Part shown: piece by piece, positions 1-64,000 of the stretch
Layout of the letters: each line of letters begins with the position of its first letter
Position numbering within the stretch: the first letter of the stretch is position 1
Source: Limihaloglobus sulfuriphilus
GTDB lineage: Bacteria; Planctomycetota; Phycisphaerae; Sedimentisphaerales; Sedimentisphaeraceae
Direction of reading: 5' to 3'
Assembly: GCF_001999965.1 (NCBI RefSeq)
Contig: NZ_CP019646.1
Coordinates: forward strand, 1,736,001-1,800,000
Length of the DNA stretch: 64,000 nucleotides
Notes under the pieces: generated by a model
Seen by the model: the letters and a program-made list of their open reading frames with translations, nothing else
Database searches by the model: none
Told to the model about the DNA's origin: nothing
Translations under genes and position numbers: made by a program

Positions 1-1040
1 TTATAGACATTATGTGCCATGGAACGGGAAAACCAGGAATCAGCATTAGTATTGAAACCAGAAGACCGCCAAAAAAACCTATCATAAAGCCCCAGCCGTT
101 TACCCTCCACCAATACCAGCGCAGAACATTTGGACAGATTACCGATGCACCGAGACCGGCCATAATCCAGCTCCAAAGACTGTTGAGAGTAGCGTATTTG
201 AGGCTTATAAGACCGATTGTCATGCCTGATGCAATAACAAAAGCCGTGCACCCGTAACTGTACCATACCAGATTCCTGCTATTGTCATCTATCTTCATCA
301 AAGGCTGGACAATATCACGAACCATCAAAGAAGCACCCGTGTTAATAAGCGAACTTATTGTTGACATGAATGCCGCTACAAGACTTACTACCAATAAACC
401 TCTTACACCGTACGTCATGTACTCATTTATAACTAAAGGAAGAAGCTGATCAACCTTGCTGCTTTCGATATCAGCAAAAGAGTATAATCCCAGAAAGGCT
501 ACGGCAGCCGTAAAAAGCCATCGCGGTATGAGTACAATATTCCAGAACGCACTTAATTTAGCTGCGTCTGCGGGTGTTTTAGCGGCAAGAAATCGCTGTT
601 CACCGAATCCGCCGGCAGAAACAGTAAAACACAGCATTGTGCCTATTACCATCCGTGAAAGTGTTTCTGATCTGAAATTTTCGTATTCGGGAAAATTAGT
701 AGTTTCTGGAATACTCAGTGGCAACCATTCTTTTACGTTACCAATATTTGAATTAAGAATTTCAGGGTCAATCGTCTTATAAGCGATAACTGCCAATACG
801 ATTCCGCTGGTTGTAATCAAAATACTTTGCAGGAAATCTGTGACTATCACCCCTTTGAAGCCGCCAAAAAGTACATACAGAGACGTCAAAACCGTTATTA
901 TAACTGCAGTCCGGGTTGGAGGCAAGTTATAAACTTTTGCAAACTCAGCAAGAACTACAAAAGCCATTCCGGAGAAATTCCGTTTGTAAGGCTTTTCAGA
1001 AAATTTGCCACAAAATACTATTGATACCCAGTAGGTTAAT
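1..1040 (-). pseudogene. SSS-family Na+/solute symporter, 3' fragment (runs off window edge)
   Basis: On the minus strand an open frame from about 1040 to the window edge encodes a multi-span membrane protein of the sodium:solute symporter family. Visible landmarks are a helix ending LYVLFGGFKGVIVTDFLQS (the family's GG..GV..TD..Q signature), then SAGGFGEQRFLAAK, then a late helix around SLWSWIMAGLGASVICPNVLRWYWWRVNG. It has no start codon of its own. It begins just left of the insertion sequence at about 1030-2690, and the N-terminal part of a symporter lies on the far side at 2672-3133. Its first residues already include a helix (GMAFVVLAEFAKVY) that seems equivalent to one at the end of the other fragment. 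The two may therefore come from different paralogues. Family assignment is secure; the joining is not. Confidence 0.75.
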
Positions 1041-1182
1041 GCGGATTAATCGGCGTTTCCTCGGCTTGCGGGCGTGCTTTGGGGGAGCAGTCGGGGCGAG
1101 CCTGGTGTGTGTTTCTTCTGGTCGTGTGATTTTAGGCGCACCGATAGTGTGGCAGGTAGTTTGTTGGTTTGTATTTGCGTTG

Positions 1183-2490
1183 TTATGCGGCTGATATTTT
1201 GATCGACTCTGATTTAACCAGTGAGCGTATGTAGTGCGGCTGCTTGGTTTTCACGTACCCCAATGCCGTGCCTAACATCGTGATCAGTGCCAGGTCTACT
1301 CGCATCTGCATTTTTTTAAGGCCTCGAATATAGTGAGTTTCAAAACCAAAGGAGACATCGAGCCGACTGTTGACCCTCTCGACAGAAGTCCGTTTTTTGT
1401 ATTCGTCTTTCCATTTATAGCTGTCCCGCGGCAAAGCCATAAAGATACGCGGGTCTTTTTCCAACCCGATCCTGATACTCTTGCCAATTGGACAACTCCC
1501 TGATGCGGGGCATGTCAGCCCTTGATGGTGTGCCGGGCAACCGAACTTGATACTGTCTCTATCCTTCTCAAAACCCCTGTTGCACATCTTGTTGAGTTCT
1601 CCCCCCTTGCAGCACTTGCAGAACACCTCACCCTGCTGGTTGTAATATATCCTGTCAAGGCCTTCAACCGGGCTATGTTCCAACTGCGTCATATTGCGAG
1701 TATCAACAACAGCACGTATATCGTGCTCCTTCCATAACCATAGCTTGAAATCGCCGCAATCATAGCCTTTGTCTGCCGAGAGATATTCGCACTTCTCAAG
1801 AGCCTTTGAGGGACAGGCGTCAACCAGATTGTACGCCTCTAACATATCATTGTCATTACCCGGCGTTACGATACGTGCTATCGGCAGTTCATAATTGGCA
1901 TCCACTGCCAGATGAACCTTGTAACCAAATATCGTTGTTTTTTTGATAATCTTACCGTTTTTATCTGTGTAAGTTTTTGTTGCCCAGCCGCCGTCAGTAT
2001 CCCTTCTGCCGTCAGGCTTATTTTCTGAACCGGAGTTTGCCGCACTCTGGATGACTTTGCTGTCAATCGCTATACGCTGACCAAAGCCGGGCAGTTCCCG
2101 GGCAAGACACTCCAGAAGATTCTGGAAAATACCGGCTACTTCTGCCGGATACTCCATAAGCGACTTGAGCAGGTTGGTATAGGCGTTTGATGATGGTACC
2201 GGGTGCTCTTTGAGAGGATCAAAACCGCAGATATCCCTGAGCTGACCGTTGCGAGAAAGCTCCCGGCGAAGAGCTTCGATGGTGTTGTGCCCAAATACGA
2301 TGCCGGCAAGCATTGAGTTCCAACTGGCCCGTATCGGGTAGTCATCACGTCCATTGCCGCGGCGTTTTTCGAGTGTTTGCATTAGTTGTTCATCGTCGAG
2401 CGTCTTGAGTAACAGGTCGAGCCGCTCTAAATCTCCGAGATTTTCAACATTTTGGTAGCAAAACAAGCTGGGTTGTGGTATATTAGCCAT
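1183..2490 (-). CDS. DDE transposase, IS1182/IS4-like
   Basis: A complete 435-residue transposase that would cut and join the ends of its own element. The N-terminal 120 residues resemble the DUF772-type domain of IS4/IS5/IS1182 transposases (SWNSMLAGIVFG, YTNLLKSL). The DDE core is visible as D143 in AIDSKVIQ, D240 in LSADKGYD and E371 in RTSVERVNSRL. Between the second D and the E lies a cysteine-rich insert of about 60 residues (CKCCKGG, CNRGF, CPAHHQ, CPASGSCP), typical of IS1182-type enzymes. The frame is open and intact, so the element may be active. A strong inverted repeat lies just upstream at 2510-2550. Confidence 0.9.
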   Translation of the reverse strand: MANIPQPSLFCYQNVENLGDLERLDLLLKTLDDEQLMQTLEKRRGNGRDDYPIRASWNSMLAGIVFGHNTIEALRRELSRNGQLRDICGFDPLKEHPVPSSNAYTNLLKSLMEYPAEVAGIFQNLLECLARELPGFGQRIAIDSKVIQSAANSGSENKPDGRRDTDGGWATKTYTDKNGKIIKKTTIFGYKVHLAVDANYELPIARIVTPGNDNDMLEAYNLVDACPSKALEKCEYLSADKGYDCGDFKLWLWKEHDIRAVVDTRNMTQLEHSPVEGLDRIYYNQQGEVFCKCCKGGELNKMCNRGFEKDRDSIKFGCPAHHQGLTCPASGSCPIGKSIRIGLEKDPRIFMALPRDSYKWKDEYKKRTSVERVNSRLDVSFGFETHYIRGLKKMQMRVDLALITMLGTALGYVKTKQPHYIRSLVKSESIKISAA

Positions 2491-2509
2491 TGGTAAATCC
2501 TTTTGTAGA

Positions 2510-2550
2510 ATATAATATAAGTTCTTTTGGTTTAATGTCTTATATTATAT
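2510..2550. repeat. 12-bp perfect inverted repeat upstream of the transposase
   Basis: The arms ATATAATATAAG (2510-2521) and CTTATATTATAT (2539-2550) are perfect reverse complements separated by 17 bp. They lie 20 bp upstream of the transposase start. They could form a hairpin in the leader or an operator that limits transposase expression. The AT-rich arms also contain -10-like hexamers in both directions. Confidence 0.7.
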
Positions 2551-2671
2551 CACATGCAAAATGATTTACCATTTTTCTATGGGGGCAATTTGAGGTTTTT
2601 TAATGTTTTTTTTCGCTCGAATCAGGCCTGAAGCCAGAGAAAAAGGGGGAAAATCGGTTTCACTGCCGTTG

Positions 2672-3133
2672 CTAAATCCACCCGCTCAACAACTTACAAA
2701 CAAACGGAATAGCTCTTCCGATAACACCTGCGGCACTCATAATGCCAAGAACCGAATAAGCCGTTCTTGCGCAGGTTGAGCCGCTGCCGGGACCAAATCG
2801 CAATTTTATAAGTTCCGCAGCCGTCATAACCCTTGATCGTCTAATCCATATAGCAGCGTATGCCATCCAGAAAGCCGGTATCACCGAACCCCATGCCCAA
2901 TGGATATAAAAGGATTTCATGCCGAGAAAATACAGAATTGATATCTGCCAAACCGTGCCGCACACAGAAAAATTAGTAGCGCTGCCGGAAAATGCCAGTA
3001 AATACCAAGGGATATCTTTATTGCCGAGAAAATAGGAATTGATGCTTTTCGCTGAACTTTTCTGGAAATAAAGACCTAAAAGCATGATTATGACAAAATA
3101 TACAACTACAATCACTATGTCTATTAAAGCCAT
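2672..3133 (-). pseudogene. SSS-family Na+/solute symporter, 5' fragment truncated by IS
   Basis: The first about 148 residues of a sodium:solute symporter. It has an N-terminal helix (LIDIVIVVVYFVIIMLLGLYF), the family signature SINSYFLGNKDIPWYLLAFS near residues 31-50, two more helices, and RVMTAAELIKLRFG at about 110-123. The frame reads into IS sequence and stops a few codons later (…KLLSGWI). A full member such as the one at 29191-31161 has about 650 residues, so this copy lacks most of its transport helices and should be inactive. The start ATG at 3133 follows a weak GAG Shine-Dalgarno. See the 1-1040 fragment for the doubtful continuity. Confidence 0.8.
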
Positions 3134-3257
3134 ATTTTAACTCTATTGAGTAATTTATAAAATCATATATGCGCTACAATTAAGAAATAACTCCGCAGTT
3201 TTTCAGCAGGTTTGCTTTTCTACCCGGACTGCTGTAACCCCATTGGGCCATGGAATC

Positions 3258-3659
3258 TTATTGACCTTTTTTCCTGGATTCTTGGGTTTGGCTGTACTTA
3301 CATTCAGGACACCTGTCTGCAAAATCGCCGGTAATCGAGTTTGGAAGGAAAACATTGCCGCATTCAGGGCATTTTTCAGCGGCAAAAGCGGACTTTTCTT
3401 TGCACTTCTCACATATCATTGGAGCGGCGCCAAGCGAAGCCGGGTTGCTGTTTTCTTTCTGAAATTCAAAATAATCTTTTTGGGGAATCTCAAAAGATGC
3501 CCTGCATTTAGAGTTGCAGCAGAGCATCCACATGGTCTTGCCCTCCATCGAGCTGAAAACATCTATGGTTTTATTATTATGGTAGTAAATAACACCTGAA
3601 ACAGCAAAGCATCCGATAATAATAACCGTCATCACCCATTTTTTTTTCATAAAATCCAT
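3258..3659 (-). CDS. small membrane-anchored zinc-ribbon protein
   Basis: A 133-residue protein with one N-terminal hydrophobic segment (about residues 8-25, VMTVIIIGCFAVSGVIYY). A soluble part follows, carrying four cysteine pairs: C47/C48-C52, C83-C86 (CEKC), C97-C100 (CPEC) and C117-C120 (CPEC). The last pairs look like rubredoxin-type zinc knuckles. The charged KKK before the helix suggests an inside-out signal anchor. I do not recognise a named family or function. It stands alone, on the opposite strand from the sulfatase cluster that begins 340 bp away. About 125 bp between this gene and the symporter fragment hold nothing recognisable. Confidence 0.7.
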   Translation of the reverse strand: MDFMKKKWVMTVIIIGCFAVSGVIYYHNNKTIDVFSSMEGKTMWMLCCNSKCRASFEIPQKDYFEFQKENSNPASLGAAPMICEKCKEKSAFAAEKCPECGNVFLPNSITGDFADRCPECKYSQTQESRKKGQ

Positions 3660-3757
3660 TTATTCTCCATAACTAAGGCTTTTTCATTCTGCGTTAAAAC
3701 CTGTAAAACCCATTTTAATGCTTTATTATTGTCTAAGAAGTACGTAGTGAACAAGCG

Positions 3758-3771
3758 TTTAGCAAGCTAAA
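3758..3771. promoter_or_regulatory. 14-bp palindrome, possible operator
   Basis: TTTAGC-AA-GCTAAA is a perfect palindrome in the 340-bp gap between two divergent genes, about 120 bp upstream of the likely promoter of the sulfatase operon. Further right, 3770-3812, GCGGCATAA and TTATGCGGC form an imperfect hairpin. Either could be a regulator site. No second copy near other operon starts was found by eye. Confidence 0.3.
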
Positions 3772-3891
3772 AGCGGCATAAATTGCATTTAAAGCATTAT
3801 GCGGCCAGTGAACACGACTGTCAAGTTTTATTTTAATAAAGTTTTACTTTTAATAAAATGGGTTTTAATTGGTAAGAAATGGATTTTTAAC

Positions 3892-3920
3892 TTGCAATTC
3901 TTGCGATGAGGCCTTAATAT
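3892..3920 (+). promoter_or_regulatory. sigma-70-like promoter for the 4001-11428 operon
   Basis: TTGCAA at 3892-3897 and TAATAT at 3915-3920 are separated by 17 bp, a near-consensus housekeeping promoter. The predicted start leaves a leader of about 75 nt before the sulfatase ATG at 4001, which has GGA about 8 nt ahead. The rest of 3660-4000 is AT-rich and holds no gene that I can see. Confidence 0.4.
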
Positions 3921-4000
3921 TAGTATTATTATGCCCGATATGCGGCAAGATTTAAATGTTTTCGCAGAGAATGCTTTTGTTTTTATGAAAGGAACCTGAA

Positions 4001-5497
4001 ATGTTAATTAAACGGCGTAATTTTATGAAGTCTATGGGTTTAGGAGCCGCGGCATTAGGTCTGGGGCAAACCTCATCACTGGCAAATATTTCAAACCAAA
4101 CAAAAGTTCCCCGAAAAAAACCAAATGTTATAATTGTTTTTGCCGATCAGCTCAGAAAACACGCTGTGGGCTGTTACGGCAATGATTTTGTTCGGACTCC
4201 CAATATTGACGCCCTGGCCGCAAACGGAATGCGTTTTGATCACGGCATATCAAACTGTCCGACCTGTGTGGCAGCAAGGTCAAACCTGCTTTCGGGCCAG
4301 TATGCCAGGACATGCGCAGGCTCCAGGCTTAATGAAGTCGTTTCGCATATAGGCCGCGATGACCGCAAAAAATTCAAAGACCCCACCCTGGCAGAAGAAT
4401 TCAAGAAGCTGGGCTATAAAACGGCTCAGGTAGGTAAATGGCACATCGATACCCGCCCGTCACTTCTTGGTTTCGACGAGAGCATGATTGTCGGCAGAAT
4501 TTTTACTAAAGGAAATTTCTGGAAAAATGAGGGCCAGTCTTATGATGTTGACGGATTTACCGCCGACCATGAGATTGACGCGGTCAATAATTTCATTAAG
4601 GAAAACAAGGACGAGCCGTTTTTTATGTACTATAACATAACTTCGCCGCACATGCCGATACTTGATGTTCCGTATCAATACTCCCATATGTACAACCCAA
4701 GCGAGGTTCCTTTGAGGCAGAACGTGTGGAAAAACGGAAAACTGCCCTACAATGAATATTGGTTCCACATATACCTTTGGCTTCACGGCTGGGGGATTGA
4801 TTACAAGCCTACAACAGCTAAAATACCGCCGGGATTCAGCCTTAGAGATGTTGCCGCTCTGTATTACGGTTCGGTTACCTGGGTTGACGACCTGTTGGGC
4901 TCTATGATGAACACGTTGAAGCAAAACGGTCTTGAAAATGATACAATTATAATATTTTCAGCGGATCACGGCGACCAGCTGGGCAGCCATCACCTCTGGA
5001 ATAAAGCCAGACTTTATGAAGAGTCCATAAATATACCCATGATTTACAGCTGTCCGGGCAGAATTAAAAAAGATGTAAATACCACTCAAACAGCGACTCT
5101 TATAGATGTGATGCCTACACTGCTTAGTCTCTGTGGGGCGGATATACCGCAAAGTGTCCACGGACAGGATCTTACGCCTATACTGAAAGGCGAGAAAACC
5201 ACTTTAGACAGGGATTATGCATTTGTAGAAACATCTTATGGTAAAATAGGCATACGCACCCCCACCCATCTTTACGGGGCATCTCTGGACAAAGATGACA
5301 GGGAAATAGAAAATATCAGGTATAAATTTTTCGACATTGAGAATGATCCGTATGAAAAGAATAACATGGTAAACACATCTGCCCAGAAAGGCGTGGCAGA
5401 TGAACTCCGTGACAAACTGATTGCCTGGGAAAAGAATACGCCAAGGCTGGAAGGCGTAAAATATGACCCATTTTTTTACAGAGACAACAACTTTTAG
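4001..5497 (+). CDS. Tat-exported S1 sulfatase with CxAxR active-site motif
   Basis: A 498-residue formylglycine-dependent sulfatase (alkaline-phosphatase superfamily) that hydrolyses sulfate esters of a polysaccharide or its fragments outside the cytoplasm. The twin-arginine signal is at the start (KRRNFMKSMGLGAAALGLG). The metal-site region PNVIIVFADQLR is at 41-52. The modified residue is C89 in C-V-A-A-R93. Known sulfatases mostly have Pro at the third position; Ala is tolerated by the anaerobic radical-SAM maturase. A metal-site cluster SADHGDQLGSHHLWNK lies near 325-340. It is the first gene of a + strand operon, 12 bp before the GH99-like gene. The closest relative in the window is the sulfatase at 15344-16840, which shares the ADQ/SDQ variant and the GDxLGSHHLWNKARLYEE/D stretch. 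Confidence 0.93.
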   Translation: MLIKRRNFMKSMGLGAAALGLGQTSSLANISNQTKVPRKKPNVIIVFADQLRKHAVGCYGNDFVRTPNIDALAANGMRFDHGISNCPTCVAARSNLLSGQYARTCAGSRLNEVVSHIGRDDRKKFKDPTLAEEFKKLGYKTAQVGKWHIDTRPSLLGFDESMIVGRIFTKGNFWKNEGQSYDVDGFTADHEIDAVNNFIKENKDEPFFMYYNITSPHMPILDVPYQYSHMYNPSEVPLRQNVWKNGKLPYNEYWFHIYLWLHGWGIDYKPTTAKIPPGFSLRDVAALYYGSVTWVDDLLGSMMNTLKQNGLENDTIIIFSADHGDQLGSHHLWNKARLYEESINIPMIYSCPGRIKKDVNTTQTATLIDVMPTLLSLCGADIPQSVHGQDLTPILKGEKTTLDRDYAFVETSYGKIGIRTPTHLYGASLDKDDREIENIRYKFFDIENDPYEKNNMVNTSAQKGVADELRDKLIAWEKNTPRLEGVKYDPFFYRDNNF

Positions 5498-5509
5498 AAA
5501 AGGGTAATA

Positions 5510-8155
5510 ATGCGCCTTTTGATATTTCTTTTAAAGGTAGTTTTTTGTTTTGCCGCACTATCCGAAAACAAGGTTTGGTGGGGTTATGAAGATGACAACT
5601 GGGATGCAGCGGGTAACTGGGCGGCTGAAGGTTCGCCGACTTTGGCTGATCAGGTCTTTATAGACCATCGCCCCGCAGGAACATATACTTATCCCGTTTT
5701 AACAGACCTAAACGCTGACGCCAAGTGTGCTGTGCTGAAATTATCGCAGTACGGCAGCGGCGGGCGGCTTGACATTACGGGCGGAAAGCTCTCTGTGGGG
5801 AATCTGGCGTATATCGGAATAGGCGCATCATTTGCCTGCGAACTCAACATCAGCTGCGGTGAATTGATTGTAGCCAATAATATGTTTGTCCCGTATGGAG
5901 GAGAGACAACCGTCACCATGACCGGCGGCAATGTGTCCATCGGCGGCTCTTTGTCAATGATGAATCAGACCATAGCTGATGGTTTTATCAATCTCTTAGG
6001 CGGTACGATAGAAGCGGCCGCACTGAGCTGGCCTGCCGGAATCGCCCGTTTTGGCCATATTAACATTGAAGAAGGCGCGCTGAAAATAAACAGCGCAGCT
6101 GACTACACCGCTCAGCTTCAGGCCCTGATAGATTCCGGCGATATAACCGCCTACGGAAGCGGCACCACCCGCTACGACTGGATAAGCCACCCCAGAGCGG
6201 CATTTGAAATCGAATATAAGGGCACATCGACTATACTTACCGCCGCGATTGAGGATGTTAATAAGGCGTGGAATCCCTCTCCGGCAGACGGCGGCTCTGT
6301 GGACACAACAGGTGAAAATGTAATTCTGACATGGTCGCCGGGAGAGAATACTCTACTGGCAGACGGCCATGATATTTATCTGGGCGCTAGCTTCGATGAT
6401 GTTAATCAAGCAGGCAGAGCCGAGCCTGAATTTAAATCTAATCAAACCGATACAGGTTACATTCCATGCCCGCAGCTCAAGGCGAACACAACTTATTACT
6501 GGCGAGTTGACCAGATCACCTCATCCGGTATTGTAAAAGGGAATGTTTGGAGTTTTACAACAAATAGTTTAATTGAGGATGGATTATATACTTCTGCATT
6601 TGGCTATGATCTGAACAGCAATATTGTAAGCACAAGTGTTTTCAGCTGGTATTCATCAAGCGGCGGCCAGGTCAGCGGGCCATGGCTGCCGCTGGAAGGC
6701 AGGGAAAACTGGACGGGAGATGTACTCTGGTGGAAAAGTCAGATTAAGCAGATGATGGCGGCCAATATTGATGTTCTCTACGTTCATTTGATAATGGAGC
6801 ATTCATGGCATGATCAAAATAGAATAAATCTTTTTCAGGCACTCAATGAATTGCGAAAAGAAGGATATGATGTGCCGAAAGTCGCTCCGTTCCTCGATCC
6901 TCTCATAACCTGGGACGGGGCAGCGAGGCCCTATCCCAATCTGGCAACAACTGCCGGCAAGGATGAGTTTGCCGCACAGTATATTCGTTTTTTCAATCAG
7001 TATTATTCTGTTAATGAGGATGCGTACGCAGATGACTACATAGCCCGAATTGACGGGAGAGTTGTGCTTGATACCTGGCATGTTCATTTGAGCACGGTAA
7101 ATACGGCTTCTTTAACGAGACAGGATTTGGCACAGAGACTCTCTGCGGAATTTGCAGCTGAGCACGCGATATTCAGCAGCGGGATCTACATGGTTGGAAC
7201 AGACGGCTGCGCTTTGAGTTTTGAAGATGAGCAGGTAGTCCAGTTCCAGCAGCATGCGTATTTCGACACAACCGATTATAATGGTATCAGAACCGTTCAG
7301 GTTAAAGGCGGATACTGGGACCAGAATATTCGCGAGCCGGGTTACTGGCTGGCCCGCAGCGGCGGAACGCATTATAAAAATGCCTGGAATCTGGTCAATG
7401 CCGATTCGGCAATAAGCAGAGTATATATCGAAAGCTGGAATGAGTATGACGAGGGCTCGGGTATTTACGCGGCTGATTGTGTAAATTCTCCCGATCTTTT
7501 TGATGGAAGGTATTATACGCCCGGTTCGGAAAATGATATCTGGTCCGAAAGTAATGACCCTTATGAATACATAAAAACCACTGCTGCCGGTGCCGGGATT
7601 TTCAATGATACAGACAATTACAATGCGCGGATACTCTGGCACAACATACCTGATAAAATTCGGGCAGGGGAGATGCTGACAGCTAACATTATTGTCCAGA
7701 ACAGCGGAGATTTTTCATGGACAGCGGCCAATAACTACAAATTAGGGCAAAAAATAACCGAACCGTCTGAAGTATTATTCGGCAGCAATCGTTATCTGAT
7801 TGATGATAATTCAGATGAGATAGGTGTTTATGCCGAGATATTCAGAGGCAGACCTGTTATATTTGAGCTGCAAATAGCCGCTCCCCAGCAAAGCGGAGTT
7901 TACACCGCCCACTGGCAAATGCTGCGGGAAGGCGTTTTGTGGTTTGGCGAGCAGTTGTCCATTGATATAGAGGTTCTGGCCAAATCTGATCTTAATTACG
8001 ACGGCGTGGTAAATGGCGGGGATTTTAAAATCATAGCTGATTCATGGCTGAGCCGGCAATGCTGTCCCGATGACATTAGTAACTTCGATATCAATGAAGA
8101 CGATAAAATCAACCTGCTTGATTTTTCTGTATTAGCACAGGACTGGCTCAACTAA
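5510..8155 (+). CDS. secreted modular GH99-like glycosidase with dockerin-like C-terminus
   Basis: An 881-residue extracellular protein. After a short signal peptide comes a roughly 230-residue Gly-rich beta-strand module starting WWGYEDDNWD (about 23), shared with 8201-11428 and 24825-27413. Next is a Fn3-like module at about 253-353 (NPSPADGGSV, YYWRVDQI, NVWSFTT). The likely catalytic domain spans about 357-697 and resembles GH99/DUF5010-type barrels. It has WTGDVLWWKSQIKQMM and, at about 639-649, YIESWNEYDEG, a motif typical of that group. About 705-815 resembles an NBR1-type Ig fold (VQNSGDFSW...HWQM). The C-terminal 60 residues are two EF-hand-like repeats (DLNYDGVVNGGDFKIIADSW; DINEDDKINLLDFSVLAQDWL), a dockerin type I pattern. 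AAGGG precedes the ATG. The likely substrate is an alpha-mannan-like glycan, but this is uncertain. Confidence 0.8.
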   Translation: MRLLIFLLKVVFCFAALSENKVWWGYEDDNWDAAGNWAAEGSPTLADQVFIDHRPAGTYTYPVLTDLNADAKCAVLKLSQYGSGGRLDITGGKLSVGNLAYIGIGASFACELNISCGELIVANNMFVPYGGETTVTMTGGNVSIGGSLSMMNQTIADGFINLLGGTIEAAALSWPAGIARFGHINIEEGALKINSAADYTAQLQALIDSGDITAYGSGTTRYDWISHPRAAFEIEYKGTSTILTAAIEDVNKAWNPSPADGGSVDTTGENVILTWSPGENTLLADGHDIYLGASFDDVNQAGRAEPEFKSNQTDTGYIPCPQLKANTTYYWRVDQITSSGIVKGNVWSFTTNSLIEDGLYTSAFGYDLNSNIVSTSVFSWYSSSGGQVSGPWLPLEGRENWTGDVLWWKSQIKQMMAANIDVLYVHLIMEHSWHDQNRINLFQALNELRKEGYDVPKVAPFLDPLITWDGAARPYPNLATTAGKDEFAAQYIRFFNQYYSVNEDAYADDYIARIDGRVVLDTWHVHLSTVNTASLTRQDLAQRLSAEFAAEHAIFSSGIYMVGTDGCALSFEDEQVVQFQQHAYFDTTDYNGIRTVQVKGGYWDQNIREPGYWLARSGGTHYKNAWNLVNADSAISRVYIESWNEYDEGSGIYAADCVNSPDLFDGRYYTPGSENDIWSESNDPYEYIKTTAAGAGIFNDTDNYNARILWHNIPDKIRAGEMLTANIIVQNSGDFSWTAANNYKLGQKITEPSEVLFGSNRYLIDDNSDEIGVYAEIFRGRPVIFELQIAAPQQSGVYTAHWQMLREGVLWFGEQLSIDIEVLAKSDLNYDGVVNGGDFKIIADSWLSRQCCPDDISNFDINEDDKINLLDFSVLAQDWLN

Positions 8156-8200
8156 CCAACCTGTAATCGCACTCAACTATTTAGATACTATCGGTATATT

Positions 8201-11200
8201 ATGGCTAAAAGAAATATAAATTCCCTCATTTTATCGGCTCCAGCTATTTGTCTGCTATTGTTCTTTACAACTGCCTCCTGCATTGCGGTATTTGCAGAAA
8301 ACAAAATCTGGTGGGGTTATGAAGATGACAACTGGGATACAGCGGGTAACTGGGCGACTGAAGGCGTGCCGGGTTCTGCTGATCCGGTATTCATAGACCA
8401 TCGAGCCTCGGGTGAGTTTAAGTATCCTGTTATAACAGATGCAAATACCGATTCCAGATGCGCGGTACTGAAGCTCTCGCAGTACGGCACAGGCGGGCGG
8501 CTTGATGTTATCGGCGGCGTACTTGCTATTGAGAGCCTTGCCTATATCGGTGTCGGCGCAGCATACGAATGCCAGCTGAACGTCAGCGGCGGAGAGATGC
8601 TTGTCGGCACGCACATGTATGTGCCGTATGCCGGCGTAACGTCTGTTAATATAACCGGCGGTAAAGTAAGTGTTTCCGGTTCTCTGGTTTTTTGTCATCA
8701 AAGCGTCGCGGACGGCTTTATCAATCTGGCCCGCGGCACATTGGAAGCGGGGGCATTGCTCTGGAATACGGGCGAGACCCGGTTCGGACATATAAACATA
8801 GAAAACGGTAAGCTGATAATCAACAGTACAGCAGACCGAACCGGACAGCTTCAGGCTCTGATAGATTCCGGTAATATAACAGCTTACGGCTCGGGTTCAA
8901 CCCGTTATAACTGGGTAAGCCACCCCAAAGCGGCATTTAAAATCGAATATACCGGCACATCAACCGTACTTACCGCCGCGATTGAGGATGTTAATACGGC
9001 GTGGGATCCTTCGCCGGCAGACGGCGGCTGTGTTGATGTTACAGAGGGCAGCGCCAACCTGGCTTGGCTCTCTGGTGATAATACCCGCCAGGAAGCCGGG
9101 CATGATCTGTACCTGGGGGCATCGTACGAAGAAGTAAATATTGCAGAGACAGATTCACCTTGTTGGCAGGGCAGATTGGACAGCAGCAGTTTTGAAACCG
9201 GGCCGCTTGATTTCCGTAGCGGCTACTACTGGCGTGTTGATCAGATTGACACCGCCGGAGAGGTGCACAGGGGTGATGTCTGGAGTTTTACTACTTTGCC
9301 TTCCCGAAGACAGGCGAAGGAGCTTTTCCCGCCGGATAACGGACTTTTAGGCGAATCGCTGATAAACGATCCGAATACAAAGATTTCATGGCAGAGCGGA
9401 GAAGATGCCGTAACACACAAAATCTATTTTGGAACCTGTTATGATACAGTAAGCGAAGCAGAGAACGATTGCCTTATTACCTTTAAAGGAAACATTGATG
9501 AGCCGGCACGGGAATTTTCTCCGGGAGCACTGCAAAAGGGATCAGAGTATTTCTGGCGTGTTGATGAAATCGACCATAACGGTGGGCTGACAAAAGGAGA
9601 AGTCTGGTCTTTCTGGGCAGGTTACGATGTTCACAATACCAGAGTCGCATCCCAGGGATTCAATGCCTGGTACAAGGTTGATCCGGATAAGGCCTGGGTC
9701 GAGCAGCAGGCGGAGATCGCACTTGAGATGGGGTGTGAAATATATAAATTTCAGTTGAAACCTGATAAAAATGAGAATTATGAAGATGGCACAGCAGAGC
9801 CGCAGACCGCCGACACCGCCGAGGTAACAAGTCTGCTGACAAGGGTTCAGAATGTCCCTGTCTGGCAGAGAGTACTTGATATGCCTTTTCGATATACCTT
9901 GATATGGGCTTATCCTGTTTCCGGTTTAAACCTTCATGACGGGTATTCCCAAGAGGAGGCCCAGGCGGAATATCAGGAGCTCTACGACCTGACCATATAC
10001 CTGCTGCTGGAATATCAGAATACCAACCGTTCTTTCATGCTGGGCAACTGGGAGGGGGACTGGCACCTGCTTGAGGGTTATGATGATACGGTTGAGCCGC
10101 GTCCGGAGATGATTGAAACGATGAAACTGTGGTTTGCCAACAGGCAGGCGGCGGTAAAGGATGCCAGGAATTCCCTCCCGCAGATACAGGGCGTAAACGT
10201 ATATCATTATGTTGAAATGAATAAAGTTCAATCCGCTATTGACGGTGTTGTCGGAGAGGGTGCTTACCGTCTGGTAAATACTGTTCTGCCCTATATAACT
10301 GTTGATGCGGTATCATATTCGGCGCGTAATGCGACGCATTTTATCAGCGAGATGCCAGAGCGTCTTTATACGCACCTTGATTATATCGAATCAAACGCAA
10401 ACTTTACAGGTTGCTGGCCGTTTGAAAAGGCTGTTTTTATTGGTGAATACGGCACCGGCACTGTCAGTGAAAACGTACTTGCTATAAAGGCTGCCTCTAA
10501 CTGGGGCTGTCCGTTTATACTGTACTGGTCGATATATGCAACCGAGCCGAGATTTGACTTTTATTTTGTCGGGCCGGACGGGTCAAATACGGAACAATAC
10601 GATCTGCATCAGCAGATACTTTCTAAAATCAACGCCCAAAAGGAAATATACAATATATATCTGAATAGGAACCCCTATGAGTCATGCCTGGAATCTCTCA
10701 TGAACCAGTTTGATCGGATCAGCGTTTCCGGCTTGATGTCTTATATTGTCAATTCTGACGCTTCAAAAATCGCCATCGGCAGCCGCGAATTTCTGCGAAA
10801 TCTTTTCATAGCTCTGCTGCACACAAACGATGAAACAACCGCTCAGTTTTCTGATATGCTTGACCAGATAGATGACTCGACGATAACCAGATGGCAGGCC
10901 ATTGAGCTGATAATGAACGGGTCTGAATTCAGAGATTTGATAACAGATGCTCAGTTTGCAAGGTATCTCTGCGAGAATGTCCTACTTGTAGAGCCGGAAA
11001 ATGTTGACCCTGAAGATCTTACGGCAGTTGAGCAGCGTCTCGAATCAGAATCAAGATTTGCCCTCTGGCAGGAGTTTTTAAATGATAGCAGGGGCTGCAT
11101 GAACGCGATTCGCAGACGATACAGTAACCGCAGCTCGAATTACATTGACTGGCAGTACAGCTACGGCGTAACCGATGCCGCGAAATCCAGGTATCTGCCC

Positions 11201-11428
11201 AGTTTGAAACGTTTCTGGTGTCGGCTGTCAGAGCCGGGAAGTTATACTGCGGATTTTGACGGGAACTGTGCCGTTGATATAGCGGATTTCCAGATATTGG
11301 CCCAAAACTGGATAAGCGGGCCGCGGGATTATTTGCCGGGCGATATCAACGGCAGCGGAAATGTCGATTTCCACGATTTTGAAATTTTGTCTCAATATTG
11401 GCTTGCAGCTTCAGTTACTGGTGAATAA
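8201..11428 (+). CDS. secreted multidomain candidate glycoside hydrolase with dockerin-like C-terminus
   Basis: A 1075-residue exported protein (signal to about 31). It has the shared WWGYEDDNWD module (about 33-260) and two Fn3-like modules (about 268-366 and 367-473). The barrel-like domain at about 474-800 is homologous to the proteins at 12811-14109 and 14106-15320. Conserved stretches are GNWEGDW (about 614), YHYVEMN (about 668), FIGEYG (about 745) and NWGCPFILYW (about 767). The two Glu in VEMN and GEYG fit an acid/base and nucleophile pair on strands 4 and 7 of a clan GH-A-like barrel, by inference only. About 835-920 resembles DUF4214 (REFLRNLFIALL). The end (about 1017-1075) is a dockerin-like pair (DFDGNCAVDIADFQILAQNW; DINGSGNVDFHDFEILSQYWL). 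It sits 45 bp after the GH99-like gene. Confidence 0.75.
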   Translation: MAKRNINSLILSAPAICLLLFFTTASCIAVFAENKIWWGYEDDNWDTAGNWATEGVPGSADPVFIDHRASGEFKYPVITDANTDSRCAVLKLSQYGTGGRLDVIGGVLAIESLAYIGVGAAYECQLNVSGGEMLVGTHMYVPYAGVTSVNITGGKVSVSGSLVFCHQSVADGFINLARGTLEAGALLWNTGETRFGHINIENGKLIINSTADRTGQLQALIDSGNITAYGSGSTRYNWVSHPKAAFKIEYTGTSTVLTAAIEDVNTAWDPSPADGGCVDVTEGSANLAWLSGDNTRQEAGHDLYLGASYEEVNIAETDSPCWQGRLDSSSFETGPLDFRSGYYWRVDQIDTAGEVHRGDVWSFTTLPSRRQAKELFPPDNGLLGESLINDPNTKISWQSGEDAVTHKIYFGTCYDTVSEAENDCLITFKGNIDEPAREFSPGALQKGSEYFWRVDEIDHNGGLTKGEVWSFWAGYDVHNTRVASQGFNAWYKVDPDKAWVEQQAEIALEMGCEIYKFQLKPDKNENYEDGTAEPQTADTAEVTSLLTRVQNVPVWQRVLDMPFRYTLIWAYPVSGLNLHDGYSQEEAQAEYQELYDLTIYLLLEYQNTNRSFMLGNWEGDWHLLEGYDDTVEPRPEMIETMKLWFANRQAAVKDARNSLPQIQGVNVYHYVEMNKVQSAIDGVVGEGAYRLVNTVLPYITVDAVSYSARNATHFISEMPERLYTHLDYIESNANFTGCWPFEKAVFIGEYGTGTVSENVLAIKAASNWGCPFILYWSIYATEPRFDFYFVGPDGSNTEQYDLHQQILSKINAQKEIYNIYLNRNPYESCLESLMNQFDRISVSGLMSYIVNSDASKIAIGSREFLRNLFIALLHTNDETTAQFSDMLDQIDDSTITRWQAIELIMNGSEFRDLITDAQFARYLCENVLLVEPENVDPEDLTAVEQRLESESRFALWQEFLNDSRGCMNAIRRRYSNRSSNYIDWQYSYGVTDAAKSRYLPSLKRFWCRLSEPGSYTADFDGNCAVDIADFQILAQNWISGPRDYLPGDINGSGNVDFHDFEILSQYWLAASVTGE

Positions 11429-11462
11429 TTCGGGTATTATTTGCAATATGAACATTATTTTA

Positions 11463-11490
11463 TTGCATTTTACCCAAATAGTCATATAAT
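11463..11490 (+). promoter_or_regulatory. sigma-70-like promoter for the regulator gene
   Basis: TTGCAT at 11463-11468, a 16-bp spacer and a perfect TATAAT at 11485-11490 lie in the 145-bp gap before the regulator ATG at 11574. This suggests the regulator can be transcribed separately from the upstream operon. The leader would be about 75 nt. Confidence 0.55.
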
Positions 11491-11573
11491 TAAGAGCTGT
11501 AAGTTATTGTGTGAAATAAAAATATTAAAGATTAGATCAACACCTTATCCTTATTTGAGACAGCAAAATACAT

Positions 11574-12794
11574 ATGAAAAAGACAGTGGATTTCGACAAA
11601 TTAGATTTATCAATGAAGCTTGACCGCGGCAGGGGCAAAACCCAGCCTCTATACAAGCAGATTCAGAATCATCTTAAAGAGCAGATCAAGGGCGGCAAGA
11701 TTCCGGTTGGCTCCCACCTTCCTTCTATTTCAGAGATGGTCAAAAGGTGGAACGTTGATTACCAGACCATAAACATGGCTCTTGAGCGTTTGGGTGAAGC
11801 CGGATATCTCCGCCGTCAGCCCGGCAGGGGCAAGGGGCCTGTAGTATTACGCACAATGCAGCATGAGCACACAATAATGTTCATAAGACCCAATAATGAC
11901 TCGCTGTCTTTGGAAATTACAGAGGGGATATTAAAATTCACCCTGGAAAAAGGGGTTGAGTTCATTATTCAGGAAGCCATGAACTCGGATGAGAGTTATG
12001 TCCATATGCTCTCTCACACGATACCCAACGTTGAGGGTATCATTGTTTTGCCCGATGAGAAGCCCGAGTACTACAAAGCGGTAAAAGACGTTCTGGCTTC
12101 TGGCAAAAAAATTGTTTTCGTTGACAGATTTCTTGAAAACATACCCGTAAGTTCTGTGACACTTGATCACAAGGGCGGGGCGTTTCAGGCGACTAAACAT
12201 CTGCTTACCCGCCACGGACAGCCGGTATATTGCTTTGGCCTTAGGCCTTACAGCTCGTCAAAAGCTCGATATGAAGGCTGGGCTTGCGCTATGAGAGAGT
12301 ATCACTTCATAGATGTAGAATCGTATATAATTAAGGATCCCACTATAGATAATTGTTTTTCCGATGACGCTCAAAGAGATATAGATGCTTCCACTAAAAT
12401 AGCTTATAATTTTCTTAGCAAATCTGACAGCAGCCGCTTTAGCATTTTCTGTCCCACAGGTTTTGAAGTTGTGGGAATCTATCAGGCCGCTGACAAACTG
12501 AATCTTAAAATCGGCCGTGATGTGCATGTTGTAGGTTTTGGGGATCATCCTCTCTGCCGCAATCTGCATACGCCTCTGACCAGCGTTCTGCAGAAAAGCG
12601 AACAGGTTGGTTATGAAGCCGCTCATCTGCTGCTGATGGAACTTAACGGTTTGGTAAGCTCGCCCGTAAAGGGGATGCTGCCCGCCCAGCTTCAGATTCA
12701 TGAAAGCAGCGGCATCCCGCTTACAGCCGGCGGTAAGAGCACAAGTCAGTTTACTTATGAATCACGCAGGCAGATGAGTCTGGCATCTACGTAG
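11574..12794 (+). CDS. GntR-type HTH / LacI-type sensor hybrid transcription regulator (AraR-like)
   Basis: A 406-residue cytoplasmic regulator. Residues about 20-95 form a GntR winged helix (QPLYKQIQNHLKEQIKGG, PSISEMVKRWNVDYQTINMALERLGEAGYL). The rest is a LacI/GalR-type periplasmic-binding fold that would bind a sugar (VEGIIVLP, KIVFVDRFLE, YEGWACAMREY, DVHVVGFGDHPL, LTSVLQKSEQVGYEAAHLL). This architecture is that of the arabinose repressor AraR. It is placed exactly between the + strand arm (4001-11428) and the convergent minus-strand arm (24658-12811), ending 16 bp from the latter. It is thus the obvious candidate controller of both. The ATG has only a weak Shine-Dalgarno. It has its own promoter at 11463-11490. 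The ligand is unknown. Confidence 0.88.
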   Translation: MKKTVDFDKLDLSMKLDRGRGKTQPLYKQIQNHLKEQIKGGKIPVGSHLPSISEMVKRWNVDYQTINMALERLGEAGYLRRQPGRGKGPVVLRTMQHEHTIMFIRPNNDSLSLEITEGILKFTLEKGVEFIIQEAMNSDESYVHMLSHTIPNVEGIIVLPDEKPEYYKAVKDVLASGKKIVFVDRFLENIPVSSVTLDHKGGAFQATKHLLTRHGQPVYCFGLRPYSSSKARYEGWACAMREYHFIDVESYIIKDPTIDNCFSDDAQRDIDASTKIAYNFLSKSDSSRFSIFCPTGFEVVGIYQAADKLNLKIGRDVHVVGFGDHPLCRNLHTPLTSVLQKSEQVGYEAAHLLLMELNGLVSSPVKGMLPAQLQIHESSGIPLTAGGKSTSQFTYESRRQMSLAST

Positions 12795-12810
12795 TTCGGC
12801 AGACACGGCC

Positions 12811-14109
12811 TTACTCAGACAGCAGCCATTTGAGGGCTTCTTCTCTGAATTCTGCCTGTGTTGGGTTTCTCCTGAAATCGCTGCGGCAGCGGTCTATAAA
12901 ATCATTTGCCCGTCGATAGAAGTTCTTATGCACTAAATATGCCGGCTGTTTTTGATTATCTTTATCAATAAGTGCCAGTCCGCTTGGATTTGCGCCGCCC
13001 TCTTCTGATTCATTGTCATACATCTGCCAGTAAAGCGCAAACGGACAGCCCCACGACAGTGCCGCAGCAGAAGCCGTTCGGGTAAACTCTGCCTGCTGCT
13101 GTGCAGTAATAGATATTTTCTGGGAGCCTCTGTGAAAACGACGAAAGCCGTACTCGCCGATGAAAACCCTTTTATCCCATGGGTATTTTTTGTCTGTTGG
13201 CGGCATGTGCTTCTCGATAAAATCAAGAGCCTTGAGCAAAGAAGTTTTCATTGTTTCCTTTCTTTTTTCCATGGTCAGATTACCTTCCCAGAAACTGCCC
13301 AGAGAGCTGTAGCATGAAAAAGAGACAAGATCAACATTTACATACGGCAGCACACTGTTGGTGAGTGTCTTTTTGCCTTTTTTTATCGCATCTTCAACTA
13401 ATACCGTTTCCATGTAATGAAACACATCGACATTTTTATGCGGCGTATCACGCTTTGCGTTATCAACTGCAAGCTGGCGGGTGTTCATTCTCTCAATCAT
13501 TCCGTCAAAGGCCTTTTGGCTGATTTCCCTGTCGCGGCTGTACGGCTCTCCCATTATCGCCCAGTCGCCTTCCCAGTGACCCAGGAAAAATGTCTTGCCG
13601 GAATTGTCAAACTCTGTCAGCAGATAGCATGTCAGGTCGTAAATCTGCTGATATTCATCAATACGCTGGCTTTCACTGTAGCCCTGCGCCCAGTCGTAAT
13701 GCGGTTTCCACTCTCCATCTTCAATCGGAGAGCAGTGTGCCCAGAAAAAGTAGTAATCAAAAGGCATCCGCAAGACTTTCCTGTATGAAGGCTCCTTGTC
13801 AAGAAGCGATGTAAATGAATTTATGTCCGTATTTTGCGGCAGCATGTAATGATCTGAATAATCTGAATCTATCAGAATCTTTAATATATTTGAACCCATT
13901 TCTTCGATCTGCATAGCCGTCTCGACAAGGCGTGTTTCTTCGGTGAACTGATATTTCGGCTGAAAAGTCTGGGTGCCGAGAACATAATTAAACGGAGGAT
14001 AGGTTTCTTCGGCGAAACTATAACCAATTTGCCAAAGAAGAAAGACCAGGGTTAAAGTCATCAAATTATGTGTGTAAATTTTTAATGTCACTGTTTGCCT
14101 TTCAATCAT
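12811..14109 (-). CDS. candidate secreted glycoside hydrolase, family related to 8201-11428
   Basis: A 432-residue protein with a hydrophobic N-terminus (about 16-32, NLMTLTLVFLLWQIGYSFA), read as a signal peptide. The true start could be M17. The rest is one barrel-like domain homologous over its length to the proteins at 14106-15320 and 8201-11428. Conserved sites are GHWEGDW with E180, HYMET with E234, FIGEYG with E319, and WGCPFALYWQMYDNE near 350. E234 and E319 are the inferred catalytic pair. I do not recognise a CAZy family. The ATG overlaps the stop of the upstream gene (ATGA), so the two are translationally coupled. It is the last gene of the minus-strand operon and converges on the regulator with no clear terminator in the 16-bp gap. 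Confidence 0.75.
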   Translation of the reverse strand: MIERQTVTLKIYTHNLMTLTLVFLLWQIGYSFAEETYPPFNYVLGTQTFQPKYQFTEETRLVETAMQIEEMGSNILKILIDSDYSDHYMLPQNTDINSFTSLLDKEPSYRKVLRMPFDYYFFWAHCSPIEDGEWKPHYDWAQGYSESQRIDEYQQIYDLTCYLLTEFDNSGKTFFLGHWEGDWAIMGEPYSRDREISQKAFDGMIERMNTRQLAVDNAKRDTPHKNVDVFHYMETVLVEDAIKKGKKTLTNSVLPYVNVDLVSFSCYSSLGSFWEGNLTMEKRKETMKTSLLKALDFIEKHMPPTDKKYPWDKRVFIGEYGFRRFHRGSQKISITAQQQAEFTRTASAAALSWGCPFALYWQMYDNESEEGGANPSGLALIDKDNQKQPAYLVHKNFYRRANDFIDRCRSDFRRNPTQAEFREEALKWLLSE

Positions 14110-15320
14110 TTTTCGTTTTTATTTAGCCAGTCCAATAACACCTTTCGATACTCGCTGCCGGACGGGTTTCGTGCGTGTTCTGCTCTGTATGATTTTACAA
14201 ACTCTCTGCCGCGTTTCAACAGATTCTCGTGCGTAAAATAAACCGGCTGTTTCACTCCCTTGTTGTCTATCATCCAGAAACCGTAACCTAAATAGTCAGA
14301 GCTTGGGTGGTCTATTGTGTTGCAGTACATCTCCCAGTAAAGAACAAACGGACAGCCCCATTTGAGAGCGGCCTTAATCACTGTCCTTGCGAACTGGTCC
14401 TGAATCTGCGGCTGTTTGACATGTTCAAGGGCAAATCCGTATTCGCCGATGAAAACCCGCCTGCCGGGAACGTCTTTTGCCGGAAGTTTGCTTTCTATAT
14501 AATCCATCGCCTCCAGAAGCAGCTTCTTCATCTTGGTTTTGCGCTCGTCCATTGAGAGAGACGCATCATGAAACGGATAGAGCGAATCATAGCATGAAAA
14601 TGATACGTAATCCACGTTTGAATGCGGCAGGACGTTGTTTGTAAGTGTCTTGCCGCCTTTGACAGCCTTTTGAACCATGTTGACTTCAGTGTATGTGTAG
14701 ATATAGACATTTTCGTGCGGTATATCTCTCTGGGCATCTTCAACGGCTTTCTGTTTTATGTTTAGCCAGTCAATCATTCCCTCAACCGCTGTGTCACTGG
14801 GGTCTATTTTGGGGCTGTAAGGCGGATCTATCAAAGACCAGTCGCCTTCCCAGTGGCCAAAATAAAAACTCTTGCCGGTTTTATTGTATTCCCGCAGCAG
14901 GTATGCGCTCAAATCATAGAAATTATCGTACATCGCAGCCTTCTCTTCCTCTGAGAGACCGTCTTTGAAATTGATCTTAGGAGATGAGACATAAGCCCAC
15001 AGAAAATAAAAGTCAAACGGCATATCAAAAACTCTGGAGTAATTCTGGTCATGTTTCACAAGTTCGGTCAGAGAAAGTTCACTGCCCCTTGGATGCTCAA
15101 GAGAAAATTTAATGATATTTGAGCCCATATCAAGAATTCTTTGTGCGGTTTCAATCAGAACGGGCTGGTCGGTAAACTGGTAATTAGCTCCAATTGTCTG
15201 TGTGCCGACAACATAATTAAACGGCTTTTGTTCGTTATGCCTTTGACTGCCGCAGCCGGAAAGCATTGCGGAAATGACAAGCATAGATACACTTACTCTG
15301 ACAGCAGTAATTTTACTCAT
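14106..15320 (-). CDS. lipoprotein candidate glycoside hydrolase, family related to 8201-11428
   Basis: Start chosen at 15320: AGGAAAAACT lies directly before that ATG, and the product then begins MSKITAVRV with a lipobox LSGC at residue 23, giving a membrane-anchored lipoprotein of 404 residues. A longer frame to 15398 would overlap the upstream sulfatase and hide the signal. The mature part parallels the 12811-14109 protein, with GTQTIGANYQF, GHWEGDW (E158), YTYTEVN (E212), FIGEYGF (E293) and KWGCPFVLYWEMY. The gap to the sulfatase upstream is 23 bp, and the next gene starts inside its stop codon. Two neighbouring copies, one lipidated and one soluble, suggest a surface-bound and a periplasmic or extracellular version of the same activity. 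Confidence 0.78.
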   Translation of the reverse strand: MSKITAVRVSVSMLVISAMLSGCGSQRHNEQKPFNYVVGTQTIGANYQFTDQPVLIETAQRILDMGSNIIKFSLEHPRGSELSLTELVKHDQNYSRVFDMPFDFYFLWAYVSSPKINFKDGLSEEEKAAMYDNFYDLSAYLLREYNKTGKSFYFGHWEGDWSLIDPPYSPKIDPSDTAVEGMIDWLNIKQKAVEDAQRDIPHENVYIYTYTEVNMVQKAVKGGKTLTNNVLPHSNVDYVSFSCYDSLYPFHDASLSMDERKTKMKKLLLEAMDYIESKLPAKDVPGRRVFIGEYGFALEHVKQPQIQDQFARTVIKAALKWGCPFVLYWEMYCNTIDHPSSDYLGYGFWMIDNKGVKQPVYFTHENLLKRGREFVKSYRAEHARNPSGSEYRKVLLDWLNKNEK

Positions 15321-15343
15321 AGTTTTTCCTGATATAAAAATGA

Positions 15344-16840
15344 TTAAACCCAGGGCTTGTAGTGATCGCCCTTGAGTCTGGGCGTATTTTTGTCCCATTC
15401 AAGGAGCTTTTGTCTTAGATTTTTTGCTATGGCGCTTTTTCCGGCTGTTTTAGCCAGATTGTTTGTCTGATACGGGTCTTTTTCCATATCAAAAAACAAG
15501 TATTCGTCTTCCATAATGGCAGTGTCATCTTCGGATACCAAAGCCCCATAAAGGTGTTTTGGGGTTCGTATTCCGGCCTCGCGGTATGGTGTCTCAATGA
15601 AAGCGTAATCCTGCTCCAGAGAGTCTGTCTCACCGCGAAGCAAAGGCGCGAGGTTCTGCCCCTGGACGGTCTCGGGGATTTTCTCACCGCAGAGCGAAAG
15701 CAGCGTAGGCATCACATCCACCAGTGAGGCGACCTGTTTTTTGTTGACCGATGCCTTTTTTATGACTGCCGGCCATCTGAATATCATTGGAATCCGTACG
15801 GCCTCGTCGTATAGGCGGGCCTTGTTCCATAAATGGTGACTGCCTAATAAGTCTCCATGGTCCGCGGCGAAAAGAATAATTGTATTATCTTCAACCCCCT
15901 CGGCTTTTAGCGTGCTCATCAGCTCTCCGATGAGATCGTCAACCCATGTAACAGCCCCGTAATACAGTGCTGTCAGCTCGCGAAGCGAAAAGTCGGGCGG
16001 TAAATCATCATTGCCCGATTTTCTGTATCTTGGCAGGCCGCCGGTGTAAATTCCAAACCATCTCCGGTCATACGCTATCCGGCCGTCCTTTAATACATTT
16101 TTGCGAAGCGGCACCTTTTCAGGTTTGTACATCTGAGTGTATTTTTCGGGCACATCATGAAAAATCGGCATATGCGGAGAAAGAATATTATAGTAAAGAA
16201 AGAACGGCTCGTTTTTGTTTTCTTTTACATAACTCTTAACACTTTCCAGGTCGGCGTACTGATTGAGGTATTTGCCGCCCATTTCCGATTTGCGGCCTTC
16301 TGTGAGAACTTCATCAAAACCTAAGAGCGTCGGCTTTGTGTCAATGTGCCATTTACCAACCTCTGCGGTCTTGTAGCCGCTTTTCTTTAAGACTTCGGCA
16401 AGTGTGATATCGGGAAATTTCAGGCGGTCATTCCTTCCGTAGAGCCCATCTGAGCCAAGCCCTTTGGTCATCTCATTTGCTCGTGCTCCTACGCAGGTGC
16501 GGCAGTACTGGCCCGAGAGCAGATTTGACCTTCCGGGAACACATGTAGGGCTGTTTGAAACGGCGGTTTCAAATCGCAGGCCGCTCTCTGCCAGCCTGTC
16601 AATATTAGGCGTTTTCACGAACCTGTTGCCATAACAACCCAGGGAAAAACTCCGCATCTGATCGCTGAATATAATAATTATGTTTGGCTTCTTGTCAGTG
16701 CTGCCGTTCTGCGTTTGGTTTGTCGCCGTTTGTGCTGCATTATTTCGTGCTAATACTGTGGTATTTCCCGCGGCCAGTGCGGCGACGGAGAACGACATGG
16801 AAGCCAGAAAATCACGTCTGTTTGTCTTTGCGTTATTCAT
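15344..16840 (-). CDS. Tat-exported S1 sulfatase
   Basis: A 498-residue sulfatase with a twin-arginine signal (NRRDFLASMSFSVAALAAG). The metal-site strand PNIIIIFSDQMR is at 52-63, and the formylglycine motif is C100-V-P-G-R104. The second metal site is AADHGDLLGSHHLWNK. It resembles the 4001-5497 sulfatase over its length, including the less common single-Asp SDQ in place of the usual DD, so the two probably act on related linkages. It lies in the middle of the minus operon, 14 bp after the acetylesterase and 23 bp before the lipoprotein. Substrate position is unknown. Confidence 0.93.
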   Translation of the reverse strand: MNNAKTNRRDFLASMSFSVAALAAGNTTVLARNNAAQTATNQTQNGSTDKKPNIIIIFSDQMRSFSLGCYGNRFVKTPNIDRLAESGLRFETAVSNSPTCVPGRSNLLSGQYCRTCVGARANEMTKGLGSDGLYGRNDRLKFPDITLAEVLKKSGYKTAEVGKWHIDTKPTLLGFDEVLTEGRKSEMGGKYLNQYADLESVKSYVKENKNEPFFLYYNILSPHMPIFHDVPEKYTQMYKPEKVPLRKNVLKDGRIAYDRRWFGIYTGGLPRYRKSGNDDLPPDFSLRELTALYYGAVTWVDDLIGELMSTLKAEGVEDNTIILFAADHGDLLGSHHLWNKARLYDEAVRIPMIFRWPAVIKKASVNKKQVASLVDVMPTLLSLCGEKIPETVQGQNLAPLLRGETDSLEQDYAFIETPYREAGIRTPKHLYGALVSEDDTAIMEDEYLFFDMEKDPYQTNNLAKTAGKSAIAKNLRQKLLEWDKNTPRLKGDHYKPWV

Positions 16841-16854
16841 AAAAAATACTGTTT

Positions 16855-18447
16855 TTATTTATTCTCTGTTGTCAGTGGAAGATCGTAAGTCCTGAATGTA
16901 CTTGCGGGCAGTCCGGCCTTGTTAAACAGATTTGGACGGGCGGTGTTTGACCAGCCGAAACGTACATTCTTAGGTTCTTTGACTGCATCGTTTCTGACAA
17001 TAACAGTACTGTCTTCGATAACCGCCTGGGCAGGGACAAACTCATTATCTTCTCCTGCAATCTCAAAGTCGGTCAGTTTGCCGCCTTTGGCTTTCAGGCC
17101 GCCGTCTGTATGGTCAAAAAATATTCTTATAGCCTCTTTCTCGATCTTCATCGATTTGTATAGCGGCCCTGAATATACAACATTCTTTTTGCCGTACACC
17201 TTAGCCAAAGCCCAAAGTGCAAGCCTTTCGCCGACGGGTTTCTTGTCAGGGGGGTGAATATTTTCAATATCATCAACAAGGTCAGTGGTTACAACCATAC
17301 CGGTATTGGGCAGAGACAGTGTCAGCAGCTGAGCCTCCCGCAGTTCCGCGCCTATATAAGGCTCCGGATACGTCCAGGGGGCAATCTGCACATAGTAAAA
17401 CGGCATATCCGGCTTGTTCCATGCCTGCCGCCAGTTCTCAATCATAGCAGGGAATATGCTTCTGTACTCAAGTGCCTCTCTGGCGTTAGCCTCTCCCTGA
17501 TACCATATTACTCCCTGCAATGTATAGGAAATCAAAGGGTGTATCATGCCGTTAAACAGGGAAGCCGGCCCTCGGGGATTACCCGGGCCCATCGGTTCCC
17601 ATGGTTTGGGCGGCGCTTCTTTGCCGTCTTCTCTGGCCTTTTCTACTTTCTTCTCCCATTCTTTGACTCTTTCTTTCCATTCTTCCAGAGCCTGGGGGTA
17701 GCGGTTACATGCCGCGTCGTATTGTTCAAGAATGGATTTGAAGGCTTCGTGAGACCTCATGAAATCCATATCCGTCCAGCTCTGGCTTGGAGTGCCGCCG
17801 TAGGAGGACTTAATCAGCCCGACAGGTATGCCAAGCTCTTTGTAAAGTTTTCTGCCGAAGAAAAACCCTGCCGCGGTAAAGGATTTGGCTGTTTCACTGC
17901 TGCAAACCTGCCACTGTCCCGGGCAGTCGTTCTGTTTATCTTTGGCGGCATTGCGGGGGACTTCAAAAAACCGGATTTTGGGATAGTCAGCGTCTAAAAG
18001 CTCACGCTGCCAGTCGTTAACCCCCGGCTGCCACACATTTATTGCCCCCACGGTCATCTCCATGTTGGACTGGCCCGAGCAGAGCCAGACTTCGCCGATG
18101 AGTACATCTTCGAGGATTATATCGCTGCTGCCTCTCACGGCGATCTTATACGGCCCGCCTGCAGAGGGTGTCTGGAACCGCAACTCCCATTTGCCGCTAT
18201 TATCGCAGCTTGCGGTATGCTTTTCTCTCGACCAGCCGGGGGTAACGGTAACTTCCTGCCCCGGCTTATCCCAGCCCCATATCGCGGCGGAATCGTTCTG
18301 CTGCAAAACCATACCACTGCCGATAACAGAGGGCAGACGTATCTGAGAATGCACAAAAGGACATGTTGCAAAAATCAAGAAACACAAAAGCAACTGTATG
18401 TTGTTTTCGCAAATATTTATTTTTCTGGAGAATTTATATTTAACCAC
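16855..18447 (-). CDS. secreted SGNH sialate O-acetylesterase-like enzyme
   Basis: A 530-residue exported esterase that would remove O-acetyl groups from a glycan. The signal segment is about 17-34 (IQLLLCFLIFATCPFVHS). The SGNH blocks are visible: LCSGQSNMEM with the nucleophile Ser at about 127, GTPSQSWTDM, VIWYQGEANA with the oxyanion/His block, and DDIENIHPPDKKPVGERLA with the D-x-x-H catalytic pair. Length fits the bacterial sialate O-acetylesterase family, whose members in polysaccharide loci often act on acetylated plant or algal sugars rather than sialic acid. The start is GTG at 18447 with no clear Shine-Dalgarno, 14 bp after the preceding sulfatase. That suggests coupling, or a slightly different true start. 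Confidence 0.88.
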   Translation of the reverse strand: MVKYKFSRKINICENNIQLLLCFLIFATCPFVHSQIRLPSVIGSGMVLQQNDSAAIWGWDKPGQEVTVTPGWSREKHTASCDNSGKWELRFQTPSAGGPYKIAVRGSSDIILEDVLIGEVWLCSGQSNMEMTVGAINVWQPGVNDWQRELLDADYPKIRFFEVPRNAAKDKQNDCPGQWQVCSSETAKSFTAAGFFFGRKLYKELGIPVGLIKSSYGGTPSQSWTDMDFMRSHEAFKSILEQYDAACNRYPQALEEWKERVKEWEKKVEKAREDGKEAPPKPWEPMGPGNPRGPASLFNGMIHPLISYTLQGVIWYQGEANAREALEYRSIFPAMIENWRQAWNKPDMPFYYVQIAPWTYPEPYIGAELREAQLLTLSLPNTGMVVTTDLVDDIENIHPPDKKPVGERLALWALAKVYGKKNVVYSGPLYKSMKIEKEAIRIFFDHTDGGLKAKGGKLTDFEIAGEDNEFVPAQAVIEDSTVIVRNDAVKEPKNVRFGWSNTARPNLFNKAGLPASTFRTYDLPLTTENK

Positions 18448-18461
18448 TTTTTAATTTTCAA

Positions 18462-20069
18462 TTAAACAATACTCTGACCTTGCCAGTTTGTCTTTTCTAA
18501 CCAGCTTTTCAGCTCATTTTGCAGTTCTTCCTTTATATCGCTGAACTCAGGGTTATCTGCAACATTTTTTAGCTCAAGGGGGTCATCTTTGAGGTTGTAC
18601 ATGTATTCGCCGCCATCTGGATAGCGGATATACTTCCAGCCCTTGCCGCGTATCATAAATGAGCCTTTTGTTTCGGGCAGCACCTTGCGGTCTGCCGATG
18701 GGTTGCCTTCTATGCGTTCAGAGAACTTATAGGGATAGGCCTCTGCAGGGTCTTTTTTTTCGGTCATATAATCAACCAGGCTCTGGCCCTGGCAATGAGT
18801 CGGCAGCGTTTCGCCCGTGATATCCAGGATTGTAGGCATAATATCCGTGTGGTCAACTGCCATATCGATATTTTTAGGCCTGAACATCTTGGGATACCTT
18901 ATAATCAGCGGCACCCTCACAACTTCTTCATAAAAAGCGGTTGTGCTCTTCCATGCCATGCCGTGCCCGCCGGCCATGTCTCCGTGGTCCGCGGCGAAAA
19001 TTACCAGTGTGTTATCAAGCTCGCCGGTTTCTTCGAGGACTTTTATTATCCGCCCGACCTGGTCATCCGCCAGCTTTGTCAGTGCATAGTATATCCTTAG
19101 AAACTCCCGCATTGACGGGTTGTTCATGCCCGGCTTATCAATATCGGCAATATTGCGCCGCGACCATTCGTTTTTGAAGCGTTTTTCCAGTGTATCTCTG
19201 TTTTCCGGCAGTTTGATCTTGAGTGGATCAAACATCTCATAATACGGCGAGGCTACTACATAGGGATCGTGCGGCGCGTTTATGCCGCAGGTGACCATAA
19301 ACGGCTGATCACCGTTACATACGCTCCTGAGTGTAGATACCGCGTGGTCGGCCACCCTGACATCAAATTCCTGTGTAACCGGCAGTTTGAGACGGCCCAT
19401 TTTTGTTGTGAACTGGGCAAAGTCTTTTCCCTTCCACAGTTCAGGGTCCATCTTATCCACCGCGGCCTTAAATGGCGGCCATATATCAACCGGAAAATAC
19501 ATGCCGTACCAGTTTTGATAGCCCTGCGGGTCTGACCTGCTTACCTTTTCGAATACGTCCTGCATAGCGTCAAGATGCTCAGGAAACTGGCGGTACATGT
19601 CGGTGTAGTAGGGCATGTCATCGCCTTCGAGGTGCCATTTGCCGTAGTGGTGCGTTTTGTAGCCTTTCTGCCAGAGAATCTTCTCGGTGGTAACATCGTT
19701 TAGAGTGATTCCTTTCTGGTTCCAGCCAACGTTAAGTGTGATACCGTGCTGGTGGGGATAAAGGCTGGTTATCGCTGACATTCGGGTAGGCGAGCAATAG
19801 GGCGTAGGGCAGGTTGCCTGCGTAAAGACAACACCCTCCTTCGCCAGACGGTCAATATTCGGAGTGGGAACAGGGCCGCCGTCGTAACTGCATATCCCCG
19901 CCGCGAGCTGGTCAAGCAGAAAGAACAGAACATTGGGCGTTTTCGATTTCTGCTTATCAGCGTTATTGGCGATCGGTTTTGCGTTTGCCGAGCAGCCCAA
20001 AGAAAAACCAAGAGTGCCCAGAACGGCACCTCTTCCGGCTTTTTTTAGAAATTGCCTGCGTGTATTCAT
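18462..20069 (-). CDS. S1 sulfatase, Tat-type, possible lipoprotein
   Basis: A 535-residue sulfatase. The N-terminus TRRQFLKKAGRGAVLGTLGFSLGC combines a twin-arginine motif with a lipobox-like SLGC at about 23-26, so it may be lipidated after export. The metal strand PNVLFFLLDQLAAG is at 45-58, and the formylglycine motif is C92-S-P-T-R96. AADHGDMAGGHGMAWKSTTAFYEE supplies the second metal site, and HYGKWHLEG is the conserved KWH strand. GAGGTAAC precedes the ATG. It lies 34 bp after the GH42 gene in the minus operon. Which sulfate it removes cannot be told from sequence. Confidence 0.93.
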   Translation of the reverse strand: MNTRRQFLKKAGRGAVLGTLGFSLGCSANAKPIANNADKQKSKTPNVLFFLLDQLAAGICSYDGGPVPTPNIDRLAKEGVVFTQATCPTPYCSPTRMSAITSLYPHQHGITLNVGWNQKGITLNDVTTEKILWQKGYKTHHYGKWHLEGDDMPYYTDMYRQFPEHLDAMQDVFEKVSRSDPQGYQNWYGMYFPVDIWPPFKAAVDKMDPELWKGKDFAQFTTKMGRLKLPVTQEFDVRVADHAVSTLRSVCNGDQPFMVTCGINAPHDPYVVASPYYEMFDPLKIKLPENRDTLEKRFKNEWSRRNIADIDKPGMNNPSMREFLRIYYALTKLADDQVGRIIKVLEETGELDNTLVIFAADHGDMAGGHGMAWKSTTAFYEEVVRVPLIIRYPKMFRPKNIDMAVDHTDIMPTILDITGETLPTHCQGQSLVDYMTEKKDPAEAYPYKFSERIEGNPSADRKVLPETKGSFMIRGKGWKYIRYPDGGEYMYNLKDDPLELKNVADNPEFSDIKEELQNELKSWLEKTNWQGQSIV

Positions 20070-20103
20070 TGTTACCTCTATAACATAAACTTTTAAAATC
20101 TCT

Positions 20104-22191
20104 TTATTTTATCAATAGAATACAGGTTTCATGCGGTTTCATATGAATCTCTGAAGAAGACTGTTCTCCTGCTTCAAACTGTATCTTTTTGTGGCTGTAA
20201 ATATCTTCTGCTTCAGTGATGTTCAAGTTTACAGTCAATTTTGTTGAGATATCATCATCAGCCATATTGAACAGGAAAACAACCTTGACAGCATCGGTTT
20301 CCATGATTTTTACAAAGGTACTCTCATTGCTTGTCCGGGCAAAACTCTTTAGATTTCCATGGAAATGCTGCTGGAAGAATTCACGCACATCCGCAGAAGG
20401 CTGGTGGTAATAGTTGTTGAAAATGTTAGTGCCCAGATAAACGGCTTTTCCTTTGCCGTAATTGTTTACGGTTATTGCCGGCTCACCGTTATCGTATGTG
20501 CCAAGTACCTGTGCACTTTCCGGTATGAGAATCTCTCGCAAAAAGCGAGAAGAGAGCGTCCGGTTTCCGGCCTTGATCTTAAGGATTTTATCCTTACTGT
20601 TTGATATAATCTCCCTGCGGCAGCCGAAAATTTTGTTTAAACCCATGCCGGGAACTGTGTCAGCTGAGAAGAAATCAGTCTCAATGAATGCCAACGAAGG
20701 TTCAGATACAATCGTTCCTCCCTGCTCAACATACGCGGCAATTTTGGCCGATGTCTTTTCGTCGATCCAGAGCGGCAGCGGCAGGTACAGCACCTTGTAT
20801 TTGTCGAAATCGTCGTCAACAACCTGAGAGTCTGTCCTTACAATATCAACAGAAGCGACATTCAGATTGCACAGCATCCTGTAAATACCCAGGTACGACT
20901 CGTCAAACGGCTTGACGGTTCCGTCGGCAACATAGAGCATAAGAGGGTTCATCGGTGAATATCCGATCGCAACCTCCGCCGGAACGGTTTTGAGCTCATC
21001 AAACAGTTTTTCGTGTTCCCGGATCGTTTCTCCGATTTTTGCCGCGGCGGTGAGCCGCTGGGTTGGCGTGCCGTCGAGCTTGACAAGGTTAAATCCGTAT
21101 TCGGCACCAAACTGCTCAGTCCGGTACTGCCAGAACAGCAGGCCTTTGGCACCTTGTGAGATGGTAGTCCATGCCCAGCCGGCAAGCCTCTCACCTGAGA
21201 GCTCGGGGCCGGGAAGGTCCAGGCCGATCCCGTAGGAGCCAGACTGAAGCTCGTGCATCCAGAATTCCTTTCCCCCTGCCGCGGCACGGTTAATATCGCC
21301 GGCCAAAGCATGGTCAAGCATTGAAACACTCTCGGGAAAATTCGCGAAGCCAAACTTGTCAACCAGTTTTGAGAGCCTCCAGTCGTCCGTGCAGTCATAA
21401 ACGATGTTACGCCCTGAAGCACCGGAACGGGTATGAATCATAACAGGGTGCTGCGGATCGTTGTCACGGATAGCCTGCGTTCTCCATCGATCCTGTTCTA
21501 CCAGCGACTCGATGTGGAAAAGCCGCCAGTCGGTCCAGTCAGAATAACTGCCGCGTTCAATTGGCGGTATCACCTCGTCAAACTCTCCGTAACGCCGCTG
21601 CCATGTGTTATTGAGCAGGTTGATGTCATTGTTGTATTTTTCTCTGAGCCATTGTGTGAACTTTTCAAGCGTTTTGGGGCAATAGCAGAACAACTCTCCA
21701 TCGCTGCACAGATAATAACGTGCCGGCTCATGAAGCGGCTCGTTATGCGGTTCCCAGCCGTAAAGGGCAGGGTGGGAAGCAAATTTTGTAACCAGTTTTT
21801 CAATAAAATCCTCGGCATGGGCTCTCACATCCGGCCAGTCGAGGCAATGGCCGGGGAAGCCGCCGCAGCAGGTGTTATGCACAGTGTGCGGCATAACCTT
21901 GACCCCCTTATGATCAACGTATAGGGTGTCCGGATATTTCTTGTATAACCAGGCAGGCGAGCTCTCGAGATTGACCAGAAGAATAACCTTAATGTCATTC
22001 TCAGCGCCCAAATCACAAAGTCTCTCAAGCTCCGAAAAATCGTAGTGACCCTGTTTGGGGTTGAGCCAGCCCCACATTGCCCAGCCGCGAATAATATTAA
22101 ACCCATGTTCTTTCATGGTTTTAAAGTCATATTCCCATTTTTCCATTTTAGGTGTCGGCGGACGGTGATACTGAGTTCCAATTGGAAACAT
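20104..22191 (-). CDS. GH42-like beta-galactosidase, cytoplasmic
   Basis: A 695-residue enzyme without a signal peptide, which would cleave beta-galactosides after uptake. The TIM barrel begins GTQYHRPPTPKMEKWEYDFKTMKEHGFNIIRGW. The family 42 acid/base is E151 in GWEPHNEPL and the likely nucleophile E314 in WMHELQSG. The metal-binding cysteine region of classical GH42 is only partly matched (CYC at about 169-171). The trimerisation (GATase-like) domain follows (VLYLPLPLWIDEKTSAKIAAYVEQGGTIVSEPSLA), with a short beta domain at the end. Length is normal for the family. AGGAGAAC precedes the ATG, and the gap to the DUF3604 gene is 52 bp. It supports galactose, or a related sugar, in the target glycan. 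Confidence 0.88.
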   Translation of the reverse strand: MFPIGTQYHRPPTPKMEKWEYDFKTMKEHGFNIIRGWAMWGWLNPKQGHYDFSELERLCDLGAENDIKVILLVNLESSPAWLYKKYPDTLYVDHKGVKVMPHTVHNTCCGGFPGHCLDWPDVRAHAEDFIEKLVTKFASHPALYGWEPHNEPLHEPARYYLCSDGELFCYCPKTLEKFTQWLREKYNNDINLLNNTWQRRYGEFDEVIPPIERGSYSDWTDWRLFHIESLVEQDRWRTQAIRDNDPQHPVMIHTRSGASGRNIVYDCTDDWRLSKLVDKFGFANFPESVSMLDHALAGDINRAAAGGKEFWMHELQSGSYGIGLDLPGPELSGERLAGWAWTTISQGAKGLLFWQYRTEQFGAEYGFNLVKLDGTPTQRLTAAAKIGETIREHEKLFDELKTVPAEVAIGYSPMNPLMLYVADGTVKPFDESYLGIYRMLCNLNVASVDIVRTDSQVVDDDFDKYKVLYLPLPLWIDEKTSAKIAAYVEQGGTIVSEPSLAFIETDFFSADTVPGMGLNKIFGCRREIISNSKDKILKIKAGNRTLSSRFLREILIPESAQVLGTYDNGEPAITVNNYGKGKAVYLGTNIFNNYYHQPSADVREFFQQHFHGNLKSFARTSNESTFVKIMETDAVKVVFLFNMADDDISTKLTVNLNITEAEDIYSHKKIQFEAGEQSSSEIHMKPHETCILLIK

Positions 22192-22243
22192 TCATGTTCT
22201 CCTTATAACGTTTTCTATAAATCTTATTATTACAATATTTTAT

Positions 22244-24658
22244 TTAATGTAAAACAAACCATATAGGACTTGACCAGGCAAGCTCGCCTCCCTTAGTCTG
22301 TATTCGGGTATAGTACCAGAGAGTCTCCGAATCCTGTGCAGGATTCTCATCGATCCAGTTAATCTCAATTTTTTTCTCTAAAGGTTGAGCCTTATAAACG
22401 ATGCTGTTATTCCTGAAAATCACAACTTCTTTGATATCCTGCAGGGCCGTGGCTCTGATTTCAAAGGGTATTGCTCCGCTGCGTTTCTGCGTTTTGTCGC
22501 CCATTATCGCTTCATTGCTTCTGAAAAACAATGACATTTTAGGGCAGGAAGTTCCAAACGTGTGGCGAGCCTTTACAGCTTCAAATATATCTTTTCTTGT
22601 TAAGCTCTCAGCCCAGACGCCAACCTTGCCGTTTCCGCCGCCGTGGTCGGGGCTGGCAATAACGCCGATAATTATGCCTTTTTCCCAGGCATCCTGGAGG
22701 TAATTACCTTTAAACGGTGCGCCTTGGCCGGACTGCCTTGGACAGCCGAGGTATTCGTATGAAGCCCTGGTCTGGAAAATCTCCGCGACGGGCTGATATT
22801 TCTCGTCCACATAGTTCCAGTCCTTGGGCGGATTGGCTTTGCCTTTATGCTGCCAGTCGGCGAGCTGGTGCGGTATGCAGATAAAATCCACCTTATCTTT
22901 TTCAAGCTGTTTCCAAAGCTCTCGAGGGCTTATATCACCTGCATAGGCGTTGTAAAACCTTTTGTGATAGGGGTCTAAGAAAATCAAATTATGGTGTCCG
23001 TACCGGCAGAAGCCCTCAGGAGTCGCAGGCTGGTTCTGGCTTGATGTCCATTCCTGGGCCAGGAATGTAACAAACCTGCCCGGGTCATGATTCTGCCGCG
23101 TCTGTTCACCGTTAAACTGCCACTGCGGCCTGTCATAATCAAAGTCGTGATCGGTAGTTGCGCAGAAATCGAGCTTCTCGATGTCCCTCTCGTTGGCAAA
23201 CAAATCGTGTCCCGGAGGGTTTAGCCTGCGGTTGCAGACACTTAAATCAGTATGATCATGGAAGTCGCCGAAAAACGCACTGAGCTGCCGGCCGTTGTGC
23301 CGGACTTTTTCTCTGGGAAGCTCAGCGCTGCAGATCGCCATCTTATCAGTTAGAGAAAATTCAGTTTCCGGCATTTTAAGAGGCTCCAGAACAGGTTTTG
23401 AATTACTGTCTTTCTGTTCAGTGGGAGTGGTTTCTATGCTGATGCCGGATTTTCTGTCTCCGTGAGGTCTAAAATCCCATGATTTCGGCAAATTGTCATA
23501 CTGAATGGAAGTTAAAACATCGCCGTCATTGTTAACTGCGATTTCCACAGGCCTCCATCTTCCCTGGTTGTCAAGCAGAACCCTCGGCTCTGACCATTGA
23601 CTGCCGCTGTAACACCAGATTTTCGCCAGCCAGCCGGCGTTGTAACTGATAGATTCCCGTGCAGTGAGCCAAAGTCGGCCGGAATTGTCAAAAGCTATCC
23701 TGGGCCTGAGCAGAAATCTTTCATCAGTAGAAATTTCAACAAATAAATTTTTCGGGCCCAGAAGCTCTTCACCGTCAATCCTGGCCGCGGCAATCCGCTG
23801 TTCAGTTACGTTGTTTATAGCCTTGCCTTTATAGCTTTGCGCCTGCCATGCCATCCATATTTCATTGTTGTGAACTGATAAATACGGATGTCTTTCTATT
23901 CTGGAGTCAGAGGTGATCCTGTATTCCTCCTCCCAGCTGCCGCCGCGGTAACGTGCGCCATAGATGTCTGCACCGGTATCTCTTAGAGAGTCCCACGCGG
24001 CAAAGATATCGCCGTTTGACAATGAAACAACAGCGGGGTTGTAACTGTTTGCATTTTCATCACTGATTCTCTGCGGCATGTCGGCTGATTTGGGGGCTGC
24101 AAAACATGAGTATATTGCTCTTTTGCCTTGAGCGTTGCTTTCCCAAATGATACATGCCTTATCGCCGGTGACTGCAACCGCCGGCGAAATGTTGGAATTG
24201 CCCGGGCACTTAATGAATTTAATTGCCGGATAGTCAGTTTTCGCGGTTACAAACGAGTAGGCTATCTGCCACTTATCATCTATTTCAACAGGGAAACATA
24301 TTACACAGCCCTGGCCAAAAGCCGCGATTGCAGGCGAGGAAATTCCGGTCATACCCGCGATTTTAAATTCAAACAGGTGTTTTATATTGTTTTTATCGAG
24401 ACAGTAAACCCCAATTCGTTTATCTCCCGCGAGAAACTCAATGTTTACAGTCCACAATCTGCCTGACTTATCTAAAGACATGGCAGAGAAATCTTCCGAG
24501 CAGAGCGGCCATTCAAGTTTATCGGAACCTTTGCCTGCCTGATTTGCTGATACAGCAAAACCGTTAGAGGCCAACATAGATGTAATCATCGCTGATGCCC
24601 CAATGCCCGCCATACCGGCAATAAAATCACGCCTGTTTATTTCTCTGGGATTATACAT
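22244..24658 (-). CDS. Tat-exported beta-propeller/DUF3604 (PHP-like) protein
   Basis: An 804-residue exported protein. The Tat signal is NRRDFIAGMAGIGASAM. Residues about 45-430 are repeated short strands with BNR/propeller character (SGRLWTV, GDIFAAWDS, NEIWMAWQ, GRLWLTAR). From about 460, GDFHDHTDLS starts a DUF3604 domain of the PHP superfamily, with metal ligands in HDHTD, CATTDHDFD, GHHNLIFLD, CIPHQL and ASPDHGG. PHP domains hydrolyse phosphoesters in known enzymes. What the exported DUF3604 proteins of polysaccharide loci do is not established to my knowledge. It is the first gene of the minus operon, with AGGA before its ATG. No convincing promoter was picked in the 166-bp gap upstream. 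Confidence 0.8.
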   Translation of the reverse strand: MYNPREINRRDFIAGMAGIGASAMITSMLASNGFAVSANQAGKGSDKLEWPLCSEDFSAMSLDKSGRLWTVNIEFLAGDKRIGVYCLDKNNIKHLFEFKIAGMTGISSPAIAAFGQGCVICFPVEIDDKWQIAYSFVTAKTDYPAIKFIKCPGNSNISPAVAVTGDKACIIWESNAQGKRAIYSCFAAPKSADMPQRISDENANSYNPAVVSLSNGDIFAAWDSLRDTGADIYGARYRGGSWEEEYRITSDSRIERHPYLSVHNNEIWMAWQAQSYKGKAINNVTEQRIAAARIDGEELLGPKNLFVEISTDERFLLRPRIAFDNSGRLWLTARESISYNAGWLAKIWCYSGSQWSEPRVLLDNQGRWRPVEIAVNNDGDVLTSIQYDNLPKSWDFRPHGDRKSGISIETTPTEQKDSNSKPVLEPLKMPETEFSLTDKMAICSAELPREKVRHNGRQLSAFFGDFHDHTDLSVCNRRLNPPGHDLFANERDIEKLDFCATTDHDFDYDRPQWQFNGEQTRQNHDPGRFVTFLAQEWTSSQNQPATPEGFCRYGHHNLIFLDPYHKRFYNAYAGDISPRELWKQLEKDKVDFICIPHQLADWQHKGKANPPKDWNYVDEKYQPVAEIFQTRASYEYLGCPRQSGQGAPFKGNYLQDAWEKGIIIGVIASPDHGGGNGKVGVWAESLTRKDIFEAVKARHTFGTSCPKMSLFFRSNEAIMGDKTQKRSGAIPFEIRATALQDIKEVVIFRNNSIVYKAQPLEKKIEINWIDENPAQDSETLWYYTRIQTKGGELAWSSPIWFVLH

Positions 24659-24745
24659 TCGATTTGATTCCTACAAGACAGACTATATGTTTAGCAAAAA
24701 AGAAAGAGTGTTTTCTTTGTTTTTCAGAGATATTTTAATTAACAT

Positions 24746-24778
24746 CCGGGGCCCACAGGTGCTGCGAACCCCGGAATA
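24746..24778 (-). terminator. GC-rich stem-loop after the LamG/dockerin gene
   Basis: TCCGGGG and CCCCGGA (7 bp, perfect) enclose a loop of about 18 nt between the stop of the 24825-27413 gene and the DUF3604 gene. No T-run follows in either direction, so it is a weak terminator candidate or a stabilising 3' hairpin. Confidence 0.35.
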
Positions 24779-24824
24779 TTCTTATTCTGAAATTTTCGAT
24801 AGTTAAGGTTTAAAATAATGCTGT

Positions 24825-27413
24825 TTACGGCCATGTGATTGTTTGAAGCCAATCTGCTGCGAGAACAGCAAAGTCGGCCAGGTTGACATTAGAATCACCG
24901 TTTACGTCAGCCCAAGACAGGTTCGGCTGCTCGAGAGACTCTCCGGGGGCATACCCCGCCAGATTCATAATCTCGCTTTGGGTGAGCTCATAGTCGTAGA
25001 TTTTGAATTCATCCACGTAGCCTCTCCACTTTTGCAGAGCAACATTGGCTGCGCTTGCACCAAGTCTGGCCTGGTCAAATACTGCTGTATCATCGCCTAT
25101 TGCCTGGGTTCTCTCGTTTGTTGCAGCGTAGAGCTTACCATTTATATACAGCTTCATTGTTCCGTCTGCGGTATTCTTGGTAACGGCTAAATGTGTCCAT
25201 TCTTTTGCTGCCGTCTGGCTGAAATATCCAACCGGTGTTTGATATATTGAGCCCAGAGTGCAGTTATCAGTGTTTGGCCAGCCTGTATTGCCCACCGCGA
25301 ACTGTGTATAAATGGCCTGCTGCTGATTTTCCGGCCATCCTGCCATCTGCAGATAGAACCGCACAACGCCGTCATCACCTTTAGCCGAGAACAGGAAACC
25401 GCCCGCCGCGAATATCTCACTGGCAGAGGCTTTTATCCAGCTGGAAACAGTCACAGCGGAATCGAGGTTCTCGATTACTGCACCGTCAACGTCGATATAA
25501 TTGGTTATTCCGTCAAATTCGAAGCAGTTGCCTGTATATCCCTGTGAGTTCCATAGCGGATCACCGGAGATGGTTCCGGTATGGCTGCCCGCCCGGTCGG
25601 TTACATAATAGCCGCTGCCGTCCTCAAAATCATAATACAGAACTGGGCTTCCGGCAGGAGACGCTGCGGTAATAGTGCCGCTGTAATTCTGCAGCCAATC
25701 CTGACCTAGAGCGAGAATATCTTCACCGTCGCCGGTACAGTCGGAGCTCTCTTTGTCTCCGATGTCCGAGCCTTGATTTATCCACCCAACGCAGCGCGGC
25801 GGGTAAAGTGTCATTGAGTCAATGTAAACTGTACCGCTGGAACCGGCCGCCGGATTTGTCCTGCTGCCCAGGCCAAAGAATACCTTCTGAACATTGCTTA
25901 AATCAACACCCGCAAATTCACTCAGCGGGATGTTCCAGTCAATCACATCTTCCCAGCTTTCTTGGATAAGATCGTTCATGTCTGAATAATATACAACCTC
26001 TACAGCTGAAGTGTTATCTTCCAGCCCAACGTAAAGCCCGTCTGCCGCATCGTTGTCAGAGACACCGTGCAGACTTACATACAGGGCCTCGACTTCGAGC
26101 CAGTTCCAGTCGGCCGCATTAGCAAAATCCGGAAGACCGGCCGCATCCGCAGAAACCTCGCTGTAGTAGGGGGCTGCGGAATTATCATATTCAAACATCA
26201 TGCTGTTTTCAATGGTTGTCAGGCGAACACCTATTTCAGCGGTTTCAAGGCTGACCTCCGCTCCGCCGGTTTCTGTCCAGTTTGAAAGCAATCCACTGGT
26301 ATCGGTATAGTCATCAAAGTTACATACGACTCTACCTTGCTGTGTGGAGAACTGCCAGACATCCCCTTTGTAGGTTATACCCTCTGGATCAATCTCATCA
26401 ATACGCCAGTAGTATGTCTCTGCAAGCGGAAGCTGACCGACATTATAATCATTGGCCGACTGCCTGCCGATATATTCAGGAGATTCAGTCTGAGCATCAT
26501 ATACTTCCTGCCAGGAGGTGCCGAAATACACATCGTGTCCGTCAACCTCGCGTGTGCTCTCGCCGGATGACCAGCTCAATACGGTCTCTCCGCCGTTTAC
26601 ATTGTCAACTCTCTCTCTGTTGCTCGGCGATGGACTCCAGGCGGTATTAACATCCTGGAGTTTTGCCGTGAGTATTGTGGCGCTTCCGGTATACTCAAGT
26701 TCAAATGCTGATCTTGGATGGCTGACCCAGTCATAGCGGGTTGTGCCGCTTCCGTAGGCGGTTATATCGCCGGAGTCAATCAGGGCCTGTAAATCATTTG
26801 TATAGTCAGTTGCGCTGTTTATTTGCAGCGTGCCTTCTTCGATGTTTATATGTCCGAATCGGGTGTCTCCTGTGTTCCAGAGAAAAGCCGATGCTTCGAC
26901 GGTTCCGCCGGTCAGATTTATAAAACTGTCGGCAACGGCCTGATGTGATACGGAAAGCGTTCCGCCAATTGAGACACTGCCGCCGGTCATGGTGAAGGTC
27001 GTTTCCCCTGCATAAGGTACAAACATGTTGTTCGTAATAATCAGTTCACCGCCGCTCATGTTGAGCTCAGTTACATACGTTGCCTTAACCCCGATATAAG
27101 CCAGATTTGACACAGAGAGCTTTCCTCCCGTTATGTCAAGTCGCCCGCCGGTTCCGTACTGTGAGAGCTTAAGTACCGCGCATTTGGCGTCAGTGTTAGC
27201 TTCTGTTAAAACGGGGTAAGTGTATGAACCGGCTGCTCGCTGGTCTATGAATACCGGGTCGGCTGAAGTTGGTGCACCTTCCGGAGCCCAGTTGCCGTCA
27301 GTATCCCAGTTATCATCATCATAGCCCCACCAAACCTTATTGGCAGCAGTTGACAATCCGCAAAACAAAATTAGAATGACTGCCGCTGAGAGTAGAATGT
27401 TTTTCTTACACAT
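24825..27413 (-). CDS. secreted non-catalytic-looking modular protein: shared beta module, Fn3, LamG, dockerin
   Basis: Start chosen at 27413, where AGGAG stands 7 nt ahead of ATG and the product opens MCKKNILLSAAVILILFCGLSTA, a clear signal peptide. The earlier in-frame start at 27500 is unlikely. The 862-residue protein has the shared WWGYDDDNWD module, a Fn3-like module (YYWRIDEIDPEG, GDVWQFST) and a region of about 180 residues resembling a galactose-binding-like or CBM fold (VCNFDDYTDTSGLLSNW...VYIDSMTLYPPRC). A LamG/concanavalin-like domain follows (YYDFEDGSG, SWIKASAS, WTHLAVTKN), then a single dockerin-like repeat (DVNGDSNVNLADFAVLAADWL). No catalytic domain is apparent. It may bind glycan or act as a surface adaptor. 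Confidence 0.75.
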   Translation of the reverse strand: MCKKNILLSAAVILILFCGLSTAANKVWWGYDDDNWDTDGNWAPEGAPTSADPVFIDQRAAGSYTYPVLTEANTDAKCAVLKLSQYGTGGRLDITGGKLSVSNLAYIGVKATYVTELNMSGGELIITNNMFVPYAGETTFTMTGGSVSIGGTLSVSHQAVADSFINLTGGTVEASAFLWNTGDTRFGHINIEEGTLQINSATDYTNDLQALIDSGDITAYGSGTTRYDWVSHPRSAFELEYTGSATILTAKLQDVNTAWSPSPSNRERVDNVNGGETVLSWSSGESTREVDGHDVYFGTSWQEVYDAQTESPEYIGRQSANDYNVGQLPLAETYYWRIDEIDPEGITYKGDVWQFSTQQGRVVCNFDDYTDTSGLLSNWTETGGAEVSLETAEIGVRLTTIENSMMFEYDNSAAPYYSEVSADAAGLPDFANAADWNWLEVEALYVSLHGVSDNDAADGLYVGLEDNTSAVEVVYYSDMNDLIQESWEDVIDWNIPLSEFAGVDLSNVQKVFFGLGSRTNPAAGSSGTVYIDSMTLYPPRCVGWINQGSDIGDKESSDCTGDGEDILALGQDWLQNYSGTITAASPAGSPVLYYDFEDGSGYYVTDRAGSHTGTISGDPLWNSQGYTGNCFEFDGITNYIDVDGAVIENLDSAVTVSSWIKASASEIFAAGGFLFSAKGDDGVVRFYLQMAGWPENQQQAIYTQFAVGNTGWPNTDNCTLGSIYQTPVGYFSQTAAKEWTHLAVTKNTADGTMKLYINGKLYAATNERTQAIGDDTAVFDQARLGASAANVALQKWRGYVDEFKIYDYELTQSEIMNLAGYAPGESLEQPNLSWADVNGDSNVNLADFAVLAADWLQTITWP

Positions 27414-27452
27414 CAGTAACTCCTGTAAAATACAAAATAATTTATTAAAATT

Positions 27453-27473
27453 CCCAAAAACCATTTTTGAGAT
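27453..27473. promoter_or_regulatory. palindrome, possible operator (proximal copy)
   Basis: TC(C)CAAAAA-CCA-TTTTTGAGA is an inverted repeat with one arm mismatch, 40 bp upstream of the 27413 start. It is closely similar to the palindrome centred 105 bp further upstream. Paired sites at about ten helical turns suggest a looping repressor or a dimer-of-dimers. Confidence 0.45.
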
Positions 27474-27556
27474 CCTCTTTTGATATAAATGTAATACCAA
27501 CTTAAACTCTGAAGCACAACTCTATTTCTCCTTTTGATAAATACATTCAATATAAT

Positions 27557-27579
27557 TTCTCAAAACCAGATTTTGAGAA
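27557..27579. promoter_or_regulatory. palindrome, possible operator (distal copy)
   Basis: TTCTCAAAA and TTTTGAGAA are perfect 9-bp arms around CCAGA, in the 820-bp divergent region between 27413 (-) and 28235 (+). The core AAAACCA and the GAGA flanks match the proximal copy at 27453-27473. Elsewhere in this gap (27600-28130) the sequence is AT-rich and I see no gene. Confidence 0.5.
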
Positions 27580-28130
27580 TGCTGTTGTTATGGAATGCGG
27601 ATAGTTTAACTGAGGACTGTTATTCAGCCAAACTTCTGAATAGAATTGCTGTAGAATCGTGGCGCTGCATATACCCATTTAAATAATCTCTAATAAAATA
27701 CCTACAATAATATTACTCGCTCACATATCACTTCATATTTTCATATTTTACTTTGTACACAAGCTAATGTCAAGATAATTGTGTTTTAATTTTGATTAAA
27801 AAACCAAATATATTCATTATCAGCTTATAGTCGCAAGGTAAGTTTGCAATTTAATGATTATTTTATGGTAAATGGTTGCTAAAACTTTTGAAGGCCGCAT
27901 GCGCAGTGGTTTTTTAAGACATATCGTTCTAAGTGTTTTATTAGTTTAGTCTTACGCAAATATGTGTGTTGAGCAAGTTTTTGTGAAGTGCCATGTTTTT
28001 GGGGGATTTTTGTTAGAAATTAAAATTAGTGCAGGTGAGAAAACGGAATTACGCTGCCAACATAAAGGTTTTAATTAGATATTAAGTAGTCTTTAATTTG
28101 TCTATTTTTTTCAAATATTTAAAAAAAAAC

Positions 28131-28158
28131 TTGATTAACTCATCGTCCGTGTTAAAAT
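28131..28158 (+). promoter_or_regulatory. sigma-70-like promoter for the prepilin-like gene
   Basis: TTGATT at 28131-28136, 16 bp, then TAAAAT at 28153-28158, about 75 nt before the ATG at 28235. It would drive the prepilin-symporter-sulfatase genes. Moderate match only. Confidence 0.35.
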
Positions 28159-28234
28159 AACAAAGCATAGTTGAAGCAGAGTTATGTCTTAGATGCTTTT
28201 CAGCTGTAACTTATGTTATTATGGAGTCATTACA

Positions 28235-29059
28235 ATGGTAAAAAGAAATGCTTTTACTTTAATTGAATTGCTGGTAGTTATTTCAATTATAGCACTTTTA
28301 ATGTCACTTCTCATGCCGGCACTCGGCAAGGTTAAGCAGCAGGCCCGAGCAGTAGTCTGTATGAGCAATTTGCGGCAGCTCGCCCTGTGTGCAAGCATGT
28401 ATGTTACTGAAAACCGTTCTGCCTGGGCAGGCGTTTACGGCTTTGCAACGCCTGAGCAGTCAAATCAGAACTGGCTCAACGCCCTGCGCAAATACTATAA
28501 TCCTACCGGCAAGGGCGGTGATAAGGTCAGCCTTTGCCCCGAAGCCACAAAGCCTGTTTCTGTAGTCGGCAGGACTCCCAGGGCAGCCTGGAGCGGCTGG
28601 GATGATGCAGGCGGACGTTATTCTGAATATGATAGTACCAGCTATGCCTTTAATGACTGGCTGTGTAACCCGCCCGATACCGGCAGCCGCAACGTAGCGG
28701 GCCGTGACGCGAAACGTTTCTGGAGAAATTTTGACATGGCGGATGCCGCCGAAGTGCCCGTTTTCATCGATGCGGTGCATATCTCGGTTACTCCCACCAG
28801 ATTTGATTCGCCTCCCAGATACAGCTCGCTCTCTGTACCAATGACCGGTCTTTCCTGGAACAGCGACACCATGAAGATGGCGTGCATAGAGCGGCACATG
28901 ATGGATTTTGTCCAGGCCGTCCAGGTTGACCAGTCGGTTAAAAGAATTGGGTTGAAACAGCTTTGGGATTGTAAATGGCATAAAAATTACGATCTTTCAG
29001 CTCCAAAACCGAATTTTGAGGTTGAGGCCCCCTGGATGATGGAACTGAGAGACTGGTAA
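28235..29059 (+). CDS. prepilin-type N-terminal cleavage/methylation protein (pseudopilin-like)
   Basis: Start chosen at 28235 (GGAG 9 nt ahead), giving [22 protein letters not shown]: the short basic leader, F-T-L-I-E methylation site and hydrophobic stalk of a type IV prepilin or type II secretion pseudopilin. The rest is a globular domain of about 240 residues with [14 protein letters not shown] after the stalk. It ends [36 protein letters not shown], a variant of the RH...DG/D-S-V end seen in the large prepilin-like families of planctomycetes and Lentisphaerae. Such genes are often single copies next to sulfatase or transporter genes and are not part of a pilus operon. Role unknown. The symporter follows after 131 bp, with a 7-bp hairpin (TGATGCC/GGCATCA) at 29130-29155. 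Confidence 0.82.
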
Positions 29060-29190
29060 TCTGAATCCAAAAGAGCAGTTTTTACCGCCATTATCAAACT
29101 GTATAATAACGTATAAGATTTAGCGTCTTTGATGCCTGTAACAAATACGGCATCAGTACATACACAATCCGCTTTGTTTTGGAGGCATCC

Positions 29191-31161
29191 TTGCAGTATT
29201 TAAACAATTTCGACTATGCCATTATATCGCTGTATTTTCTGATCTTAATTGGTATAGGTCTTTATCTCAAAAAGAGAGCCTCTGAAAATCTCCAGGAGTA
29301 CTTCCTCGCCGGCAACAAAATGCCCTGGTGGGCGCTTGGAGTGACAGGGATGGGCTGGTCTCTCGATGCTGTGGGTACAATGCTTATAACATCTCTTTTG
29401 TTTCTTCTGGGACCCAGGGGTCTGTTTATAGAGTTCAGGGGAGGCGCCAATCTTGCCCTTATCTTCATGATGATCTGGACGGGTAAGTGGCACAGGCGGT
29501 CTAACTGTATGACAGGGGCGGAATGGATGACTTACCGTTTCGGTGACGGCGCCGGCGGGAAATTCGCTCGCGCAGCTTCGGCAATCGCTCAAATCGCGTT
29601 TTCACTTGGTATGCTGGCATACATGGCAAAAGGCGTTGGGCTTTTCTTCTCGATGTTTGTGCCGATATCTCCGTTTGCTTGCTCGGTTATAACTATTGGT
29701 ATAGCTGCTATTTATACGATATCTTCAGGCTGGTACGGAGTTGTGTTCAGCGACATTTTCCAATCGGTGCTAATAACGGCAGGGATCATTTTTGTTGTCG
29801 TCAAGGCCTCATTGGCGATTCCGGACGCCGATTCGCTGCATAACCTGGCGATACAGATTACCGGAGTAAAGGAATGGGCATCTGCGGTGCCTCAAATTCA
29901 CGCGGCTATGCCCAAAGCCTATGAGATGTATGAGTCATTATTTATGTTTACTGTGTTTCTGGTTTTAAAGAACATAGTGGCAGGTTTCAGCAGCGGCGGC
30001 GAGCCGCATTATTTCGCCGCACGAAATGAGAGGGAATGCGGCAAGCTCACCTGTCTCTGGGCATGTCTGCTGACAATGCGCTGGCCCATGATGATGGGTT
30101 TTGCCATATTGGGTTTATTTCTGGTAAAGGATCTTTTTGCAGATTCAGAGTCTCTTATGCAGGCCGCGGAACTCATAAAAGTACATCTTGGCGCAGTAGG
30201 CAAGAATCAGTGGCCCGATGCGCTTGCGGGAATTATAAACTCTCCCGAAAAGTACAGCCCTGACCTGATCAGCGGCCTCAGAGAAATAATAGGCCCGGAC
30301 TGGGCTGGAAAACTGCCGCTGTTGAGCTATGAAGGGACGATAAACGCCGAAAGGATTCTTCCCGCTGTACTGCTGAGCAAGATTCCTTCGGGTATGAGGG
30401 GGCTGATGATGATAACCCTGATAGCCGCTGAAATGTCAACATTCAGTGCGACGATGAACAAAACAACAGCCCTGTTCACAAGGGACATCTACCAGAAATT
30501 CCTGCGTCCCAAAGCATCTCACAAGGAACTGCTTGCAGCGATCTACATTTTTTCAGTTTCCCTGATAATAATCGCGTTTCTCTTTGCATATACCAGCAAA
30601 AGCATAAATGATATCTGGGGCTGGATTATGATGGGCCTGGGCTCGGGACTGGCTGTGCCTCTGGTTCTGCGGCTTTACTGGTGGCGGTTCAACGGTTCAG
30701 GTTTTGCCCTGGGCATGACCGCCGGACTGTTGGGAGCTCTCGTGCAGAGAACTTTCTGGCCGCAGCTTCATGAAAGCTGGCAGTTCGTTATACTAACATC
30801 AATACCTGCCGTTTTCTCTATTATAGGTACTTATTTAAGCAAGCCGACAGATAATGAAGTGCTTGAGAATTTCTACAGGACAACAAGACCGTTCGGATTC
30901 TGGGGGCCTTATAAAAACATACTGCCGCCCGACGCAAGAGAGGCAACACGGATTGAAAACCGAAATGACCTGATAGCCCTGCCGTTTGGCCTGTGCTGGA
31001 TCATATCAATGTTTATGATGCCCTTGACCGCGATGGCAATGAATTTCAGGGCCCTCGCAGCAGCATTTATTGTTTTCATGATTGGTGTGGCGGGGCTTTA
31101 CAAATTCTGGTACAAAAATCTGCCGCCCGAGCCGTCTAAAGAGACCGGCTCCGGCAAATAA
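29191..31161 (+). CDS. SSS-family Na+/solute symporter
   Basis: A complete symporter of about 656 residues that would import a sugar or other organic solute with Na+. Start chosen at TTG 29191: GGAGG at 29181-29185 is 5 nt ahead. An upstream in-frame TTG at 29179 would overlap the Shine-Dalgarno. Family marks are LQEYFLAGNKMPWWALG, MTGAEWMTYRFGDG, SSGWYGVVFSDIFQS (Na+/substrate path) and GLMMITLIAAEMSTFSATMNKTTALFTRDIYQ in the mid-late helices. About 13 or more membrane spans are visible. The sulfatase gene follows 26 bp later, so uptake is probably tied to desulfation products. It is the intact counterpart of the broken symporter at 1-3133. Confidence 0.9.
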   Translation: MQYLNNFDYAIISLYFLILIGIGLYLKKRASENLQEYFLAGNKMPWWALGVTGMGWSLDAVGTMLITSLLFLLGPRGLFIEFRGGANLALIFMMIWTGKWHRRSNCMTGAEWMTYRFGDGAGGKFARAASAIAQIAFSLGMLAYMAKGVGLFFSMFVPISPFACSVITIGIAAIYTISSGWYGVVFSDIFQSVLITAGIIFVVVKASLAIPDADSLHNLAIQITGVKEWASAVPQIHAAMPKAYEMYESLFMFTVFLVLKNIVAGFSSGGEPHYFAARNERECGKLTCLWACLLTMRWPMMMGFAILGLFLVKDLFADSESLMQAAELIKVHLGAVGKNQWPDALAGIINSPEKYSPDLISGLREIIGPDWAGKLPLLSYEGTINAERILPAVLLSKIPSGMRGLMMITLIAAEMSTFSATMNKTTALFTRDIYQKFLRPKASHKELLAAIYIFSVSLIIIAFLFAYTSKSINDIWGWIMMGLGSGLAVPLVLRLYWWRFNGSGFALGMTAGLLGALVQRTFWPQLHESWQFVILTSIPAVFSIIGTYLSKPTDNEVLENFYRTTRPFGFWGPYKNILPPDAREATRIENRNDLIALPFGLCWIISMFMMPLTAMAMNFRALAAAFIVFMIGVAGLYKFWYKNLPPEPSKETGSGK

Positions 31162-31187
31162 ATGGTACAAATACAGGAGATGAGACA

Positions 31188-32738
31188 ATGAATCGACGTT
31201 CCTTCTTGAACAGAACCGCTCAGGTGGGCCTGGCCGCACTTGGTGTGAGATTTACATTAACTGCCTCTGCTCAGGAGAATCTGATCCCAGACGGTCAGAC
31301 AAAACAGATGCGGGATAAGCCGAATGTGATTTTCATAATGGCAGATGACATGGGATACGGCGATGCCGGCTGCTACAATGCAGACTCGAAAATACCCACT
31401 CCCAATATTGACAGGCTCGCCCGGCAGGGTCAGCTCTTTACAGACGCTCACTCGCCCTCGGCTGTTTGTTCGCCGACAAGATACGGCCTGCTGACCGGCC
31501 GCTACGCATGGCGCACGCGGCTCAAAAGCCACGTATTGAGCAATTTCTGCCGGCCGCTGATCGAGCCCGAGAGGCTAACGCTTGGCGGGCTGTTCAAAGA
31601 AAATGGCTACAACACCGCATGTATCGGTAAATGGCATCTTGGGCTCGGCTGGCAGACAATCAACGGCAAAGAAGTTCCCTTAAACAGGTGGAAAGTTCAG
31701 AATATTGTCCATTACGGGGTAAATGTTGATTTTCGCAAAGAGCTGACGGATTGCCCCTTAGATCACGGCTTTGATTATTTCTTCGGCGGTCCCGGAAACT
31801 ATCAGGCTCCGCCGTACTGTTTTATTGAGAACAGGCATACCGTTGGAATACCAAAAATGATAAAACAGGAACTTGAACCTGCCCCGATGGTTCCCGGGCC
31901 TGTCACAGAAGACTGGAAAGATGACCAGATAGGCAGCGTCCTGGCTGATAAGGCTCTGAATGTGATTGATAAATACTCGAAATCAAAGAGTCCATTCTTC
32001 CTTTATTTCCCATTGCATGCTCCTCACAGGCCGTGTGTGCCTTCGGACTCTGTCAAAGGTAAATCAAAGGCTGGCCGCCGCGGAGATATGATCGTTGAGA
32101 TTGACAATACTGTCGGCAGAATAATGCAGAAACTCAATGAGCTTGGCATAGAGAAAGATACGATACTCATTTTCACAAGCGACAACGGCGGTGATAATGC
32201 TCCTTATCAGGAGCCTGTATCCTATCTGGACAAATACGGCCACGATCCGAATCGTCCATGGAAGGGCAGCAAGGCCCAGATTGCGGAGGGCGGGCACAGA
32301 GTTCCCTTTATTGTTAGCTGGCCCGGCAAAGTCGCAGCAGATAAAGTGAACAGTTCTCCTGTTGTCCTAACTGATATGCTTGCCTCGTTTGCCGCACTGC
32401 TTGGGTATGAACTGGGCAAAGATGCAGGCCCGGACAGCCATAATGTACAGGAGAATCTCTTTGGGCAAAAAGAAGATGACGGCTCGGAGAGGGTAATGAT
32501 ATTCCACAGTGTCTTCGGCAGATTTGCAATCCGCCGCGGAAAATGGAAACTGGTTTTGCCCAACCCGCCGCTGCTGCACGCCAATGAACGCAGACCTGGA
32601 TGGGGAATGCCGACAGAAGAGGATCCTGAGCTTTTCAATCTCGCGATTGATCCGCAGGAAAAAAATGATTTAGCAAACGAATATCCAGAAATAGTAAAAG
32701 AACTTCAGAGTTTACTTCAAAGAATAATAAAATCATGA
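31188..32738 (+). CDS. Tat-exported arylsulfatase-like S1 sulfatase
   Basis: A 516-residue sulfatase. The signal is NRRSFLNRTAQVGLAALG. The double metal Asp is in FIMADDMGYGDAGCY (53-54). The formylglycine motif is C94-S-P-T-R98 followed by YGLLTGRYAWRTRL, the pattern of arylsulfatase A-like enzymes. GKWHLGLGW and FTSDNGGDNAPY are the other active-site strands. GGAGATGAGAC precedes the ATG. The stop TGA lies at the junction with an insertion-sequence remnant (from 32737), so the last residues may have been trimmed. The core of the enzyme is complete. It follows the symporter in the same operon. Confidence 0.92.
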   Translation: MNRRSFLNRTAQVGLAALGVRFTLTASAQENLIPDGQTKQMRDKPNVIFIMADDMGYGDAGCYNADSKIPTPNIDRLARQGQLFTDAHSPSAVCSPTRYGLLTGRYAWRTRLKSHVLSNFCRPLIEPERLTLGGLFKENGYNTACIGKWHLGLGWQTINGKEVPLNRWKVQNIVHYGVNVDFRKELTDCPLDHGFDYFFGGPGNYQAPPYCFIENRHTVGIPKMIKQELEPAPMVPGPVTEDWKDDQIGSVLADKALNVIDKYSKSKSPFFLYFPLHAPHRPCVPSDSVKGKSKAGRRGDMIVEIDNTVGRIMQKLNELGIEKDTILIFTSDNGGDNAPYQEPVSYLDKYGHDPNRPWKGSKAQIAEGGHRVPFIVSWPGKVAADKVNSSPVVLTDMLASFAALLGYELGKDAGPDSHNVQENLFGQKEDDGSERVMIFHSVFGRFAIRRGKWKLVLPNPPLLHANERRPGWGMPTEEDPELFNLAIDPQEKNDLANEYPEIVKELQSLLQRIIKS

Positions 32739-32835
32739 CATGCGCCTCCAATAAGCCCCATTTATAGACCATTGTTGTATCAATGGAACAGACATGATTC
32801 GGGTACCTGGCCGGGATTGAACGAGACTCAGTACT
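32737..32835 (-). mobile_element. transposase fragment, relative of the IS at 33008-34267
   Basis: About 97 bp match the middle of the neighbouring transposase gene (33556-33655), at roughly 80 percent by eye, in the same orientation. It encodes SIPARYPNHVCSIDTTMVYKWG, the stretch around the first catalytic Asp. Neither end of an element is present. The following 172 bp (32836-33007) are of unknown origin; they contain a frame reading KPEILYTFERANKAKSG that may belong to another mobile element, but I cannot name it. Confidence 0.7.
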
Positions 32836-33007
32836 TGTCAACCACTCATGAGACCGCTGAAAAACTCCAGATTTAGCCTTATTTGCTCTTTCAAAAGTGT
32901 ATAGAATTTCTGGTTTGGCGAAATTTGCGGGACAGGTGTAAGCCAATCGGGGCAAAATTTAGGCTTAAAAATCGCTCATTTTCTGTGTCCGGACCTACAT
33001 TCCCCAC

Positions 33008-34267
33008 TGTTCATTGGTACTGACCTATGAATTTGATTAATCTCAGCCAGCTTTTTTTAGCCGGTAGCCGGTGATTCTGGCCTGGCGAAAATAGCGTGTT
33101 TCAATCTCGGTTGGCACAGAATTGGCATCAGGTGCCGGTCTTTCAGGCAAGTTACCGAAGAATACATCGTCGGGACGATTGCCGTCTAATGACATGTGCG
33201 GCCTCCAGGAATTGTACCAAACCTGGAATTCATTACATAAATCATGCAGATGATCTATGCCTTTTATGATCGGAACTCTTTTGAGCCAGCAATATTTTAA
33301 GGTTTTATTTGCCCTTTCAGTGACAGCGATCGAACCTTTCTTTCCGATGGCACCAAGTCGGTGTTTAATCCTGTTGTTATTCTTCAGGCACTCTGCGAAA
33401 GCCTCACTTATAAATACGCTGCCCTGGTCAGATATGATGTGCTTTGGAGAACCATACTTTTCTATGGCTTCATCCATCGCATTGATTACCCAGCCGGCAT
33501 TGGGCCCTTCCAGCGGCACTGCTGCCATGATCTTGCGTGAGAAGTGATCGATAATAACGCAGACATGCACCTCCAATAAGCCCCATTTATAGACAATTGT
33601 AGTATCTATCGACCAGACATGGTTTGGGTACCAGGCAGGGATTGAACGGGCTTCGGTTTTATCTTCTGTTTGCTTGGGTTTAGGTGCTTTGCTTGGCGTT
33701 TTTCTCGGTTCCGGCCTGTTGAGTATATTTCTGACAGTCGAGGCTGAGAGAAAAACGCCCAGGAGTTTGAGTTGGTTGGCAATTCTGAACCTGCCCCACC
33801 CTTCATTGGCTTTCGTTATCTGCCAGACCAGAGCAGCCAACTCGGCAGGTGTTATATTGGCAGGAACAACTGCCTGAGCTTTTTCTTCTATGTTCTTGAG
33901 CCAACGATAAAGCGTTGATCTTGCTATGCCGAGGTGCTCGGTGACTCTTCGCCTTGGTATCTGGAAGGCTTCCATGTAGCAGAGAATGAACAACTTTTCG
34001 CGAATAGTATAACGTTTTTTATTATTCTGCTTTTTGAGGGCCTTCTGTAAAATAGATACCTGTGTCTGCAGCTGTGTAATCTTGTCACGAAGAAAGATAA
34101 GCTCTTTATCCTTCTCGTAAATATCCATCCCGGCAAGTCGTTTGAGACTGCGTTTTCGCGCCCTTCCAGAAAACCCGGCAGCTAAGACAGCGGTCTTTAC
34201 AATCAATCTCAAAGCAATGTTGATAATCTCTATTTTTTGGGACATATTTTTCTGCTCATAATGAACA
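33008..34267 (-). mobile_element. IS3/IS481-type insertion sequence, about 1.26 kb
   Basis: Ends were inferred from an 8-bp perfect terminal inverted repeat, TGTTCATT (33008-33015) and AATGAACA (34260-34267), and from where similarity to the deleted relative at 44014-44286 begins and ends. It contains one intact transposase gene. No target duplication is visible (CCAC on the left, TTGC on the right), which fits rearranged flanks: another transposase fragment adjoins on the left. Its right end lies inside the coding frame of the PEP-CTERM protein at 34230-34925. Confidence 0.7.
33043..34245 (-). CDS. rve-type integrase/transposase
   Basis: A 400-residue transposase with an N-terminal coiled-coil-like region (about 42-75, DKELIFLRDKITQLQTQVSIL) and a helix-turn-helix (about 95-118, IPRRRVTEHLGIARSTLYRWL). 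The retroviral-integrase core has D214 in WSIDTTIV, D273 in SDQGSVFIS and E310 in AVTERANKTLKYCW, followed by YNSWRPHMSLDGNRP. All three acidic residues and the reading frame are intact. The start at 34245 is supported by the deleted relative at 44014-44286, which preserves the same first codons (MSQ.I.IINIALR). It overlaps the last 16 bp of the PEP-CTERM gene on the same strand. Confidence 0.9.
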   Translation of the reverse strand: MSQKIEIINIALRLIVKTAVLAAGFSGRARKRSLKRLAGMDIYEKDKELIFLRDKITQLQTQVSILQKALKKQNNKKRYTIREKLFILCYMEAFQIPRRRVTEHLGIARSTLYRWLKNIEEKAQAVVPANITPAELAALVWQITKANEGWGRFRIANQLKLLGVFLSASTVRNILNRPEPRKTPSKAPKPKQTEDKTEARSIPAWYPNHVWSIDTTIVYKWGLLEVHVCVIIDHFSRKIMAAVPLEGPNAGWVINAMDEAIEKYGSPKHIISDQGSVFISEAFAECLKNNNRIKHRLGAIGKKGSIAVTERANKTLKYCWLKRVPIIKGIDHLHDLCNEFQVWYNSWRPHMSLDGNRPDDVFFGNLPERPAPDANSVPTEIETRYFRQARITGYRLKKAG

Positions 34268-34925
34268 TTGCTCCATATGATAAAAGCAGGATAGAAACCG
34301 GCTCAGGTACAATCTGGTCGGCGCCGGCTGCCGGGGTTACCAGAAGAGTCGCCACCGCCCCGCTCGCGGGCCATAGGGTCGGGTCGTCCATGTGAAGCTC
34401 GAAACCAATCTCCAGTATCATATCTCCCTTTTTCGCAATGCCGGCCGCGAGTAAAGACACGTCCATCGCCGGCGATGCCTGTGTGCTGCCGGCTGCTGTC
34501 GAGACAAGTGCGGAGGGAAAGAACTTGTACGTATCCCCGTCATGAACCATCGGGCTTACCCATAACTCAAACGTCTCGGACTCCTGAGCAGTGTATCCCT
34601 GAATTCCCAGCAGCTCGAAATTCATCTGGAACTGGCTGTAGCCGCTTATATCCTGTATGATAAGCGAACCTTCGCCACCGTACAGTGATGAGCCGTAGAA
34701 CATTTGCGAGTCTGAGCCGCTGTTGCCCGGAAACTCCACGTCAAACTCAACACTACCGCCCGAGGGCCGGGCGTCAATGACACGTGGTGTCAGGTTCTGA
34801 GATGAATGGTAATAATCCAGACTCATCAGCCCGTCACGGCCGAGTGTCACGACGGATGCGTTTGCGGTAAGCGCACACAAAGCGCACAAAGCATATACAG
34901 ATGAAAGCTTCTTCGTATTAAACAT
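34230..34925 (-). CDS. PEP-CTERM sorted secreted protein, tail completed by IS sequence
   Basis: A 231-residue exported protein. The signal peptide is about 1-23 (LSSVYALCALCALTANA). The beta-rich mature part has no recognised domain. The C-terminus is PEPVSILLLSYGAMFIMSRKICPKK, that is, the PEP motif, a hydrophobic helix and a basic tail, recognised in other bacteria by an exosortase. The inferred IS border falls at the codon after GA in YGAM, so the final FIMSRKICPKK and the stop codon come from the insertion sequence. The tail still has the required hydrophobic-then-basic pattern. It lies 45 bp downstream of the giant secreted protein and is probably co-transcribed with it. Confidence 0.75.
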   Translation of the reverse strand: MFNTKKLSSVYALCALCALTANASVVTLGRDGLMSLDYYHSSQNLTPRVIDARPSGGSVEFDVEFPGNSGSDSQMFYGSSLYGGEGSLIIQDISGYSQFQMNFELLGIQGYTAQESETFELWVSPMVHDGDTYKFFPSALVSTAAGSTQASPAMDVSLLAAGIAKKGDMILEIGFELHMDDPTLWPASGAVATLLVTPAAGADQIVPEPVSILLLSYGAMFIMSRKICPKK

Positions 34926-34970
34926 GACTTATCTTTCTTCAATAACAATTTCTCAAACTTTTTCTTCAAT

Positions 34971-37900
34971 TTATTCTATTATTTCAAGCCAGTATCCTCC
35001 CACTATCACAACATCTTCTATATTCACATTACCGTCCCTGTTGACATCTGCACCGCCGCACCAGAGAGCGGCCATACAGCCCTGGGCCATCCACTCATCG
35101 GCGATAGTCGCGAAATCAACAAAGTCCACTATATCATCAAAATTAACATCCCAAGGCTCAAGAGTCCTGATCCATATATTGGCATTCACCGAGGCGCCGG
35201 CAATCCCCTCAGCGCTCTTTACCCCTTCTGTCTTGACTCTCAGCTCGTATCTGCCTGCCGGCGCGGTCAGGTATGCAAGCCCGCTTACCCTGAAGGTTGT
35301 TTCTGAAAGCTGACTTATTGTCAGCGGGAATTTTATCAGGTTGGCACCGAAGTTCCTGGTAAGCTCAAGATCGGTCCAGTCAAGGGTTGCCGGATCGACC
35401 GCAACATCGAAGGTCAGGTCAATCGTCGCTACCGGATCAGATTTGAGAATGATATCCGATATCGCCAGCGGGTACTGAATCGTGGTATATACCAGGGTAT
35501 ATGAACCGGTGCTGTCAGTATCGAATATATGCAGGAACCTCTCCCTGTACTCCGGCTCACCGAGCGGCCTGACCATGCGGTCTGTAGTCCAGGTGTTGTA
35601 CTGTGGATTGATAATCTTGCCGTCGCTCCGCAATACCTGGGCAAGAACAAGGCCTTCGTACGAGGGATCATCGAGACGAATGTAAACATGGCCCGCGCCC
35701 GCCTCAGCGGAAAGCTCTACCTCAAGGTCGGTTTCGTTAGCCATCGAGTCAACCTGCGCAACCAGGATAGCCGCAACCGGCTTGATGATACCGGTACTTG
35801 TGTAAAGCGTATCAGGAAGCGAATCGGCGTCCGGTATGTCGTTGACAAGGAAATCCACTATGCCGTCGTCTGAAGGCGAGTCCACACGCACGCTTCGGCT
35901 CAGTTCATGGACCTCCACGCCTTGTATAATACTCAGGCGAGGGTCGCCCAGACCGTTTATATGATCGAAAGAAGCCTTGTACGACGCAAACTCACCCTGA
36001 AGCGAGGAGATCATCTGCCAGCGTGCCACGGACATATCAGACGGGCCGATGTCGCCTATATTGACTGTAAATGAATCCTGCAGCCTGCCGCCGTTCAATT
36101 CTGCGTCAACTATCTCGAAATCGATCAGTATGTCCTTATCATCCTCGCGGCGTATTATCTGCGGGGCCGCGGAAGTAACCTGGACATTGCGGGCCGGGCC
36201 GGCACCTTCATTTATGATCATCATGCCCAGCGAATACGGCTCAGCCGGTTCGGTTTCAGGCGTGAAGGGATCATCCGAATAAACTTCGGACTGATGGAAA
36301 TACTTGACATAAAGCCTCGCTTCAGGCTTAACCGTTATCTTGTCGGGATATATCGGCACACTGACTTCCTGGCCGTCTATGTAGTATGTAAGAGTAGCGC
36401 CAACATAGAAAGCCTTATCTGAACTCGGTGCCGCCTCATTAGTGGGCAGTATGATCCAGTCGGCCCTGGCATGTCCGCCAGCCGCAATTGAAGCCGTACC
36501 GTCTATAGAGTCTATCCCTGAGAGGCTTGGCGGGTATATGCCGAACAGATTTGTGGAGTCCATGCCGGCATCATCGGTAATATTTATTGTTACCGTAACA
36601 TTATCAATAGTACCGTCAGATTCATTATCCAGCTCAAGCGTTGCGTTGAAAGCGGTTCGCGTCATAACCGCATCCTGCTTGACCTGCACCTTGACCTTGG
36701 CACAAACACCCTCAGAACCCTGGTTGACAGAAGCGACAAACTCCTGCTGAGCGTAGTATGCACCTTCAAACAGGTTTTCGAAGCCTACATCTATGCTGTT
36801 CTGTGCGGCGGCAGACGCTGTTTCAGATTTTGTGTTAAGCACTTCAGCGTCAATGAAATCAGTGTCGTCAGTCACAGCCAGATTGGCGGCAGTGTATTTG
36901 CCGGCCTGCCAGTAATCAAGCGAACGGTTCCACCTGTCACAGAAGGCGTTTACGTGAGTAACGTCAATGTGAGCGGGAAGCTGAAGCTCCAGCAGTCCCT
37001 GACGCTCAGACAGTGATATATACTGACCATCATCACCGGCTTCACCCATGGCATCGGCAACGGCGTTCATCAAGGCTGAATACACGTAGCCGTTTACATC
37101 CGTGCCGCTGAACCATACAGGATCGCCGAATATTACAGTAATAGCATCCAGCATGGCGATAAGCTGATCAGCCTGCTGCACCAGCAGCTCGGCAACCTGA
37201 TCATCATCCATAGCGATGTCGTATTTTTCGCCGGTCAGCTTTTCGAGTTTGGCGATACCCTCATCGAATTTTGCCTTGTTCAAGTCGCTGCAGGCGGTGC
37301 CGATATCGTATAGACACCAGGCGATATTATAACCTACACCTAACGGCGAGAGGTCCGCGCTGCTCTTTACGCAGCCGGTAACTGCACCGACGATTGCGCC
37401 GACAACGTTCTTGAGGCAATCGAAAGACCAAGCTCCCTTACTGGTGCAGTTGGAGCTGATATCGTATGCCGATTTGAGGATTCCCAGCGGGCAATCCAGC
37501 GGCAGGAAGCTTATCGCACAGCCGACAAACGCGTCGAAACGTTTGCCCGGACACGGGTCGCATGCCGTGCCGGCAATATCGCCGGCAACCATACCGAATG
37601 TTACGTAGGGCGCAGCAGGAGTTGAACCGCCGCCTGCACCGCCGCCGCCACCGGTACCTGAATTGGGATTGGATATCGGAGTTTTACCGCTGCCTCCGCC
37701 GCCGCTGCCGGGCTCTTCCTGAATATCATCCTCGGGTACAGGCAGAGGCTCACGCGGCCTTGGCGGGGGATTGGTCGGCACTGTGGGTCTGGTATTATTC
37801 GGGCATGTCCAGAATCCGACCATAACCGGCACTGTCTTCCACTTGCCGTCATCGCCGCATACAAGCCGGTAATAAACGTCTCCTCTGAAGTTGCTGTCGC

Positions 37901-40900
37901 AGTCGCCGGCTGCTGTTTTTACAATATTTTTCTGCGAATCGACGTACTGATTGTCCCTGATGACAGCCGGAACTACTATCGAAGTCTCCGGCATTATTTC
38001 GCCGTAGTAATCGCTGAGAAGCTCAACCTCATAACGGTCACTCTGGTCAAACCGCATAAAGGCATTGTCGGCAGAAACCAGCCCGTGGTTTGTGATTACA
38101 AAATCAACGTGCAGCTCACCGTTTTCCATCCGGGCAAGATCGACCTTTGCCGGCTCTATGGTTATCACCGGTGCCGGCACAGTCGTTTCAAATACGGTTT
38201 CAAGGACCAGCTCATAGTGGTCTTCTATCTCGGTCTCAACTACCGACCATTCGTACCTTACAAGGTTCTTGGGCATGAACGCGGTTATCTGATTGACTAC
38301 GCCGGGCATTACGTAATGCACATTCCTGTACGAGCCGTGATCGTCCTGGTCTATGATAACCTCATAATACGCCTCGGGGATGCTTTCAAATAAAGTTATC
38401 CCGCTCTGGCCGGTGATATCAGCAGCAACCAGATCACCGGTCATCGAATCAATGATCGATATCCTGGCCTCCGCGACATTGGGGCTGCCCTCAGCGTAAT
38501 ATGTAAGCTCGTCCACAACAGTAATATGCATATCACCGACCGCGTCACTGACACAGTTGAAATCGAACGGGATATATTTGACCACGCCGCCGCCGTAAAC
38601 GATCACTTCTCCGGAATACATGCCCAGAGGCAGGTCAGCCGAAGGTGTGAGCTGGAGCGATACAATCTCAACTCCGTCCGGTTCTATCGGCTGGATCACG
38701 CGGGGGGATCCCAGCGTCAGCCATGGCACCTCGGGTATCAGCACTTCCAGGCTCGTACTTGATGCGCCGCCGACATTATACACCTCAAACTGGACAAGAT
38801 GACTGCCGCCTCTTACCATTCCGGCCTCAAGCGAGGCAGGGTAAACCCGGACATCATATTCGAGCGGAATCACCTTGACGTTGTATTTTATATCGGCACA
38901 GGCCCCTTCTGCTGTTGTAATGTTTAGATCGAATGAACTGTTCATTACGGATGAATCCAGCGCCGACAGCGTATACTCTAAAGTCTCCGAGTCAAGAGCG
39001 TTAAGCTCTGTCGGAATGTCAAGCGTCAGTTCGAGGTTCTCAGCCAGTCCGGTAACTTCAATCTCGATACCGGTGAGAGGAAGATCGGCGGGATTGGTTA
39101 TACTGAACTGTCCCTGTACGGGCTCTCCTGGCTTGAAGCTGTAATATGTTGTATCGGCCTGGGTTACAAGACCGTACAGGCTGAAGCTGTCCTGGGTTTC
39201 AAAGCCGCCGTCCTGCGGATGCGTGCCGCATAATTCGTACAATCCGGCTTCATTGAACAGCGGGTTGAAAACCGCCGCGAACTGGCCCGCACCATCGGTT
39301 ACCGTCTGGACGCTGCGCATAAGCCCCTGAACACGAACCTTTATGACGACCGGAACATTCGCCGCCCCGCCGGACTTGTAGAGCCAGTTGGCAGCTCCCG
39401 TAAGGTTTACCCGTGTGCCGGAAATACCGGTCTCGATATCGGCGGCTGCGGTAACAGTATAGCCCATAGGCACATCGAGCTGCCACGAAGCCGTATCATA
39501 ACCTACCGGGTTTTCAGCCTTAATGGTAACCGTATATAAGCCAGTGCCGGCGATTGGCTCGGGCCATGTAATTATGCCGGTAAGAGGGTCGATGATCATT
39601 CCCTCGGGGCCGCTGACAAGCGAATACGTTATCGGGCCGTCACCCTTGACAAGCGACGGAGCAGGGCCTGTATAGCCTGTATATTCCTGTGCCGACTGCT
39701 GGGCTGTCTCTGCAATTACCGGACTCGCGATCACGTCTATATCAAAGCTCTCCGTATCAGCGCCGCCTATATTCGAAGCCTTTATGGTAACCGTGACCGG
39801 TGTACCCGGGCCAACCGGAGACGGCCAGCTTACCTGGCCGGTCGAGGTGTTTATGCTCATGCCGGCGGGCCCATCCTCAAGTGAGTATGTAACTTCGGTG
39901 CCCTGTATAAGCGACGGCAGCGGCCCGAAAAATGCCGCGTTGTCGGCAGCCTCCTTGTTCGAGATGTCAGCTATCACCGGCGGCTGGATTACACGAATCT
40001 GCCAGCTCTCGGTGTCGGAGCTCACAACGTTCTCCGCTGATATGGTAACGGTGTAAGAGGTTTCACTGTAAAGTGCCGGCGTCCAGGTAACTGTGCCGCT
40101 GTCAGGATTGATTTGCATACCCTCGGGCCCTGTGACCAGCGACCATGTTATCGGCGACGACCCCTGATAAAGGCCCGGTACGGGTGATGTATAGCTGCCG
40201 CCCTGGGCAACATCTTCATCCGCCATGCCGACAATGACCGGAGGGCGAAGGACGGTTATTACAAAGCTGTCTCGTGAATACCCCACAGCGTTGGAGGCTT
40301 CTATGGTAACTGTGTGCGGGTTGTTATAGCCGGATATCGAAGGCCACCCGATAAGCCCGCTCGCCTGGTTTATGGATATGCCGCCAGGCCCGGAAACTAT
40401 CCTCCACGAAACGGGCAGAGACCCCTGAACAAGAGCCGCCTGCAGGTTCAATGCTGAACCTTCGTGAACGGTCATGTTTAGTATGTCCTCTACAAGAGGC
40501 TTTTCGAGTACTGTCAGGGAATAAGTCTTTTGATCATATCCTACTGGATTGGAAACCTCTACTGTTACTACGTTTACAGAATCTTTTGGCTGGGGCTGGG
40601 GCCATTGTATGACGCCGCCGGCAACAGTCATTCCCGCCGGCGCAGCCAAAAGCTCCCAGCTTAGAGCACCAGTCCCCTGCTGCAGGCCCAATGTGCGGCT
40701 GTAACTCTTGTCAAGCTCGGTGACCGCATCGGATATATCTGCAAGAACAGGCGGATTTAACACATGCAGGGTGAATGTCATCTCATCGGAGGCGACAGAG
40801 TTTGCGGCGCTTATCGTAATATTGTTCGCACCTTCTATATTCGCCGTTTCCCAGCTGAGCTGTCCGGTGACCGGGTCGATCTGCATTTCTGCCGGGCCTG

Positions 40901-43844
40901 TTACCAGCTGCCACGTTACCGGCAGTGTGCCGGCGGTAAGCTGAAAAACAGCGGAGGCGTAGGCAAAGCCGAATTCCACTATCTGGTCCTCGAAATCGTC
41001 TATAATCGGTGTTTCGAGTACATACAGCATGAATGACACCTGATCACTGCCGGCGGGATTAGACGCTGATATCTGGATGGTGTATCCGTCAACGTTCACC
41101 AGCGGAGATTCCCACGACAGCACTCCGGTGGACGCATCGATTGTCATTCCTTCGGGGCCGCCCACCAAGGCCCACTCGACTGTGCCGGCGCTTTCATTTA
41201 CTTCCGGCAGAGGCCCTGTATAGGCTGCAGCAGCGGGGATACTCTCATCATCTATAAATGTAATCTCTGGAGTTGCAACGACTTCGATACGAACGGTTGT
41301 CTGCATACTCTGGCCTTCGCCGTAGTCAAGGCGGCATGTTATCACATGCTCGCCGTATGTTAAATTGCCGACCTGAATACTCTGGCCGGTGCCCAGGAAA
41401 CCATCTATATCGGATGTCCACGTAAAGTAATACGGCGGCTCTACGCTTCCTATCGCCTCGGCGGATAGTGTTACGGGTTGCCCGTGTGCAAATGTTTCGC
41501 CTGTCTGGGGCTGGGTGATCTGTACGGCAAACTCGACAGTAAGCAATACGGCGTATGCATCGTTATTGCTGCCGTTGGATTCTGTGCCGGCAGCCGCGAT
41601 CAGGTTTGCGTCTATGTCGAGCCTGCTTAGATTAGAATTATACTGCGTTTCCCACACTGCCTCGGCAAGAATTGTCCCATCCAGTCCGTTGAGTTTTACG
41701 ATGCGCCTTTGAGTGATGTCCGAGCCAGCTCTCATGTATCCGCAAACATAAAAGTCTCCATTAGAATCAGATACAGCATCGTAACACGCCTCACTTGCGC
41801 CGGCAGCGCTTTCGTATGTCTGCTCCCACATTATTTCACCGGTCTGGTTATTGTATTTTATCATTACCCAGTCATAATTCGGGGCATCGTTGGATGTGGT
41901 CTTGTTGGTAATTCCAACTGCCAGCACATTCCCTGCGGGGTCTATCGCCATGCCGTAACCATAGTCGCCGCGGCTGGTCGCTCCGGAATAGGTATCTGAC
42001 CAAATGGTAGAGCCGTCAGTACCGTTAAGTTTGCGGATATGCATATCGTAGTTTTTATTTGCGTTGACCGTGGTTATGGGGGCAACACCAAAATATCCAA
42101 GAACGAATATATCGCCGTTGGCGTCAACAGCCACATCGCTTGGGTTGTCGGCCAATTGATATGAATTAAGCCAGTTATGGGAAATCGGCCCGAGCACAAC
42201 ATTGCCGTCCTTATCGTATTTTATTGTTACCCATTTGCCTTCCGCCATGCCCCACCCCTCGAACGACCTGCCGGTGACATAAATGCTGTCGTTCTGGTCA
42301 ATATATACGCTGTTGGCGTTCTGCCAGGCACTTTCGCGCCTTTCATGCCATACCTTTTCCCACAGCAGCGTCTCACCATCGGGCGAGTACTTCTGCACCC
42401 ACCATGCACTGTGGAATGAACCAAGATTGTAAGATGTGAATGTGCCGGACTTTACACCTACAACAACGATATTGTTCTCGCTGTCGATGCCGACATCCGA
42501 GAATCTGTCGTTGAACTCGGCTTTGCTTGTCTGATTGGGTACGTCAATAGTCTTACTCCACAGCAGGCTGCCCGTTGGGCTGTATTTTGCCAGGTAAGCC
42601 GAATCATGCTGACCTGATGCCCCATCGACATAACCTGCGGCAACAAGGTTGCCTTCCTTGTCTATTCTGGCTGCGGCAAATGCGTCGTGACCGTCATTTA
42701 AACCTCCCCCGTCCATAACGGCATCCCACAGAAGCGTAGCGAAAGATGGCGTCTCTACCACACTTACCTGCCAGGTTATCTCATCATAACCAACAGGGTT
42801 TTCAGCCCTTACGGTAATGCTGAAGGGACTGCCCCCAGTGACGGGTGAGGGCCAGGTTACCCTGCCGGTGTTCTCGTCGATAGTCATTCCATCCGGCCCG
42901 TCGATAAGTGAGAACTGAGTGAACAGCTCACCCTGTGCCAAAACCGGTATCTGGCCGGCATAACTGCCGGAATTGGAGATTGTCAGGCTGGGTATCGGCT
43001 CGATTACAGGCGGCTCAATAACGTGGACATTAACTTCGGCCAGGCCAGTCTCACTCGAATCATCCGTACAGGTAAGTGTTACAAAATGGGTGCCCAAAGA
43101 CAGATCGGAGGTCTCAAAAGACTCTGCAGTTCCGATATTGCCGCCGATATCAGAATCCCAGCTGAACTGGTACGGCGGAGCACCCTCTGTGACCTGAGCG
43201 GTGAACTGAACTGGGGCACCCGGTTTATAAAAGGAGCCATCAGAAGGTTTTGTGATCTGTAACTCTACACCGGGCCTGATTACGTAGGCTTCGGCGATCT
43301 CAAAATAATAGCTGTTGAGGTAGGTATCAACAATTGTCATGTGGAGGATCGAGTCGGCAAACATATCCCAGAGATCGTCACTTGCCGTGCTGGAGGAATG
43401 CTTTATGCCCCCCTGGCCGTACCCAGAGTAACTGTGGTCGTAGCTCCATGTCTTATCATCATTTACAACGACTTCAGTGTAAATCCAGGTGTTATTGCTG
43501 ATAACTATACTGCCGGCCCAGCTGTGATAGGTTGAAAATGAGGACAGGGTCGCTCCGCTTACACCGTTGCTTGTAGCACCATACACAGAACCGTTGTTAA
43601 CCCGCCATTTATAACGAAGCGTCGAACCCTGAAGATTGAAAGTCTCGTTGCACTTCAGGCGAACAGTTCCCCTGTATGTATTGCAGGTAACACGCAGATA
43701 ACCCTCTGGCGTTTCAGACTTTGTATAACTGGAGGTTGTCGAGGTGTATTCTGACCAGTCATCAGGATGCAGCGATACGGGGGAATTATATGCAAACAAA
43801 CTTGCAACGAATACCAACACCACCACTAACGCATATCTTTTCAT
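34971..43844 (-). CDS. giant secreted multidomain protein with Ig/He-PIG repeats, propeller and dockerin
   Basis: A 2957-residue exported protein (signal about 1-18). In order: a domain of about 165 residues resembling a concanavalin-like fold; a PKD/Ig-like module (ITKPSDGSFYKPGAPVQFTA); one He-PIG-type repeat; an SBBP-like beta-propeller of about 400 residues (KEGNLVAAGYVDG, DSENNIVVVGV, NGDIFVLGYFG); another PKD-like module; then seven more He-PIG repeats with a G-P-x-G-M-x-I-...-G-x-x-x-W core. CARDB-like and other Ig regions follow. A Pro/Gly-rich linker (about 2010-2060) leads to a Cys-rich stretch (CDPCPGKRFDAFVGC). The last 60 residues are a dockerin-like pair. Ig repeats suggest a long stalk; no catalytic site was recognised. 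Adhesion or scaffold roles are inferred. Confidence 0.8.
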   Translation of the reverse strand: MKRYALVVVLVFVASLFAYNSPVSLHPDDWSEYTSTTSSYTKSETPEGYLRVTCNTYRGTVRLKCNETFNLQGSTLRYKWRVNNGSVYGATSNGVSGATLSSFSTYHSWAGSIVISNNTWIYTEVVVNDDKTWSYDHSYSGYGQGGIKHSSSTASDDLWDMFADSILHMTIVDTYLNSYYFEIAEAYVIRPGVELQITKPSDGSFYKPGAPVQFTAQVTEGAPPYQFSWDSDIGGNIGTAESFETSDLSLGTHFVTLTCTDDSSETGLAEVNVHVIEPPVIEPIPSLTISNSGSYAGQIPVLAQGELFTQFSLIDGPDGMTIDENTGRVTWPSPVTGGSPFSITVRAENPVGYDEITWQVSVVETPSFATLLWDAVMDGGGLNDGHDAFAAARIDKEGNLVAAGYVDGASGQHDSAYLAKYSPTGSLLWSKTIDVPNQTSKAEFNDRFSDVGIDSENNIVVVGVKSGTFTSYNLGSFHSAWWVQKYSPDGETLLWEKVWHERRESAWQNANSVYIDQNDSIYVTGRSFEGWGMAEGKWVTIKYDKDGNVVLGPISHNWLNSYQLADNPSDVAVDANGDIFVLGYFGVAPITTVNANKNYDMHIRKLNGTDGSTIWSDTYSGATSRGDYGYGMAIDPAGNVLAVGITNKTTSNDAPNYDWVMIKYNNQTGEIMWEQTYESAAGASEACYDAVSDSNGDFYVCGYMRAGSDITQRRIVKLNGLDGTILAEAVWETQYNSNLSRLDIDANLIAAAGTESNGSNNDAYAVLLTVEFAVQITQPQTGETFAHGQPVTLSAEAIGSVEPPYYFTWTSDIDGFLGTGQSIQVGNLTYGEHVITCRLDYGEGQSMQTTVRIEVVATPEITFIDDESIPAAAAYTGPLPEVNESAGTVEWALVGGPEGMTIDASTGVLSWESPLVNVDGYTIQISASNPAGSDQVSFMLYVLETPIIDDFEDQIVEFGFAYASAVFQLTAGTLPVTWQLVTGPAEMQIDPVTGQLSWETANIEGANNITISAANSVASDEMTFTLHVLNPPVLADISDAVTELDKSYSRTLGLQQGTGALSWELLAAPAGMTVAGGVIQWPQPQPKDSVNVVTVEVSNPVGYDQKTYSLTVLEKPLVEDILNMTVHEGSALNLQAALVQGSLPVSWRIVSGPGGISINQASGLIGWPSISGYNNPHTVTIEASNAVGYSRDSFVITVLRPPVIVGMADEDVAQGGSYTSPVPGLYQGSSPITWSLVTGPEGMQINPDSGTVTWTPALYSETSYTVTISAENVVSSDTESWQIRVIQPPVIADISNKEAADNAAFFGPLPSLIQGTEVTYSLEDGPAGMSINTSTGQVSWPSPVGPGTPVTVTIKASNIGGADTESFDIDVIASPVIAETAQQSAQEYTGYTGPAPSLVKGDGPITYSLVSGPEGMIIDPLTGIITWPEPIAGTGLYTVTIKAENPVGYDTASWQLDVPMGYTVTAAADIETGISGTRVNLTGAANWLYKSGGAANVPVVIKVRVQGLMRSVQTVTDGAGQFAAVFNPLFNEAGLYELCGTHPQDGGFETQDSFSLYGLVTQADTTYYSFKPGEPVQGQFSITNPADLPLTGIEIEVTGLAENLELTLDIPTELNALDSETLEYTLSALDSSVMNSSFDLNITTAEGACADIKYNVKVIPLEYDVRVYPASLEAGMVRGGSHLVQFEVYNVGGASSTSLEVLIPEVPWLTLGSPRVIQPIEPDGVEIVSLQLTPSADLPLGMYSGEVIVYGGGVVKYIPFDFNCVSDAVGDMHITVVDELTYYAEGSPNVAEARISIIDSMTGDLVAADITGQSGITLFESIPEAYYEVIIDQDDHGSYRNVHYVMPGVVNQITAFMPKNLVRYEWSVVETEIEDHYELVLETVFETTVPAPVITIEPAKVDLARMENGELHVDFVITNHGLVSADNAFMRFDQSDRYEVELLSDYYGEIMPETSIVVPAVIRDNQYVDSQKNIVKTAAGDCDSNFRGDVYYRLVCGDDGKWKTVPVMVGFWTCPNNTRPTVPTNPPPRPREPLPVPEDDIQEEPGSGGGGSGKTPISNPNSGTGGGGGAGGGSTPAAPYVTFGMVAGDIAGTACDPCPGKRFDAFVGCAISFLPLDCPLGILKSAYDISSNCTSKGAWSFDCLKNVVGAIVGAVTGCVKSSADLSPLGVGYNIAWCLYDIGTACSDLNKAKFDEGIAKLEKLTGEKYDIAMDDDQVAELLVQQADQLIAMLDAITVIFGDPVWFSGTDVNGYVYSALMNAVADAMGEAGDDGQYISLSERQGLLELQLPAHIDVTHVNAFCDRWNRSLDYWQAGKYTAANLAVTDDTDFIDAEVLNTKSETASAAAQNSIDVGFENLFEGAYYAQQEFVASVNQGSEGVCAKVKVQVKQDAVMTRTAFNATLELDNESDGTIDNVTVTINITDDAGMDSTNLFGIYPPSLSGIDSIDGTASIAAGGHARADWIILPTNEAAPSSDKAFYVGATLTYYIDGQEVSVPIYPDKITVKPEARLYVKYFHQSEVYSDDPFTPETEPAEPYSLGMMIINEGAGPARNVQVTSAAPQIIRREDDKDILIDFEIVDAELNGGRLQDSFTVNIGDIGPSDMSVARWQMISSLQGEFASYKASFDHINGLGDPRLSIIQGVEVHELSRSVRVDSPSDDGIVDFLVNDIPDADSLPDTLYTSTGIIKPVAAILVAQVDSMANETDLEVELSAEAGAGHVYIRLDDPSYEGLVLAQVLRSDGKIINPQYNTWTTDRMVRPLGEPEYRERFLHIFDTDSTGSYTLVYTTIQYPLAISDIILKSDPVATIDLTFDVAVDPATLDWTDLELTRNFGANLIKFPLTISQLSETTFRVSGLAYLTAPAGRYELRVKTEGVKSAEGIAGASVNANIWIRTLEPWDVNFDDIVDFVDFATIADEWMAQGCMAALWCGGADVNRDGNVNIEDVVIVGGYWLEIIE

Positions 43845-43899
43845 TTTTTCTCCATTCTTGTAATTTCAGCATTATTATGCCTATAAATTTGCTTTATTC

Positions 43900-43928
43900 A
43901 TTATTGCAGATTGGAATATTAATATCAA
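43900..43928 (-). promoter_or_regulatory. possible promoter for the giant protein gene
   Basis: On the minus strand, TTGATA (43923-43928), 17 bp, then AATAAT (43900-43905), about 55 nt before the ATG at 43844, which has GGAG at about 8 nt. Acceptable spacing, modest hexamers. Confidence 0.3.
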
Positions 43929-44013
43929 GAAATAACTTCAAATACGCATAAACATTTTATGAACCTTTGCGTAAAATCGCCATTCTTATCTCTGGATACG
44001 TACTTTTCGCGCA

Positions 44014-44286
44014 GTTCATTGGAAATGACCTATGGATTTGAAAAATATCTACCAGCGGATTTTAAACGGTAGCCGGTTATGCGGGCTTGACAGAAAAAGT
44101 ACTTTTCTATGTTGATTGGAACAGCTTTGGCGTCACGTGCCGGTACTTCCGGCAAGCCGTTTGAGGCTGCGTTTTCACGTCCTTCCAGACAATCCTGCAG
44201 CAAGCACTGCCGCCTTCACGAAAACCTCAAAGCGATGTTGATGATCGCAATGCTTTGGGACATGTTTCCATGCTAATAATGCTTAA
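44014..44286 (-). mobile_element. internally deleted relative of the 33008-34267 IS (mini-IS)
   Basis: The left about 140 bp match the left end of the intact IS (GTTCATTGG...TGACCTATG, then GTAGCCGGT). The right about 135 bp match its right end, including the start of the transposase frame (MSQ.I.IINIALR, then a 1-nt deletion). The two parts join at GGCAAG (44151-44156). In the intact element GGCAAG occurs at both 33146-33151 and 34132-34137, so a 986-bp stretch was lost between 6-bp repeats. It cannot make transposase but could be moved in trans if its ends still work. Confidence 0.75.
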
Positions 44287-44328
44287 CAACATATTGTGCT
44301 ATAATTTATGCACCCTATGATGTGTTTG

Positions 44329-44524
44329 TAATGATTTTACCCGTCAGTCATTTATTTATAATCGTTTTGCCAGACGTATAACTGTTTTACCAGCCAGAAG
44401 CTGATTTCTAAACGAGACAAATTTTTAAATAATCAATTTACCATATGCAGTTCATTTTTTAATCATTTTATTGACAAAACGCTATTTTCTAACTATATTA
44501 CCAGCGAAATAATAATTTTACGAG
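44329..44524 (+). repeat. phased 15-bp direct repeats upstream of fic
   Basis: Seven copies of a 15-bp unit with consensus TAATCATTTTACCAG start at 44329, 44359, 44379, 44430, 44460, 44490 and 44510. A very degenerate eighth may start at 44409. Spacings are 30, 20, 51 (30+21), 30, 30 and 20 bp, all close to whole helical turns, so every copy faces the same side of the DNA. The last copy ends 8 bp before the fic ATG and overlaps its Shine-Dalgarno region. This looks like an array of operator sites or iterons. TTTTAC units also occur just after the gene at about 46097-46115. Confidence 0.6.
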
Positions 44525-44532
44525 GATGTCTC

Positions 44533-46047
44533 ATGGAAATAAACGGTTTGGAATTTCGCCCTGCAGGCTATGCATATCTGCTTGATAAGCTTGGACTGGC
44601 AGCAGATATGCCCCATTGGCATACCTCATTTGTGTCGTCATCGGGGGCTCACAGATCAATTGTTAAGAATGGTGCAATTGAAGACATGTACCCGGTAAGA
44701 TACTGGCCGGGAGAAAAAGTCGGCGACCATCTTGAGTTTGCGCTTAAATATGATGGAGTAAATCTGGGTTTACTGGCTCGTATTTTTGATAATGTTTCCC
44801 GGGAAGACCTCACCGAGTACATCAAATCCAAGCCGACTGGAAAGTATGCTCGAAGGATTTGGTTTTTCTATGAGTTTCTGATGGGTAAGCAACTGCCTGT
44901 TGATGACATTACTTCTGGAAACTATGTCGATGCACTGGAGTCAAAAGAATATTATGCAGTTCAAAACGGGGATAAATCTCCACGCTACCGCATCGTTAAC
45001 AACCTCCTTGGTCCCAAAACCTTTTGTCCGGTCGTCAGGCTAACAGAGAAGCTTTCCAAACTGGATTCATCTGATCTGCGTAAAAGGTGTGAGGATATTG
45101 TTACCGCATATCCACCAGAACTTCTTCGCCGGGCGTTGAGCTACCTCTATAACAAAGAAACAAAGTCGTCCTTTGAAATTGAGCACATAAAGCCCAGTGC
45201 TTCCCGAACTGAAAAATTCATTACCTCTTTGGAGCTTGCCGAAAAGGAAGACTTCTGTGAAAAGGAAAGGCTGATAGAGCTTCAGAACCGCATTGTTGAC
45301 CCGCGATTCAAAGACAACGACTATCGGGAGAATCAGAATTACGTTGGACAGACGGTCGCCTATCAGAAAGCGATCATACATTTCATCTGTCCAAAGCCTG
45401 ATGACCTGCCAGGTCTTATGGAGGGTCTAATCGATTCCCATAAACGGATGAAAGCGGGAAATGTTTCTCCGGTCATCCATGCAGCGGCGATTGCCTACGG
45501 TTTTGTATTCCTGCACCCGTTTGAGGATGGAAACGGACGAATTCATCGAATCCTGATACACAACATCCTGTCGCTGCAGGAAATGGTCCCAAGTGGACTC
45601 ATGTTCCCGGTATCGGCAGTCATACTTAAAAATCCGGCGGATTACGATGCATCGTTGGAATCGTTCTCACGGCCTCTACTTCAACTCATCGATTATCGCC
45701 TTGATGAAATAGGGCAAATGACAGTTGAGAATGATACCGCAATCTGGTATCGGTATATGGATATGACAGCTCAGGCTGAAGCCTTATACGAGTTTATAAT
45801 CAAAACTATGGAAGAAGAACTTGTGGAAGAACTCAGCTTTCTGGCCAACTATGACAATACCAAGAAGGCTATACAGGATATAATTGACATGCCAGACCGC
45901 CTGATTGATCTATTCATTCAGTTGTGTCTGCAAAACAACGGGAGCCTTTCAGCCAGAAAGAGGTCCGCTCACTTTGATTTCCTGACCGATGAAGAGCTTG
46001 CGGCTATGGAGCAAGCTGTAAAAGATGGATATAACAGACTTGATTAA
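44533..46047 (+). CDS. fic: Fic domain protein (AMP/NMP-transferase type)
   Basis: A 504-residue cytoplasmic protein. The Fic signature HPFEDGNGRIHR is at 328-339, with the catalytic His328 and the phosphate-binding DGNGR intact; such enzymes usually transfer AMP to a hydroxyl of a target protein. SSFEIE at 212-217 resembles the inhibitory (S/T)xxxE(G/N) helix placed before the Fic fold, so it is likely self-inhibited (class II). About 1-130 is a distinct N-terminal domain (LEFALKYDGVNLGLLARIFDNV). The C-terminal 90 residues (DMPDRLIDLFIQLCLQNNGSLSARKRSAHFDFLTDEEL) look like a winged helix. No antitoxin gene adjoins it. Together with the repeat array this suggests DNA binding and autoregulation. 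GAGGATGTCTC precedes the ATG. Confidence 0.9.
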   Translation: MEINGLEFRPAGYAYLLDKLGLAADMPHWHTSFVSSSGAHRSIVKNGAIEDMYPVRYWPGEKVGDHLEFALKYDGVNLGLLARIFDNVSREDLTEYIKSKPTGKYARRIWFFYEFLMGKQLPVDDITSGNYVDALESKEYYAVQNGDKSPRYRIVNNLLGPKTFCPVVRLTEKLSKLDSSDLRKRCEDIVTAYPPELLRRALSYLYNKETKSSFEIEHIKPSASRTEKFITSLELAEKEDFCEKERLIELQNRIVDPRFKDNDYRENQNYVGQTVAYQKAIIHFICPKPDDLPGLMEGLIDSHKRMKAGNVSPVIHAAAIAYGFVFLHPFEDGNGRIHRILIHNILSLQEMVPSGLMFPVSAVILKNPADYDASLESFSRPLLQLIDYRLDEIGQMTVENDTAIWYRYMDMTAQAEALYEFIIKTMEEELVEELSFLANYDNTKKAIQDIIDMPDRLIDLFIQLCLQNNGSLSARKRSAHFDFLTDEELAAMEQAVKDGYNRLD

Positions 46048-46120
46048 TCGATAGCCTGAATGGTGTAGAACTTGGTTCAAACAGTGGAATAGATCAGTTT
46101 TACCGGCTGTTTTACATGGG

Positions 46121-46142
46121 GTGCGTGCCAAAGTGCGTGCCA
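46121..46142. repeat. tandem GTGCGTGCCA, 12-bp period
   Basis: GTGCGTGCCA occurs at 46121-46130 and 46133-46142. It lies in the 335-bp gap after fic, between the fic gene and the tRNA-like sequence, where integrase arm sites are often found. No integrase gene is in the window. Confidence 0.45.
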
Positions 46143-46255
46143 GGCTTGCTCCTCTGGCGCTCGTCTGGTGTTCGCTTGTGTTTCGCCCGACGTCATAAGT
46201 ATTTATTTGTCAATTATTAATCATTTGTCACAAAGGACTTACAAAAGCGAGTTTC

Positions 46256-46302
46256 GCCCTGTCGATCCAAAGGCTGAGGGTTCGAGTCCCTTCGGGATAC
46301 CA
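46256..46302 (+). other. tRNA 3'-half-like sequence, possible attachment site
   Basis: GAGGG-TTCGAGT-CCCTT (46276-46292) is a good T-arm with the universal TTCRA loop, followed by CGGGATA and CCA. Counting from the T-loop it is one base short of a normal acceptor end. Upstream, GCCCTGTC resembles the start of a tRNA-Asp anticodon arm, but pairing then fails, and no D-arm or 5' acceptor strand is present. It is best read as the tRNA fragment left at one end of an integrated element. Confidence 0.4.
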
Positions 46303-46383
46303 ACTTGGGAAAAATACCAACCACAAACAAACCCACAACTGAGGAATTTAGGATAAAGCTCTATTTGAAAATGCACTTACATA

Positions 46384-47835
46384 TTATTTTGGCCATGCAT
46401 AAGTGTTTTTACCGGCATTTTTGTCATAAGGGCCTTCTGCGGCGTCTGGCAGCGACTTATGGTATTCAATCAGTTTTTTGAATAGCTGCCTTACCAGCTC
46501 AGGATTGGCATCCGCTTTGTTATCAAGCTCTGAAGGATCGGCCGCTACATCATAGAGTTCTATCCGGCTTCTATCGGGATTTGCAAGCAGTTTCCACCTT
46601 CCCTCTCTTACAGCAAGCATGGGACTCTGGTGGATTGCGCCCCTTGCCTGGCCGTAACGCCATTGCCACATAAGAGGTTTGTTCCTCTGGAACGTTTTAC
46701 CGCCTAATGCATATGAGACATCTTCGCCGTCCTGCTCATAAGCCGCCTTTTTCTTGTAACCCGCAATGGAGGAGAAGGTAGGCATAAAATCAACACCCGA
46801 AATAACACTTTCATCGTCAACCCTTCCTGCCGGCACTCTTCCCGGACAGCGGACAATAAACGGGGTTCTTATGCCGCCTTCATAAAGACTGCCCTTCTGG
46901 CCGCGGAACGGTCCATTACTTCCCCAGCCGATGTACGTATCGTAAGCCTGAGGGTTGGCGGCACCATTATCGCTTGTGAAAATTATATATGTATCCTCAG
47001 ACATACCTAAACGGTCAACCGCATCAAATAGCCTGCCCAGCTGCCTGTCCATCTCGGTTACCACCGAATACCAGATTCGGTTAGGCTCCAAATATTTATC
47101 GTCGCCTTCATTGTACGGCTGGCCGGGTTTCATGTGATTGTAGTGCTGCATCTGCTCAACCTTGGGGATCAGCGGGTCATGAGGATCTACCAGCCACATT
47201 TGCAGGAAAAACGGATTATCACTGTTTTCACGGCTTTGCAGGTATTTAATACCCTGATCAACAAAAAGTTCTGTCGCATAAGGCCGATGAGTTTTCTGCT
47301 GCCATTTATCCCCGTATTTGCATTTGGGCCAGTTCAGGTAAGGCAGCAGATAGTCATCAAAACCGTATTCAGAAGGTCTGGGCTGGTCGGGGTTCTTATG
47401 CAGCCATTCGCTCAGATGCCATTTACCGATGTGCATTGTATGATAGCCGGCTTCCTGGAGCATACGCGGCAGCATGGGATACCTGGTATCAAGACAGTAC
47501 GCCGAATTTATTGATTCCATTCTTTCCCGCGTTGATATCTGAGAATGAACGCCCACCCTGCCGGGGAAACGTCCGGTCATCATGGCAGCGCGTGTCGGCG
47601 AACAGATAGAGGCATTGCAGTAGAAATTCGTATATAATGTGCCCTCTCTGGCAAGTTTATCTATGTTAGGTGTACGAATCACCTGGTGCCCGTAACAACC
47701 CAGATCTCCCCAGCCCAGATCATCTGCCATAATAACGATAATGTTGGGCTTTCTGTTATTAGAATCAGCAAAACCATAAGAAGCAATACCCGCGGCTGCT
47801 GCAAATGTGGTCTTCAAAAAAAATCTTCTATCCAT
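46384..47835 (-). CDS. Tat-exported S1 sulfatase
   Basis: A 483-residue arylsulfatase-like enzyme. The signal is DRRFFLKTTFAAAAGIASYGFA. VIMADDLGWGDLGCYGHQ gives the double metal Asp (38-39). The formylglycine motif is C78-S-P-T-R82. HIGKWHLSEW and FTSDNGAANP follow. It is the last gene of the eight-gene minus operon beginning at 62060, 9 bp after the neighbouring sulfatase, to which it is clearly related (both share PFRGxKGSLYEGGxRTPFIV and the ISGVDxxPTF stretch). The two may be recent duplicates with different linkage preference. No terminator was seen in 46303-46383. Confidence 0.93.
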   Translation of the reverse strand: MDRRFFLKTTFAAAAGIASYGFADSNNRKPNIIVIMADDLGWGDLGCYGHQVIRTPNIDKLAREGTLYTNFYCNASICSPTRAAMMTGRFPGRVGVHSQISTRERMESINSAYCLDTRYPMLPRMLQEAGYHTMHIGKWHLSEWLHKNPDQPRPSEYGFDDYLLPYLNWPKCKYGDKWQQKTHRPYATELFVDQGIKYLQSRENSDNPFFLQMWLVDPHDPLIPKVEQMQHYNHMKPGQPYNEGDDKYLEPNRIWYSVVTEMDRQLGRLFDAVDRLGMSEDTYIIFTSDNGAANPQAYDTYIGWGSNGPFRGQKGSLYEGGIRTPFIVRCPGRVPAGRVDDESVISGVDFMPTFSSIAGYKKKAAYEQDGEDVSYALGGKTFQRNKPLMWQWRYGQARGAIHQSPMLAVREGRWKLLANPDRSRIELYDVAADPSELDNKADANPELVRQLFKKLIEYHKSLPDAAEGPYDKNAGKNTYAWPK

Positions 47836-47844
47836 TTTGTTTCC

Positions 47845-49275
47845 TTAATTATCTAAGCTTTCAGTTACAGCGTCCCATTTTTCACCGGGCCATGGAAATG
47901 TCAGCTCACCGGCTCCGGGTTCAATAGTATTAGCAGGTAAAGAGCGGTACCAATTCAACAATTGCGATTTTAATCTTTTGGTGACATCGGGATATTGGTT
48001 TACGAGATTATCAGTCTCGGTTAAATCTGTGTCAAGTTTAAACAACTCTGTACGGGAATCATTTGGATTTGTAAGCAGTTTCCAATCACCGTCAAGTATT
48101 GACAGAACAGGACTCTGATTGATCGTAGCGGCTCTATAGCGAATAGGATAGAACCACATAAGTGGTTTACTTCGCTGCTGAACTTTTCCGGCAAATGCCT
48201 CTGACATGTCCTGGCCGTCTGATTTGTAATTTTCTGGCAAAGAAGCCTGAGCCAGTGAACAGAATGTGGGAAGCAGGTCAACTCCGGAAATCTGAGTTTT
48301 CTCGTCAATCCTGCCGGCAGGAACTTTTCCCGGACAAGCGACAATAAACGGTGTCCGGACGCCCCCTTCGTAAAGGCTGCCTTTTGTTCCTCTGAACGGA
48401 CCGGCAGATCCAAGGGCAGCTATTTCATTTGCCGAAAGATCTGAAGGATCACCGGGTCCGTTATCGCTTGAAAAAATTATATAGGTGTTGCGGGAAATAC
48501 CATCCTGTTCTACCTTATCCAAAATGCGCCCAATTTGTTTATCCATCTCCGTGATAATTGCCCAGTATTTTGTCATCTTATCATTGGCCGGCATCTTCGG
48601 ATAAGCCTTGAGATGTTCATTTGTTGGATAATACGGATTATGCGGATCATTGAACCAGAGCTGCATCAAAAATGGTTTTTCCTTATCCCGCTGTTTTAGA
48701 AACTCAAGAGCTTGATCAGCAAAGCATTCACTGCTGCGGTGTTCTTTCCAGCCTGTACCAATTTTATCTTTATCAAACTCAATTGTCCTTGAGAAATCAA
48801 TTCCATACTGTTCAGGCCTTGGCGGTGAAGTGCCGCCGTGAAACGCCAGATGCCATTTACCAATATGAGCTGTCTCATATCCTGCTCTTTTAAGAATTCG
48901 GGGCAGTAAAACGACATCAGGATCGAGATACTCAGCTATCTTCATTTCTTTAACCCTGCGAGGGTTGCCGAATATCTGAGTATGAAAACCATGACGGGAA
49001 GGAAACTGGCCTGTCATTATACCCGCACGCGTCGGCGAACACACCGGCGAGTTAACATAAAAACTTGTAAAGCTGGTACCCTGGCGAGCTAAACGGTCAA
49101 TATTAGGTGTCTTAACTTTCGGATGTCCATAACATCCTAAATCTCCCCAGCCAAGGTCATCAGCAAGAAAAAATATAAAATTCGGCTTTAAATCTTTCTC
49201 CCCTGCAAATGTCCTGCCAACAAATGAGCCGGCTGACAAAAACATTGAGAACTTTATAAAATCACGTCTTTTCAT
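47845..49275 (-). CDS. Tat-exported S1 sulfatase
   Basis: A 476-residue sulfatase. The twin-arginine start is KRRDFIKFSMFLSAGSFVG. The metal Asp pair is in FFLADDLGWGDLGCYGH (39-40). The formylglycine motif is C79-S-P-T-R83. HIGKWHLAFHGG and FSSDNGPGDPS complete the site. It is a close relative of the sulfatase at 46384-47835. It starts 2 bp after the stop of the beta-helix gene upstream, so translation is probably coupled, and enzyme and sulfatase may act on the same product. The exact sulfate position is unknown. Confidence 0.93.
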   Translation of the reverse strand: MKRRDFIKFSMFLSAGSFVGRTFAGEKDLKPNFIFFLADDLGWGDLGCYGHPKVKTPNIDRLARQGTSFTSFYVNSPVCSPTRAGIMTGQFPSRHGFHTQIFGNPRRVKEMKIAEYLDPDVVLLPRILKRAGYETAHIGKWHLAFHGGTSPPRPEQYGIDFSRTIEFDKDKIGTGWKEHRSSECFADQALEFLKQRDKEKPFLMQLWFNDPHNPYYPTNEHLKAYPKMPANDKMTKYWAIITEMDKQIGRILDKVEQDGISRNTYIIFSSDNGPGDPSDLSANEIAALGSAGPFRGTKGSLYEGGVRTPFIVACPGKVPAGRIDEKTQISGVDLLPTFCSLAQASLPENYKSDGQDMSEAFAGKVQQRSKPLMWFYPIRYRAATINQSPVLSILDGDWKLLTNPNDSRTELFKLDTDLTETDNLVNQYPDVTKRLKSQLLNWYRSLPANTIEPGAGELTFPWPGEKWDAVTESLDN

Positions 49276-49277
49276 GA

Positions 49278-51737
49278 TTAATGGCCTCCTTTTAGAGCGT
49301 AAAACTCCGCCGCACCGTATAAATCCACCGCACCGGCTTTGAAAGCCCTGGCACGAATATAAACGGGGTCTTCAAATTTCAGCGGCGAGAAATATTGCTG
49401 TGATGATTCAGACGGCTCACTGCCGTCAGTGGTATATCTGATTACTGCATCAGAATCATCACACCTGATGGAAACTTTAAATGACTGCTGAGGCCGGATA
49501 TATCTGGATGAAGGAAATATGCGGGTATTTATTATTTTCCGGCCGACCAGCCTCTCCTTCCACGGCGACTGGAGGCCAATATTTGGAGTATCTATCGGCC
49601 TGATTCCAAGCTCAAATGCTGGAGAGGCGGGCTTAAACATGAAATTACCATTATCTATATCAACAAACATCGGATCCGCTGAAACACTGTGCCTGTCGTG
49701 TCCCGCTTCCTGAAGCTCTTTGAGCTGTTTGACGGCTGAGGCTGGATTATCTGTGCACCAGTAAATATTGTTATCAACAATAGAGTCATCCATGGGCGAA
49801 TTGCCCCTGCAAAAATAAAATCTCGGATCTTCGCTCGTATCATAAAAGATATTCCGCTGAAGCCTTGAACCGGTGTTGGGGCCTCTGCCGAAGAGTACAT
49901 ATGCCCAGTTATTCCACTCTCTGCCGTGTATATTTGTTGGATATATGCAGGCAAAAACGTTGTTTATGTAGTCGTTGTTATGCTTGTGTTCAACCGCGCC
50001 ATAGGTGCATTTATAAACGATATTCTCGGTAAAAGTTGTCTGTTCCTGGAGGTCATCGGGCCGAAGAGCTGTCTGGATTCCTTCACTGAGTATGTGGTGT
50101 ACGTAATTTCGTTTAATCAGGTTGCCCGTGCCGGCACCAGAGAGGTAAATGGCATTGCCGTCACCCATGGTCTCAACGGCAGCGAATATTTCATTGTCTT
50201 GTATCACATTATCTCTTGCGTGGAGATAGGATAGAAAGAAATCTGTCATTTCCTTGTGACGGCCGTATGCTTCCTGAAGCATCTTGCGGTTTTGATCGCT
50301 TATATCCTGCCACCTGACAGAGCGGTACCCCTCCCCATTCCTGGGCCTCTGATAGTTAAAATCGCGGCAGCCGCTGAGCGTTATGCCTACAAAGGGTACA
50401 TTATGGATAAGGTTGTTGGCAATGAGATTTTCCCCGCTCTGAGCTATATAGATACCAAAGGCATACCAGTAAATCCGGCCTATGTGATCAATTCTGTTGT
50501 TAAGGACTTTGTTGCCGCGGCTTACATCCTTTGTGCCGGGGCCGTATCCGCACAGGGCAATCCCATGCTCACCAAGATAGCTAAACCGGTTGCCTTCTAT
50601 ACGATTGCCCTGAGCGTGAAGGTCAACACGCACGCCGGCAGTAGCACCGTTGATAAACTCACAGTCTTCTATGACACAATCACCGGCACATCTAAGCCGA
50701 AGCATTGCGTTGGCCTGGTCCACGGCAGACCAGTCATGCTGAAATGAGGGCTCGGCATCTTTCCATGTATAACGGTCATTTCCGGTAAAGGTTATCCCCT
50801 TGAATTCAAGTCCCGTAACAACTTGATCTGTTGGCTTAGCTTCTCTTGAAGTCCCCTCAACCCTGACGATTTCGACACATTGCGGGAATTCGATACCATC
50901 TGGTTTTTCGCCGTCTAAAGGCCATAGATACAGTTTGCCCGCATCACTGTCCAAAACCCACTCGCCGGGCTCATCGAGAAATTCCAGGGCATTCTCAAAC
51001 CAGCAGGTATAACTTATGCCGTGGGCATCAATGGACCATTGCGGCTGAGGCTCAAGCGGATAGGTTCCTCCAACTTTCGTTGTTACCTGCCGCGAAGCAA
51101 TATCGATATCATCGACCGGCAGGATGTTCATTGACCATGCAAACGTAGGCCGGATAAGGACTTCTACTTCTTTATAATTACTCCACCTTCGAAGATCAAA
51201 ATCCTCGGGAACTGTAAGGCTTTTCACATCAGAACTGCCCTTTTTACTTCGCACAGGACTAAAACCTGCGCTTCTGGCACGCGGCAGCATCACGCCGCCC
51301 GAATAAAGCGATTTAAAGTCCACACCCTTGTCGATTTGGGCAACCCAGACTTTCCCCTTTGCAGGAGATTGCAGGTTCTGGTCAGATAAATCCGCTTTCT
51401 GCCATTGGGTTATTAACTTTTTTGAGGTAATCACAGGAACTTCTGTCTTATAAGCCTGATAAGATATCCTGCCGCCGGAAGAAGCAGAGTCTTCAACAGA
51501 AAAAACAATCGTATCAGAAACCCTGTATGTCCCTGCTCTTAGATATACAATAATTTCTTCGGGCTTATTTTCAAGGCTGCGGATTGTATCTCTGGCCTTT
51601 TGTATTGTGGCAAACGGTTTACCAAATGTGCCCGGGTTTGTGTCGCCGCCATCCGGTGATACATAGTACTCTAACGCGGCGTGAGAGATTGTTACGAAGT
51701 AAAAGAACAATAGTAATGAAAGTATTTTATTTCTCAT
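49278..51737 (-). CDS. secreted parallel beta-helix protein (GH141-like candidate) with C-terminal CHB_HEX_C-like domain
   Basis: An 819-residue exported protein. The signal is about 1-20 (ILSLLLFFYFVTISHA). The mature start ALEYYVSPDGGDTNPGT...ATIQKARDTIRSL is the usual opening of right-handed parallel beta-helix enzymes related to GH141 and some polysaccharide lyases. The middle has many N-x-I-x-x-N ladder repeats (NRIEGNRFSYLGEHGIAL, NKVLNNRIDHIG, NVIQDNEIF). The last about 80 residues (RYTTDGSEPSESS, YIRARAFKAG) match the chitobiase/hexosaminidase C-terminal type found on many planctomycete enzymes. GH141 includes alpha-L-fucosidase and xylanase activities, so a fucose-linked role would suit the operon. 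Catalytic residues were not identified. Confidence 0.75.
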   Translation of the reverse strand: MRNKILSLLLFFYFVTISHAALEYYVSPDGGDTNPGTFGKPFATIQKARDTIRSLENKPEEIIVYLRAGTYRVSDTIVFSVEDSASSGGRISYQAYKTEVPVITSKKLITQWQKADLSDQNLQSPAKGKVWVAQIDKGVDFKSLYSGGVMLPRARSAGFSPVRSKKGSSDVKSLTVPEDFDLRRWSNYKEVEVLIRPTFAWSMNILPVDDIDIASRQVTTKVGGTYPLEPQPQWSIDAHGISYTCWFENALEFLDEPGEWVLDSDAGKLYLWPLDGEKPDGIEFPQCVEIVRVEGTSREAKPTDQVVTGLEFKGITFTGNDRYTWKDAEPSFQHDWSAVDQANAMLRLRCAGDCVIEDCEFINGATAGVRVDLHAQGNRIEGNRFSYLGEHGIALCGYGPGTKDVSRGNKVLNNRIDHIGRIYWYAFGIYIAQSGENLIANNLIHNVPFVGITLSGCRDFNYQRPRNGEGYRSVRWQDISDQNRKMLQEAYGRHKEMTDFFLSYLHARDNVIQDNEIFAAVETMGDGNAIYLSGAGTGNLIKRNYVHHILSEGIQTALRPDDLQEQTTFTENIVYKCTYGAVEHKHNNDYINNVFACIYPTNIHGREWNNWAYVLFGRGPNTGSRLQRNIFYDTSEDPRFYFCRGNSPMDDSIVDNNIYWCTDNPASAVKQLKELQEAGHDRHSVSADPMFVDIDNGNFMFKPASPAFELGIRPIDTPNIGLQSPWKERLVGRKIINTRIFPSSRYIRPQQSFKVSIRCDDSDAVIRYTTDGSEPSESSQQYFSPLKFEDPVYIRARAFKAGAVDLYGAAEFYALKGGH

Positions 51738-51793
51738 GGTTTACCACTTAAATTAAAATTTATTAAAGAGTTAAATTCGTCTATGTACAAGAA

Positions 51794-53287
51794 TTATTTT
51801 TTGTAATACGGAGGGAAACTTCGCTGGTCCTGATTTATCTTTTCCCAGTTTATATCATAATAGTTTTTCGCTTCTGCGTACCAGCTCTGTGCGAGATTTT
51901 TAAGGCGGCGGGCTTGTTCGGGGTACTTATCTTTAACATTAACATTATCAAGATCAGCGGAGCTGAGATCAGCCAGGTGAATTTTATCATCCTCTGAAAC
52001 GCCGTCAACATCCACGCCGTTAAGAACCAGCTTGAAATGCCCCTCTCTAACAGCAACCTGCCCCCTGAACTCCCAGAACAGGGTTTGATGCGGGCTTTTG
52101 CGCCCTTCTATCCAGGTTGGCATAAAATCTCTGCCATCTAATTCATACTCTGATAAGTCTCCGCCTGCCAGTTTGACAAAGGTCGGAAAAATGTCAATAG
52201 ACGAGCCTGTCTCATTGCACACAATACCCTCTGGTATCTGTCCGGGCCAGCTGATAATAGCAGGAACTCGCAGGCCGCCTTCAAACAGACTCATTTTATG
52301 ACCTCGAAAGCCCCCTGTTTTGCCACCTTCATACGGCGTGACTGTCTCATCAAGCCAGCAGTGTATCTCTCTTGACGGGCCGTTGTCGCCCATAAAGAAA
52401 ATCACCGTATTTTCAAGCTGACCGTTGGCTTTTAGCGTTTGCATGATTGTACCAACGCTCTCGTCCAGAGCCTTTATCTTTGCAGCCATTATGCGGCGCT
52501 GCGGGGGAAGATGTGAAAACATATCAACATACTTCCCGGGAGCGTGCATTGGATAATGCGGATCCGTATATGCTATGTATGAAAAGAAGGGCTTATCCGG
52601 TGATTTTTTCGCTAAATCATTAAAGTAGCCCACTGCCCTTTCTGTGATCAGCTCAGTCAGGTAGCGGCCGTTTTCCCACACCTCATCGCCGTTTTCATAA
52701 AGATCATGTATCGGAGGCAGCCCCGCCGGCTCTTCATAATAAAGAATGTGAGAATAGAAGTCAACACAGCCGCCCTTCATACCGAACCAATGGTCGAAAC
52801 CGCGGCTTATCGGCCAGTAGGCTTCGTTTGCACCAAGATGCCATTTGCCGAATATGCTGGTCTGGTAATTCAGCTTTTTAAGCGCCTCAGCGAGGGTGGG
52901 AGTCTGCAAAGGCAGGCCGGTATTGTGCCTGGCAGTCTTGACATTTACGTTCATACCCGCGTATATCGGATACCTGCCCGACATCAAAGCTGCTCTTGAA
53001 GGAGCGCATATAGGAGAGTTGCAATACCAGTTTGTCATTCGCTGCCCCGATGAGGCCAGCGCATCGAGATTCGGAGTTGACAGGCCTTCTGTACCCAGAC
53101 AGGACAAATCAGCATAACCGTGGTCATCAGAGAGAAATATGACAAAATTTGGCCGTACAGACCCATTTTTACTGCAATTTATCTTTGCCGGATTATTTGA
53201 GCTTAGACAACCCGATAAACCCGCTGCCGCGATTGCGCCGGCGAAACTTTTCAGGAAATTGCGGCGATTTAAATCAGTATGTATCAT
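51794..53287 (-). CDS. S1 sulfatase, Tat-type lipoprotein
   Basis: A sulfatase of about 497 residues. Start placed at ATG 53287; an in-frame TTG at 53293 is possible and neither has a strong Shine-Dalgarno. NRRNFLKSFAGAIAAAGLSGC combines a twin-arginine motif with a lipobox (LSGC), so it is probably lipid-anchored after folding in the cytoplasm. FLSDDHGYADLSCLG holds the metal Asp pair, and the formylglycine motif is C-A-P-S-R near 94-98. IFGKWHLGAN and FFMGDNGPSREI follow. It lies between the two beta-helix genes in the eight-gene operon, 16 bp from the one upstream. C-A-P-S-R is one of the commoner variants of the motif. Confidence 0.92.
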   Translation of the reverse strand: MIHTDLNRRNFLKSFAGAIAAAGLSGCLSSNNPAKINCSKNGSVRPNFVIFLSDDHGYADLSCLGTEGLSTPNLDALASSGQRMTNWYCNSPICAPSRAALMSGRYPIYAGMNVNVKTARHNTGLPLQTPTLAEALKKLNYQTSIFGKWHLGANEAYWPISRGFDHWFGMKGGCVDFYSHILYYEEPAGLPPIHDLYENGDEVWENGRYLTELITERAVGYFNDLAKKSPDKPFFSYIAYTDPHYPMHAPGKYVDMFSHLPPQRRIMAAKIKALDESVGTIMQTLKANGQLENTVIFFMGDNGPSREIHCWLDETVTPYEGGKTGGFRGHKMSLFEGGLRVPAIISWPGQIPEGIVCNETGSSIDIFPTFVKLAGGDLSEYELDGRDFMPTWIEGRKSPHQTLFWEFRGQVAVREGHFKLVLNGVDVDGVSEDDKIHLADLSSADLDNVNVKDKYPEQARRLKNLAQSWYAEAKNYYDINWEKINQDQRSFPPYYKK

Positions 53288-53303
53288 TTTCAAGAGTTTA
53301 TTA

Positions 53304-55439
53304 TCAATTCACAGGACCGGCTTTAGTTATATCAATGGACTTAAATCCTAATTTAAACGCGGGAGAATCTTTGGTCAGGCTGAAATCTCCAGCTTCCAGG
53401 TCTGTAAAACCGGGATCTGCGATGATCGAATTACGGTCGTGGCCTCTTTGTCTCCATGCCGCCAGATTGCCGCCTTCAAACATTGTTACATCGTCTGCCT
53501 CAATACCGCCTCGAGTGTCCCAGATGACATTACTGTCAATAGTAAAGGTGTCTGTGCCTTTACCAAAGTTGGTAGTGAAATATTCTCCCTGATTAAACAA
53601 AAAGATATTTTGCTCAATAACAAATGAACCATCAACATCGAAATCACCTCGATTTCGCCGTACGACTGAAGGTTTCAGGAAATTCTCATAGAGCATAAAG
53701 TTGGCATCTTCAAACTCGCCCCATGTCTGCCCCTGAGCGCTTAGACACGGATATATGAACATGTTGTTGCGGACTATATTGTGATGCCCGTAATTCTGGT
53801 TGAAACCCCTGAGCCCGGTACGGTAACAGACGTTATTTTCAAAAAGTATATGCGCGCTGCCCTCATCGGTGTAGAGGCCGTGTCCGTTGAGTATGTCGTG
53901 TATATAGTTATTGCGGACTATTGTCCCCGGCTGATAACCCAGAGTGTATATCGCCGCTCCGTCAATGAGACGTTTCATGCAGTGGTGGATATGATTGTAT
54001 TCAACTATAGTGCGTTTCTGGGTTGAGGGGTGATCGTCCCATATAAAACCGACCGTTATCCCGATATGAGGCATATCTCGTATTTCGTTATGGGCGATAA
54101 GCGTATCTTCCGTAAACGCCGTCATTACGGCTGTACTGGAGAGGTGAATCCGGCCGCAGTCCGACAGATCATTGTTGGTAATCCTATTATTTTTCGGAAC
54201 ATCGAGCGAATCCGCCCAGCCGTTTTCAAACCATCTCCGCGGCGGTTCGTTGGCGATTCTCCGCCAGCCTACGAGAATTCCAGTGCCGCCGATATCCTTA
54301 AGTGTGCACGAGTTGATCAATGTGTCTTTGCAGCCCGCCCCGAGGCCCATGCCGCTTGTACCGGTATGAGATAAGCCGACATTATCAAATGTACAGCCTT
54401 GAGTGTATTCACACAGTATAGCCATCAGAGGTGAATATGTTGCCTGCGAGACGTATTTGGAACCGTAGTAGCCGGCCTGTATGCCTGCATAACCGGAAAG
54501 AGGCATCTGCCACGCGGCATGTTCAAATGCCAGCCCTTCAAATTTGATGTTGCACAGGGGCTCATCATTTCTGCCCATAAGCCGCAGAAGCTGTTTTGCA
54601 TACGGCGCGATCCACTGGGCATCGTTGGGGTCTTCACCGTCACGGGCCATGTAGTACAAAACGAATTCGTCCCGATCAAGGTACCATTCACCCGGCTGGT
54701 CAATAAATTCGTATGCGTGTTCTAGATACAATTTTCTGCCCGGCTGTATCGAAGTAGCCCCGTGGCCAATCCAGCCAAGCGGAGTTTGAGTTTGAATCAG
54801 TTTTTCTTTTGACGCTGATATTCTTGCTCTTGATATAGACCACAGATTAAACATTACCGCTTCCGCTTCTTTTCTGGCAAGATTATCAAAGGGCAGCTTT
54901 TCTTCAATAGTCACCCTTAGAGGATCACCGAATTCGCCGGCAGCTGAAGTTTTATCTACTGTAAGCCAGTCTCCGTCATTGGGATAGCGGGAGCGAACCT
55001 GACGGACACCGTCTTTGAAAAGCTGGCGAAACCACCACTGCTGCTCGCGCACTATCGGCAGATCAAGCGACCATATGTTACCCTGTTTCCTTTGCCAGGT
55101 GCCGCTGAGAATCTTACCGCCGCTGATGACGGGTTTGTCGCCGCTTTGAGCCTTGTAGGTAATCTTAAGATTTTCAGAACCGCTGTCATGACAGGTAAAT
55201 ACAACCGGCGACTCTATCTCATACCTGCCCTGAGCGATCCAGACCACTATCTCTCCCTGTGCTCCCTGTCTAATTGCCTCTCGCACGGCAAGACGTGCTC
55301 CGTCAAGACTTGCCGGCGGGCTCTCAATGGTGCCGGGGTTTTCATCGCTGCCTTCGGGCGAAATAAAATACTCTAAGGCCGCGGCGTTTAAGATTCCGCA
55401 TATCACAATAAATAGAATGCCGTATTTAATATCTCTCAT
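53304..55439 (-). CDS. secreted parallel beta-helix protein (GH141-like candidate)
   Basis: A 711-residue exported protein (signal about 1-21, GILFIVICGILNAAA). It opens LEYFISPEGSDENPGTIESP...LDGARLAVREAIR, homologous in layout to the 49278-51737 protein but lacking the C-terminal CHB_HEX_C-like domain. Later shared blocks are YEFIDQPGEWYLDRDEFVLYY (like LEFLDEPGEWVLDSDAGKLYLW in the other), LIAHNEIRDMPHIGITVGF, VEYNHIHHCMKRLIDGAAIYTLG and RNNYIHDILNGHGLYTDEGS. It ends SPAFKLGFKSIDITKAGP, a common ending of this class. Two related helices in one operon may attack two different linkages. Catalytic residues are not assigned. Confidence 0.75.
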   Translation of the reverse strand: MRDIKYGILFIVICGILNAAALEYFISPEGSDENPGTIESPPASLDGARLAVREAIRQGAQGEIVVWIAQGRYEIESPVVFTCHDSGSENLKITYKAQSGDKPVISGGKILSGTWQRKQGNIWSLDLPIVREQQWWFRQLFKDGVRQVRSRYPNDGDWLTVDKTSAAGEFGDPLRVTIEEKLPFDNLARKEAEAVMFNLWSISRARISASKEKLIQTQTPLGWIGHGATSIQPGRKLYLEHAYEFIDQPGEWYLDRDEFVLYYMARDGEDPNDAQWIAPYAKQLLRLMGRNDEPLCNIKFEGLAFEHAAWQMPLSGYAGIQAGYYGSKYVSQATYSPLMAILCEYTQGCTFDNVGLSHTGTSGMGLGAGCKDTLINSCTLKDIGGTGILVGWRRIANEPPRRWFENGWADSLDVPKNNRITNNDLSDCGRIHLSSTAVMTAFTEDTLIAHNEIRDMPHIGITVGFIWDDHPSTQKRTIVEYNHIHHCMKRLIDGAAIYTLGYQPGTIVRNNYIHDILNGHGLYTDEGSAHILFENNVCYRTGLRGFNQNYGHHNIVRNNMFIYPCLSAQGQTWGEFEDANFMLYENFLKPSVVRRNRGDFDVDGSFVIEQNIFLFNQGEYFTTNFGKGTDTFTIDSNVIWDTRGGIEADDVTMFEGGNLAAWRQRGHDRNSIIADPGFTDLEAGDFSLTKDSPAFKLGFKSIDITKAGPVN

Positions 55440-55491
55440 AACTTACAATACCTTAAAAATTTGATTATTATTAAAACTTCCTGAAAACATA

Positions 55492-57042
55492 CTATCGTCT
55501 GACTCCATGAATCTCTTTATATCTATCACCATAGAAGTCTTTATTCTCCTGGCGCCTTTGCTGGAGCTCTTTGCGGTGTTGGCTCATGCAGCTTTGCCAC
55601 TGGGCTCGATATCCTGCCATTTCGGCCCTGAACCTTTTGAGCACATCCTGGGGCACAAGATCCATAGGAACAGGCTCCTGAACTGAATCCGGAGGAGTAA
55701 CTCTGCTCCATATTCTCTCATCATCATCTCTTTGGGCCCAGGCGGTATAGAACCAGTCTTTGTCCATAAGAGCCAGGCTGCCTTTAATTCCGTTGAAGCT
55801 GTATTTACGCCAGTTTTCCGGTGTCTTGCCTTCGATCACAGGCAAAAGGCTCCTTCCGTCAAATTTGAGCGAATCGGGCATTTTGCCTCCCGTTATCTCT
55901 ACCATTGTAGGATAAATGTCCACATTTTCAACCAGAGCATCCGAAACTGTACCCGGCTTTATGCGCTCTGGCCAGCGGATTATAAGCGGCACGCGGATGC
56001 CGGCATCACAAGCCTCACCCTTGCCGCCGCCGGCGTATGGATGCGGGCCGTTGTCACTGGTAAGGATAACCACAGTATTTTCGGCAAGCCCTTTTTTATC
56101 AAGAACTTCGAGCAGTCTTCCTATATTGGCATCTAGACATGAGCCCATTGCCAGCCTGTTTCGGTACTGTTCTATAGGCGGATTCCAGTTGGCAAGTCCG
56201 GCCCTGCCGAGCCGTTTGCCCCTGATACGGGCTTTGCGGACATTCTCAGCGAAATCGGCACGCATCTCTTCTGTGACCGGATATTTATCAACCCATTCCT
56301 TAGGAGCCTTAAACGGCTCATGAATGGCAAAATAAGGCATCCACATCATGAACGGCTTATCGCTCTTAGAGTTGAGAAATTCTATAGCCTTGTCCGTCAT
56401 TACCTCCGTATCGTAGCGGTCATCCGTGTAAGACTTCCCGTTTTCATACCAGGGTACATTGTAATGGTCATAAACCATGCCGCCGCCGGCCTGACCAAGG
56501 CGTCTTTCCTTACCATTGATAGTCTTGTCATACGGCAGACCCGCGTAATGAAACGAATAATCAAAACCCATATTTTGCGGCAGGTCAGGCAACTGGGCAG
56601 AATTCCAGTGCAGGTGGAGCTTGCCGAAAAGCCCCGTTTTGTAGCCGATATTCTGCATTGTCTGAGATACAAGAATTTCGTCGTCTTTAAACTCTCGCCC
56701 GATACCGCCCGGGTCACAGATGTTGGCATTTATTCCAGTGCGGAAACCGTATCTGCCCGACATTAACGCTGCTCTGGCAGGTGAGCAGAACGCGCAGCCC
56801 GTTGCATGGGTAAACCGCACACCTTGACTTGCCAGCCTGTCAATGTTAGGCGTCTTCATCTTCGTTCTGCCGCCGTAACAGCCCGGCTCGTCCCAGCCCA
56901 GATCATCAACCAGCATGAAGATAATATTCGGTTTTGAACCAGATTCTAAGTTTTTACTCTCGCCGGATACAGCGGAAGTTATTAAACCTGAACCGGCAAT
57001 ACCTGCCGCCAACGATGTTTTCAGAAAAGATCTTCTGTCCAT
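55492..57042 (-). CDS. Tat-exported S1 sulfatase
   Basis: A 516-residue sulfatase. The signal is DRRSFLKTSLAAGIAGSGL. FMLVDDLGWDEPGCYGG holds the metal pair, and the formylglycine motif is C86-S-P-A-R90. GLFGKLHLHWNS replaces the usual GKWH with GKLH, a small but noticeable departure in the strand that normally holds active-site Lys and His (both kept). LTSDNGPHPYAGGG supplies the second metal site. The C-terminus is unusually basic and polar (SQHRKELQQRRQENKDF). It lies 52 bp upstream of the beta-helix gene and 92 bp downstream of the GH29-like gene. Confidence 0.93.
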   Translation of the reverse strand: MDRRSFLKTSLAAGIAGSGLITSAVSGESKNLESGSKPNIIFMLVDDLGWDEPGCYGGRTKMKTPNIDRLASQGVRFTHATGCAFCSPARAALMSGRYGFRTGINANICDPGGIGREFKDDEILVSQTMQNIGYKTGLFGKLHLHWNSAQLPDLPQNMGFDYSFHYAGLPYDKTINGKERRLGQAGGGMVYDHYNVPWYENGKSYTDDRYDTEVMTDKAIEFLNSKSDKPFMMWMPYFAIHEPFKAPKEWVDKYPVTEEMRADFAENVRKARIRGKRLGRAGLANWNPPIEQYRNRLAMGSCLDANIGRLLEVLDKKGLAENTVVILTSDNGPHPYAGGGKGEACDAGIRVPLIIRWPERIKPGTVSDALVENVDIYPTMVEITGGKMPDSLKFDGRSLLPVIEGKTPENWRKYSFNGIKGSLALMDKDWFYTAWAQRDDDERIWSRVTPPDSVQEPVPMDLVPQDVLKRFRAEMAGYRAQWQSCMSQHRKELQQRRQENKDFYGDRYKEIHGVRR

Positions 57043-57134
57043 ATAATTCTCGTTACCTTGTCTATTCTACCATGATTCCAGCCCTGCATGTTCGTGTTTC
57101 CACCTGTCGTCGGGCAATTCGTCTATAAACTGCT

Positions 57135-59222
57135 CTATATACCCTGCTTTATTTCCAGTACTGAATGTATGTGTACTGACGGTATCAATGCCGACAGAAT
57201 GCCGCCTTCACCTTCAGGGGTGTATTTCCATTGCATATTACCAGATTCAAAGAGAAGTTTTACCGATTCAGGGCGTTTGTCGAGCTTGATCTTAATTGAA
57301 ACCGGACCAGATGCAGGCGGCTGCTGCGAGCCCATGATATTTTCGAAAACCGGCATACCTGATGCACGGTTAAGCATGTGCACATATCGAGCATCGCCCT
57401 TGCGGCGAAGAACAGTCTCAACTGCCGCAGGTGCTTGGATCTCATAAGAAAAGTCAGGATCGAGTTTTGCAACAACTTCAGCTGCAAACGACCGCAGCGT
57501 TGAATAGCGGCAGTTATAATAGTACGTCATTACATCGCACGGGATATAAGCTACTGCGCCCTTGCCAACCCTGTTAATCGTTGCCGCGAAGTAGTCGGTT
57601 TTGTCTTCATCAAATAGAGTTGTTGTCAGAGGAGCAAATCCCTTAGCGGTAGTGGGCTTTACCTCTCGCCAGGGGAAAATCTCAACCTCCGTCCATGCGC
57701 CGCCCTGATGCCCGTGTGAGGAGAGGGGCAAACGCTCGCCGCCGGCGGGGATATGATAACTGTGGGCATTGTTGAGAGCCACGCTTTCAACCCCGAGAAA
57801 CTCACCGCCAAGAGTATCGTACATCTCGGGGCCGGTAACTATGAGTCTGCCGCCGTTGCTGACATACTTTTTAAGAGCTTCAACGGCCCTTTCACTCACA
57901 TTCTCCTGTGAGGGGGCGATCACCAGTGGAAACTCCCCGATCCGGTCAATCAGGGCCCATTCGTCCATTATGTCGGTCGGTATTGAATTGTCAATCATAG
58001 CAGCGAGAGCACCTTCAAGATGCTGTGTCTTATATTCCCAGATATTATTGGACTTCTGGCTGTAGAAATCATATTCCGAATGTAGAATAACCGCGTTGGG
58101 AATTGTCTGGGTATGTTGACAGACGTCCTTACGGGCCTTGATGAACCTGCCAAGCTCGCCGATACGCTTCATGTGCCAATCGACAAGACGCCCGTCTCTA
58201 TGGCCCTTGGGCTGATTGTAGATGTTGATATTTCCACCAAAGGCGATTATCTGAGATGCCTGCTGCTGCATCATTTCAAGCGGTTTCATAATCCAGGGAG
58301 CGTTTTTGTTGTAATAGAAACCCCACAGAACAATCTCCCAGGGCCTCTGGCGGGTTGACATGAAACGCGCATGGCAGGCATTGTTGGGATGAGAAAGTGT
58401 TCCGAGGTTATCGCCGCTGATATAATCAGTCGGCACCCAGGGACAGCCCGGATTCCTGAACGAATGCAGCCAGTTTGAACAGACCCTTGTATCGGGACTG
58501 AAGCTGTGGATCTCGTCGGCATAGTGAGTCACATATTCCTGAAAACTATCACGTGTGAATTCAATCCAGTCTGCCCAGCTCTCATCTTCTTTAGCTCTGG
58601 GCGGGGCCGAGTCATACCGTTTTTTATACTCAGACGAACATTTATCGCAGTAACACGGCACAACAGCCCATATTTCTCCATCAACCCAGATGGCCGAGAC
58701 ACCATATCGGCTTATCAGCTCTTTGGCCTGTGGTATAAGCAGTTGATCAGCATAGGGGCTTATGGGGCACATCTTGCCATTAACAGGCTCTCCGTCGGCA
58801 TTGACGGCATTCCAGTCCGGAAACTTCTCGCCGGCGGCCATGTCAAATATGCCCGAATAATGCGCCTGGCAGGGGATACCCAGCTCGTTACCCGCCTTTA
58901 CCCAGACATCAACCATTTCTTTTGATATCCCGGGAGCGATTGAAGCAGCCGGAGTTTTGCTGTACCAGCTTACCAGCCCTTCATGGCCCTTTGTATCTGT
59001 CTGCAGCAGGTCGCAGCCTGCCATCTTGAAAAGTTCCACAAGATATTCTACACTTATTGCAGAGCCGAAATCTTTGTCATTGGCGTTGGCGTGCATATCA
59101 TACTCGTAGCCGAAATAAGTATCATCACCATACCAGTTGCCTTGCGGGACTTTGGTTTTATCATAATTTTGCGCTGCTGCCATTGCGGATAATAAAAAAA
59201 TACTCATAAACAGTCTTATCAT
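57135..59222 (-). CDS. secreted GH29-like hydrolase with GATase-like domain
   Basis: A 695-residue exported protein (signal about 1-18). The first about 370 residues form a TIM barrel of alpha-L-fucosidase-like type: ISVEYLVELFKMAGCDLLQTDTKGHEGLVSWYSK, then AKELISRYGVSAIWVDGEIW, where D181 sits at the place of the GH29 nucleophile. A GATase-like domain follows (about 410-540, ALKKYVSNGGRLIVTGPEMY), as in GH42-type enzymes, then a beta domain typical of such proteins (YVHMLNRASG, RPESVKLL). The mix is seen in several poorly studied GH groups, so GH29 proper is not certain. It starts 12 bp after the GH38-like gene. The activity expected is release of fucose or a similar deoxy or neutral sugar. 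Confidence 0.65.
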   Translation of the reverse strand: MIRLFMSIFLLSAMAAAQNYDKTKVPQGNWYGDDTYFGYEYDMHANANDKDFGSAISVEYLVELFKMAGCDLLQTDTKGHEGLVSWYSKTPAASIAPGISKEMVDVWVKAGNELGIPCQAHYSGIFDMAAGEKFPDWNAVNADGEPVNGKMCPISPYADQLLIPQAKELISRYGVSAIWVDGEIWAVVPCYCDKCSSEYKKRYDSAPPRAKEDESWADWIEFTRDSFQEYVTHYADEIHSFSPDTRVCSNWLHSFRNPGCPWVPTDYISGDNLGTLSHPNNACHARFMSTRQRPWEIVLWGFYYNKNAPWIMKPLEMMQQQASQIIAFGGNINIYNQPKGHRDGRLVDWHMKRIGELGRFIKARKDVCQHTQTIPNAVILHSEYDFYSQKSNNIWEYKTQHLEGALAAMIDNSIPTDIMDEWALIDRIGEFPLVIAPSQENVSERAVEALKKYVSNGGRLIVTGPEMYDTLGGEFLGVESVALNNAHSYHIPAGGERLPLSSHGHQGGAWTEVEIFPWREVKPTTAKGFAPLTTTLFDEDKTDYFAATINRVGKGAVAYIPCDVMTYYYNCRYSTLRSFAAEVVAKLDPDFSYEIQAPAAVETVLRRKGDARYVHMLNRASGMPVFENIMGSQQPPASGPVSIKIKLDKRPESVKLLFESGNMQWKYTPEGEGGILSALIPSVHIHSVLEIKQGI

Positions 59223-59234
59223 TTTTTTACCTCT

Positions 59235-62060
59235 TTATTCAAATATAACCTGAACCGTTACTATCTTTGCAGTACCAAAGTCTAACGAAATAGTTTTGCC
59301 GTCAGAATCAGCTTCAAGGGCGCTGAGCCGCGTTTCATTTAAATCGGTCAGCCACGCCTCATTTATTTTACGGGCAAAAGTAAGATCGGACTTCAGTGAG
59401 CTCTCAGACGGGTTATAAAGACGTACTGTGAGGCCGCCGGTGTCCTGTGATTTTTTTATGCCCGATACCTGTATAGCCGGTTCACTGATTTCAAACAGGC
59501 TCAGGCTCTCCGGCAATTCGCTGTTGTCATGCTTTGATATCTGGTAAGCTCTGGGCGGATAATTATACTTCTCAGCCTGGCCGTACACGTCCGACTCAAG
59601 CCAATCACCCTTATGAGGATATACCGCATAATTAAACGTATGCCCTCCGAGACACTGCGGCCCTTTGGCACCTGTCTCTACAGTGCCGCACCTGCCTTCC
59701 GTACATATATTGACATCCATGCAGCGAAGAAGTGTAAGATAGACTGTTCTGCTGCTGTCCTGGGTTACTTCATATTCGATCAGGTCTTTATTCAGCACCG
59801 CCAGGCCGTGTTCTCCATCTGATAAGTCAACAAAATTCTGCATAGGCAGTGTGCCCATCTGACCGTCACGAAGCCCGTTACTGCCGTAATCCCTGGCTAT
59901 CGGCCTGGAATCAACGTTAAAATGTCCCATAGCCGCGGATTTTTCGGTATCTATACAGGTTGGCAGTGCAACCCTGAGCCTGTGATCCATAGCGGTATTA
60001 TCCACATTAACCCTGACTTCGAGATAAGGGCTGTCCGCTTTAAGAGTCATTTCGGTCGATATCTTAATATCTACCATATCGGATGATCTTGATTGGCCAT
60101 ACTTGTCGTTTTTAACTGCCCTTGCCGGCAGTCTCATAACGATATCTGCAACATAAGTTGTTGCCAGCGGCCCGTCTTCTTTAAGGTAAATCGAAGCCGC
60201 TGATGTCTTTGAATAGAATATTTTATTATAAGCCGGCTCTGCCCTCTGCCAGTAATCGCCAACATCGCCGCCGTCCTCATAGAAGCCCAGACCATTGTAA
60301 ATCTGGCCGGTCACCTTGCTTGCTATATTATATGTACCATCCGGGTTTATCTCAACCCTGAGGTACCGGTTTTCCATGCATAAGGGCTTTGTAGTCTGCC
60401 CCGGCTGCTCATAAACCCCGTTCCAGAATTTTGTTTTTGGATCATAGCCTTCATCAGGACCCAATTTTATTATTTTAAAGCCGCAGGCAGGAATATCACC
60501 GGTTTTAAGATACATTTTATGCCTGTCAGAATAAAAAGGCAGTGCCCTTGAATTCTCTACACACACCGGAGCCTGATGGAATGAATGGGAAACGGCTTGA
60601 ACAGTCATTTCACTCCCATCAGAATCATAGGCTCTTAACCGTCTGCATCTGTTTTCCTGAGCAACATCAATCGAAACCTCAAGTATCTGCTCAAGCTTTC
60701 TTGGAACAGGATTAAACACCGCCAGAAGTATATCTTCCCCGGCGTAGCTGGAAAGGTCAACCCGCCTGAGCAGCTCACGGGCGGTCATATCGGTTACAAC
60801 CTGGCTGATTTCGATTATCTGATTGAGCTTGTAGATTGTATCCTGTGCAGTTTTATCAAGGGTTACACCGTTGATCGCATCGTGGGACTGTGCGAGCAGC
60901 AAAAACATCCAGGCCTTGTCGATAAGCTGGGCCGGATACTCTAAGCCGAAACACTCAGCCAGCGAAGCAAATGATTCTGCATACCGTATAAGACTGCTTT
61001 GAGCCGCTCTGTTGAGCATTTTCAGCGGCATTCGCGTAGCCAGCGCGTTTGCCGAGAGATTATGCACAGGGCCGTCGCGAAGCTCCCCGTAAACAGTCTT
61101 AAGGTCAATGTTATTGTCTTGTATAGCCTTTTCGATCCGTGAGAAGTATGTTTTCAGATCGCTGTAAATTAGTTTTTTATCCCTGAACTCTTTATTCGCG
61201 GCTTCAACTATCATATCCACAACATCACTGGGTGCGGTGGAATCACAGCCGTTGCCCATAAAAACATCATCTGGAACAAGTGACTCGGCTGTCGTCTGCC
61301 ATGCGTCTTCTATTGATTCGGCCAGGACTTCCGGATGATAAGTATTGTCAGGAATATAGGTTATTTCTGAATCGACATAAGAATCAGCGCTGTGAAAGAA
61401 CCACCCGTCTCTGCCCCATCGAACGCAGGTGTTATCATCGTTATATTTATAGCCGTAAATAGCCGGCATTACCGCCGCGAAAAAGAAGTTAGCTCTTTTA
61501 TCTGCACCGAGCCGGGTTGTAAAGACCTGTGTGCCGTCCGGTGATTCCCACATAAATTCACTGTTTGGAGCTCTCTTTTTGCTGACGTTCTTGGCGCAGA
61601 CCACCTGGTTTATCCCAAAGCCTTTATAAATCTGAGGAAACTGGGCGGTCTGGCCCCATCCAAAGGTAGTGTAGCCTATCTTGAGACAGCTGCCTAACTT
61701 CTGGGCTTCTCGTATGCCGGTAAGCAGATTACGGACGATTGCTTCGCCGCAGAGAGGATAGAGATCAGGAAGATTGTACCACGGCCCGATCTGGAGCTGA
61801 TTGCTGCTGATAAACTTTTCTACCTGCGGCCTTCGTTCGGGGCAGATTTCCAGATAATCGTGGATACTTACTACCTGCCCGTCAAAGAGAAAGCGGAATT
61901 CAGGGTTAGCTTCAAGTTTACCAAGCAGCTTCTCCATCATTATCTTCAGCCGCCATCGGGAGTTCCACTCCGGCGTGCGCCACTCTCTGTCCCAGTGTGT
62001 ATGCGATATGATGTGACCCGTGGACACTTTAGTACCTTTTAAGTCTTTTTTATTATTCAT
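59235..62060 (-). CDS. GH38 alpha-mannosidase homologue lacking the usual nucleophile Asp
   Basis: A 941-residue cytoplasmic protein (no signal) and first gene of the eight-gene operon. GH38 landmarks: HTHWDREW with the Zn ligands (22, 24), FLFDGQ, PERRPQVEKFISSNQLQIGPWYNLPD, and HDAINGVTLDKTAQD with the second metal His-Asp. The C-terminal half has the all-beta mannosidase fold (CMENRYLRVEINPDGTYNI). The family nucleophile lies in a D-x-F-G motif after a G-Y-x-x; here residues 129-137 read G-Y-T-T-F-G-W-G-Q, so Phe133 stands where Asp is expected. It may be inactive, binding-only, or use another residue. The ATG lacks a Shine-Dalgarno; GTG at codon 12, after AAAAGG, is an alternative start. 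Confidence 0.88.
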   Translation of the reverse strand: MNNKKDLKGTKVSTGHIISHTHWDREWRTPEWNSRWRLKIMMEKLLGKLEANPEFRFLFDGQVVSIHDYLEICPERRPQVEKFISSNQLQIGPWYNLPDLYPLCGEAIVRNLLTGIREAQKLGSCLKIGYTTFGWGQTAQFPQIYKGFGINQVVCAKNVSKKRAPNSEFMWESPDGTQVFTTRLGADKRANFFFAAVMPAIYGYKYNDDNTCVRWGRDGWFFHSADSYVDSEITYIPDNTYHPEVLAESIEDAWQTTAESLVPDDVFMGNGCDSTAPSDVVDMIVEAANKEFRDKKLIYSDLKTYFSRIEKAIQDNNIDLKTVYGELRDGPVHNLSANALATRMPLKMLNRAAQSSLIRYAESFASLAECFGLEYPAQLIDKAWMFLLLAQSHDAINGVTLDKTAQDTIYKLNQIIEISQVVTDMTARELLRRVDLSSYAGEDILLAVFNPVPRKLEQILEVSIDVAQENRCRRLRAYDSDGSEMTVQAVSHSFHQAPVCVENSRALPFYSDRHKMYLKTGDIPACGFKIIKLGPDEGYDPKTKFWNGVYEQPGQTTKPLCMENRYLRVEINPDGTYNIASKVTGQIYNGLGFYEDGGDVGDYWQRAEPAYNKIFYSKTSAASIYLKEDGPLATTYVADIVMRLPARAVKNDKYGQSRSSDMVDIKISTEMTLKADSPYLEVRVNVDNTAMDHRLRVALPTCIDTEKSAAMGHFNVDSRPIARDYGSNGLRDGQMGTLPMQNFVDLSDGEHGLAVLNKDLIEYEVTQDSSRTVYLTLLRCMDVNICTEGRCGTVETGAKGPQCLGGHTFNYAVYPHKGDWLESDVYGQAEKYNYPPRAYQISKHDNSELPESLSLFEISEPAIQVSGIKKSQDTGGLTVRLYNPSESSLKSDLTFARKINEAWLTDLNETRLSALEADSDGKTISLDFGTAKIVTVQVIFE

Positions 62061-62086
62061 ATTGTAAAATCATTGTGAACATATAC

Positions 62087-62130
62087 AAAAAAAGCCGACA
62101 GCATCAACCATGAAAGCAGCTGCCGGCTTT
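62087..62130 (-). terminator. rho-independent terminator of the 62155-62880 gene
   Basis: Read on the minus strand, AAAGCCGGCAGC pairs with GCTGTCGGCTTT (one mismatch) around a loop of about 16 nt, followed directly by a run of seven or more T. It starts 25 bp after the stop codon. It should insulate the eight-gene operon that begins at 62060, whose promoter must then lie between here and 62061 or rely on readthrough. Confidence 0.75.
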
Positions 62131-62154
62131 AATAAGCAGTTAATTAATCGAAAA

Positions 62155-62880
62155 TCATGCTTTTCTTCTAAGCAGCCCAAGCGAGCCAAGACCAAGCAGC
62201 AGCATAGTTGCCGGCTCTGGAATAACTGTATCGGTTACCTTTACATTGCTCATAATACCAAAAAATCCAGCATTAAGAGTACCACCGGACACAAATCCGC
62301 CAAGATATGCATCATACGAGTCATTATCCAAAGTAATTGTTGTTGAAGCGTCAAGTTCGCCGTCAACGTACAGGCTTAACAGGCTCTCACTACTGTCATA
62401 AGATGCCACCACATTATGCAATGCGCCCTGTACATTAATGGTTCCAGCCAAAACGCCCCTGCTGTGGCTCTGGAAAAGCAATTTCCCGCCAGAAACCTCA
62501 AAACGTTTACCATGATATGCCCAGCTATCGGCTTCGGTTGTAGCGAATATTATCCCCCCGGAAGAAGTATGAATATCAGCAGAAATGGAAAAATCTCCAG
62601 AAAAATCGAACGGAAAACCGCCCGCAGGCCTTACTGCTTCAAATCGTTGGGTTCCGTTAAAAGAGAAACCTGTTCCATACTGAGAATGCTCATACAGCCA
62701 TTGACCGGCAGTAGAACCCGTCTCAATTACCATATTGTTACCGTAACCTGAACTGTCGTAAGCAGTATCACCGCCGCCGCTGCCGCCTTCATCCAACAGC
62801 CATTGAGCTGTAACGGCTGCATGTGCGCAAACCGCGGACAGTAACATTACAACTAACACAAAGCTTCTTTTCTTTTTCAT
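62155..62880 (-). CDS. secreted LamG-like PEP-CTERM protein (downstream copy)
   Basis: A 241-residue exported protein (signal about 1-21, FVLVVMLLSAVCAHA). One LamG/concanavalin-like domain fills the mature part (VTAQWLLDEGGSGGG, FDFSGDFSISADIHTS, HNVVASYDSSESLLSLYVDGELD). The tail PEPATMLLLGLGSLGLLRRKA is a textbook PEP-CTERM sorting signal: PEP, hydrophobic helix, basic end. GGAGATTTAAAA precedes the ATG, identical to the leader of the upstream paralogue. Such proteins are presumed to be exposed on the surface or in the matrix. No exosortase gene is present here. A terminator follows at 62087-62130. Confidence 0.85.
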   Translation of the reverse strand: MKKKRSFVLVVMLLSAVCAHAAVTAQWLLDEGGSGGGDTAYDSSGYGNNMVIETGSTAGQWLYEHSQYGTGFSFNGTQRFEAVRPAGGFPFDFSGDFSISADIHTSSGGIIFATTEADSWAYHGKRFEVSGGKLLFQSHSRGVLAGTINVQGALHNVVASYDSSESLLSLYVDGELDASTTITLDNDSYDAYLGGFVSGGTLNAGFFGIMSNVKVTDTVIPEPATMLLLGLGSLGLLRRKA

Positions 62881-62975
62881 TTTTAAATCTCCAATAAAAA
62901 ATTATAAAAATTTGCTTTCCTTCGAATCCACTTTAATCTCAGGAAAGTTATTTAACTGCGGTTTCGGCCACAGCA

Positions 62976-63710
62976 TCATTTGCGTTTTTTGAAAAGAGAA
63001 AGAGCGCCAAAACCGAACAGAATTACGGTGGCCGGTTCCGGCAAAACGACATCGGATATCTGCACATTGCTTAATATTCCGGATAATGGAGCCAGAAGTT
63101 CACCGTCAGATTCGAGCCCCCCAAGATATGCATTGTATGAATCACTATACAATGTTAATGTTCCTGAAGCATCAAGTTCGCCGTCCACGTAGAGGCTTAA
63201 AAGGCTCTCACTGCTGTCATAGGTTACCATAACATTGTGCAAGGCTCCCTGAATATTAGTTGTTCCGCTCAGAGCACCTCTGCCATAGCTCTGAAAGTAA
63301 ACTTTCCCGCCAAGGATTTCAAAACGTTTACCATTATATGCCCAGCTGTCTGCTGCAGATGTTGCAAAAATAATTCCCCCGGAAGACGTATGAATATCAG
63401 CAGAAATAGAGAAGTCACCAGAAAAATCGAACGGAAAACCGCCTGCAGACCTGACCGCTTCAAATCGTTGGGTTCCGTTAAAAGAGAAACCTGTTCCATA
63501 TTGAGAATTTTCATACAGCCATTGACCGGCAGTAGAACCCGTCTCAATTACCATATTGTTACCGTAACCTGCACTGTCGTAAGCAGTATCACCGCCGCCG
63601 CTGCCGCCTTCATCCAACAGCCATTGAGCTGTAACGGCCGCATTGACCGCTGTACCTGCACAAACAATAACAGCTAAGGCAAAAAGACTTTTTCTTGTAA
63701 CTTTTCCCAT
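62976..63710 (-). CDS. secreted LamG-like PEP-CTERM protein (upstream copy)
   Basis: Start chosen at 63710 (GGAGATTTAAAA directly ahead), giving MGKVTRKSLFALAVIVCAGTAVNA as signal peptide; the open frame to 63755 would place this motif inside the gene. The 244-residue product parallels 62155-62880 throughout: VTAQWLLDEGGSGGG, the FDFSGDFSISADIHTS stretch and LYVDGELD. It ends PEPATVILFGFGALSLFKKRK, again a PEP-CTERM tail. The first half of the mature gene is almost identical in DNA to the neighbour while the last third differs much more. A strong promoter lies at 63843-63870, so the pair is probably one transcript ending at 62087. Confidence 0.85.
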   Translation of the reverse strand: MGKVTRKSLFALAVIVCAGTAVNAAVTAQWLLDEGGSGGGDTAYDSAGYGNNMVIETGSTAGQWLYENSQYGTGFSFNGTQRFEAVRSAGGFPFDFSGDFSISADIHTSSGGIIFATSAADSWAYNGKRFEILGGKVYFQSYGRGALSGTTNIQGALHNVMVTYDSSESLLSLYVDGELDASGTLTLYSDSYNAYLGGLESDGELLAPLSGILSNVQISDVVLPEPATVILFGFGALSLFKKRK

Positions 63711-63842
63711 TTTTAAATCTCCAGTCTTAAGTTTATAAATGCTGATGACCCACATTAGACCATCATTAACAACAGCAAACTATACCTCTGCTGTGCAAAT
63801 CACATACTTTTTTCGCATTTACAACTACCATCTTAAAAGATA

Positions 63843-63870
63843 AATATAACCTTTGAAAAATAATTGTCAA
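63843..63870 (-). promoter_or_regulatory. consensus sigma-70 promoter for the PEP-CTERM pair
   Basis: On the minus strand, perfect TTGACA (63865-63870), 16 bp, then TATATT (63843-63848). The leader would be about 125 nt to the ATG at 63710. It is the best -35/-10 match I found in the window. From 63871 to the window end I see no gene. Confidence 0.6.
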
Positions 63871-64000
63871 GATTTTTTCATTAACAATATTTATTTCCTT
63901 GAATAATCTGCACCCGAATATAGAATAACTCCAGCAAGAACAATAGAAACTTGCGTAAATACCATTCGCAGTAGTAAGAACTATGTATAATTGACAATTA

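Follow-up and report, generated by a model that had tools for sequence, protein, structure and literature searches.

Three genes within a single locus of the analyzed stretch of DNA (64 kb in full length, hereafter the window) very probably encode exported retaining beta-glycosidases of the clan GH-A type, which belong to an unclassified family and act on sulfated glycans, possibly beta-mannosidic ones. The assignment to clan GH-A-type glycosidases is much stronger than the assignment to beta-mannosides: the cleaved bond could be beta-mannosidic, at somewhat below an even chance. The family is apparently undescribed, but of a well-known kind.

Three Paralogous Genes in One Locus

Copy A (positions 8201–11428 of the window, plus strand) codes for a protein of 1075 amino acids, which comprises, in order, an N-terminal signal peptide, an N-terminal repeat-like module, two Ig/Fn3-like stretches, the family barrel, a DUF4214-like stretch, and a dockerin; all modules apart from the barrel and the dockerin were assigned by eye. 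The barrel occupies residues 473–813 (9617–10639, plus strand; domain boundaries approximate) and contains a WEGDW motif (10049–10063, plus strand). Copy B (12811–14109, minus strand; 432 amino acids) consists of a Sec signal followed by the family barrel, with the WEGDW motif at residues 179–183 (13561–13575, minus strand). Copy C (14106–15320, minus strand) has a lipoprotein signal (MSKITAVRVSVSMLVISAMLSGC) and then the barrel, with its WEGDW motif at 14838–14852 (minus strand). The longest open reading frame of copy C is open to 15398, and the start at 15320 gives a clean lipobox (LSGC, by eye); copy C and the start of copy B share 4 bp.

Pairwise comparison revealed 43% identity between B and C over 393 amino acids (E = 2e-114), 34% between A and B (E = 4e-46), and 33% between A and C (E = 3e-49). 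By these sequence identities (33–43%), the three copies are true paralogs, as the first-pass annotation of this DNA had proposed, and the motifs it listed, WEGDW included, are present in all three. That annotation named no strand; copies B and C lie on the minus strand, and a plus-strand reading of 12811–14109 and 14106–15320 was ruled out, the frames being full of stops.

A search of the complete genome (3.87 Mb) with a DNA pattern for WEGDW (TGGGARGGNGAYTGG) gave five hits, all of them within family members; the reversed control gave none. Two family copies beyond A, B, and C are encoded in this genome. The fourth copy (locus L008) forms the C-terminal domain of a 1496-aa protein, with a GH2 gene alongside. 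The other duplicates B, with which it is 97% identical across the first 294 residues, and is interrupted by an IS21-type istA/istB insertion. It lies in a duplicate of gene B and the SASA esterase gene (L007:7087-12777; G000:C1, about 3725.1–3730.8 kb), which has neither copy C nor a sulfatase between them. Identity of the split copy to the window gene is 98.4% in the 5' part but only 88.4% in the 3' part, a pattern that would fit conversion of one half.

Predicted Fold and Invariant Residues

The AlphaFold model of copy B is a (beta/alpha)8 barrel with eight strands (pLDDT 94.3, pTM 0.94), the TIM barrel that the first-pass annotation had suggested looking for in 12811–14109, and the AlphaFold2 model of the copy A domain (m6f2c7fd94e6a) has the same fold, also with eight strands (pLDDT 89.8, pTM 0.90). 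In copy B (residue number = model number + 32), strands 1–4 span residues 44–47, 75–80, 119–124, and 173–177, and strands 5–8 span residues 228–235, 261–265, 315–320, and 358–360.

Three glutamates are invariant in all 115 aligned members: E180 in HWEGDW (codon 13570–13572, minus strand), three residues past strand 4; E234 (13408–13410), near the end of strand 5; and E319 (13153–13155), within strand 7. The corresponding residues of copy A are E618 (strand 4), E672 (strand 5), and E749 (strand 7). Also conserved in 115 of 115 members are Y53, K77, W179, G181, D182, S265, G318, and W361. Since E180 follows strand 4 and E319 lies in strand 7 of the model, the clan GH-A pair would be E180/E319. 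Two conserved glutamates, E234 and E319, had previously been assigned to strands 4 and 7; this stands for E319 but fails for E234, which ends strand 5 in the model, so that the earlier pair joins strands 5 and 7.

The [FY]xYxE motif noticed earlier is that of E234, which is part of an E-x-N sequence in 114 of the 115 relatives. Copy B is the sole exception (E-T-V, with the Val codon 236 at 13402–13404 of the window), and its IS-split duplicate likewise has Val at this position. At strand 4, Trp precedes the Glu in every member (115/115), replacing the usual clan GH-A Asn, and the residue one position ahead of this Trp is N or H in 114/115. An Asn before the acid/base is usual in clan GH-A without being universal (GH26). 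Both the strand-4 Trp and the third invariant Glu on strand 5 were counted against the clan GH-A reading.

The nearest PDB folds of both models are clan GH-A glycosidases, beta-mannosidases being prominent among them, and together with the models of copies B and A they support a clan GH-A-type barrel. The top matches (GH164, GH5_18, and GH5_4) have approximately 10% identity and a TM-score of approximately 0.5, a level of fold similarity that does not identify a substrate. GH164, represented by the Bs164 beta-mannosidase of Bacteroides salyersiae, is the top fold match (E = 5e-9) and resembles the family in its barrel, in its acid/base on strand 4, and in its nucleophile on strand 7 (PMC7105311). 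In contrast, no GH164 chain in the PDB was found by the 115-member profile at E ≤ 10, the family has no trimerization domain, and Asn-159 of Bs164, the residue preceding the acid/base which binds the sugar O2 in GH164 (PMC7105311), is replaced by Trp. GH5_4 and GH5_18 form the second group of fold matches; the family differs from GH5 by its low identity (10–15%), by the absence of N-E at strand 4, and by the lack of a Cellulase match among the families listed. Further close folds are a GH5 exo-mannosidase and the GH39 protein PslG (E = 5e-8, approximately 12% identity, no sequence match). The viral models closest in fold carry a GH5 annotation.

Alternatively, E234, with the Asn of E-x-N, might take part as the acid/base in a mechanism that departs from clan GH-A. 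E234 is as invariant as E180 and E319, the Asn is kept in 114/115 members, and the N-E signature of the clan is missing at strand 4, where W-E is found. We nevertheless regard such a mechanism as improbable, because in clan GH-A families strand 4 carries the acid/base and strand 7 the nucleophile (E160 and E297 in Bs164; PMC7105311), the positions of E180 and E319, and because the close folds all belong to this clan. Profile comparisons with the window GH42, the neighboring GH2, and the remainder of the 1496-aa protein yielded no convincing match and hence no help in placing the acid/base.

A Broad and Apparently Unnamed Family

Relatives were searched in one genome per species, and the best 80 of 286 were retained. 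These 80 come from Bacteroidota, Verrucomicrobiota, Armatimonadota, Abditibacteriota, Hydrogenedentes, Sumerlaeota, Lentisphaerota, Acidobacteriota, Planctomycetota, and one gammaproteobacterial MAG. In the phylum of the window, Planctomycetota, the family was detected in just 4 of 392 sampled genomes. Relatives on haloarchaeal plasmids (27–29% identity) are labeled "hypothetical protein" in RefSeq. Accessory domains fused to relatives include CBM2, F5/8 type C, GDSL esterase, laminin G, and a T9SS tail. Two relatives are fused to a GDSL-type esterase (L044:9440-12217 and L015:8681-11077); the first additionally carries CBM2, combining barrel, binding module, and esterase in a single protein.

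Among the 115 aligned members, Pfam and NCBIfam models gave no convincing match, and Cellulase (GH5) was matched by none of the 115 at E ≤ 1 among the families listed. A weak similarity of copy B to SLT_2/MltB (E = 0.05–0.08) was attributed to chance, as only one member shows it. The 115-member profile matched no PDB chain over its length; the single partial match was to GH5_4 chain 6xsu (E = 1e-3), in which the strand-7 GEYG of the family aligned with a GEFG stretch of the enzyme. The strings GHWEGDW and GNWEGDW did not occur in the open-licence papers searched. The family is apparently unnamed in Pfam, NCBIfam, the PDB, and open-licence papers, CAZy not being among these sources. The lack of a convincing domain match and of a close solved structure agrees with the first-pass view of an uncharacterized hydrolase family.

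A different explanation is that these proteins constitute an already named CAZy family, or a divergent branch of GH5, for which Pfam and NCBIfam have no model and the PDB no structure. The GH5-like fold and strand-7 motif would fit, and a family this common could have attracted notice before. Given the absence of convincing Pfam (Cellulase included) and NCBIfam matches and of any full-length PDB match, the "hypothetical protein" label of the plasmid relatives, and the lack of the two motif strings in the open-licence papers searched, we consider this explanation unlikely. GH195 from a Polaribacter PUL (PMC13063451) is similar in its marine setting, its S1 sulfatases with an endo-acting GH, and its T9SS-secreted form. 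However, it is described as GH99-related, specific for sulfated alpha-mannan, and partnered by GH92 (PMC13063451), whereas the present family has a GH-A-type barrel and GH130/GH2 partners; GH195 was therefore ruled out as the identity of the family.

Genomic Context and Delivery

Two convergent runs of genes meet at 12.8 kb of the window. The plus-strand run consists of an S1-type sulfatase (4001–5497), a dockerin protein of 881 amino acids (5510–8155) whose N-terminal module is the same as that of copy A, copy A with its own dockerin, and a transcription regulator (11574–12794) with a GntR-type DNA-binding and a LacI-type sugar-binding domain. A WbsX/GH99-like assignment of 5510–8155 was rejected, as the match spans merely 15 residues. 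The minus-strand run consists of a GH42-type beta-galactosidase-like gene (20104–22191), an S1-type sulfatase (18462–20069), a SASA-type carbohydrate acetylesterase (16855–18447), a second S1-type sulfatase (15344–16840) immediately upstream of copy C, and then copies C and B. Because spacing is tight (14–34 bp gaps and the 4-bp C/B overlap), this run may represent an operon.

Sulfatases are concentrated here: the genome has 78 sulfatase matches, and the 64-kb window accounts for 8 of them, where approximately 1.3 would be expected if they were evenly spread. Farther along the minus strand (49278–57042), genes for sulfatases and for two GH141-like beta-helix proteins alternate and give way to fucosidase-like and GH38 genes, in what looks like a separate cluster for fucose-containing sulfated glycans. 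Another minus-strand gene (34971–43844) encodes a 2957-aa protein with a dockerin; its neighbors encode an integrase-type transposase (33043–34245) and a Fic-domain protein (44533–46047).

The three delivery modes proposed earlier are all present, namely a dockerin on A and, as read from sequence, a Sec signal on B and a lipoprotein signal on C. The best-matching type I dockerin repeat of copy A is at 11336–11404 (plus strand), with the first repeat just upstream, and this dockerin exceeds the cut-off only jointly with its neighbor in frame (31.5 bits). Two cohesin matches (5e-13 and 4e-10) were found in one 2069-aa frame of the same genome (G000:C1:1003339-1004697), which also has weak dockerin matches. 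Dockerins were located at 46 places in this genome. The 2069-aa protein is a possible scaffold of a planctomycete dockerin–cohesin system.

Recurrent Trios and Divergence of the Copies

Multiple copies also occur together in marine Bacteroidota. Seven genomes were checked, six with three copies and one with four, all within approximately 15 kb. Typically, the first copy has an anchor-like N-terminus, the second a Sec-type signal, and the third, of approximately 820 amino acids, a weak G8-like N-terminal match and a T9SS tail, which is Pfam-confirmed in L053 and similar-looking in most others. In the phylogenetic tree, B and C are sisters, B on a long branch, and A lies on a distant branch, its placement being unsure because several branches are long. 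The Bacteroidota copies fall into three distinct clades and those of the window group elsewhere, so the trios are read as separate expansions; orthology of the window trio to the Bacteroidota trio is unsupported by this tree, in which some branches are long.

The proposal that one activity is placed at three sites is no likelier than division of labor or decay, because B and C are sisters with A on a distant branch, and because B lacks the Asn that 114/115 members have after E234. We would give an even chance to the view that the copies have diverged in specificity or that B is losing function. It is consistent with the position of A apart from B and C, the long branch and missing Asn of B, and the disruption of the second B copy by an IS21-type element. 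On the other hand, the three glutamates and the barrel are kept in A, B, and C, and trios with differing delivery recur in Bacteroidota.

Substrate Clues from Neighboring Genes

Neighbors of the family in Bacteroidota loci include sulfatases, SusC/D, hybrid two-component regulators, a sodium symporter, GH130, and GH2. GH130 homologs were detected in 17 of 85 loci, 15 of them at least 45% identical to the GH130 of L053, and GH2 in 13 of 85. Beta-1,2-mannoside phosphorylases are the closest match of the L053 GH130 (3e-61), and beta-mannosidases that of a GH2 from another locus (L021; 2e-60). GH130 adjoins the family in Bacteroidota, Verrucomicrobiota, and one Planctomycetota genome (G172) of the same class as the window, in which approximately 40 bp separate the family gene from the GH130 gene upstream, and a sulfatase and an XylR-like regulator are close to the pair.

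In a set of 12 genomes, each with 0–5 GH130 genes, GH130 was located within 12 kb of the family in 7, compared with 0.27 expected by chance; this figure shows association and is no independent test, because 6 of the 7 are Bacteroidota loci chosen beforehand, and the counts are not independent, since the GH130-bearing Bacteroidota PULs are related to one another. The genome of the window has five GH130 genes, none near the copies, which leaves the beta-mannoside reading a hypothesis of moderate strength. The other enzymes of the window (GH141, GH38, and fucosidase-like) indicate no single sugar, and the neighbors tallied in non-Bacteroidota loci were mostly uninformative.

It is nearly an even chance that the enzymes are clan GH-A glycosidases of some other substrate, such as a beta-glucan, xylan, galactan, or uronide, the neighboring GH130 and GH2 attacking a different portion of that glycan. 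The nearest folds include GH5_4 endoglucanases, which also provide the sole sequence-profile match, one relative carries CBM2, GH9-like proteins adjoin two loci, and the window has GH42, GH141, and fucosidase-like genes without GH130. Against this, GH130 recurs in Bacteroidota, Verrucomicrobiota, and same-class Planctomycetota, there as the immediate neighbor, and the GH2 partners are also beta-mannosidase-like. The most specific proposal, that an atypical GH-A family cuts beta-mannosidic (perhaps beta-1,2) bonds of a sulfated polysaccharide and passes the products to a GH130 beta-mannoside phosphorylase, the trios having arisen separately in Planctomycetota and Bacteroidota, is tentative and, taken as a whole, rather doubtful.

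Proposed Role and Significance

We infer the following scheme from the predicted barrel, the invariant residues, and the gene neighborhood. The sulfatases and the acetylesterase of the locus would unmask a sulfated, acetylated polysaccharide, in which the family barrel would then cut a beta-linked sugar. E180 would serve as the acid/base and E319 as the nucleophile of a retaining reaction, and E234 would line the active site. Exo-enzymes, GH130 or GH2 in many relatives, may finish the products. Copy A would be mounted on a dockerin–cohesin assembly, B would be a soluble exported enzyme, and C would be lipid-anchored.

The interest of the family lies in its breadth, its unusual residues (W-E at strand 4 and E-x-N at strand 5), its recurrent trios, and a pathway that can be tested: given the conserved GH130 and sulfatase neighbors, the substrate hypothesis could be examined with one purified protein. 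If true, the beta-mannosidic pathway through GH130 would be a degradation route not described in the literature searched. If the members of this family are glycosidases of sulfated glycans, they would supply a step so far missing from the turnover of algal or microbial polysaccharides.
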